This document shows positions 1 through 32,373 of a stretch of DNA of 32,373 nt, one piece after another. The first letter of the stretch is position 1. Each line of letters begins with the position of its first letter. The notes below the pieces were generated by a model that had not been told where the DNA came from, searched no databases, and saw only the letters and a list, made by a program, of their open reading frames with translations. Both the position numbers and the translations under genes were made by a program. Source of the DNA: Wenzhouxiangellaceae bacterium (GTDB lineage: Bacteria > Pseudomonadota > Gammaproteobacteria > Xanthomonadales > Wenzhouxiangellaceae); the NCBI GenBank assembly GCA_018334995.1, contig JAGXKW010000015.1:22529-54901 (forward strand), in the 5' to 3' direction.

Positions 1-521
1 GGTTCGTTCATGGCGAGATCCGCCACTTCGCCGACCCGTTCCGGCCGATGGGCGATCTCGGCGTTCAGCGGCCGGCCCAGCACCGCGGCCGAAACGACCA
101 CCAGCACGCGACGGGTCGTCGATGGGAGCACCGGCTCGCCGGGCTTGGGCGCCTTGATCCCGCGCATTCGCGCGCCGTCGGCCTTGACCAGGGTCAGGTC
201 GAAGCCGCCGGCGGCGTGCAGCGCCTCGACCTGCCCGGCATCCAGGCCGGCCACGCGCCCGGTCTTGGCGGCCGGCTGGACGAAGGCTCGAACGCGTGCA
301 TCGCTGCTCGCGCCGGCCCGCCGGATCAGCTCAGCCGGTGCGGCGACGTTGATTTCCATCCCGGTCCAGCGCGGCGGCCGCGGGCTGTGAACGGTAGCGG
401 TCCAGCCGACGCGGCCGCGGCTGGCCGCGGCGATGGCGTACAACAGGCTCTTCTTGCCCCCGGCGCCGATCGCGGCAACGATGCCGTTGTCGATTCCGAG
501 TGCCTCGATCAGGGCGCTCAT
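1..521 (-). CDS. yqeC: YqeC-like selenium/molybdenum hydroxylase accessory protein (partial, N-terminal part)
   Basis: The first 173 codons are present; the rest lies beyond the left edge. Near the N-terminus is a P-loop-like stretch, AAIGAGGKKSLL (residues 16-27). Further on are KADGARMRGIKAPKPGEPV and a following TTRRVLVVVSA, which match the conserved pattern of the YqeC family (putative selenium-dependent hydroxylase accessory protein). The family is thought to help mature molybdenum hydroxylases, but its reaction is not established. The ATG overlaps the stop of the upstream BNR gene by four bases (ATGA), so the two are translationally coupled. The FdhA in this window uses Cys, so the client is probably another molybdoenzyme outside the window. 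Family assignment is by motif only. Confidence 0.75.
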   Translation of the reverse strand, partial: MSALIEALGIDNGIVAAIGAGGKKSLLYAIAAASRGRVGWTATVHSPRPPRWTGMEINVAAPAELIRRAGASSDARVRAFVQPAAKTGRVAGLDAGQVEALHAAGGFDLTLVKADGARMRGIKAPKPGEPVLPSTTRRVLVVVSAAVLGRPLNAEIAHRPERVGEVADLAMNE

Positions 522-1606
522 TCGATGCGCGCAGCCTGGATGCTGAGGATCGGCGGCAGGACGGCCGGCAGGGCCCGGAAATGCTCGCCGCGATCCCGGC
601 TGACGTAGACCTGGCCGCTGGAGGTGCCGAAATACACGCCCAGCGGATCGAAATCGTCGGTATCCAGGCCGTCGCGCAATACGGTGACATAGCAGTTCTC
701 CTGCGGCAGGCCGCGGCCGAGCGCCTTCCAGTCGGCGCCGGCATTGTCGGTCCGATAGACGCGCAGCCTGCCGTCTACGGTGGACCGGAACTGCGATGAA
801 TCCTCCGGGATGGTGAACAGCACGTCGGGATCGTTCGGGTCCAGCCCCAGCGCATAACCGAAGTCGCTGGGCAGGCCCCGGGTGATCTCGACCCAGTGCT
901 CGCCGCCGTCATCCGAGCGCCACGTGCCGGTATGGCTCTGGCGATACAGGCGGTCCGGATCGCGCGGGTGCATCCTCAGGGTATGGTCGTTGTGGCCGGC
1001 CTCGGGCTCGGCCCGGGGCAGATACGGGGCGCGCACGTCGCGGTTGCAGGCACGGAAATCGAGGCCGCCGTCGTCGGATCGATACACCCCGCCGGCCGCC
1101 AGCGCCGCGTACAGCCGCTTTCCCGAGGCGGCCAGCGAGTGTACCGCGCATCCGCCCTTGGCCGGATGCCAGAGCCCGGCGCTGGGATGCCGGTGGAAGG
1201 CCTCCAGGCATTCCCAGTGCTCGCCCCGGTCGCGCGAAACGAACAGACCCGGCGGCTCGATCCCGGCGTAGATCGTATCGGGCCGATCGTCCGGTCCCGG
1301 GGCCAGGCTCCAGATGACCTTCAGGCTGTCGGGGCCTTCGTCCGCGCCGTGGCGCGGCACGTCGGCAAGCGGCGACCAGTCGCGCCCGGCGTTGTCGGAG
1401 CGGTAGACGTGGATGCCCCAGATCGGATGATGCGCCGCGGCATATCCGGTATTCCCGCCGTCGCGCGGGTCGAGAAAGGCGCGCTGGATTTCGTAGCCGG
1501 CCAGGTGCGGGCCCTCGATTTCGAAATATTCTCGAGCCGCATCGCTGCGGGCGATGAACAGACCCTTGCGGGTGCCGATCAGGAGTGCGATAGCGGGTGG
1601 GATCAT
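518..1606 (-). CDS. BNR/Asp-box repeat beta-propeller protein (sialidase-like fold, function unknown)
   Basis: The 362-residue protein carries at least six Asp-box repeats of the S-x-D-x-G-x-x-W type, for example YRSDNAGRDW, FVSRDRGEHW, WRSDDGGEHW and YRTDNAGADW, spread from about residue 68 to residue 345. This predicts a beta-propeller of the WD40/YVTN/BNR glycosyl-hydrolase-like superfamily. There is no signal peptide: the N-terminus MIPPAIALLIGTRKGLF enters directly into the first propeller strand, so the protein should be cytoplasmic and is probably not a secreted sialidase. The gene overlaps yqeC by four bases, which suggests a shared role, possibly near molybdenum-enzyme maturation (inference). 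Homologues are often annotated as exo-alpha-sialidase from the fold alone, and I would not transfer that activity. Confidence 0.8.
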   Translation of the reverse strand: MIPPAIALLIGTRKGLFIARSDAAREYFEIEGPHLAGYEIQRAFLDPRDGGNTGYAAAHHPIWGIHVYRSDNAGRDWSPLADVPRHGADEGPDSLKVIWSLAPGPDDRPDTIYAGIEPPGLFVSRDRGEHWECLEAFHRHPSAGLWHPAKGGCAVHSLAASGKRLYAALAAGGVYRSDDGGLDFRACNRDVRAPYLPRAEPEAGHNDHTLRMHPRDPDRLYRQSHTGTWRSDDGGEHWVEITRGLPSDFGYALGLDPNDPDVLFTIPEDSSQFRSTVDGRLRVYRTDNAGADWKALGRGLPQENCYVTVLRDGLDTDDFDPLGVYFGTSSGQVYVSRDRGEHFRALPAVLPPILSIQAARIE

Positions 1607-1678
1607 GCCTGGACTCTGGAATGGCGTTTTCGGATAGGATGCGCGAATTGCCGTCGCAGTATAGCCAAGGATCCAACA

Positions 1679-2764
1679 ATGAGCGCCGACGCGGAATCAC
1701 GCGCAAGACAGGTATTCGAGCAGTTCCAGGACCCGGTACTGGGTCCCGATCTCAAGCCGGCCCTGGGTTCGCCGGAAATCGCGGCAGACGGCGGGCGGGT
1801 CAGGATCGGGCTCGAGCTTGGCTTTCCGGCCAGGCTGCATGGCCGGCGCCTGGCGCGCGAACTCAAGCGGCAGCTGGAGGCTGCCGAAGGCATCGATTCC
1901 GCCGCGGTCACGACCGAAACCCGAATCGCGCCGCACCAGACCCAGCCCAACGTCGAGCGGCTCAAATCGGTCAAGAACATCATCGCGGTGTCCTCGGCCA
2001 AGGGCGGGGTGGGCAAGTCCACCGTGGCGAGCAATCTGGCGCTGGCGCTGGTCGCCGAGGGCGCGTCGGTCGGGATGCTGGATGCCGACATCTACGGGCC
2101 CAGCCAGCCCCGCATGCTCGGCGTCAGCGGACGTCCGGATTCGCTGGACGGCGAGGCGATAGAGCCGATGAAAAGCTACGACGTCGAGTCGATCTCGGTC
2201 GGTTACCTGATCGACGACGACGAGCCCATGATCTGGCGCGGGCCCATGGTCACGCGTGCGATGCAGCAGCTGCTGAACGATACCCGCTGGGGCGACCTGG
2301 ATTACCTGATCGTCGACATGCCGCCCGGCACCGGCGATATTCAGCTGACGCTCGCGCAGCAGGTGCCGGTCGCGGGCGCGGTGATTGTCACCACGCCCCA
2401 GGACATCGCGACGCTGGATGCGCGCAAGGGCCTTCAGATGTTCCGCAAGGTCAACGTGCCGGTACTGGGCATCGTCGAAAACATGAGTCTGCACATCTGC
2501 AGCAAGTGTGGCCACCAGGAGCATATTTTCGGTGCCGGCGGCGGCGAGCGCATCGCCCGGGAATACGGCGTGCCGTTGCTGGGTTCGCTGCCCCTGGATA
2601 CCACGATCGGCAAGCATGCCGACAGCGGCTGTCCAAGCGTGGTGGCCGAGCCCGACGGCGACATCGCCCGGGACTTCATCGAAATCGCGTTGCGCATGAC
2701 TGCCAAGCTTTCGCTTCAGGCCGCCGACTTTACCCACCGGATGCCGAAGATCGTGATTCGTTGA
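1679..2764 (+). CDS. apbC: ApbC/Mrp (NBP35-type) Fe-S cluster carrier P-loop ATPase
   Basis: The 361-residue protein has a short N-terminal MIP18/DUF59-like region (about residues 1-85) and then a MinD-like P-loop ATPase. The deviant Walker A is SSAKGGVGKST (about residues 104-114), followed by LDADIYGPSQP and VDMPPGTGD. The CxxC motif ICSKCGH (about residue 278) is the site where Mrp/ApbC proteins bind a bridging 4Fe-4S cluster. The family transfers Fe-S clusters to apoproteins in the cytoplasm. The ATG is chosen because AAGGA lies 7 bases before it; the open frame extends further upstream, but that part runs antisense through the BNR gene. The gene sits just before the FDH accessory genes, so loading of FDH or ferredoxin clusters is a reasonable inference, although ApbC also has general roles. 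Confidence 0.93.
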   Translation: MSADAESRARQVFEQFQDPVLGPDLKPALGSPEIAADGGRVRIGLELGFPARLHGRRLARELKRQLEAAEGIDSAAVTTETRIAPHQTQPNVERLKSVKNIIAVSSAKGGVGKSTVASNLALALVAEGASVGMLDADIYGPSQPRMLGVSGRPDSLDGEAIEPMKSYDVESISVGYLIDDDEPMIWRGPMVTRAMQQLLNDTRWGDLDYLIVDMPPGTGDIQLTLAQQVPVAGAVIVTTPQDIATLDARKGLQMFRKVNVPVLGIVENMSLHICSKCGHQEHIFGAGGGERIAREYGVPLLGSLPLDTTIGKHADSGCPSVVAEPDGDIARDFIEIALRMTAKLSLQAADFTHRMPKIVIR

Positions 2765-2765
2765 C

Positions 2766-2782
2766 CGCGCTGCCGCAGCGCG
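2766..2782 (+). terminator. Short GC hairpin after apbC
   Basis: A perfect 7-bp stem (CGCGCTG / CAGCGCG) with a 3-base loop begins two bases after the apbC stop codon. There is no run of T after it, so it is at best a weak or factor-assisted terminator, or an mRNA 3'-end stabiliser. Confidence 0.35.
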
Positions 2783-2870
2783 TCTGTCCGACGGACGGCA
2801 TTCTTGCGTACCGGTGCTTGCGCAAATGCTCGTGCATAATCGATCCGGGGTTTCTGAGCAGAGGATGGAA

Positions 2871-3350
2871 ATGGTAGAGTCGATAATCGAACGCAGGCCG
2901 GTGACCGGCATCACCTTGATGGTGCAGCACGATGCTGCCGGCTGGCAACTCACGGGCCTGTTCCCGGAAGCCGGGCCGCCGCAGGGCGCCGTGCAGTGTC
3001 GGCTGGTCCGCGACGGCGGTGATGCAAAGATTTATCAATGGCAGGGTTTGCCGCTGCGTTTGCAGCCGGACCAGGGCGACGACTACATCTACAACCTCAC
3101 CAGCCCCAGCCCGATGCTGTTCGTGATCTGCAAGACCGGCGAAAAGGGTCAGCCGATTCCACTGCGCGTCACGGCCGACCAGGATGACTGCGTTGCAGCC
3201 GTAGAGGTGGACGAAGTGGTATTTCGGGCGCCAATGCCCAGACCCATCATCGACTGGATTCGGGAGTACGTGGAAGCGCACTGGGAGCCGGGCCCGCGCA
3301 AGCACAAGCGCAAGGGCGGCGACGGGCGGCAGCGAAAGCAGGGTTCATGA
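2871..3350 (+). CDS. DUF3305 protein, formate dehydrogenase accessory
   Basis: This 159-residue protein begins with ESIIERRP, the family's characteristic start, and ends in a basic tail rich in Lys and Arg. It has no signal peptide or membrane segment, so it is predicted cytoplasmic. DUF3305 genes recur with DUF3306, a ferredoxin, TorD-type chaperones and fdhABC in proteobacteria, which is the layout here; the biochemical role is unknown. Two in-frame ATGs lie six bases apart. I chose the second because AGAGG stands 6 bases before it, whereas the first directly abuts that sequence. The gap to the DUF3306 gene is only ten bases, indicating one transcript. Confidence 0.8.
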   Translation: MVESIIERRPVTGITLMVQHDAAGWQLTGLFPEAGPPQGAVQCRLVRDGGDAKIYQWQGLPLRLQPDQGDDYIYNLTSPSPMLFVICKTGEKGQPIPLRVTADQDDCVAAVEVDEVVFRAPMPRPIIDWIREYVEAHWEPGPRKHKRKGGDGRQRKQGS

Positions 3351-3360
3351 AGCGGTGACC

Positions 3361-4011
3361 ATGAAAAAACGCGACAAGCACGAGACGGCGCCGGAAAATG
3401 GCCGGGAGCCCGAACCGTTCATCCGTCGCTGGACACGGCGCAAGGCCGATGCCGGCGGAAGCGCCGGACATCGCGAACCCGGGCAGCGCGAACCCGCGGC
3501 GCCGGATCCTGCGGATGCCGACTCTGCCGAATATGAGCGAGATGCTCCGTACGCGGCCGAAGCCGCCGGGACGGGTGCGGACGACATCGGCGAGGCCCGG
3601 GGCGACGCGGACATGCCTTCCCTGGACAGCATCGATCAAGGGGGCAGCGTGGCCGACTTCTTTTCCTCGCGGGTGAGCCCGGGACTGCGCCGCGCGGCGC
3701 TTCGCCGCCTGTTCGCCCAGAGCGCGTTGCCGGTGGTCGACGATCTCGACGACTATGCCGACGACTATACGAAATTCACCCGGCTTGGCGACCTTGTAAC
3801 CAACGAAATGCGCCATCGTCTCGAAGTCGCCCGCCAGCGTCTGGCCCAGCGTGCCGAAGAGCGGTTGGCCACTGAAGAGTCCGCATCCGCTGCAGCCTCG
3901 CAACCGACCGTCGCCGGGACAACCGGCTCGAACGATGCGGAAGAATCCGTGCAGGGTCCCGGCGAAACCGACGAGCAGGAGCATTCCGAGCATGACCGAA
4001 ACACCGACTGA
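3361..4011 (+). CDS. DUF3306 protein, formate dehydrogenase accessory
   Basis: The 216-residue protein carries FIRRWTRRK near residue 20, matching the F-x-x-R-W-(S/T)-R-R-K opening of DUF3306. A second conserved block around residues 95-145 contains LRRAALRRLFAQ and LDDYADDYTKF. The regions between and after these blocks are acidic, Ala/Glu-rich and probably disordered. The protein lacks cysteine clusters and membrane segments. DUF3306 is known only by its association with formate dehydrogenase clusters. An in-frame GTG two codons upstream is an alternative start. The stop lies inside the ferredoxin gene with a 20-base overlap, so the two are translationally linked. Confidence 0.8.
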   Translation: MKKRDKHETAPENGREPEPFIRRWTRRKADAGGSAGHREPGQREPAAPDPADADSAEYERDAPYAAEAAGTGADDIGEARGDADMPSLDSIDQGGSVADFFSSRVSPGLRRAALRRLFAQSALPVVDDLDDYADDYTKFTRLGDLVTNEMRHRLEVARQRLAQRAEERLATEESASAAASQPTVAGTTGSNDAEESVQGPGETDEQEHSEHDRNTD

Positions 4012-5692
4012 CCCCGACGGCGAAATCCAGTGGCCGGCGTCGACCCGGGCCGGACGGGCCCGGGCCATTGCGCTGGACGCGCTCGAACCCATGCCGCAGC
4101 CGCAGGAATGGGTGGAGTACAAGTCTTCCGGCCGCCTTCTGATCATTGGCCCGGCCGATGATGCGTTGCCGCTGGCCAAGGTGCTGGACGCGCACTTGAG
4201 CTGCGTGCTGCTTGCAACCCGTCCGCCCGCCGAGCCGCCGGATACCGCGCCGCCCGTGCGCTACCTGGACGGCCGGCCGCGCAACCTGGCCGGATATCTC
4301 GGTGCATTTACGCTGGACGTCGAGGTGGATCGCGGGCGCGTGCTCGAAGCCGGCGCGGCTTTCGGCATCGAGTCGGGAACATTCGACCTTGTGCTCGACC
4401 TGGACGGGTCGGGCGGCCTGCGCATGGATGAGCCGCCGCCCGGCTATTATCTTGCGATCGATCCGGCCGGCCGGGAAAGGGCGCTGGAAGAATTGCCGGC
4501 GATGGTCGGCGACTTTCAGAAGTCGCGCTATTTCGCATATGACCCGGAGATCTGCGCGCATGGCGCCAGCGGCATGACCGGTTGCAGCAATTGCCTGCTG
4601 GCCTGTGCTACCGAGGCGATTGTTTCGATCGGCGACAAGGTCGAGGTCAATCCGTACCTGTGCCAGGGTTGCGGGAGCTGCGCAACGGTCTGTCCGACCG
4701 GCGCGATGCAGTACCAGGCGCCGCCGGTGGTCGAGGTCATCGACGGCGCGCGGCGCATGCTCAAGACATTCCGCGACCATGCCCGCGATGAACCGGCGCC
4801 GGAAATATTGCTCTACAGCGCCGATTCGGCGCAGCCGGAACTGACCGCGCATGCCGACGATTTGCCGGAGCATGTATTGCCGCTGGCGGTGGAGGACGTG
4901 GGTTCGGTCGGAATGGATGCTCTGTTGTCCCTGCTGGCCTTCGGCGCCGCGCGCGTATTGCTGCTGCCGGGGCCTTCGCCTGCGCCAAGCAAGGTCCAGG
5001 CCAGCCGGTCGACGATCCAGGTGCTCGACCGGATGCTCGAAGCACTCGGAGATCGAGAACACGCCCAGCGCGTCGTCTGGTTGGATGATGCGGGCGAGGC
5101 GGCCGCGCATCACCCGATTGCGCCGATGGTCAGCGAGCCGGCGACCTTCAGCGGGCTTGGAAACAAGCGCGAAGTCATCCGGCGCGCGCTGAAGGTGTTG
5201 CATGAACAGGCCGCGGCCCCGCTGGAAATCGCAGCGCTTCCCGGGCAAGCTGCGTTCGGCGCGATAGCGGTGGATCAGGAGGCCTGTACGCTGTGCATGG
5301 GATGCGTGTCGGTGTGTCCGGCATCCGCGGTGCAGGGCGGCGGCGATCGGCCGCGGCTCGAGTTTCGCGAGGATCACTGCGTGCAATGCGGGCTGTGCGA
5401 GCAGGCGTGTCCGGAAGATGCAATAACGCTTCAGCCGCGAATCAATTTCCGGGCGCATCTGGAGCCGCATTCCAGTTTGCTCAACGAGGCGCCCATGCAC
5501 CATTGTCCGGATTGCGGCAAGGCATTCGCGACCGAACAGATGATCGAACGCATGCTCGGCAGGCTGGCCGGGCACTGGATGTACCAGGACGAAAACGCCC
5601 GCAATCGGCTACTGCTTTGCGAGGATTGTCGAATCCAGAAGATGTGGGACGAAGAAGGCAGCATAGAAGTGCATCGCAACAAGCGATCCTGA
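3992..5692 (+). CDS. Four-cluster 4Fe-4S ferredoxin-type protein with C-terminal zinc ribbon, FDH-associated
   Basis: The 566-residue protein has two pairs of 4Fe-4S motifs. The first pair uses Cys 198, 201, 205 and 224, 227, 230, 234 with an extra Cys 188. The second uses 432, 435, 438, 442 and 463, 466, 469, 473. The C-terminus has CxxC pairs at 505/508 and 543/546, a likely zinc ribbon. Residues 1-180 and 250-420 resemble a duplicated non-cluster domain. There is no signal peptide, so it should work in the cytoplasm. Homologues occur in proteobacterial FDH clusters; electron transfer or Fe-S delivery during FDH maturation is plausible but unproven. The start overlaps the DUF3306 gene by 20 bases. 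Confidence 0.87.
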   Translation: MTETPTDPDGEIQWPASTRAGRARAIALDALEPMPQPQEWVEYKSSGRLLIIGPADDALPLAKVLDAHLSCVLLATRPPAEPPDTAPPVRYLDGRPRNLAGYLGAFTLDVEVDRGRVLEAGAAFGIESGTFDLVLDLDGSGGLRMDEPPPGYYLAIDPAGRERALEELPAMVGDFQKSRYFAYDPEICAHGASGMTGCSNCLLACATEAIVSIGDKVEVNPYLCQGCGSCATVCPTGAMQYQAPPVVEVIDGARRMLKTFRDHARDEPAPEILLYSADSAQPELTAHADDLPEHVLPLAVEDVGSVGMDALLSLLAFGAARVLLLPGPSPAPSKVQASRSTIQVLDRMLEALGDREHAQRVVWLDDAGEAAAHHPIAPMVSEPATFSGLGNKREVIRRALKVLHEQAAAPLEIAALPGQAAFGAIAVDQEACTLCMGCVSVCPASAVQGGGDRPRLEFREDHCVQCGLCEQACPEDAITLQPRINFRAHLEPHSSLLNEAPMHHCPDCGKAFATEQMIERMLGRLAGHWMYQDENARNRLLLCEDCRIQKMWDEEGSIEVHRNKRS

Positions 5693-5695
5693 GAA

Positions 5696-5736
5696 GGCCT
5701 GATCGGGCTTCAGGCCGATGGCCCGCCAGGCCTGAA
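5696..5736 (+). promoter_or_regulatory. Two mutually exclusive hairpins downstream of the ferredoxin gene
   Basis: GGCCTGA (5696-5702) can pair with TCAGGCC (5710-5716). The same middle arm, extended to TTCAGGCC (5709-5716), can instead pair with GGCCTGAA (5729-5736). The first stem starts four bases after the ferredoxin stop. No T-run follows either stem, so this may be an RNA 3'-end structure or a switchable element rather than a standard terminator. Confidence 0.35.
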
Positions 5737-5826
5737 TCAAACTTCCATCCCGGCATTCATGTAGCGCTGAAGCGGCATTGCACGGGCTATCCAATAATGC
5801 GAATTATTCGCGCCACTGTTTCATCT

Positions 5827-5840
5827 TTGACGCGGATCAA
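5827..5840 (+). promoter_or_regulatory. FNR/ANR-type binding site upstream of the fdh operon
   Basis: TTGACGCGGATCAA matches the FNR/ANR consensus TTGAT-N4-ATCAA with one change. It lies about 117 bases before the TorD-type chaperone gene that opens the operon. FNR/ANR proteins activate anaerobic respiration genes when oxygen is low, which fits formate dehydrogenase. Just upstream is a second symmetrical element, GCGAAT-T-ATTCGC (5799-5811), which could be another operator. Confidence 0.6.
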
Positions 5841-5889
5841 GCAGGTTGGAATGAAAGCCATCGATACCGCGGTTTCCATCGTAAATTCC

Positions 5890-5919
5890 TTGACGATGAA
5901 CCCGGCTCGGGGGTACAGT
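5890..5919 (+). promoter_or_regulatory. Candidate sigma-70 promoter for the fdh operon
   Basis: TTGACG (5890-5895) and TACAGT (5914-5919) are separated by 18 bases and sit about 30 bases before the first operon gene. Start-site mapping would be needed to tell this from a promoter placed directly downstream of the FNR-like site. Confidence 0.4.
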
Positions 5920-5950
5920 CGAACCAGATTTAAGCTTCAACCTGGATGAG

Positions 5951-6634
5951 ATGCCGCTCGAGTCGAACGTCAACGCGCTGTCAGATGAATCCTCTCGAGG
6001 TTCGGCTGAGCAGCAGCTTCGAACGCCCGCCAGCGAGCAGGACCCACCCGCATTCAAGGAAGCCGATCGGTTTCGCGCCGATACCTACAGAATACTCGCC
6101 CGCCTGTTTCGAGCCGCTCCGGATCAGGACCTGATCGATCTTTTTGCCGACTGCAGCCAGCCTGAACATCCGGGCTCCTGCCTGGAGTCGGCCTGGAATG
6201 GATTGGCCGAAGCCTGTCAACAGGCCGATCCGGCCAACGTGGACGATGAATTCCATGTCCTGTTTATCGGGCTCGGGCGGGGCGAAGTCCTGCCGTATGC
6301 CAGCTGGTACCTGTCGGGGTTTTTGCTCGACAGGCCGCTCGCCCGTCTGCGTGCGGATCTTGACGCACTGGGCATAGAGCGTGCTGAGAACGTCTCGGAG
6401 TCCGAAGATCATGTCGCCGCCATTTGCGAAACAATGGCGCTGCTCGTCGAAACGGAAACCGGCATCGACTACACGGGCCAGAAGCAATTTTTCGATCAGC
6501 ATTTACAGCCCTGGTTTTCCCAGTTTCTCGACGATATTCGGGCGGCGCAGGCCGCCGATTTCTATCGCCGGGTCGCAGCGCTGGGCCAGGGATTTTTCGA
6601 GTTCGAAGAGCGCTGGTTGTCTTTGCCCCAATAG
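5951..6634 (+). CDS. TorD/DmsD-family redox enzyme maturation chaperone
   Basis: The 227-residue, all-helical protein carries the family signatures: DEFHVLFIGLGRGEVLPYASWY (positions about 98-119, shortest core GEVLPYASWY) and SEDHVAAICETMALL (about 150-164). TorD-type chaperones bind the Tat signal of a molybdoenzyme and hold it in the cytoplasm until cofactor insertion is complete. As the first gene after the FNR-like site and directly upstream of fdhA, its client is very probably FdhA. The first ~35 residues are polar and probably disordered, so translation might begin later, but ATG 5951 has GGATGAG immediately upstream. The next gene starts 17 bases after its stop. Confidence 0.88.
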   Translation: MPLESNVNALSDESSRGSAEQQLRTPASEQDPPAFKEADRFRADTYRILARLFRAAPDQDLIDLFADCSQPEHPGSCLESAWNGLAEACQQADPANVDDEFHVLFIGLGRGEVLPYASWYLSGFLLDRPLARLRADLDALGIERAENVSESEDHVAAICETMALLVETETGIDYTGQKQFFDQHLQPWFSQFLDDIRAAQAADFYRRVAALGQGFFEFEERWLSLPQ

Positions 6635-6651
6635 CACTGGAGAAAACTGTC

Positions 6652-6867
6652 ATGAAAAACCGCCGCAAGAAAGTGGTGCAAGCGCCGGATCTGGGACGCC
6701 GGCGCGTACTGGGTAGCGCGATGGGTCTCGGTACTGCAGCCGGGCTCGGTTTGTTGTCGGTGTCGGGCCATGCGTCAACCGAACGTACCGCGGTTAAAGC
6801 TGCTCGACCCCGCAACTATCACGAGACAGACCATATTCGTCGATATTACAAAAGCACGCGACTGTAG
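6652..6867 (+). CDS. Small twin-arginine-signal protein of formate dehydrogenase clusters
   Basis: The 71-residue protein has a basic N-terminus with GRRRVLGSAMG (about residues 15-25), a hydrophobic stretch ending near Ser-Gly-His-Ala, and a short C-terminal tail ETDHIRRYYKSTRL. This matches the 'formate dehydrogenase region TAT target' family, whose C-terminal motif is an acidic-His-x-Arg-x-Tyr-Tyr pattern. It should be exported by Tat, or co-exported with FdhA, and may be a small subunit or assembly factor; its role is not known. It lies between the chaperone gene and fdhA in the same operon. Confidence 0.85.
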   Translation: MKNRRKKVVQAPDLGRRRVLGSAMGLGTAAGLGLLSVSGHASTERTAVKAARPRNYHETDHIRRYYKSTRL

Positions 6868-6903
6868 TCGCGGCATCGGGAATCAAGGCCGGAGAATCGC
6901 CTC

Positions 6904-9885
6904 ATGAAACTGATCCGAAAGCAAGCTCAAGCTACATCCTCTTCAGACGCGGCGAAGCGCGGCAGCGCATTCGATCGCAGAACCTTTCTCAAGCGCTCCG
7001 GGCTCACTGCCAGTGGAGCGGCCGTGGCGGGCAGCATTCCTCTGGGGATGATGCGCCGTCGCGCGCATGCGCAGTCCGATTCGGCGCCTGCCGGCGGCAA
7101 CGTCGAAGTCAAGCGCACGGTCTGTAGTCACTGCTCGGTCGGCTGCGGCGCCATCGCGCATGTCGAGAACGGCGTGTGGGTCCAGCAGGAACCGGATTTC
7201 GACTCGCCGTTGAATATGGGTGCGAACTGCGCCAAGGGCGCGGCGCTTCGGTATCACGGGCTGAGCGACAAGCGGGTGCGCTATCCGATGAAGCTTGTCG
7301 ACGGGCAATGGAAGCGGCTGAGCTGGGAGCAGGCCGTCGAAGAAATCGGCGATCAGTTTCTCAACATCCGCGAAGAATCCGGACCCGACTCCGTGTGGTG
7401 GTGCGGTTCGTCCAAGGCCAACAACGAAGGCTCCTACCTGCAAAGAAAATTTGCCGCCTTCTGGGGCACCAACAACATCGATCACCAGGCGCGCATCTGC
7501 CATTCCACCACGGTCGCCGGGGTTGCCAACACCTGGGGCTACGGTGCGATGACCAACTCCTACAACGACATGCACAACTGCAAGGCGATGCTGTTCATCG
7601 GATCGAACGCGGCCGAAGCGCATCCGGTCGCCATGCACCATATTCTGCGCGGCAAGGAAAACGGCGCAAAGATGATCGTCGTCGATCCCCGCCTTACCCG
7701 CACTGCAGCGCATGCCGATCAGTATATGCGGCTTCGTCCCGGTTCCGACGTGGCGTTCATCTGGGGCTTGTTGTGGCATATCTTCGAAAACGGATGGGAG
7801 GATGCCGAATACATCAGCCAGCGCGTCTACGGCCTGGACAAGATTCGCGAAGAGGTTGCCAACTGGGATCCCGCCACATGCGAGGAAGTCACCGGGGTAC
7901 CCGAAGAAGAAATGCGCCAGGCTGCGCAGACGCTCGCCGAAAATCGGCCCGGCACCATCGTCTGGTGCATGGGCGGCACCCAGCACCATATCGGCAACAA
8001 CAATACTCGCGCTTACTGCGTTCTCCAGCTCGCGCTGGGCAACATCGGAAAATCGGGCGGCGGCGCGAACATCTTCCGCGGTCACGACAACGTTCAGGGC
8101 GCGACCGACGTCGGGCCCAACTGTCAGACGCTGCCGGGCTATTACGGCCTCTCCGATGGCGCCTGGAAGCACTGGGCACGCGTCTGGGATGTCGACTACG
8201 ACTGGCTGAAAGCGCGTTTCGACAGCGAAGGGGAATACGATTCCGGCGATGGCACGCTGGCGCATCCCATGAATATCCCCGGCATTCCGGTTTCGCGCTG
8301 GATCGACGGCATTCTCGAAGACCCTGAAAGCCTGTCGCAGCGCAACAACATCCGGGCCGTTTTCTTCCAGGGCCATGCGGTCAATAGCCAGACGCGCGGT
8401 CCCGAGATGAAAAAGGCGATCGAGAAGCTCGACCTCGTCGTGATCTCGGATCCTTATCCGACTCATCTTGCGGTCATGTCCGAACGCAAGAACGGCGTAT
8501 ATCTGCTTCCGACAAGCACGCAGTTCGAACAGATCGGTTCGGTGACGGCGTCGAATCGTTCGATTCAGTGGCGTGAGAAAGTCATCGATCCGATGTACGA
8601 ATCCAAGCCGGATGCCGCGATCCTGCACCTGTTCGCCCGGAAATTCGGCTTTGCCGACGAAATGTTCAAGCATATCTCGGTAGACGACTCCGGGATGCCG
8701 AGTCCGGAAGACACCCTGCGCGAAATCAACCGCGGTCACTGGACGATCGGATACACCGGTCAGAGCCCGGAACGCCTGAAGCTCCATGCCGAAAATCGAC
8801 ATACGTTCGACACCACGACGCTGGTTGCGCGCGGCGGGCCCTGCGACGGCGAAACCTACGGACTTCCGTGGCCATGCTGGGGCACGCCGGAGATGAAACA
8901 TCCCGGGACACACGTTCTGTACGACAACAGCAAGCCGGTTTCCGAAGGCGGTCTGACCTTCCGCGCCCGGTTCGGCACCGAACACGAGGGCAACAATATC
9001 CTCGCTGAAGGCGCCTACAGCAAGAATTCCGATATCGAAGACGGTTACCCCGAGTTTTCCTACGGTCTGCTGCGGCGGCTGGGCTGGCACCAGGAGCTTT
9101 CGGCCGACGAACTGGCGACGGTCGCCTGGGTGGCCGGATTGCGCGAAAAACCGACTGGATCTGCAAGCGAACAGGATGTTGCGGAATTCCGCGATCTCGA
9201 ATCCGACGCGCTCGATGCGGTCAACTGGAAGACCGACTTGAGCGGGGGCATCCAGCGGGTTGCCATCGCGCACGAGTGCGCGCCGTTCGGCAACGCGAAG
9301 GCACGCGCCATCGTCTGGACGTTCCCGGATCAGGTACCGCTTCATCGCGAACCGCTGTATACCGCGCGCTACGATCTGGTGTCGAAATATCCGACCTTCG
9401 AGGATCGGCAGTCCATCTGGCGGGTGCCGACGCGTTACGAGTCGGTGCAGAATACGGATCACTCCGGCGAGTACCCGTTGGTGTTTACAAGCGGTCGTTT
9501 GGTCGAGTACGAAGGCGGCGGTGAAGAGACCCGTTCGATAAAATGGCTGGCGGAACTGCAGCAGGACATGTTCGTCGAGATCAATCCTGCCGACGCCAAT
9601 GACCGCGGCATCAAGGACAATCAATGGGTCTGGCTGGAGGGCCCCGAGGGCGGACACATCAAGATTCGGGCCATGATCACCGACCGCGTTGGACGCGGCG
9701 TGGTCTGGACGCCTTACCATTTCGGAGGGTGGTACCAGGGCAAGGATCTGATCGACCGTTATCCCAACGGCTCGGAGCCTTATGTTCGCGGCGAGGCCTG
9801 CAATACCGCGACCACGTATGGCTACGACCCGGTGACCCTGATGCAGGAAACCAAATCGACTCTTTGCCAGATCAAAGCCGCCTGA
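6904..9885 (+). CDS. fdhA: Formate dehydrogenase catalytic (alpha) subunit, cysteine type, Tat-exported
   Basis: The 993-residue protein oxidises formate to CO2 at a bis-MGD molybdenum or tungsten centre. The Tat signal is DRRTFLKRSG (residues 24-33), followed by a hydrophobic stretch and an Ala-His-Ala cleavage region near 56. The 4Fe-4S site is C74, C77, C81 and C109. The active-site motif reads ARICHS with Cys199-His200, where E. coli FdnG has selenocysteine-His; the codon at 7498-7500 is TGC, so no UGA recoding is needed. The C-terminal molydopterin-dinucleotide domain includes FTSGRLVEYEGGG and ends in a TATTYGYDPVT stretch. Length is close to FdnG. It is followed after 16 bases by fdhB. 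Confidence 0.96.
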   Translation: MKLIRKQAQATSSSDAAKRGSAFDRRTFLKRSGLTASGAAVAGSIPLGMMRRRAHAQSDSAPAGGNVEVKRTVCSHCSVGCGAIAHVENGVWVQQEPDFDSPLNMGANCAKGAALRYHGLSDKRVRYPMKLVDGQWKRLSWEQAVEEIGDQFLNIREESGPDSVWWCGSSKANNEGSYLQRKFAAFWGTNNIDHQARICHSTTVAGVANTWGYGAMTNSYNDMHNCKAMLFIGSNAAEAHPVAMHHILRGKENGAKMIVVDPRLTRTAAHADQYMRLRPGSDVAFIWGLLWHIFENGWEDAEYISQRVYGLDKIREEVANWDPATCEEVTGVPEEEMRQAAQTLAENRPGTIVWCMGGTQHHIGNNNTRAYCVLQLALGNIGKSGGGANIFRGHDNVQGATDVGPNCQTLPGYYGLSDGAWKHWARVWDVDYDWLKARFDSEGEYDSGDGTLAHPMNIPGIPVSRWIDGILEDPESLSQRNNIRAVFFQGHAVNSQTRGPEMKKAIEKLDLVVISDPYPTHLAVMSERKNGVYLLPTSTQFEQIGSVTASNRSIQWREKVIDPMYESKPDAAILHLFARKFGFADEMFKHISVDDSGMPSPEDTLREINRGHWTIGYTGQSPERLKLHAENRHTFDTTTLVARGGPCDGETYGLPWPCWGTPEMKHPGTHVLYDNSKPVSEGGLTFRARFGTEHEGNNILAEGAYSKNSDIEDGYPEFSYGLLRRLGWHQELSADELATVAWVAGLREKPTGSASEQDVAEFRDLESDALDAVNWKTDLSGGIQRVAIAHECAPFGNAKARAIVWTFPDQVPLHREPLYTARYDLVSKYPTFEDRQSIWRVPTRYESVQNTDHSGEYPLVFTSGRLVEYEGGGEETRSIKWLAELQQDMFVEINPADANDRGIKDNQWVWLEGPEGGHIKIRAMITDRVGRGVVWTPYHFGGWYQGKDLIDRYPNGSEPYVRGEACNTATTYGYDPVTLMQETKSTLCQIKAA

Positions 9886-9901
9886 GACGGGAGGAACCGC
9901 A

Positions 9902-10489
9902 ATGGCACGTATGAAATTTCTTTGTGACGCCGATCGCTGCATCGAGTGCAACGGCTGTGTTACGGCCTGCAAGAACGCCAACGAAGTGCCCTGGGGCGTC
10001 AATCGCCGCCGAGTGGTAACGCTGAACGACGGTTTGCCCGGCGAGAAGTCGATTTCGGTCGCCTGCATGCACTGCACCGATGCGCCTTGTGCGGCCGTTT
10101 GTCCGGTCGACTGCTTCTACACGACCGATGACGGGATCGTTCTGCACGACAAGGACCTGTGCATCGGCTGCGGCTACTGCTTTTACGCCTGCCCATTCGG
10201 CGCCCCCCAGTTTCCGAAGACCGAGGCCTTCGGGGTGCGCGGCAAGATGGACAAGTGCACGTTCTGTGCAGGCGGGCCGGGCGAAGACGGCACCGAGGAG
10301 GAGTTCGAGAAGTACGGCGCCAATCGTATCGCCGACGGCAAGCTCCCCGCCTGTGCCGAGATGTGCGCGACCAAGGCTTTGCTCGCCGGCGACGGCGACA
10401 TGGTGGCCGATATTTATCGGGAGCGCGTGATGCGGCGGGGCGGCCGCCCGCAGACCTGGGGCTGGTCGAAAGCCTACGGCGAGGGTTGA
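9902..10489 (+). CDS. fdhB: Formate dehydrogenase iron-sulfur (beta) subunit
   Basis: The 195-residue protein holds four 4Fe-4S clusters. Visible motifs are CIECNGCVTAC near residue 14, CMHCTDAPCAAVCP near 56, CIGCGYCFYACP near 87, and CTFC paired with CAEMC near 117 and 150. It passes electrons from FdhA to the cytochrome b subunit. Unlike E. coli FdnH, it has no C-terminal membrane helix, so anchoring must rely on FdhC or other partners. A strong GGAGG lies 6 bases before the ATG. It is followed by two small lipoprotein genes rather than directly by fdhC. Confidence 0.95.
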   Translation: MARMKFLCDADRCIECNGCVTACKNANEVPWGVNRRRVVTLNDGLPGEKSISVACMHCTDAPCAAVCPVDCFYTTDDGIVLHDKDLCIGCGYCFYACPFGAPQFPKTEAFGVRGKMDKCTFCAGGPGEDGTEEEFEKYGANRIADGKLPACAEMCATKALLAGDGDMVADIYRERVMRRGGRPQTWGWSKAYGEG

Positions 10490-10494
10490 TTCGC

Positions 10495-10695
10495 ATGAGA
10501 AGCCGAATCCCACACATTCTTCTGTTGGCCGTCGGCGTGCTCCTGCTGACGGCATGCTACGAGTCCTCCGACGTGACCCGCCACGAGCCGGGGGTTTACA
10601 AGGGCGAGGCGGATCCGCTTGCGAAGAAGCTGGAAAACGACGGCGAACTGCGTGAGCAGTTGAACCAGCGTTTCGACGGTCAAAGGGATCGCTGA
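10495..10695 (+). CDS. Small lipoprotein between fdhB and fdhC (copy 1)
   Basis: This 66-residue protein has a basic N-terminus, a hydrophobic core and the lipobox LLTAC, with lipidation expected at Cys21. The mature part is about 45 residues, highly charged, and ends in REQLNQRFDGQRDR. The second residue after the Cys is not Asp, so outer-membrane sorting is possible. It starts six bases after the fdhB stop, so it is co-transcribed with the FDH structural genes. I do not recognise a named family. Its C-terminus resembles that of the following gene, suggesting a tandem duplication. A role as a periplasmic FDH-associated subunit is inference from position only. Confidence 0.7.
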   Translation: MRSRIPHILLLAVGVLLLTACYESSDVTRHEPGVYKGEADPLAKKLENDGELREQLNQRFDGQRDR

Positions 10696-10697
10696 TC

Positions 10698-10901
10698 ATG
10701 ACTTTCGGGAGACATGTTTGCTTGCGGCTGACCGGATTGTTTCTTGTGGCAACGCTCGTTGGCGCCTGTTCCATCGAGCCCATCGACGAGCCCTGGGTGA
10801 ATCCCGAGCAGCGAGAACTCGTTGAAGGCGAACTGGACCGGGATCATGACCAGGCGGAAAAACTTCGCGATCGTTTGGCCACAGGTCAAAGCGATCGATG
10901 A
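10698..10901 (+). CDS. Small lipoprotein between fdhB and fdhC (copy 2)
   Basis: The 67-residue protein has an N-terminal signal with lipobox LVGAC (Cys24) and a mature part of about 44 residues. The tail, AEKLRDRLATGQSDR, parallels the tail of the preceding lipoprotein, and both mature parts have an early Glu-Pro followed by a charged helix. The gene begins two bases after the stop of copy 1 and ends 16 bases before fdhC. No named family is recognised. The pair is small, secreted and embedded in the FDH operon, which makes an accessory role in the complex plausible. Confidence 0.68.
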   Translation: MTFGRHVCLRLTGLFLVATLVGACSIEPIDEPWVNPEQRELVEGELDRDHDQAEKLRDRLATGQSDR

Positions 10902-10917
10902 ATTGGAGATCAGGAAA

Positions 10918-11991
10918 ATGAGCAAAGGCACCCCGACGCGCAGCAAGTCAAAACGCATTCTGATTGGTTCCGCCCTGGTTCTGATCGCAGCAATGATTGT
11001 CCCTTTGACCGGATACGTATACGTTGCCGTGGCACAGCCGCAGATCGAATCTTCAGCCAATTGGCAGGAAACCAATCCGCGCTCGGAAATCTGGCGCGAA
11101 GTCCGACAGGGAAGTCAGGCTTACAGTGCGGTCAAGGGTCCCGAGGCGAATGTGCTGATCGACAATGGCGGCCAGAACTTCCGCCAGATCCGGAATGGCC
11201 CCGTTGCGACGTTTGGTCCCTGGTTGCTTGCAATCATGTTGCTCGGCGTTGCCGGAATGTTCGTGCTGAGCGGCGGCGGCCAGAAAGTCGAAAAACCGCT
11301 GTCCGGGAAGCGCGTCCCGCGCTGGTCGACGTATGTACGCGTTGTGCACTGGATCATGGCCATTGCGTTCCTGCTTCTCCTGATCACCGGGCTGAGCCTG
11401 TTGTTCGGACGTGCGGTACTGATCCCGTTGATGGGCGCGGAGGGCTTTTCGGCATGGGCCATCGTGGCCAAGTATGTCCACAACTACACTGGACCGGTTT
11501 TTGCCGTTTCTCTGCTGATGCTGGTGCTCGCGCTCGCGCGCGACAACATGCCCTCCAAAGTCGACGTCGACTGGTTCCTCAAGGGTGGATTCGCCGGCAA
11601 GCACGTGCCCACCGGCAAGCTCAATGCCGGTGAGAAACTCTGGTTCTGGTTCAATGCGGTCGGGGGACTGGTCGTGGCCATCTCCGGCATCGTTTTGATC
11701 CTGCCCAACATCTTCGAAGCCCGTTCGACGATGCAGATCGCCTTGCTCGTGCACGCCGGTCTTGCCCTGCTGTATATCGGCGGCAGCTTCGTCCACATGT
11801 ACATGGGAACCCTTGGTGCCCGGGGCGCCCTGGATGCCATAACAAAGGGTCATGTAAGTTCGGAGTGGGCCGAACAGCACCACGACTTGTGGTACGACGA
11901 CGTCAAAAAGGAAGGCAAGGAATTCGTCGGCGAGGAAGGCGAAGCGGGACGGGGGCCGGAAGTTCCGACCGGTTCGGGCTCCACTGCCTGA
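10918..11991 (+). CDS. fdhC: Formate dehydrogenase cytochrome b (gamma) subunit
   Basis: The 357-residue membrane protein belongs to the FdnI/FdhC diheme cytochrome b family that passes electrons from the Fe-S subunit to quinone. An N-terminal helix (about 13-36) is followed by a ~60-residue loop that is probably periplasmic, a second helix (about 100-117) and the four-helix core. Candidate heme ligands are His144 (VVHW), His188 (YVHN), His279 (LVHAG) and His293 (FVHMYMG). The C-terminal tail is charged and Gly-rich. The E. coli FdnI protein is shorter and lacks the N-terminal extension, which is usual for this longer subtype. AGGA lies just upstream of the ATG. Confidence 0.94.
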   Translation: MSKGTPTRSKSKRILIGSALVLIAAMIVPLTGYVYVAVAQPQIESSANWQETNPRSEIWREVRQGSQAYSAVKGPEANVLIDNGGQNFRQIRNGPVATFGPWLLAIMLLGVAGMFVLSGGGQKVEKPLSGKRVPRWSTYVRVVHWIMAIAFLLLLITGLSLLFGRAVLIPLMGAEGFSAWAIVAKYVHNYTGPVFAVSLLMLVLALARDNMPSKVDVDWFLKGGFAGKHVPTGKLNAGEKLWFWFNAVGGLVVAISGIVLILPNIFEARSTMQIALLVHAGLALLYIGGSFVHMYMGTLGARGALDAITKGHVSSEWAEQHHDLWYDDVKKEGKEFVGEEGEAGRGPEVPTGSGSTA

Positions 11992-12009
11992 CCGCGTCGC
12001 TCGGAAAGC

Positions 12010-12789
12010 TTACGCGTCGCAATCGGTCCATTGCTGGACACCGAGAAAACGCCGGATCGAAATGGTCCGGCGTTTTTCGTCGACGTCCAGTTGGAGCCGT
12101 CCACGTGAATCGACGCCGGCCAGCGTTCCGGCAATTTTCCGGTCCTTTTCGATCACCAGCGCAACCGGTGTGCCGGGCTGCTCGCTCCGGCTGGAAAATT
12201 CTCGCAGAATCGGTTGCATGCCTTCGTCCGCCCAAAGGTTCAACCAGGCCAGGAATTGGCGCGAAAACTGTTCCAGTAGAAGCTCAGGTGTCATTTCCGG
12301 ATTCCCGCCTTCTTCGAGCAGACATCCGCCGTCGAAGATTTCCTCCGGGCGCGTTTCGACGTTGCAGCTCAATGTCAGCGTCAGCCAACCCGTCGATCGG
12401 TCTTCCTCCAGCCACAGGCCTGCCACACGTGTGCCGCCGACCATCAGAGCGTTGGGCCAGCGATAGCGGAGTTCCGTCATGGGTTCGACCATGGAAGCGA
12501 CCGCCGCACCGAGTGAGACAAGGCCCACCAGCGCGATCTGCCCGGTATTTTTCCAATCGAATTCCGGGCGCAGGATCAAGGCGGCGTACAAGCCCCGGGC
12601 AGGGGATTCCCAGGACCGCCCCGATCGTCCATGCCCCGATGCCTGGGCATCGCTCCAGACCAGGGTGCCTTCGGGCGCGCCCGCGCGCGCCAGCTCGAAG
12701 GCTTCCTCTGCAACGTTTCGGGCGCTCTCGAGCCGGATCGGCTCGAACAACGGTGGTATTTCCGGTCTGCGACCTTGCGTGTTCGACAT
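12010..12789 (-). CDS. Biotin/lipoate protein ligase-like protein with altered active site, FDH-adjacent
   Basis: The 259-residue protein has the BirA/LplA catalytic fold signatures. SGHGRSGRSWESP (51-63) matches the Gly-x-Gly-Arg-x-Gly-Arg-x-Trp loop. RWPNALMVGGTRVAGLWLEE (110-129) matches the KWPND...RKLAG region of BirA. The lysine that contacts the acyl-adenylate in BirA (Lys183) aligns with Arg121, and the Asp of WPND is Ala, so ordinary biotin ligase activity is doubtful. There is no DNA-binding domain. A similar BPL/LplA/LipB-type family occurs near proteobacterial FDH genes. The ATG overlaps the stop of the TPR gene by one base (TGATG), so the two are coupled. It converges on fdhC. 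Confidence 0.72.
   Translation of the reverse strand: MSNTQGRRPEIPPLFEPIRLESARNVAEEAFELARAGAPEGTLVWSDAQASGHGRSGRSWESPARGLYAALILRPEFDWKNTGQIALVGLVSLGAAVASMVEPMTELRYRWPNALMVGGTRVAGLWLEEDRSTGWLTLTLSCNVETRPEEIFDGGCLLEEGGNPEMTPELLLEQFSRQFLAWLNLWADEGMQPILREFSSRSEQPGTPVALVIEKDRKIAGTLAGVDSRGRLQLDVDEKRRTISIRRFLGVQQWTDCDA
12046..12076. terminator. Bidirectional intrinsic terminator between fdhC and the ligase-like gene
   Basis: A perfect 11-bp inverted repeat (AAAACGCCGGA / TCCGGCGTTTT) with a 9-base loop is followed by T on the + strand and by a T-run on the - strand. It should end the fdh operon transcript. It lies inside the last codons of the leftward ligase-like gene, before that gene's stop at 12010-12012. 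Confidence 0.75.
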
Positions 12790-15149
12790 CAATTGACGGT
12801 GTCCGTGGGATATTGTTGTATGCCCGCGAGGAGCTTGCGCAACCGCTGGATGGGTGCCGAGAGCATATTGAGCGTGCCTTCACTGGCTGCAAGCGCGTCC
12901 TCGATCATTGTGCGCGCCTCGGAACGCTGGTCGAAGTGCAGGTAAACGCGGGCCAGCAGCGCAACGACTTCGAGATAAGCGCTGGCTGATTTTCCGGATC
13001 GCTGCATCGTCTTGTCTTTCAGATGCAACAGCAGGGGTTCGGCCATCTCGGGTTTGCCGCCATCGACGTACAGGCGTGCAAGCTCGGTCAGGGCACCCAG
13101 CGTGTGCGGGTGATCGGTACCGAGGAGTTTGCGCCAGAGTTCGATATCGGACCGATACAGGGCTTCGGCTTCGCCCCAGGCGCCACGTTCGCGCAGCACG
13201 CCGGCGAGATTCAACAGCGTGGTGGCGAATGCGGGACTTTCTTCTCCGGTCACCTGGCTCCAGGTTTCCAGTGCCCGGCGATAAAGCTGCTCGGCCTCGT
13301 CGGCTTTGCTCATCGATTCCAGCGCGACAGCGAGATTGTGCATGCAGCCGGCGGTATCTTCGTGATTCTCGCCATGGATCGCCATCAGCAGTCCAAGCGA
13401 ACGGCGATGAGACTGCTCGGCCTCGCCGAATTTCTGACGCGCATCCAGCACGCTTCCGAGATTGCCCAGGCAGGCCGCGGTGGCCGGGTGATCCGGGCCG
13501 AACGATGCTTCGGTGATTTCGAGCGTCTCCCGGTACAGCGGCTCGGCGACATCGTACTGGCCATTCATGTAGGCGATCCCGGCCAGCTGATCGCAGCATA
13601 CCGCTGTAGTTGGATGACGCGATCCCAGTCCCTCGCGCGACAGGCGCAGCGCCCTGCGCAACACCTGGTCGGCGGCACCCAGGTCGCCTGCGGCCTTGTG
13701 AGCGGCAGCCAGGTTGATCAACCACGGAATCAGACGTGGAGAATCGGCACCCGCAACGGTTTCGGTGCACGCAACGGCCAGCTCGTACTCATGCCTGGCT
13801 TCGGTTTCTCGTCCTTCGGTTTCGAGCAGGCAGGCAAGGCGATGGTGCAGTGAAGCCCGGACCGCCTCATCGCTTTCGGGTTCCTCCGCGACCCGCGCCA
13901 GGGCACGTCGGAGCATCTCGGCGGCGTCGGCAGCAGCCGTGTCGCCGTGCGCGGCAAGCAGCTGCAATGCCTGGACCAGGGCAGGGGAGTTGCCTTCGGA
14001 TTCCGCCCGTTCGGCAGCCCGCTGAAGCCATTTCAATGGTGCGTCGCTGCCTGTACCGACCGCGAAAACATGGGCAGCGCCCAGGATGGCGTCGCTGGAC
14101 TGGTCCGGAAACAGGCAGGCCAATTCGAGCGTTTGATGCATCCGATCGCTGCCGCCCAATGCACGCCAATGACGGAGCGCTTCGAAGCAACGCGAAGGCT
14201 GACGCATGGCCTCCAACAAAACGGTATCGACGAGGATCTCTTCGAGCCGGTCCAGTCGCCCGGCGGCCGCCCAGTGCCAGCAGGCCCGCTCAAGCGCTGC
14301 GATTCCGGGCTGGTTGCCGAAATATTCGGCGAGTCGAATATGCAGTGCCTGACGCCGGCCATGATCGCCGAGCCGGCGCCTCGCCACCGCATCGCGCGCC
14401 TGGCCCGAGGCCAGCGTGATGCGCCGGCCGTCGAACAGCAGCCCCGGCGGTGGTGGATCGAGCGCCGGCAGTTGCGATTGCGTCAAAGCGTCCAGCACCT
14501 CTAGCTCGAGGCCCGCACGGGCGGTCCACAGCAATTCCAGCCACGGGCCCGCGGCGTCCGATTCAAGCAGGTCGTCCGACAGGGCGGGTTCCGAACCTGC
14601 CGGGGAATCATCGTCTTGCAGGGTGAAAACGGCCGCCGATCGCTCCCGAAACTGTTCGGCAGCCGGTCCCGGCGGCGCCGAAATCAGCACCGCCACGCCC
14701 CGGGGAAGCCATCCAGGCAGCCAGTCGAGGTCTGCGGTCAGCCCATCGAGGCTCAGTTCATGTGCGTCCTGGACGATGATTGCGAGACCGCCGGCGGCCG
14801 CCGCGCGCGCCAGCCAGTTGGGCAGGGTTTCGCGCATGGCAGCCGGCTCGGCCGGGATCGGGTCGGAAAACTCGAGCTGGCGTCGCAGATCGGCCATTAG
14901 CCGCCAAAGGAACACCTCCGGATCGCGACAATCGGCTCCCAGGCCCGCAGCATGAAAAACCTGCCGTGATCCGAAGTTGCGTGCCGCGGCGAGCAGCGCG
15001 GGCGTCGGCGCGACAGCGCGCGGACAAATGACCAGGTTGAGGCCATCGACTGCCTCGAATGGCAAGGCATCCCGCCGACCGCTGTCCTCCAGGCGGTCGA
15101 TTTTCATCTGCATCAGGTCATCTTCGGGCAATGAAACCGGTGCCGCCAT
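12789..15149 (-). CDS. MalT-like STAND protein with degenerate P-loop and kinesin-light-chain-type TPR repeats
   Basis: The 786-residue protein starts at the ATG preceded by AGGT about ten bases upstream. Residues about 35-230 resemble the ATPase region of MalT/LuxR-type STAND proteins. The place of the Walker A reads CPRAVAPTPALL and lacks the G-K-(S/T) signature, while a Walker B-like LAIIVQDAHEL remains. The C-terminal half has at least seven TPR units of the kinesin-light-chain type, with repeats such as AEPLYRETLEI, AEQLYRRALETW and AEALYRSDIELW spaced by about 42 residues. No HTH domain is seen. It is the first gene of a two-gene operon with the ligase-like gene and faces the FDH operon. 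A scaffold or assembly role is inference. Confidence 0.75.
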   Translation of the reverse strand: MAAPVSLPEDDLMQMKIDRLEDSGRRDALPFEAVDGLNLVICPRAVAPTPALLAAARNFGSRQVFHAAGLGADCRDPEVFLWRLMADLRRQLEFSDPIPAEPAAMRETLPNWLARAAAAGGLAIIVQDAHELSLDGLTADLDWLPGWLPRGVAVLISAPPGPAAEQFRERSAAVFTLQDDDSPAGSEPALSDDLLESDAAGPWLELLWTARAGLELEVLDALTQSQLPALDPPPPGLLFDGRRITLASGQARDAVARRRLGDHGRRQALHIRLAEYFGNQPGIAALERACWHWAAAGRLDRLEEILVDTVLLEAMRQPSRCFEALRHWRALGGSDRMHQTLELACLFPDQSSDAILGAAHVFAVGTGSDAPLKWLQRAAERAESEGNSPALVQALQLLAAHGDTAAADAAEMLRRALARVAEEPESDEAVRASLHHRLACLLETEGRETEARHEYELAVACTETVAGADSPRLIPWLINLAAAHKAAGDLGAADQVLRRALRLSREGLGSRHPTTAVCCDQLAGIAYMNGQYDVAEPLYRETLEITEASFGPDHPATAACLGNLGSVLDARQKFGEAEQSHRRSLGLLMAIHGENHEDTAGCMHNLAVALESMSKADEAEQLYRRALETWSQVTGEESPAFATTLLNLAGVLRERGAWGEAEALYRSDIELWRKLLGTDHPHTLGALTELARLYVDGGKPEMAEPLLLHLKDKTMQRSGKSASAYLEVVALLARVYLHFDQRSEARTMIEDALAASEGTLNMLSAPIQRLRKLLAGIQQYPTDTVN

Positions 15150-15463
15150 ATTGAATTTACCTGCATGGTTGGATGAGGTTGTGCGCACGTGCAACGCACC
15201 CGATTATCGTTGAAAGCGGGTACCGAGTGGCAAGTGCGGCGGTTGGCGAGGCCCGCGTTTTCGGTGCTGAACATCGGTTTCGGAATCGGAGGCTGTCGCA
15301 TCGCCCAGTGATTCTGGATGAAGGGCATCGGAAGCGGGATCGCGATGGCGGGCGATCGGCAGATATCGGAGTTCGCATAATGTATATTATGTTAAATCAA
15401 ATCAGTCCAGATGCTTTCGTGGTCCCGAAACGTCCTTGAATCCGGTTCTTTCGGGGACTCAAT
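15150..15463. other. Intergenic region between the nitrilase gene and the TPR operon
   Basis: No coding region is supported here. The left two-thirds is GC-rich without recognisable features. From about 15374 the composition becomes AT-rich and holds an inverted repeat, CATAAT-GTAT-ATTATG (15376-15391). An imperfect inverted repeat, GTCCCGAAA (15422-15430) with TTTCGGGGAC (15449-15458), lies just downstream of the nitrilase stop and could be its transcript end. Confidence 0.5.
15381..15409 (-). promoter_or_regulatory. Candidate promoter/operator of the TPR operon
   Basis: On the - strand TGGACT (15409-15404) and TATACA (15386-15381) are 17 bases apart. The -10 element sits inside the inverted repeat at 15376-15391, an arrangement typical of a repressor-controlled promoter. 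The leader to the TPR gene would be about 225 bases long. Confidence 0.35.
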
Positions 15464-16387
15464 TCATTTTCGAGGTTTAAGCTCTTTCTTATTGATTTTC
15501 AATTTGAATATCTCCGACCGCGAATAATGTCCGGCGACATCCAGGTCGAATTTCCCACGGATGATGCTGTCGCCGTCGAGGTCGGCGACCAGGATCTCTT
15601 CACGGTCGTAGATCGGCCCCGCGATGACGTTTCCCATGGGATCGACGATGACGCTGCCGCCGCGGATCAAAGTGCGATCGGGAAACTGTTTGCCGTCGAC
15701 CGGGTAATCGGCCGGGCAATCCTCGCGCGTCAGGTACTGGCACGCCGCGAGCACGAAACAGCGACCTTCCATCGCGATATGCCGCATCGTCGGTTGCCAC
15801 GATTCGCGATCGTCCACGGTCGGCGCGCAATACAACTCGACGTTCTGTGCATACATCGCCAGCCTGAGCTGCGGCATGTAGTTCTCCCAGCAGATCGCCG
15901 CGCCCACTCGGCCCAGCTCGGTCTCGACGACATCGAGCGTCGAACCGTCGCCAAAGCCCCAGATCAGTCGCTCCATCGCCGTCGGCATCACCTTGCGGTG
16001 CTTGCCCAGCAGTTTACCGTCGCTGCCGAAGTACAGAGCGCTGCAATACAGCGTTCCGCCGTCACGCTCGACGACGCCGACGCTAACGTGCAGTCTGCAG
16101 CTCCGGACGATTTCGCCCATCCGGGCAGTCTCCGGGCCCGGCACACGGATGCTCTGGCGGAAATAGCGTGCGAACCATTCGCGCCCCTCGTCGGAGCGCT
16201 GGCCCACCCGGGCGCCGAAATCCAGGCCTTTCGGGTATCCGCCGACGAAGGCTTCGGGAAAAACGGCGAGTTCGGCGTCCTTGCGCGCCGCATCCAGCGC
16301 GCGCTGCTCGAATCGATCCAGCGTCCTGTCCAGGTCGAACAGCCTGGAGCCGGTCTGTACCACGGCTACCTTGACGTCTTGCTTCAT
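15464..16387 (-). CDS. Nitrilase-superfamily carbon-nitrogen hydrolase (nitrilase branch)
   Basis: The 307-residue protein has the full nitrilase triad: Glu45 in FPEAFVGGYPKG, Lys132 in KHRKVMPTAMER and Cys166 in AAICWENYMP. The Cys-Trp-Glu context and the HRKxMPTxxER stretch place it with true nitrilases, which hydrolyse a nitrile to acid and ammonia, rather than with omega-amidases. The substrate cannot be read from sequence. The start ATG at 16387 gives MKQDVKVAVVQTG, the normal N-terminal strand of the family. It ends with a basic tail KINKKELKPRK. It diverges from the L,D-transpeptidase gene with only about 35 bases between the starts. No nitrile hydratase or amidase neighbours are seen. 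Confidence 0.9.
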   Translation of the reverse strand: MKQDVKVAVVQTGSRLFDLDRTLDRFEQRALDAARKDAELAVFPEAFVGGYPKGLDFGARVGQRSDEGREWFARYFRQSIRVPGPETARMGEIVRSCRLHVSVGVVERDGGTLYCSALYFGSDGKLLGKHRKVMPTAMERLIWGFGDGSTLDVVETELGRVGAAICWENYMPQLRLAMYAQNVELYCAPTVDDRESWQPTMRHIAMEGRCFVLAACQYLTREDCPADYPVDGKQFPDRTLIRGGSVIVDPMGNVIAGPIYDREEILVADLDGDSIIRGKFDLDVAGHYSRSEIFKLKINKKELKPRK

Positions 16388-16422
16388 TTCGGGCCCTTGC
16401 ACGGTCTCGGGAGGCGTTTCAA

Positions 16423-17307
16423 TTGCACATTCGCTTCGAGTTTGGCAGACTCGACAGGATGCGTCGAGCCGCACTCCCACTGATATTGACGAGCGCCGTG
16501 TTTGCCACCTCGGTTGCGGCGACGGAAAGGTGGCAGTACCGACCCGCTCCCGTGGAGGAATCATCGGCCGGTAGCGCACAGACCGCGGGTCGCCAGTGGC
16601 CGGAACGGCCGATTCACCTGCCGTCGAGCGAAAGCTCCAGATCGGCCTGGATTCACCAGGGCGAGTGGTTGTTTGACCGTCTGGCCGACAAGGGTTTGCG
16701 GATCGGCGATCCGGTGCACATCCGTATCTTCAAGCAAAGCCGCGAGCTGGAGCTTTATCTGCGAGGCCGTGACGGCTACGCGCTCTACCGCACCTACCCG
16801 ATCTGCGACATGTCCGGGTCGCTGGGACCCAAGCGATTCGAGGGCGACTACCAGGCGCCCGAGGGCTTTTACACGATTGCCCCGGAGCGGCTGCATCCGC
16901 ACTCGGACTTCCATCTCGCATTCAATCTCGGCTATCCGAACGCGTTCGATCGTTCCCTGAACCGCACCGGCAGCAACATCATGATTCATGGCGGTTGCTC
17001 TTCGAACGGCTGTTTTGCGATGAGCGACTACTACATGGAGCAGATCTATCTGCTGGCCGAGGCCGCGTTCCAGCACGGGCAGAAAGATATCGGGGTCGAG
17101 ATCTACCCGTTCCGGATGACCGAAGAGAACCTGGCAGCGCACGCTTCCTCGCGCTGGATCGATTTCTGGCGCAGTCTCAAGCCGGCCCACGATCATTTTG
17201 TCGCCTCCGGCCGGCCGGCTCGCGTCGAATCCGCAGCCGGTGCCTACCGGGTGCTCGCCGACGGCATCCCGCCCAGAGCGGAGACGGCTGGTATCAGCGC
17301 CCCGTAG
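16423..17307 (+). CDS. Periplasmic L,D-transpeptidase-family protein, YafK/DpaA-like
   Basis: This is a secreted YkuD-domain protein. A signal peptide covers the N-terminus (hydrophobic ALPLILTSAVFATSVAA). The catalytic motif IMIHGGCSSNGCFAM contains His189 and Cys197 in the 294-residue form. The short spacing and the S-S-N-G-C-F sequence are typical of the YafK/DpaA branch, whose E. coli member detaches Braun's lipoprotein from peptidoglycan rather than making 3-3 crosslinks. The start is uncertain. TTG 16423 has GGGAGG 8 bases upstream and is used here; ATG 16459 gives a tighter signal peptide but has no well-spaced ribosome site. The gene diverges from the nitrilase gene. Confidence 0.88.
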   Translation: MHIRFEFGRLDRMRRAALPLILTSAVFATSVAATERWQYRPAPVEESSAGSAQTAGRQWPERPIHLPSSESSRSAWIHQGEWLFDRLADKGLRIGDPVHIRIFKQSRELELYLRGRDGYALYRTYPICDMSGSLGPKRFEGDYQAPEGFYTIAPERLHPHSDFHLAFNLGYPNAFDRSLNRTGSNIMIHGGCSSNGCFAMSDYYMEQIYLLAEAAFQHGQKDIGVEIYPFRMTEENLAAHASSRWIDFWRSLKPAHDHFVASGRPARVESAAGAYRVLADGIPPRAETAGISAP

Positions 17308-17311
17308 CGCC

Positions 17312-17328
17312 GGGCCGCCAAACGGCCC
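17312..17328 (+). terminator. Hairpin after the L,D-transpeptidase gene
   Basis: GGGCCG and CGGCCC form a perfect 6-bp stem around a 5-base loop, starting four bases after the stop codon. It has no T-run, so intrinsic termination is uncertain. Confidence 0.4.
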
Positions 17329-17564
17329 TGATCGATTGTCCGGGCGAGCGTGATCCACGCGCTGTGCGACTTTTCCTGCCGCGAGTCACGCCTCGATCAA
17401 GCGGCAACACGTGAGGCCATCCCTGCAGGATCTATTTTCAAACCATGTCGTGGTCTCGACCGCCCCGGTACGCATCCCGACAGGCATGGGCTATAGACGT
17501 GGGCTATGACTCCGGGCGCCTCGTGTCCGGTACTGTGCAAACCTCAAGTGTGGAATTAAAAAAC

Positions 17565-17592
17565 TTGTAAAAACATAATTTTATGGTGTTAT
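17565..17592 (+). promoter_or_regulatory. Candidate promoter of the GDT1-family gene
   Basis: TTGTAA (17565-17570) and TGTTAT (17587-17592) are 16 bases apart in the only AT-rich patch upstream of the exchanger gene. Confidence 0.35.
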
Positions 17593-17678
17593 CCCAGAAA
17601 TATTCGAGGAAAATAGTTCAGTCTTGAAGCGGCAATCTGGGGTAGTCTGAGCAAACTTTGGACTGATCCTGAAAGACC

Positions 17679-18248
17679 TTGGAAAGCTTCTTTCTGACGT
17701 TTCCGACCGTGGCGATAGCCGAACTCGGCGACAAGACGCAGCTGGTGGTGCTTTTCCTGGCCGCCCGGTTCAAAAAGCCGCGTGCGGTGCTTGCCGGCCT
17801 GTTGCTGGGCGCGGCCGCCAACGCTGCCGTGGCGGTCGTCGGGGGCGCCCTGCTCGATCGGCTGCTGCCCGCCGGGTTGCTCGAGTGGCTGGTGGCATTG
17901 CTGTTCCTGTTCATCGGCGGCTGGATTCTGTTCGGTCACGAGCACACGGACGAGACGCCCCCACCGGTGTCGAGCCACGGCGCTTTCCTGACGACCCTGT
18001 GGCTTTTTTTTATCATGGAAATGGGCGACAAGACGCAGCTGGCCACCGTGGCGCTTGCCGCGGGCCTGCCGTCGGCAGCCTGGGTATTTGCCGGTGCCGC
18101 GCTCGGCCTGGCCGCGGCCAACGTGCCGGCGTTGTGGCTGGGCCACAGATTCGCCTCCAGGCTGCCGCATGGCCTGCTCCACCGCTTGAGTGCGTTCCTG
18201 TTTATCGCCGTCGGGTTGGCGTTGATCGTTCAACGGTTGGCGCTCTGA
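17679..18248 (+). CDS. GDT1/UPF0016 (TMEM165) family divalent cation exchanger
   Basis: The 189-residue membrane protein has about six helices in two inverted halves. Each half carries the diagnostic E-x-G-D-(K/R)-(T/S) motif: AELGDKTQ with Glu15 and MEMGDKTQ with Glu114. The halves are separated by a short acidic/His linker, HEHTDETPPP. Members exchange Mn2+ or Ca2+ for protons; bacterial homologues such as MneA export manganese. The start is TTG, immediately before SFFLTFPTVAIAE, and no better start lies downstream within the first helix. It precedes the Mrp operon by 132 bases in the same direction and may be expressed separately. Confidence 0.88.
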   Translation: MESFFLTFPTVAIAELGDKTQLVVLFLAARFKKPRAVLAGLLLGAAANAAVAVVGGALLDRLLPAGLLEWLVALLFLFIGGWILFGHEHTDETPPPVSSHGAFLTTLWLFFIMEMGDKTQLATVALAAGLPSAAWVFAGAALGLAAANVPALWLGHRFASRLPHGLLHRLSAFLFIAVGLALIVQRLAL

Positions 18249-18286
18249 CCCGGTCGTGCACGCGGGTGGTTCGCGCCTGCCGGCCA

Positions 18287-18311
18287 GACCGAGGTCGAAA
18301 AAAGCTCGGTC
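18287..18311 (+). terminator. Hairpin between the GDT1-family gene and mrpE
   Basis: GACCGAG and CTCGGTC form a perfect 7-bp stem with an 11-base A-rich loop. A T-rich stretch follows only about 14 bases later, so it is a weak terminator candidate. Confidence 0.3.
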
Positions 18312-18380
18312 CAATGGTGTAGCATTTTCTTACTCCGGGAAGGTGCCGGATTTCTCCGCCAGCCGACAGGAGGGAGACCG

Positions 18381-18881
18381 GTGAAAACAGTGCGCCGATG
18401 GGTTCAGCTGTCGATTGCCTTGTGGCTGTTCTGGCTGGTGCTCGCCATGCCGCTTGATCTCTCCGACTTGTTCTGGGGGCTGGCGGTGGCAGGCCTTGCG
18501 GGTCTTGGCGCAAGCTTTTTTCTCTGGCGTCGGCAGGCGCCCGGGCTCGGCGCCCGCAACCTGGCCGGTCTGATTTTTCATGTGTTCGACCTGGTCCGGC
18601 TGATCGTGCCGGCTGCGCTGCAGGTCGCGCGGGTCGTACTCGATCCGTCGCTGCCGGTCCAGCCGCGAATCATCGTCTACAAGACTCTGCTTCGGGGCGA
18701 ACTGGAGCGGGTGACCCTGGCCAATACCATTACATTGACGCCCGGCACGCATTGCGTTGATCTTGACGGTGATCGGATCACGGTGCACTGCCTGGCGCCT
18801 TCGTTTGCCGATGCGCTCGTCGACGGACGGGTCGAAAGAAGAATCTTGCGGTCGCTCGGAATTTCGCAGGCCGATGACTGA
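18381..18881 (+). CDS. mrpE: Mrp/Mnh-type cation:proton antiporter subunit E
   Basis: The 166-residue protein has two N-terminal membrane helices (about 8-25 and 28-47) followed by an amphipathic segment and the conserved cytoplasmic domain with ANTITLTPGTHCVDLDGD, the MrpE/MnhE hallmark. It begins with GTG preceded by a strong GGAGGG. It opens an operon of ten overlapping genes for a multisubunit antiporter that exchanges Na+ (or another monovalent cation) for protons, and its stop overlaps mrpF by eight bases. Confidence 0.92.
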   Translation: MKTVRRWVQLSIALWLFWLVLAMPLDLSDLFWGLAVAGLAGLGASFFLWRRQAPGLGARNLAGLIFHVFDLVRLIVPAALQVARVVLDPSLPVQPRIIVYKTLLRGELERVTLANTITLTPGTHCVDLDGDRITVHCLAPSFADALVDGRVERRILRSLGISQADD

Positions 18882-19167
18882 TTGGTCCCCGGCATCGTTG
18901 TTCTGGGCGGTCGTGATCTTCCTGCTGATCAACGCCTTTGCCTGCCTGTGGCGCGGGCTCGCCGGTCCCACCCTGCCCGACCGGATTCTTGCCGTCAACG
19001 TGATCGGCACCAAGACCATGGTGGTCCTGGTATTGCTGGGCCTGGCGCGCGAACAGGGGATCTGGCTGGACGTGGCGCTGGTATACGGATTGTTGAGCTT
19101 CACGGTGACGCTGGTGGCGAGTCGGCTGCTGGAAACCGGCCTGCTCAAAGGCGCCTGGAGGGATTGA
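18874..19167 (+). CDS. mrpF: Mrp/Mnh-type antiporter subunit F
   Basis: The 97-residue protein has three predicted helices. GPTLPDRILAVNVIGTK (about 31-47) is the MrpF family signature, whose D-R-(I/V)-x-A-x-x-x-x-x-x-K pattern lies at the start of the second helix. It overlaps mrpE by eight bases, and its stop shares one base with the mrpG start (TGATG). In Mrp complexes, F is a small membrane subunit related to NuoK-flanking elements of complex I-like machines. Confidence 0.92.
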   Translation: MTDWSPASLFWAVVIFLLINAFACLWRGLAGPTLPDRILAVNVIGTKTMVVLVLLGLAREQGIWLDVALVYGLLSFTVTLVASRLLETGLLKGAWRD

Positions 19168-19493
19168 TGCTGGCTGCCGTCCACGCGCTGATCGTGTCGT
19201 TCCTGGTCATCGCCGGGGCCGCATTCTTCTTCATCGGAACGCTGGGTCTGCTGCGGTTCCCCGATTTTTATACCCGGGTGCACGCGGTGACCAAGTGCGA
19301 TGCACTGGGTGCCGGGCTGGTGCTGCTGGGCCTGGCGATCTGGAGCGGGCCCGATGGAGAAGGCGTTCGAATCATGGCCCTGATCGCGCTGCTGCTGCTG
19401 TCCAGTCCGACCGCAGGCCACGCGCTGGCGCGGGCGGCATTCAGGACCGGCTTGCAACCCTGGACCCGGGAGGACGGCGATGAGTCCGACTGA
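19167..19493 (+). CDS. mrpG: Mrp/Mnh-type antiporter subunit G
   Basis: The 108-residue protein has three helices and the MrpG signature GTLGLLRFPDFYTRVHAVTK (residues about 25-44), with the conserved R-x-P-D-x-(Y/F)-x-R-x-H-A. GGAGGG lies just before its start, inside the end of mrpF. Its tail overlaps the next gene by 14 bases. Confidence 0.92.
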   Translation: MLAAVHALIVSFLVIAGAAFFFIGTLGLLRFPDFYTRVHAVTKCDALGAGLVLLGLAIWSGPDGEGVRIMALIALLLLSSPTAGHALARAAFRTGLQPWTREDGDESD

Positions 19494-19728
19494 TCTGCTC
19501 GACCTGGTGCTGCTGGCCTTGCTGCTGACCGGCGCGATCGGCATCGCAATGCTGAAGGACCTGGCGGCATGCGCCATCGTGTTTTCCGCGTACAGCTTCG
19601 TCATGTGCCTGGTCTGGGCCCACCGCGGGGCGCCCGACGTGGCGATGACCGAGGCCGCGGTGGGTGCCGGGATCACCACGGTACTGTTCCTGACCGTCGT
19701 CTCGCGCGTCGGGAGACGAGAGAAATGA
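19480..19728 (+). CDS. MbhD/DUF4040-type small antiporter subunit (stand-alone piece of MrpA)
   Basis: The 82-residue, three-helix protein matches the MbhD/DUF4040 domain, with LKDLAACAIVFSAYSF and GAPDVAMTEAAVGAGI (about 51-66). In classical Mrp antiporters this domain is the first of two extra segments at the C-terminus of MrpA. In archaeal membrane hydrogenases and haloarchaeal-type Mrp clusters it is a separate gene, as here. It overlaps mrpG by 14 bases and the next gene by four bases. Confidence 0.88.
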   Translation: MSPTDLLDLVLLALLLTGAIGIAMLKDLAACAIVFSAYSFVMCLVWAHRGAPDVAMTEAAVGAGITTVLFLTVVSRVGRREK

Positions 19729-20438
19729 ACGCACGGCGGCGTACGGCAAGAATCCTCGCATTCGCCCTTCTGGCCGCCCTTGCCGGCCCGCTGATCCATG
19801 GCGTGCTGCAACTGCCGGCGCCCGGAAGCGCCGATGCGCCGGCGCATGCGAACGTGACGGCGAACTATGTCGAGCGAGGGGCCGAATCGGGCGGCGCCGA
19901 GAACCTGGTTACCGGCGTATTGCTGAACTTTCGAGCCCTGGACACCTTCGGCGAAGTGATCGTGATCTTTACCGCCTGGCTGGCCGCAGCGGCGGTCGCA
20001 GGGGCTGTTTCCGAAACCGGGCGCCGCGCGATCCCGGTCAGCCCGGTGGTCGACTACGTCATACGGGCACTCGGCCCGTTCATCGCGGCGTTCGCGCTTT
20101 TCGTGATCGTCAATGGCCATGTGCTGCCGGGCGGCGGCTTCCAGGGCGGCGTGGTCCTGGGCGCGATGTTGATCCTGCTTTCGCTGGTACTGGGCCCGGC
20201 CCCGGTCGCAGGGGCATTTTCCGCTCGACACTGGGCCTGGCTTCGGGCCACCGGCGTACTGGTCTTTGCCGCGACCGCCGTGATCGGCCTGGCCCTGACC
20301 GGTCACCTGTTCGGCCTGCCAGCCGAGCCGGTGTTGCGCAAATCGCTGATGATCGTGCTCGAACTGGGCATCGGCATCGGCGGCGGTGCGGTGCTGGCCG
20401 GCCTGTTCTTTGCCGTTTCCGGGGTGCAGCGGTCATGA
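19725..20438 (+). CDS. mrpB: MbhE-MrpB fusion antiporter subunit
   Basis: The 237-residue protein joins two modules. Residues about 1-100 resemble MbhE, the final segment of classical MrpA: a helix, then ERGAESGGAENLVTGVLLNF and ALDTFGEVIVIF. Residues about 105-237 are MrpB, marked by NGHVLPGGGFQGGVVLGAMLI. The fusion therefore contains the terminal part of MrpA joined to MrpB. It overlaps its neighbours on both sides by four bases (ATGA), consistent with strict co-translation. Confidence 0.88.
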   Translation: MNARRRTARILAFALLAALAGPLIHGVLQLPAPGSADAPAHANVTANYVERGAESGGAENLVTGVLLNFRALDTFGEVIVIFTAWLAAAAVAGAVSETGRRAIPVSPVVDYVIRALGPFIAAFALFVIVNGHVLPGGGFQGGVVLGAMLILLSLVLGPAPVAGAFSARHWAWLRATGVLVFAATAVIGLALTGHLFGLPAEPVLRKSLMIVLELGIGIGGGAVLAGLFFAVSGVQRS

Positions 20439-20842
20439 ACATTCTGGCCACGGCACTTGGTCACGTTGATTACCTTGTGGCAGTTGCGCTGTTCCTGATC
20501 GGTGCCTGGATTCTCGTGACCAGCGGCAACCTGGTCAAGAAAGTCATCGGCCTGAACGTGATGGAAACCTCGGTGTTCGCCTTCATCGTCACGACCGGGA
20601 TGATCGATGGCGGCGCACCGCCGCTTGTCGTCGAGGGCATGGAAGGTCCCTACGCCAGCCCGTTGCCGCATGCGCTCGTGCTTACCGGGATCGTAGTGGC
20701 GGTCAGCATCACGTCGCTGGCGCTGGTGCTGATTCTGCGGGTCAAGTCGCAATTCGGCAGCATCGAGCTCGACGAAATCGTCCCGACCGACGAGGCTCGC
20801 GGCGACGCGGATTCCGACGCCGTCGGCGGCGACGATGATTGA
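20435..20842 (+). CDS. mrpC: Mrp/Mnh-type antiporter subunit C (NuoK-like)
   Basis: The 135-residue protein has three helices and resembles NuoK of complex I. The stretch LVKKVIGLNVMETSVFAFIV (29-48) carries the conserved Gly-Leu and the membrane Glu, and PLPHALVLTGIVVAVS is the third-helix signature. The tail after residue 110 is acidic and extends past the usual family end. It overlaps the first mrpD-type gene by eight bases. Confidence 0.92.
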   Translation: MNILATALGHVDYLVAVALFLIGAWILVTSGNLVKKVIGLNVMETSVFAFIVTTGMIDGGAPPLVVEGMEGPYASPLPHALVLTGIVVAVSITSLALVLILRVKSQFGSIELDEIVPTDEARGDADSDAVGGDDD

Positions 20843-22316
20843 CTGGCCGCACTGGCTGCCGCTGCTGGCCGTGCTGCCGCTGGTCGGCGGCGTATTGACG
20901 CCGCTGCTGTTCCATCGCCTGCCCAATGCCGCATGTTTCTGGGCTGCATCGATTGCCGCGCTCACGCTGGCGGTCGCCGTCGCGTTGCTGGTTCGTCTGC
21001 TCGCATCGGGTGGATTCGGGTACGCCGTCGGCGGCTGGCTCCCGCAATACGGCATCGAGCTGCGCTTTGATGAAATCGGCGCGCTCGCGGTCGCTGCAGG
21101 CTTCATCGCGCTGCTCTCGCTGGTATTTTCGCGGCATTACGTGGCGCGCGCGGTGGAACCGGACAGGGCCCCGCTTTACTACGCGCTGGTGCTGATCAAC
21201 CTCGGTGGGCTGAATGGGTTCCTGGTCACCGGCGATCTGTTCAACCTGTTCGTCTTCATGGAAATATTCTCGGTTTCGGCCTACGCGCTGGTCGCGATGG
21301 CGCGCGCGCCGATCGCCGCCCTGGCCGCCTTGAAATACCTGCTGCTGGGCGCGCTGTCGTCGCTGCTGGTGCTGTTCTCGGTGGGCGTGGTATTCGCCAT
21401 GACCGGCACCCTGAACATCGAAGACGCCGCTGTCTTGCTCGACGCCTCCAGCGCTATGCCGGCAGGACTCGCGCTGGCCGGGCTGGCCACCGGCTTTGCG
21501 GTCAAGGCCGCGCTTTTTCCGGTGCATTTCTGGCTGCCCGACGCGCACGCGGCCGCCCCGGCGCCGGTCAGCGCAATTCTGTCGGCGCTGGTGGTCAAGG
21601 CCGGCGTGGTCGGTCTGCTGCGCACGCTGGAATTGTTTGCCGGTGGCGACGACCTGCTGCAGCCGTTGCTGACCCTGATCGTCTGGCTGGGCGCGCTGGG
21701 CGCGCTGGGCGGCGCCCTGATGGCCCTGGTCCAGCGCGATATCAAGCGTATGCTGGCCTATTCGACGGTCGCCAATATCGGATATATCTTCATCGGCCTG
21801 GGGCTTGCGACGGCCAGCGCGGTCAGCGGGGCCATGGTCCATTCGGTCAACCACGCAGTCATGAAGTCCGCGTTGTTTCTCGCCGCCGGCGCCATCATTC
21901 ACCGCACCGGCTTGCGCAACATCGACGACCTCCGCGGGCTGGGCCGACGCATGCCGATCACCGCCTTCGGCATGGCGGTTGCGTTGATCGCGCTTTCCGG
22001 CGTGCCGCCGGCGGCAGGTTTCGTCGGCAAGTGGCAGATCGCGCTCGGCGCGCTGGAAGCGGGCCAGCCGTGGCTGGTCGCGGTGCTGGTGGTTGCGGGA
22101 ATCGTTGTCCTGGCATTCGGCGTCCGGGTGATCAATGCCTTGTACTTCCGCCCGCCGGCACGCGTCCCGGTGGCTTCGGCAATCGAAGTGCCGGCGTCGA
22201 TGTGGCTGCCCGTGCTGTTGCTCGCCGTGGCCTCGCTGGCACTGGGGCTGGCGGGAACACCAATGCTCGCATTCGTCGGGCCGGCAGTCCAGAGCGTCTA
22301 CGGGACGATCCCGTAA
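20835..22316 (+). CDS. mrpD: MrpD/NuoN-type proton-channel antiporter subunit, copy 1
   Basis: The 493-residue protein has about 14 helices and is the closest of the four to typical MrpD. The expected proton-path residues are present: Glu143 (FMEIFS) in the fifth helix, Lys224 (FAVKAALFPVHFWLPDAH) in the seventh, Lys255 (VVKAGVVG) in the eighth and a Lys in GFVGKW of the twelfth. VHSVNHAVMKSALFLAAGA is also intact. It shares one base with the next gene (TAATG). Confidence 0.92.
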   Translation: MIDWPHWLPLLAVLPLVGGVLTPLLFHRLPNAACFWAASIAALTLAVAVALLVRLLASGGFGYAVGGWLPQYGIELRFDEIGALAVAAGFIALLSLVFSRHYVARAVEPDRAPLYYALVLINLGGLNGFLVTGDLFNLFVFMEIFSVSAYALVAMARAPIAALAALKYLLLGALSSLLVLFSVGVVFAMTGTLNIEDAAVLLDASSAMPAGLALAGLATGFAVKAALFPVHFWLPDAHAAAPAPVSAILSALVVKAGVVGLLRTLELFAGGDDLLQPLLTLIVWLGALGALGGALMALVQRDIKRMLAYSTVANIGYIFIGLGLATASAVSGAMVHSVNHAVMKSALFLAAGAIIHRTGLRNIDDLRGLGRRMPITAFGMAVALIALSGVPPAAGFVGKWQIALGALEAGQPWLVAVLVVAGIVVLAFGVRVINALYFRPPARVPVASAIEVPASMWLPVLLLAVASLALGLAGTPMLAFVGPAVQSVYGTIP

Positions 22317-23809
22317 TGCCCGAACTGGTCGACATACGACCTCTGCTGGCGGTACTCGCCTCGCTGTTGTGTGCCGGGGCGGTGTTCACCGTTCGTCGAA
22401 GCGCGCGCTGGCGGGCGTTCTGGAGCCTGGCCGCGGCCGGCATCAAGTTTGCGCTGGTCTGGTCGATGCTGCCCGGAATCCTGGCCGGCCGGGTTTACGC
22501 ATATCAATTCGGCGAGCTGCTGCCCGGCGTGGCGTTCGGCTTCCGGGTCGACGCACTGGGGCTGTTTTTCGCCCTGGTGTCGTCGACGCTTTGGGTGTTG
22601 ACCACCATCTACGCACTGGCCTACATGCGCAACAGCCACTCGCTGCACCGGTTCTTCGGTTTCTTTGCGCTGTGCATATCCACCACCGTCGGGATCGCGT
22701 TCGCCGAAAACCTGCTGACGCTGTTCGTGTTCTACGAACTGCTTACGGTGTGCACCTATCCGCTGATCATGCACAACGAAAACCTCGAAGCGCGTCGGGC
22801 CGGTCGCAAATACCTGGTCTATACGCTGTCCGGCGGCGGCCTGATCCTGGCCGGCATGCTCGCGGTCTATTTCATGACCGGCACGCTCAGTCTGGCCGAG
22901 GCCGGAATCCTGGACGCCTCCATCCCGCATGCATGGCTGCTGGCGATCTTCGTGCTGCTGATCGCCGGATTCGGCGTCAAGGCCGCGCTCATGCCGCTGC
23001 ACGCCTGGCTGCCGGCGGCGATGGTCGCCCCGACGCCGGTCAGCGCGCTGTTGCACGCCGTCGCCGTGGTCAAGGCCGGCGTGTTCGGCATCCTGCGCAC
23101 GATCTACAACGTGTTCGGCGTCGATCTGCTGCGCGACCTCGGCTATGCCCACTGGCTCGCGATGCTGGCCGGCACGGTTATCCTCATCGCATCGGTCAAG
23201 GCGCTGCGCCAGACCAATTTCAAGGCCCGGCTGGCCTGGTCGACAATCAGCCAGTTGTCGTACATCGTGCTCGCCGCCGCGCTGCTGGCGCCGCTGGCCG
23301 CACTGGCGGCGATCATGCACATCGCCAACCAGGCGTTCGCCAAGATCACGATGTTCTTCGTCGCCGGCGCCATAGAACGCGCGACCGGCAAGACCCGGGT
23401 GGACCAGCTGGCCGGCATCGGCCGCCAGATGCCCTGGACCATGGCGTCGTTCACGCTGGCCTCGCTGAGCTTCATGGGGGTGCCGCTCATGGCTGGATTC
23501 GTTACCAAATGGTATCTCTCGCTGGGCGCGCTGCAGGCCGGCTCCGGGATCTTCGTCGGGGTCATGGTGCTCAGCGGACTGCTCAATGCAAGCTACTGGT
23601 TACCCATGGTCTACCAGGCCTGGTTCAGACCGCCGGCTGATACGGGCGCGAACCTCGTTCCGGTCTCGCCGATGATGGTCGTCCCGATACTCGTCTGCGC
23701 CGGCTACGTGATTCTGCTGGGCATTGGCGCCAACGCGCCGGCCATGCCCTTCTCGGTGGCCGAGGCTGCGGCGCGATTCGCGTTCGAATTGAAGGTGCCG
23801 CTGGAATGA
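22316..23809 (+). CDS. MrpD/NuoL-type antiporter subunit, copy 2
   Basis: The 497-residue, multi-helix membrane protein retains Glu141 (FYELLT), Lys222 (GFGVKAALMPLHAWLP), Lys253 (VVKAGVFG) and the Lys of GFVTKW. In the middle helix HIANQAFAKITMFFVAGA has Gln where many relatives have His. It is more distant from copy 1 than a recent duplicate would be, so it probably fills a distinct position in the complex. Stop and start of the next gene overlap in ATGA. Confidence 0.9.
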   Translation: MPELVDIRPLLAVLASLLCAGAVFTVRRSARWRAFWSLAAAGIKFALVWSMLPGILAGRVYAYQFGELLPGVAFGFRVDALGLFFALVSSTLWVLTTIYALAYMRNSHSLHRFFGFFALCISTTVGIAFAENLLTLFVFYELLTVCTYPLIMHNENLEARRAGRKYLVYTLSGGGLILAGMLAVYFMTGTLSLAEAGILDASIPHAWLLAIFVLLIAGFGVKAALMPLHAWLPAAMVAPTPVSALLHAVAVVKAGVFGILRTIYNVFGVDLLRDLGYAHWLAMLAGTVILIASVKALRQTNFKARLAWSTISQLSYIVLAAALLAPLAALAAIMHIANQAFAKITMFFVAGAIERATGKTRVDQLAGIGRQMPWTMASFTLASLSFMGVPLMAGFVTKWYLSLGALQAGSGIFVGVMVLSGLLNASYWLPMVYQAWFRPPADTGANLVPVSPMMVVPILVCAGYVILLGIGANAPAMPFSVAEAAARFAFELKVPLE

Positions 23810-25329
23810 ACGGAATGCTTTCAACATCATGGCTGCCGTTGCTGGCCATCGTGGCGCCGATTGTCGGCGGTATGCTCGTGTTCCGGGCCGCGTCGTGGGA
23901 GCGAAAGGCCGCCGGCTTCCAGGTAGTCGCGGTGTGTTCGGCGACCACGCTGTCGGTCTGCGCGTTCATGGCCTACCAGGTGTCCAGAGGCCATCAGATC
24001 GAACTGTCGCTGCTCGAGCTGGTGCCCCCGATCCGCCTCGCGCTGCGGGTCGACGCCATGGGTGCGCTGTTCGCGATGACCGTTGCGTCATTGTTCGTCC
24101 TGGCCCAGGCGCACGCGATCGGCTACCTGTCGAACGACCGAAGGCAGTGGGCGTTTCACGGCTTCCTGCTGGCCAGCCTCGGATGCATGATCGGCGTCGC
24201 GCTGGCCGCGAACCTGGTCACCCTGCTGTTGTTCTACGAGCTGTTTTCATTGCTGGCTTATCCGTTGATCGTGCACGAGCGCACGCCGAAGGCGTTCCGC
24301 GCGGGGCTGAAGTACCTGATCTACATCCTGTCCGGCGGCGCGCTGATCTTCAGCGGCATCGTGCTGGCCTACTGGCTGGCCGGCAGCGTGGATTTCCTGC
24401 CCGGGGGCGTACTGCCGATGACGGCGCCGAATTCAGCGTTGCAGACGATCTGGTGCCTCCTCGTGGCCGGTTTCGGCGTCAAGGCCGCACTGATGCCGCT
24501 TCACGGCTGGGTTCCCGACGCCCATCCGGCCGCGCCCGCGCCGTTCTCGGCCGTGCTGTCCGGGGTCATGGTGGCGGCGGGTGTATTCGCGATTGTGCGG
24601 GTGCTGCTCGAAATCTTCGGCCCTGCAATGCTCGACCAGCTTGGGGTGCTCCCCTGGCTGGCAGGGTTTTCCGGCTTTGCAATCGTGGCCGCGGCAATGC
24701 TGGCGGTGGCCGAGAACGATCTGAAACGGCGCCTGGCCTACTCGACCATCAGCCAGATGGCCTACGTATCGCTGGCGGCGACGTTGTTGCATCCCGTGGC
24801 ACTGACCGGCGCACTGGTGCATATCACGCACCATGCCTTCTTCAAGGGCGGCTTGTTCCTGTGCGCGGGATCCATCCTGGCCGTAACCGGATTGCGCCGG
24901 ATCAGCCGCATGCGCGGCCTGGGCTGGCGGATGCCGTGGACGGCCGGCACGTTCACGCTGCTGGCCCTGGCCATGACGGGTCTGCCGCCTTTGTCCGGCT
25001 TCGTCGGCAAGTGGACGCTGGGCACGGGCATGGCCCAGGCCGGCGGGTTCGGTCACCTGGCGGTCATGCTGCTCGGAAGCCTGCTGGCGGCGGCTTACCT
25101 GTGGCCGGTGATCTACCGGATATGGCAGCGGCCGGAACAAGATGATCCGTTGCATGCCGGCGCATCGAGAGACGAGCGCCACGAGCGACGCGGGTGGATG
25201 CTGTTTGCGGTCCTGGCCGCCGGAGCGGCCACGGTCGCGCTCGGCGTTGCGGCCGGATTGCCCGGCTTCCCGCTGGAACTTGCGCGCATGGCGGCCGAGC
25301 AACTGCTGGGGCCGTCGGCATGGAAATGA
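23806..25329 (+). CDS. MrpD/NuoL-type antiporter subunit, copy 3, lacking the eighth-helix lysine
   Basis: The 507-residue membrane protein keeps Glu145 (FYELFS), Lys226 (GFGVKAALMPLHGWVPDAH), HITHHAFFKGGLFLCAG and the Lys of GFVGKW. The eighth-helix motif reads VMVAAGVFAIVR, with Ala257 (codon at 24574) where the other three copies have Lys (VVKAG, VVKAG, MIKTG). Loss of this residue would alter or break one half-channel, so this copy may be structural or work differently. It overlaps the fourth copy by ten bases. Confidence 0.9.
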   Translation: MNGMLSTSWLPLLAIVAPIVGGMLVFRAASWERKAAGFQVVAVCSATTLSVCAFMAYQVSRGHQIELSLLELVPPIRLALRVDAMGALFAMTVASLFVLAQAHAIGYLSNDRRQWAFHGFLLASLGCMIGVALAANLVTLLLFYELFSLLAYPLIVHERTPKAFRAGLKYLIYILSGGALIFSGIVLAYWLAGSVDFLPGGVLPMTAPNSALQTIWCLLVAGFGVKAALMPLHGWVPDAHPAAPAPFSAVLSGVMVAAGVFAIVRVLLEIFGPAMLDQLGVLPWLAGFSGFAIVAAAMLAVAENDLKRRLAYSTISQMAYVSLAATLLHPVALTGALVHITHHAFFKGGLFLCAGSILAVTGLRRISRMRGLGWRMPWTAGTFTLLALAMTGLPPLSGFVGKWTLGTGMAQAGGFGHLAVMLLGSLLAAAYLWPVIYRIWQRPEQDDPLHAGASRDERHERRGWMLFAVLAAGAATVALGVAAGLPGFPLELARMAAEQLLGPSAWK

Positions 25330-27761
25330 ATTCCGGTGCCACAAGCCTGTTGCCGCCGCTGGTCGTGGTCTGGCCCCTGATCGCCGCCGCGCTCGCCGGC
25401 GTGCTGGCCAGGGCAGGCTGCGGCCGGCGGGTCTTCGACGTGTTCGTCACGCTCGCCGCCGGACTCACGCTGGCCGGGGTCGTCGCCTTGATTCCACCGG
25501 TGCTGAGCGCGTCGCGCATTGCGGGCACCCTGCCCTTCGGCCAGGCCCGGATCGAGTTCATTGCCGACCCGATCGGCGTCATGTTCGCGCTGGCCGCGGC
25601 GCTGGTGTGGTTTTGTGCAACGTTGTACGCCACGGCATGGCTGCGCAAGGACTCGGCCAGGGTGCGTTTCCAGGTCGTCAGCCTTGTCTTGCTGGCGGCC
25701 AACCTGGGCGTGGTGCTGGCCGGCGACCTGCTGACCCTGTATATCTGCTTCGAAGTGCTGGGCATCGTTGCGCTGCTGCTGGTGGTCCACGACGGGACGG
25801 AAACCGCGCGCCGGGCCGGCGTGAAGTATTTCTGGATGATCGTGCTGGGCGGGATTTCACTGCTGGCCGGAATCCTGCTGTTCCACGCCCTGACCGGCTC
25901 GTTCGAGATGACGCCGGCAATAGCGGCCGACGGCGACGCGCCCCTGATGTGGTCGGTATTCGCATTGTTACTGGTCGGTTTCGGCGTCAAGGCCGGCATG
26001 GTGCCGTTGCATATCTGGCTGCCCGATGCTCACCCGGTGGCACCGCCGCCGGCCAGTGCCTTGCTCTCGGGGGTCATGATCAAGACCGGCGCATACGGGA
26101 TCTTCCGTGTGCTCGATATCCTGTTCGCCGGCGAGTCCGGTCTCGAAGGATCGGGCGAGCCGATGCACATTGGCGCGAACATGGGCCTGGTGGTGCTGTG
26201 GCTGGGTCTGGCCACGATGCTGATCGGCGTGGTGCTGGCGCTGGGCCAGCACCACGCCAAGCGCATGCTGGCCTGGCACAGCGTCAGCCAGATGGGCTTC
26301 ATCCTGACCGGCCTGGGCACCGGCGCCTATCTCGGGGCCGAGGGGGCGATGGCGTCGGCAGGCGGCCTCCTGCATGTCGTCAATCACGGTCTGTTCAAGG
26401 GCGCGCTGTTTCTCGGTGCCGGTGCCGTTGTGCTGAGGACCGGCGTCGCCGACATGTATCGGCTCGGGGGCTTGTGGCGAAGAATGCCGGTGACGTTCGC
26501 CTGCATGCTGGTGGCCGCGGCCGGCATCACCGGCATGCCGCTGTTCAATGGATTTGTCAGCAAGTGCATGATTCACCACGGCCTGGTCGAAGCCGCCGGA
26601 CATGGCGGCGGCGTCTTGCTTGCGGCAGAATGGATATTCCTCGCCACCTGTGCAGGCACTTTCGCCTCCTTCGTGAAGTTCATCGGCCTGATCTTCCTGC
26701 GCCGGTCCGAAACCGACTGGGACGACACAGTGCGTGAAGCGCCGGCGGCCATGCAGGCCGCGATGATTGTGCTGACATTACCGGTCATCGCCATCGGCAT
26801 GCGCCCGCAGTGGCTGCTGGAGGGGCTGATCACACCCGGCCTGGCGGCGTTGGGCGTGCCGACCGAGCCCGTACCGCATTATCTTTCGCATTACTTTCTG
26901 AGTGCAACGGACCTGTACTCGTTCGCGGGCATGGCGATTGCGGGCGTCGGGCTGTTCGTTGTCGGTATGCGCTACGGACTGTTCAAACTACATGCACCGA
27001 ACTGGGTGGGCGTGGATTACTGGTATAGGGCGGCCGGTCGCGGTTTCATCCGTGTGTGTCATGGCATTTCGGCGCTGAGCGGTCGAACACAGGCCGGTAT
27101 CCAGGCACTATCGTCCGATGCCGTCAGCCGGCTGATCTCGTTGCTGAATCGTCCCGAAGAACCGTCAAAAATGGACAAGGACCGCGACTTCAAGCGGCTC
27201 GACGGTCTGCGCGACCGGGTCAGGACAAAAGCCGAAGAGCTCGCTCGGGAGCGGAAAGACGAACTTTCGGGGTCCGAGCTCGAAGGGCTGGTCAATTCCG
27301 TGAGTTGGGTATCCGGACTGCTGGCGACGCAGATGCTGGAGCGGGCGATGGCGTCTTTTGCCCGTACCGCCAACCGCCAGGCCGTGGAGCGCTGGTTCTC
27401 GGAGGTCGAAGATCGCACCGGCGCACTGGCCGAGTCGGCGCTGCGGCTTGCCGTCGCCTGGCGCGACGAAGCCCGAATCGGCGACGAAGAAATGCAGGCG
27501 TGTCTCACGAAGACGCTGCCGCAGCTCCCGGGGCCCTCCGGTACCGATCGAGAAACCGCGCATGGACGGTGGCGCCATGAACTTCACGAACTGGTTTTCA
27601 GGCCCGGGCATCATCACTGGCCGGTGACCGAGAGCCTGGATCGAGGACGACTGGCGGAGAAGATTCGCGACCGGCTGGAAGATGCAGCCCGGAATCTCAC
27701 CCTTGCCCTGGCGCTGGTGCTCGCGCTGCTGGTCTTTCTGCTCATCGGATCGATTCGCTGA
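25320..27761 (+). CDS. MrpD/NuoL-type antiporter subunit, copy 4, with long C-terminal extension
   Basis: The 813-residue protein is the last of the operon. The first ~530 residues form the antiporter core with Glu145 (CFEVLG), Lys224 (GFGVKAGMVPLHIWLPDAH), Lys255 (MIKTGAYG) and the Lys of GFVSKC. A further helix (about 535-555) is followed by a charged, helix-rich soluble segment (about 580-790) with KRLDGLRDRVRTKAEELARERK, and then a final membrane helix at residues about 790-810. The extension is not the MbhD/MbhE type found on MrpA. ATG 25320 is chosen as the first start with a proper first helix; the frame stays open upstream inside copy 3. Confidence 0.88.
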   Translation: MEMNSGATSLLPPLVVVWPLIAAALAGVLARAGCGRRVFDVFVTLAAGLTLAGVVALIPPVLSASRIAGTLPFGQARIEFIADPIGVMFALAAALVWFCATLYATAWLRKDSARVRFQVVSLVLLAANLGVVLAGDLLTLYICFEVLGIVALLLVVHDGTETARRAGVKYFWMIVLGGISLLAGILLFHALTGSFEMTPAIAADGDAPLMWSVFALLLVGFGVKAGMVPLHIWLPDAHPVAPPPASALLSGVMIKTGAYGIFRVLDILFAGESGLEGSGEPMHIGANMGLVVLWLGLATMLIGVVLALGQHHAKRMLAWHSVSQMGFILTGLGTGAYLGAEGAMASAGGLLHVVNHGLFKGALFLGAGAVVLRTGVADMYRLGGLWRRMPVTFACMLVAAAGITGMPLFNGFVSKCMIHHGLVEAAGHGGGVLLAAEWIFLATCAGTFASFVKFIGLIFLRRSETDWDDTVREAPAAMQAAMIVLTLPVIAIGMRPQWLLEGLITPGLAALGVPTEPVPHYLSHYFLSATDLYSFAGMAIAGVGLFVVGMRYGLFKLHAPNWVGVDYWYRAAGRGFIRVCHGISALSGRTQAGIQALSSDAVSRLISLLNRPEEPSKMDKDRDFKRLDGLRDRVRTKAEELARERKDELSGSELEGLVNSVSWVSGLLATQMLERAMASFARTANRQAVERWFSEVEDRTGALAESALRLAVAWRDEARIGDEEMQACLTKTLPQLPGPSGTDRETAHGRWRHELHELVFRPGHHHWPVTESLDRGRLAEKIRDRLEDAARNLTLALALVLALLVFLLIGSIR

Positions 27762-27826
27762 AGTGACCGCGTGCGCCCGAAAGATGCTGCCTTCGCACCC
27801 CGGCAATGCCCGCACCCTTATGCCGA

Positions 27827-28288
27827 TCAGTTGCCGTAAACGGTTTCCCCTTCGTGCACAGCAGATAAAGGGTTGATGCATTCGAGACCGTCGAAGCGCT
27901 TGAAGTCGTGGTCCGCCGAGCAAACCGTACAGCCGTGCTCCAGCGCGATGGCGGCCAGGTGCGCGTCGCTGGTCAGGTTTCCCGCGCTGCCGCTGTTTCG
28001 GAGCAAACGGTTCATGATCAGCCAGTGTTTTTCGCCGGGTGTCACCGGACGGACGTACGGCTGGCCGAGCCAGCCCTCGACATAATCGAGCGCCTGCTCG
28101 ACCTTCAGCGGATGATCGAAAACGCGTGGATGCGTCGTGATCCGGATGAACGCCAGCAGCACGATCCAGGCCATGCCGACCGCCTCGTTACCCGAAAGGA
28201 CCTGCTCCAGCCATTTTCTTGCCTGGCGATGATGCGGCGCGTCGCGATTGACCGCATAGATCAGCAGGTTGGCGTCGGGCAGGATCAC
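27827..28288 (-). CDS. vapC: VapC-type PIN-domain toxin
   Basis: The 153-residue PIN-domain protein has the acidic residues of the ribonuclease site: Asp5 (PDANLLIYAVN), Asp108 (NLTSDAHLAAIALEHG) and Asp126/Asp128 (SADHDFKRF). LLAFIRITTHPRVF is typical of one VapC subgroup. Such toxins cleave specific RNAs when not held by their antitoxin. The start is GTG, overlapping the stop of the antitoxin gene by four bases (GTGA), the usual type II toxin-antitoxin order. Confidence 0.9.
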   Translation of the reverse strand: MILPDANLLIYAVNRDAPHHRQARKWLEQVLSGNEAVGMAWIVLLAFIRITTHPRVFDHPLKVEQALDYVEGWLGQPYVRPVTPGEKHWLIMNRLLRNSGSAGNLTSDAHLAAIALEHGCTVCSADHDFKRFDGLECINPLSAVHEGETVYGN

Positions 28289-28554
28289 TTGCGCAATTCC
28301 ATCTTGCGTTCGAGCTCCTCGTTTTCGAGCTCGGATGCCACCTCGAGCGCCTTCTCCAGATTTCTTCCGGACTGCGAGGCGCCCATCGAAGCCGGTTCCA
28401 GCCGGTAACGCCGCGCCGCCGGCACCGCCCTGGCGTTTTCCAGGCCGGCGCGCAACGCTTCATTGACGACCTGCTTGAACGGCTTGCCGGATTCATAGGC
28501 CTGCTTCTTCAGCAATTCCGCAAGCGAATCATCGATAGTAAGTGTTGTGCGCAT
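28285..28554 (-). CDS. vapB: VapB-type ribbon-helix-helix antitoxin
   Basis: The 89-residue protein begins MRTTLTIDDSLAELLKKQA, the ribbon-helix-helix strand and helix of VapB-type antitoxins, followed by KPFKQVVNEALRAGL. The C-terminal half, rich in Glu and Leu, should wrap the toxin. Antitoxin and toxin overlap by four bases. The complex normally represses its own promoter, and candidate repeats lie just upstream. Confidence 0.9.
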   Translation of the reverse strand: MRTTLTIDDSLAELLKKQAYESGKPFKQVVNEALRAGLENARAVPAARRYRLEPASMGASQSGRNLEKALEVASELENEELERKMELRK

Positions 28555-28560
28555 GCGGAC

Positions 28561-28588
28561 ATCATATCATAACAGAATAAGTCATCAA
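28561..28588 (-). promoter_or_regulatory. Candidate vapBC promoter with adjacent tandem repeat
   Basis: On the - strand TTGATG (28588-28583) and TATGAT (28566-28561) are 16 bases apart. Transcription would start very near the ATG at 28554, giving an almost leaderless mRNA. CATCAAAA occurs twice in tandem (28583-28590 and 28591-28598) and may be an operator. Confidence 0.45.
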
Positions 28589-28785
28589 AACATCAAAACT
28601 GATCGTGCGCAGTGATTATCAGTTTCATGACCTGGTTCCGGTACCCGCTCGCCGCGCTGGCCGGGAACGGTGGCCGTTTCATGTTCTGGATGCCCGCGTC
28701 GGTCCGCCGGGTATGGCCCGCGCACCCTTCCCCTGCCCGTTCAGTTACTGGTACGCTTTCCGAAAGCACTGAGGCGAATCGGCGC
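28589..28785. other. Spacer between vapBC and the restriction-enzyme remnant
   Basis: Apart from the second CATCAAAA repeat at its left end, nothing recognisable is encoded here. The frame that later reads the MmeI-like remnant is open from 28612, but its translation (Trp/Pro/Arg-rich) resembles no protein family I know. Confidence 0.4.
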
Positions 28786-28965
28786 ATGGATGAATCCGGC
28801 AACAAGGCGGAAGCCGAGGCGGTCGAAGTCTTTATCGACCGCTTACGCGATACGGGTTGCAAGGAGCGCGCAAACTACCAGCTTTTTCTTACCGAGCTTT
28901 GCCAACTGCTCGACCTGCCCGGCCCCGAGCCGGCCGGGCCCGCCCCGAATGCCGATAATAAGGAC
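28786..28965 (+). pseudogene. N-terminal remnant of an MmeI-like (type IIL) restriction-methylation enzyme
   Basis: About 60 codons from ATG 28786 read MDESG..., then VEVFIDRLRDTGCKERANYQ and LFLTELCQLLDLPGPEPAGP. The pattern E-R-A-N-Y-Q-L-F-L-x-E-L-C-x-x-L is the signature N-terminus of large single-chain type IIL restriction-methyltransferases. The family's usual continuation (A-D-N-x-Y-x-F-E) is lost after Asn-Ala-Asp-Asn, and the frame runs into unrelated sequence. Full-length members have roughly 900-1000 residues, so more than 90 percent is missing. It is a scar of a lost defence gene. Confidence 0.65.
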
Positions 28966-28986
28966 AGGAATCGCCAGGGAAGCAAT

Positions 28987-30195
28987 GTGCATTGTCGAGG
29001 GGTTCATACATGGTGGCGTCGCGCTGTCGTGCTGACGACACATCGATGCGCGTTCCAATGGCTGCTGGTGGCGGCCTTGCTTGCTGTTGCAGGCTGCGGC
29101 GCGCAAAAGCCCGATGCCGCGGACTGGACGCTGGGTCGGGAGGCCGTGGGCCAGGTGGTCGAAGTCAAGCTGCCCGACACGCTCGACTCCACACCGTCGA
29201 CGCTTGTGTCCGTGAGTAGGGCGCTGTATTCGATCGAGGCGCAGGTTCTGTACCTGAGCGTTTTCAGCGCGTCGGGCAATCTGGTCTACCGCTACGATAT
29301 CGCGGCCCGGCAGGGGCGCTGGCAGGAAGCCGCGCCGGCACAATCGACGGTGCAACGCTCGATGCTCAACGGCAAAACGTTGTTCGGAAGCAGTGGCGTA
29401 TTGCGCGGCCGCAGCGGCCCACCGGCACCGGCTGCGCAGCCGTTCGGCACCGCCGAGCTCTGGCTTACGCAGCATGAGTCCACCTACAGCCGCACCTGGT
29501 ACAACGTCGGGTTTCCGTTCGGCCGATCCGGATGGATGACCGAGCAATACGGCGACGGCCGTCTCGAGCTGTCTGCAGGTGCGGCTGCGACGGAAAAAAG
29601 GTTGCTGCTTTCGCAGGACTATCGCGCCGACAACTACCCGTTCACCGCGGCGTGGACCCCCGACGGTCGCTATGTGGTGGTGCTCGAGTCGCTTGAATCG
29701 ACGAGCTATTATCGCGGCTTGAAGGGGCAGGATCCGGAGCTTCGCTTCGCCGTCTTCGGCCCGTATGACGTCGAACAGACGCAATCGGGGATCGTGGAAG
29801 CGGTTGCTCGGGCCGATGAGAAGAAACGCCAGCGACAACTGGACAGCAGGCTCCGGGAGGGTCTCATTGGCCCGGGAGAACGCTATGGTGATTTCTACGA
29901 CGATTTCGTCGAAACCCTCCGCGGCTGCCCGGCCCTGCTCGCCATCACCGGCCCGGTCGAGGCACTGACCCTCCAGCCGTCACGAACACTGGCCCTGTCC
30001 GATGACAGCGGAGACAACGACGGGCTGTACTTCACCTTCGAACTCCGGACGGAAAACGGCGCCGGCGTATTGCGCGCGGCCGCCTTCGGCCCCGAAACGC
30101 CCGCACAGGTTCGCAACAAGATCCTCGATCGGATCGTCCGATACGATCTGACCTTCAACGCCAAGACGCATTACCTTGACGCTTGCGAAGAATAA
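28987..30195 (+). CDS. Lipoprotein of unknown function
   Basis: The 402-residue protein has a lipoprotein signal ending in LLAVAGC (Cys37 from this start, Cys23 from GTG 29029). I chose GTG 28987 because AGGGA stands 6 bases before it; GTG 29029 would give a more compact signal. The mature part is beta-rich by eye, with AAWTPDGRYVVVLES resembling a propeller strand, and includes a charged Arg/Gln/Lys patch (ADEKKRQRQLDSRLREG). No family or catalytic motif is recognised. The frame is continuous with the upstream restriction-enzyme remnant, so the gene may be over-extended 5' in automatic annotation. Confidence 0.6.
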   Translation: MHCRGVHTWWRRAVVLTTHRCAFQWLLVAALLAVAGCGAQKPDAADWTLGREAVGQVVEVKLPDTLDSTPSTLVSVSRALYSIEAQVLYLSVFSASGNLVYRYDIAARQGRWQEAAPAQSTVQRSMLNGKTLFGSSGVLRGRSGPPAPAAQPFGTAELWLTQHESTYSRTWYNVGFPFGRSGWMTEQYGDGRLELSAGAAATEKRLLLSQDYRADNYPFTAAWTPDGRYVVVLESLESTSYYRGLKGQDPELRFAVFGPYDVEQTQSGIVEAVARADEKKRQRQLDSRLREGLIGPGERYGDFYDDFVETLRGCPALLAITGPVEALTLQPSRTLALSDDSGDNDGLYFTFELRTENGAGVLRAAAFGPETPAQVRNKILDRIVRYDLTFNAKTHYLDACEE

Positions 30196-30393
30196 GTCTG
30201 GATTGGGAACGCGCCATGGCCAGCTAGTGGAACGTGCAGTACCTGCCGGACATGTCCGGTTCACGACCGGATCCCGGCTCACGGCTCTCTACAGGAAGCT
30301 GGGTGTCATGCTCCGACCTCAGCGAGTGGAACAATTCGACTCGGGAATCCAGCTCGGCCAGTCTCTGATCGGGAGTAAGGCCGACCGACGGGG
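30196..30393. other. Intergenic region with palindromic elements
   Basis: No gene is supported. CCGGACATGTCCGG (30246-30259) is a perfect 14-base palindrome, and CCGGT/ACCGG around a 5-base loop (30256-30270) overlaps it. These may mark the lipoprotein transcript end or an operator; nothing else stands out. Confidence 0.4.
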
Positions 30394-30657
30394 TCAGCTG
30401 CATTTGTAGAGATGTTTTCGGTGCCCAACCCTCACAGCCGTCACGACAAGAAGCTTATCTGTCACTTCATAAATGATTCGGTATACACCTTTTCTGATTC
30501 GGTACCGCTCTTGCCCTGAAAGCCTTTCACTGCCCATTGGGCGGGGATCTTCCTGCAGTGTCTTCATGCGCCGAAGAATACGGGTAACATCTTTCTTTGG
30601 AATGGAGCGAAGGACTTTTGAAAAGGACTTTCTGAAGACAAGCTCATGTCTTGCCAT
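30394..30657 (-). CDS. RelE/ParE-family toxin
   Basis: The 87-residue protein has the compact RelE/ParE fold: MARHELVFRKSF at the start, a helical pair with KDVTRILRRMKTLQ, then SGQERYRIRKGVYRIIYEVT and VVTAVRVGHRKHLYK. The Y-R-I-R-x-G-x-Y-R-(I/V)-(I/V)-Y core is typical of ribosome-dependent mRNA interferases of this superfamily. The reading frame looks intact. Its partner antitoxin gene directly upstream is frameshifted, which is unusual for a functional toxin, so the toxin may be inactive, weakly expressed or countered by another antitoxin. Confidence 0.85.
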   Translation of the reverse strand: MARHELVFRKSFSKVLRSIPKKDVTRILRRMKTLQEDPRPMGSERLSGQERYRIRKGVYRIIYEVTDKLLVVTAVRVGHRKHLYKCS

Positions 30658-30875
30658 GGGCTTTTAGATCGTCCAGCAAGACCTCATAGCTCACCTCGGC
30701 GCGGATACTCTTTCTTCGAATGCTGCCAGGTCTTCCTGGTCCTCAGCCAACGCCGCGCGAACGGCGTCGTTTACGATGTCTGAAAGAGAACGGTTTGTAT
30801 GGACAGCCTTCAGCCGCAGCGCAGCGTGCAGTTGGGGTCAAGATAAACCGTAGAACGCTTCGATGTCTCGTTTAT
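30644..30875 (-). pseudogene. Frameshifted antitoxin gene of the RelE-type toxin
   Basis: Read in three pieces, this encodes a ~77-residue antitoxin: ATA(for ATG)-NETSKRSTVYLDPN, then HAALRLKAVHTNRSLSDIVN and DAVRAALAEDQEDLAAFEER, then VSYEVLLDDLKAHGKT ending 14 bases inside the toxin gene. The first frame breaks near 30831 (CCCAACTGCAC, expected CCCAACCTGCAC). The second breaks near 30698, where VSAP is followed by a stop instead of EVSYE. Each is explained by one missing base. The expected start codon position reads ATA. The protein family is the ribbon-helix-helix type that pairs with RelE/ParE toxins. Sequencing error is an alternative explanation. Confidence 0.7.
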
Positions 30876-30954
30876 GGGATTTTCCAGTCTAAGGGGTCAC
30901 GAAGTCTAATGGATCAAGTCTGGTTTAGCGGCATCAGGAGGGGCTGGGGATCAC

Positions 30955-31071
30955 GCGGAGCTTGAATTCCGTCGAGAATCGGCGCCGAGAACGCTTTTCG
31001 AGCTCGGGCTCCGGTAAAAACCTGTGTTTCACGATGCTCGGGGCTGGCTTGGGCATTTCAGGGAAAGGCAT
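30955..31071 (-). mobile_element. Transposase N-terminal remnant (insertion sequence fragment)
   Basis: From ATG 31071 leftward the frame reads MPFPEMPKPAPS..., then LEKRSRRRFSTEFKLRV (ending near 30959) before running into unrelated sequence and a stop. R-R-R-F-(S/T)-x-E-(F/Y)-K-L-R-(V/I)-L is the opening of helix-turn-helix transposases of IS3-type elements. Only about 38 codons remain and no inverted repeats are recognisable, so this is an old deletion remnant. Confidence 0.45.
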
Positions 31072-31298
31072 TGGGGTCACGTCGTGTTTGGTGCATAGCC
31101 CCGCAGCAGACTTCGGTACTCTTCGGCGCCTCGAAAACCGAAAGCTCGCGGTGGCCTGACCATTGCCAGCGACGCCACAACCTCGCGCAAGCGAAGACGG
31201 TGGCCTTGCGCTGAGAGGGTGCGCGCGGCATGGTGGTATCCCCCAGGCGCAAGAAGTTTCGACAACCGGCACTGTTCGCTTGTCTGAAAAGGCCGGCT
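31072..31298. other. Gene-poor spacer before the copper ATPase
   Basis: Open frames here are short and overlapping, and none matches a family I know. Its position next to a transposase stump suggests decayed mobile DNA. Confidence 0.4.
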
Positions 31299-32373
31299 TC
31301 AGTTTCGCCTGAGTCGTAATGCATTGCCGAGCACGAACAGGCTGGAAGCCGACATCGCGCCGGCCGCAAGCATCGGCGAGAGCAGCATGCCGTTTATCGG
31401 GTACAGCACGCCGCCGGCGACCGGGATCAGCAGCACGTTGTAGCCGAAGGCCCAGAACAGATTCTGCGCGATGTTGCGCATGACCTTGTGCGAGAGATCA
31501 ATCGCGGTGACGACCTTTTCCGGGTCGCCCGACATCAGCACCACGTCGGCGCTTTCGATCGCGATATCGGTGCCGGAACCAATGGCGATCCCGACGTCGG
31601 CGGCGGCCAATACCGGGGCGTCGTTGATGCCGTCGCCGACGAATGCCAGGGCCCCGTCGGTCTTTTGTTTCAGTTCGTCAAGTGCCTCGACCTTGCCGTC
31701 GGGCAATACGCCCGCGATGACCGCATCGATGCCGAGTTCGCGGGCCACCGACTCGGCCGTAGCGCTGGAATCGCCGGTGATCATCGCCGTCTTGAGGCCG
31801 GAGTCATGCAGCGCCTCGATCGCGCGTTTCGCGCTCGGCTTGATCGGATCGGCCACCGCGACAAGCCCTTGCACCGAATTGTCGGAGGCGATATAGACCA
31901 CGGTTGCGCCCTTGCCCGACAGGCGGTCGGCAGCCTCGGACAGGCGCTTGGGCAGTTCGATCTTGCGGGCGTCGAGCATGCGCGGACCGCCGACGCGGAT
32001 CGATTTGCCGTCCACTCGGGCGAACACGCCCTGCCCCGTTTCGGAATCGAAGTCGTCGGAATCCGGCACGTCGATTTCCGACTGCCTTGCCGACTCGACG
32101 ATGGCGCGTCCGATCGGGTGCTCGGAATGGCGTTCGACCGCCGCGGCAAGACCAAGCACGCGATTGCCTTGTCCGTCCTCCAATGCGACCGTCTCGATCA
32201 CTTCAGGCCGGCCCTCGGTGAGCGTGCCGGTCTTGTCGAACGCCAACAGCCCGACGTCGCGCAGCCGCTGCAGCGCATCCCCGCGGCGGAACAGCACGCC
32301 TGAGTTGGCCGCCCGGCCGGTGCCGACCATGATGGATACCGGGGTGGCCAGGCCCATCGCGCAAGGACAGGCG
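31299..32373 (-). CDS. copA: Copper-translocating P1B-type ATPase (partial, C-terminal part)
   Basis: The last 358 codons are present; the N-terminal part lies beyond the right edge. The first residues visible are ACPCAMGLATP (32372-32340), the CPC metal-binding motif of the sixth helix. Then come DKTGTLTEG with the phosphorylated Asp, SEHPIGRAI (the P1B-specific His-Pro), TGDSSATAE and GDGINDAPVLAAADVGIAIG. The last two helices carry FGYNVLLIPVAGG and AAGAMSASSLFVLGNALRL, whose Tyr-Asn and Met-x-x-Ser-Ser residues are typical of Cu(I)-exporting CopA. The enzyme pumps Cu+ out of the cytoplasm using ATP. Confidence 0.93.
   Translation of the reverse strand, partial: ACPCAMGLATPVSIMVGTGRAANSGVLFRRGDALQRLRDVGLLAFDKTGTLTEGRPEVIETVALEDGQGNRVLGLAAAVERHSEHPIGRAIVESARQSEIDVPDSDDFDSETGQGVFARVDGKSIRVGGPRMLDARKIELPKRLSEAADRLSGKGATVVYIASDNSVQGLVAVADPIKPSAKRAIEALHDSGLKTAMITGDSSATAESVARELGIDAVIAGVLPDGKVEALDELKQKTDGALAFVGDGINDAPVLAAADVGIAIGSGTDIAIESADVVLMSGDPEKVVTAIDLSHKVMRNIAQNLFWAFGYNVLLIPVAGGVLYPINGMLLSPMLAAGAMSASSLFVLGNALRLRRN

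Follow-up and report, generated by a model that had tools for sequence, protein, structure and literature searches.

A BirA-fold pseudo-ligase encoded beside Tat-exported formate dehydrogenase as a putative maturation adaptor

Introduction

Why does a protein built like a biotin ligase keep company with a formate dehydrogenase (FDH)? The question is raised by two genes of a Wenzhouxiangellaceae bacterium, found within a stretch of 32,373 nt that was analysed as a whole and is called here the window. One gene codes for a STAND-like TPR protein and the other for a BirA-fold pseudo-ligase, which we refer to as pBPL; both face the genes for a Tat-exported, membrane-bound FDH. The fdhGHI operons described before include torD, DUF3305, DUF3306, fer4 and fdh-tat (PMC4464133). 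This was the only report that we found on DUF3305/DUF3306 together with formate dehydrogenase, and in the passages retrieved the operons are described without a pBPL gene, no biotin-ligase-like or TPR gene being mentioned.

Results

The FDH operon and the gene pair that faces it

The FDH genes of the window are as follows:

1631..2764 (+): Mrp/ApbC-like P-loop protein at the head of the FDH locus, by its family of the Fe-S carrier type
2814..3350 (+): DUF3305 protein
3355..4011 (+): DUF3306 protein, marker of this FDH type
3851..5692 (+): 4Fe-4S protein, with its true start inside the open reading frame at about 4001
5951..6634 (+): TorD-type chaperone (PF02613)
6652..6867 (+): small protein with a Tat signal, comparable to 'fdh tat' in operons described before (PMC4464133)
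6904..9885 (+): formate dehydrogenase alpha subunit FdhA, with a Tat signal
9902..10489 (+): formate dehydrogenase beta subunit FdhB, 4Fe-4S
10822..11991 (+): formate dehydrogenase gamma subunit FdhG (TIGR01583), convergent with the pBPL gene

The facing pair has the following features:

12010..12789 (-): pBPL, BirA-fold pseudo-ligase of the PF16917 family, 259 aa
12427..12429 (-): Arg at the catalytic K183 position of pBPL (motif TRVAG)
12448..12465 (-): YRWPNA in pBPL, with K172R and D176A
12616..12636 (-): GHGRSGR in pBPL, remnant of the GRGRxGR biotin/adenylate loop
12789..15149 (-): STAND-like TPR protein, 786 aa
12870..13937 (-): kinesin-light-chain/NPHP3-type TPR array, about residues 405-760 of the TPR protein
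14370..15062 (-): degenerate P-loop NTPase-like region and winged-helix-like part of the TPR protein, about residues 30-260, by predicted fold only
15000..15029 (-): lost Walker A site of the TPR protein, ICPRAVAPTP

Both open reading frames and their junction were found as the initial annotation had described them, with one base common to the stop codon (TGA) of the TPR gene and the start codon (ATG) of the pBPL gene. The pair is convergent with the fdhABG operon, and 18 bp lie between the stop codons of fdhG and of the pBPL gene.

Co-occurrence of pBPL with FDH

The initial annotation had linked the pair to FDH by position only. Among 43 genomes of the Wenzhouxiangellaceae, the TPR protein and pBPL were found in the same eight, always beside fdhG. 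DUF3306 was detected in seven of these eight and in no other of the 43; in the eighth pBPL-bearing genome the contig breaks inside the fdhG gene that faces pBPL. The order-level sample (n = 101) contained a full-length PF16917 protein of the pBPL kind in two genomes, and DUF3306 in the same two only. When the phylum was sampled (n = 349), pBPL was present in 26 genomes, and in all of them (26/26) DUF3306 lay on the same contig at a distance of 2.6-8.8 kb; the PF16917 matches of genomes G116 and G408 are canonical BirA and were left out of this count. A third sample (n = 121) covered the order of genome G212, probably Rhodobacterales because the G212 protein is a close relative of the protein of known structure 3BFM (356 bits). 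Here, 60 genomes carried pBPL and the identical 60 carried DUF3306, with 58 pBPL-DUF3306 pairs within 2.6-6.8 kb. The corresponding Fisher p-values, 8e-25 for the phylum and 5e-36 for the order of G212, overstate the case, because related genomes were counted as independent.

No carrier of pBPL without this FDH was detected in the family, phylum or G212-order samples. The converse does not hold: 27 of the 53 DUF3306 genomes of the phylum sample are without pBPL, so that pBPL is dispensable for building an FDH of this type. The link to FDH is now carried by co-occurrence as well as by position (8/8, 26/26 and 60/60 genomes). The idea of an FDH-linked module survives, but its widely conserved part is pBPL and not the pair, because the TPR partner is confined to the Wenzhouxiangellaceae and, elsewhere, DUF6505 and DUF6352 come after the pBPL gene. 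We conclude that pBPL is a dedicated accessory of the adjacent Tat-exported, membrane-bound FDH, a conclusion that we regard as well supported.

Fold and active site of pBPL

A BirA/LplA fold had been assigned to the second protein from its motifs, and profiles and predicted structure agree with it. The pBPL of the window matched PF16917 with 74.7 bits over profile positions 1-182 of 183 (gathering score 27) and TIGR00121 with 90.3 bits; the match to PF02237 was weak (18.8 bits, below the cut-off), and the profile scan gave no match to PF14563 (DUF4444). As some alphaproteobacterial-type pBPLs are also without a DUF4444 match, this domain does not define the pBPL clade. The AlphaFold2 model (pLDDT 89.4) matched 3BFM and BirA structures with Z scores of 23-27. 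The best match was 3BFM (Z 27.0; 222 residues aligned, rmsd 2.0, 24% identity), with which true biotin ligases were tied.

Active-site residues carry the numbers of E. coli BirA, transferred by motif. K172, D176 and K183 are invariant in an alignment of 39 BirA sequences. Against the GRGRxGR, KWPND and catalytic Lys of BirA, the window pBPL has GHGRSGR, RWPNA and Arg. The Lys to Arg and Asp to Ala replacements pointed out initially are therefore real in the window, but they are not a trait of the family: seven of the eight Wenzhouxiangellaceae pBPLs keep both D176 and K183, the window protein being the one that lost both. In all eight, K172 is replaced by Arg and the STN motif is lost, whereas Q112, R118, G120, N175 and N208 are kept; R116 and R121 are each lost in seven. 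The biotin/adenylate loop is wholly absent from the 25 alphaproteobacterial-type pBPLs (25/25), in which the remaining motifs are scrambled. Catalytic parts have thus been lost differently from member to member, as one would expect of a family no longer bound to ligase chemistry, in which the fold and the link to FDH persist. The possibility that the window pBPL is an ordinary BirA was rejected, since motif residues are lost and a separate, intact canonical BirA is encoded elsewhere in the same genome (L019). A plasmid search with the window pBPL returned mostly BirA, plus matches from Azospirillum.

The view of pBPL as a non-catalytic version of an enzyme is thus well supported for the alphaproteobacterial proteins, from which the loop is gone, and less so for those of the Wenzhouxiangellaceae, where R118 and N175 are still present and, in most proteins, K183 and D176 too. 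With these pocket residues in place, the latter group may still bind a ligand or carry out some chemistry. We nevertheless consider it unlikely that the Wenzhouxiangellaceae pBPL is still an enzyme, one that would adenylate an acyl or biotin-like ligand and transfer it to an FDH accessory protein, with a specificity altered by the changes in the loop. The presence of R118 and Q112 in 8/8 proteins and of K183 and WPND in 7/8 speaks for such an activity, as does the resemblance of the window loop, GHGR-x-x-R-x-WESP, to the loop of the Pyrococcus horikoshii biotin ligase, whose D104A and K111A mutants were crystallised with ligands bound, according to the entry titles. Against it, both D and K are missing from the window protein itself, no member retains K172 or STN, and in the alphaproteobacterial proteins, which belong to the same FDH-linked clade, the loop is entirely absent. 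Moreover, domain scans of the DUF3305, DUF3306, 4Fe-4S, TorD and TPR proteins found no biotinyl/lipoyl domain that could serve as acceptor.

The partners of pBPL

Seven full-length sequences of the TPR protein, including that of the window, align over their whole length. The lack of G-K-(S/T), first noticed in the window protein, extends to its relatives: their Walker A site reads GPGDSGKA, GAAGSGKA, GAAGSGRA or GPAGSGRA, never GK(S/T), and it is gone in the window and in G442. Since the relatives show GSGK-A or GSGR-A relics, the P-loop is degenerate in the whole family. No match to NB-ARC or NACHT profiles was found in a Pfam scan. The predicted fold starts at the N-terminus with a Rossmann-like part, continues with a small part that resembles a winged helix and ends in a long TPR superhelix. 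With Foldseek, the STAND-TPR structure 6MFV was matched over the full length (740 columns) but with a TM score of 0.32; the NTPase-like region alone gave no fold match, and the structure-match list was filled by TPR domains. The predicted fold and the match to 6MFV together suggest a STAND-like architecture. The likeness to MalT-type STAND proteins proposed initially is in this way retained for the STAND-like fold, as a prediction, and abandoned for MalT: the TPRs are of the kinesin-light-chain/NPHP3 type, TPR_MalT scored below cut-off and no HTH was found, so that a MalT-type regulator was rejected. Also rejected were an anti-phage defence STAND protein, for which PADLOC gave generic TPR matches only, and an FxSxx-COOH system, as the TPR region scored 136 bits against NF040586 (FxSxx-COOH TPR proteins), far below the cut-off of 300.

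The TPR partner is restricted to the Wenzhouxiangellaceae. A scan of 84,980 genomes with its N-terminus returned six loci, only in Wenzhouxiangella or other gammaproteobacterial records, and in five of the six the pBPL gene adjoins the TPR gene. The sixth (L121) has TPR pieces only; it appears to come from the same genome as G449, with pBPL on another contig. The pairwise distances of pBPL and of the TPR protein are correlated (r 0.97, Mantel 1/5040), which is expected for co-inherited genes and is not by itself a sign of interaction.

The 25 alphaproteobacterial-type loci show several arrangements of pBPL within the FDH locus, always with fdhA and torD in the same 20 kb (25/25). DUF6505, identified like DUF6352 by Pfam, accompanies it in 23 of these loci, usually directly downstream and in most of them across an ATGA, ATG/TGA or near-contiguous junction; DUF6352 is present in 15. 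In one type of arrangement pBPL directly follows Mrp, to which it is translationally coupled in some loci. In G270, the pBPL and DUF6505 genes adjoin moeA-like and mobB-like genes, so named from their translations. DUF6505 was not found in the Wenzhouxiangellaceae, where its absence is only likely because control genomes gave no match either.

A STAND-like partner, the residual pocket conserved in the Wenzhouxiangellaceae and the moeA-like and mobB-like neighbours in G270 could also suit a ligand sensor, whose pocket would bind a metabolite or cofactor intermediate (e.g., a pterin or an adenylate) and signal through the STAND-TPR protein to regulate the production or export of FDH. This seems to us distinctly improbable, as profile scans found a DNA-binding domain in neither protein, most of the pBPL family has no pocket loop, and the dead P-loop speaks against a nucleotide-driven switch.

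Origin of pBPL and selection

In a phylogenetic tree, the Wenzhouxiangellaceae and alphaproteobacterial-type pBPLs form one clade (support 99/93). This clade adjoins the BirA proteins of G116 and G408, genomes that themselves have DUF3306. An origin from gammaproteobacterial BirA was rejected (AU p 0.006), and a placement of the window-type pBPL beside the BirA pair of G116 and G408 is compatible with the data (AU 0.28). Because the branches leading to both pBPL groups are long, their exact branching order is uncertain. The dN/dS values were 0.19-0.25 for the pBPLs and 0.19-0.22 for the TPR proteins of the Wenzhouxiangellaceae, and 0.10-0.14 for the alphaproteobacterial-type pBPLs. Values in this range (0.10-0.25) indicate that both genes are under purifying selection.

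Discussion

We favour, as somewhat the better bet, the view that pBPL is a non-biotinylating former BirA that serves FDH as an accessory, putatively as a maturation adaptor acting with a TPR or DUF6505 partner. Its sequence supports a descent from a BirA of the alphaproteobacterial type, which would have given up its biotin-ligase function and been retained for binding or as a scaffold. Because of its gene company, pBPL would act in the cytoplasm, in the maturation of FdhA and FdhB, beside Mrp, the 4Fe-4S protein, TorD and DUF3305/DUF3306. The surface of the BirA fold could be the adaptor, holding an apo-subunit or another accessory protein. In the Wenzhouxiangellaceae, the nucleotide-dead STAND-TPR protein would be its scaffold partner; in the alphaproteobacterial-type loci, gene order suggests that DUF6505, usually followed by DUF6352, takes part. 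A bolder version, speculative but worth stating, is that a retired biotin ligase and a retired STAND ATPase form a new assembly or checkpoint complex for FDH, in which the remodelled pocket for biotin now recognises either an intermediate of the cofactor or an apo-FDH segment that bears a lysine, and that DUF6505 and DUF6352 replace the partner in alphaproteobacteria.

Strict co-occurrence with the structural genes is what one would expect of a subunit no less than of a chaperone, and pBPL might be a stable peripheral subunit, or a cytoplasmic-side anchor, of the mature FDH complex rather than an assembly factor. We hold this to be rather improbable, because FdhA bears a Tat signal and functions outside the cytoplasm, whereas the translations of pBPL and of the TPR protein, inspected by eye, are without an export signal. 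Finally, although motif erosion differs between lineages and the whole locus is patchily distributed, it is very hard to see pBPL as a decaying, functionless BirA duplicate that hitchhikes with the FDH locus in horizontal transfer, given dN/dS values of 0.10-0.25, intact open reading frames and, in one order, the presence of pBPL in every FDH-positive genome (60/60) even though gene orders are rearranged.

The literature search returned nothing on PF16917, DUF4444, DUF6505 or DUF6352 in connection with FDH, although an earlier mention may exist in subscription journals, which lay mostly outside the search; nor did it return anything relevant on 3BFM or on a biotin ligase as a pseudoenzyme. The association described here gives a testable biological context to PF16917, DUF4444 and the 2007 structure 3BFM, all still annotated as of unknown function, and the same context extends to DUF6505 and DUF6352. 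It suggests that, in Alphaproteobacteria, a group of factors that mature the Tat-exported FDHs escaped notice because one member looks like a biotin ligase. Such FDHs attract attention for the reduction of CO2 and for bioprocesses based on formate.

The closest known protein is 3BFM itself, TM1040_0394 of Silicibacter sp. TM1040, described as a 'biotin protein ligase-like protein of unknown function' and composed of PF16917 and PF14563 (DUF4444). The window pBPL is like it in fold, in its end-to-end match to PF16917, in belonging to the clade of the close relatives of 3BFM and in its FDH gene company. Unlike 3BFM, it retains WPN and a loop of the BirA kind and gave no match to DUF4444, and its coupled partner is the STAND-TPR protein instead of the DUF6505 of 3BFM-type loci. 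With BirA of group I, which has no HTH, it has in common the fold, the length, most scaffold residues, GHGRxGR and WPN; it differs in the loss of K172, D176, K183 and STN and in its link to FDH. The partner resembles STAND-TPR proteins such as 6MFV in the predicted order of an NTPase-like region, a winged-helix-like part and a TPR superhelix, but, unlike these and the FxSxx-COOH proteins, its Walker A site is degenerate in all relatives and it has no defence or FxSxx context. Maturation proteins of the TorD/NarJ type, whose fold is unrelated to that of pBPL, are nevertheless like it in being gene neighbours dedicated to one molybdoenzyme.

Gene content in the window and at related loci

Beside the pair formed by the genes for the STAND-like TPR protein and the BirA-fold ligase-like protein (pBPL), other genes were noted in the window:
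15464-16579 (-), nitrilase-superfamily gene, Nit6803-like with a match below the cut-off, upstream of the pair
18381-22316 (+), gene run that, from its translations only, resembles Mrp-type Na+/H+ antiporter subunits

Some relatives carry an additional fdhABG set on the same contig (L017, on G044:C32; G451:C84; L122), whose FdhA is 69% identical to that of the window. At L122, the second FdhG is faced by a TPR-pBPL pair. A single contig of a relative (G449:C92; loci L131 and L133; also L121) has two copies of the TPR N-terminal region, one with an in-frame TAA. This was read as a tandem paralogue, which may be a pseudogene.

At alphaproteobacterial-type FDH loci (L078-L102), DUF6505 (PF20115) and DUF6352 (PF19879) are regular members beside pBPL; no paper on either was found in the literature searched. 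At L082 (10312-12077), pBPL-DUF6505 is adjoined by moeA-like and mobB-like molybdenum cofactor genes. Its source, G270, belongs to a genus within the window's class; the locus looks alphaproteobacterial, and transfer is possible.

In the tree, the functional protein nearest to the pBPL family is the canonical BirA of two genomes, G116 (L045) and G408 (L046), both of which also have DUF3306, a marker of this FDH type.
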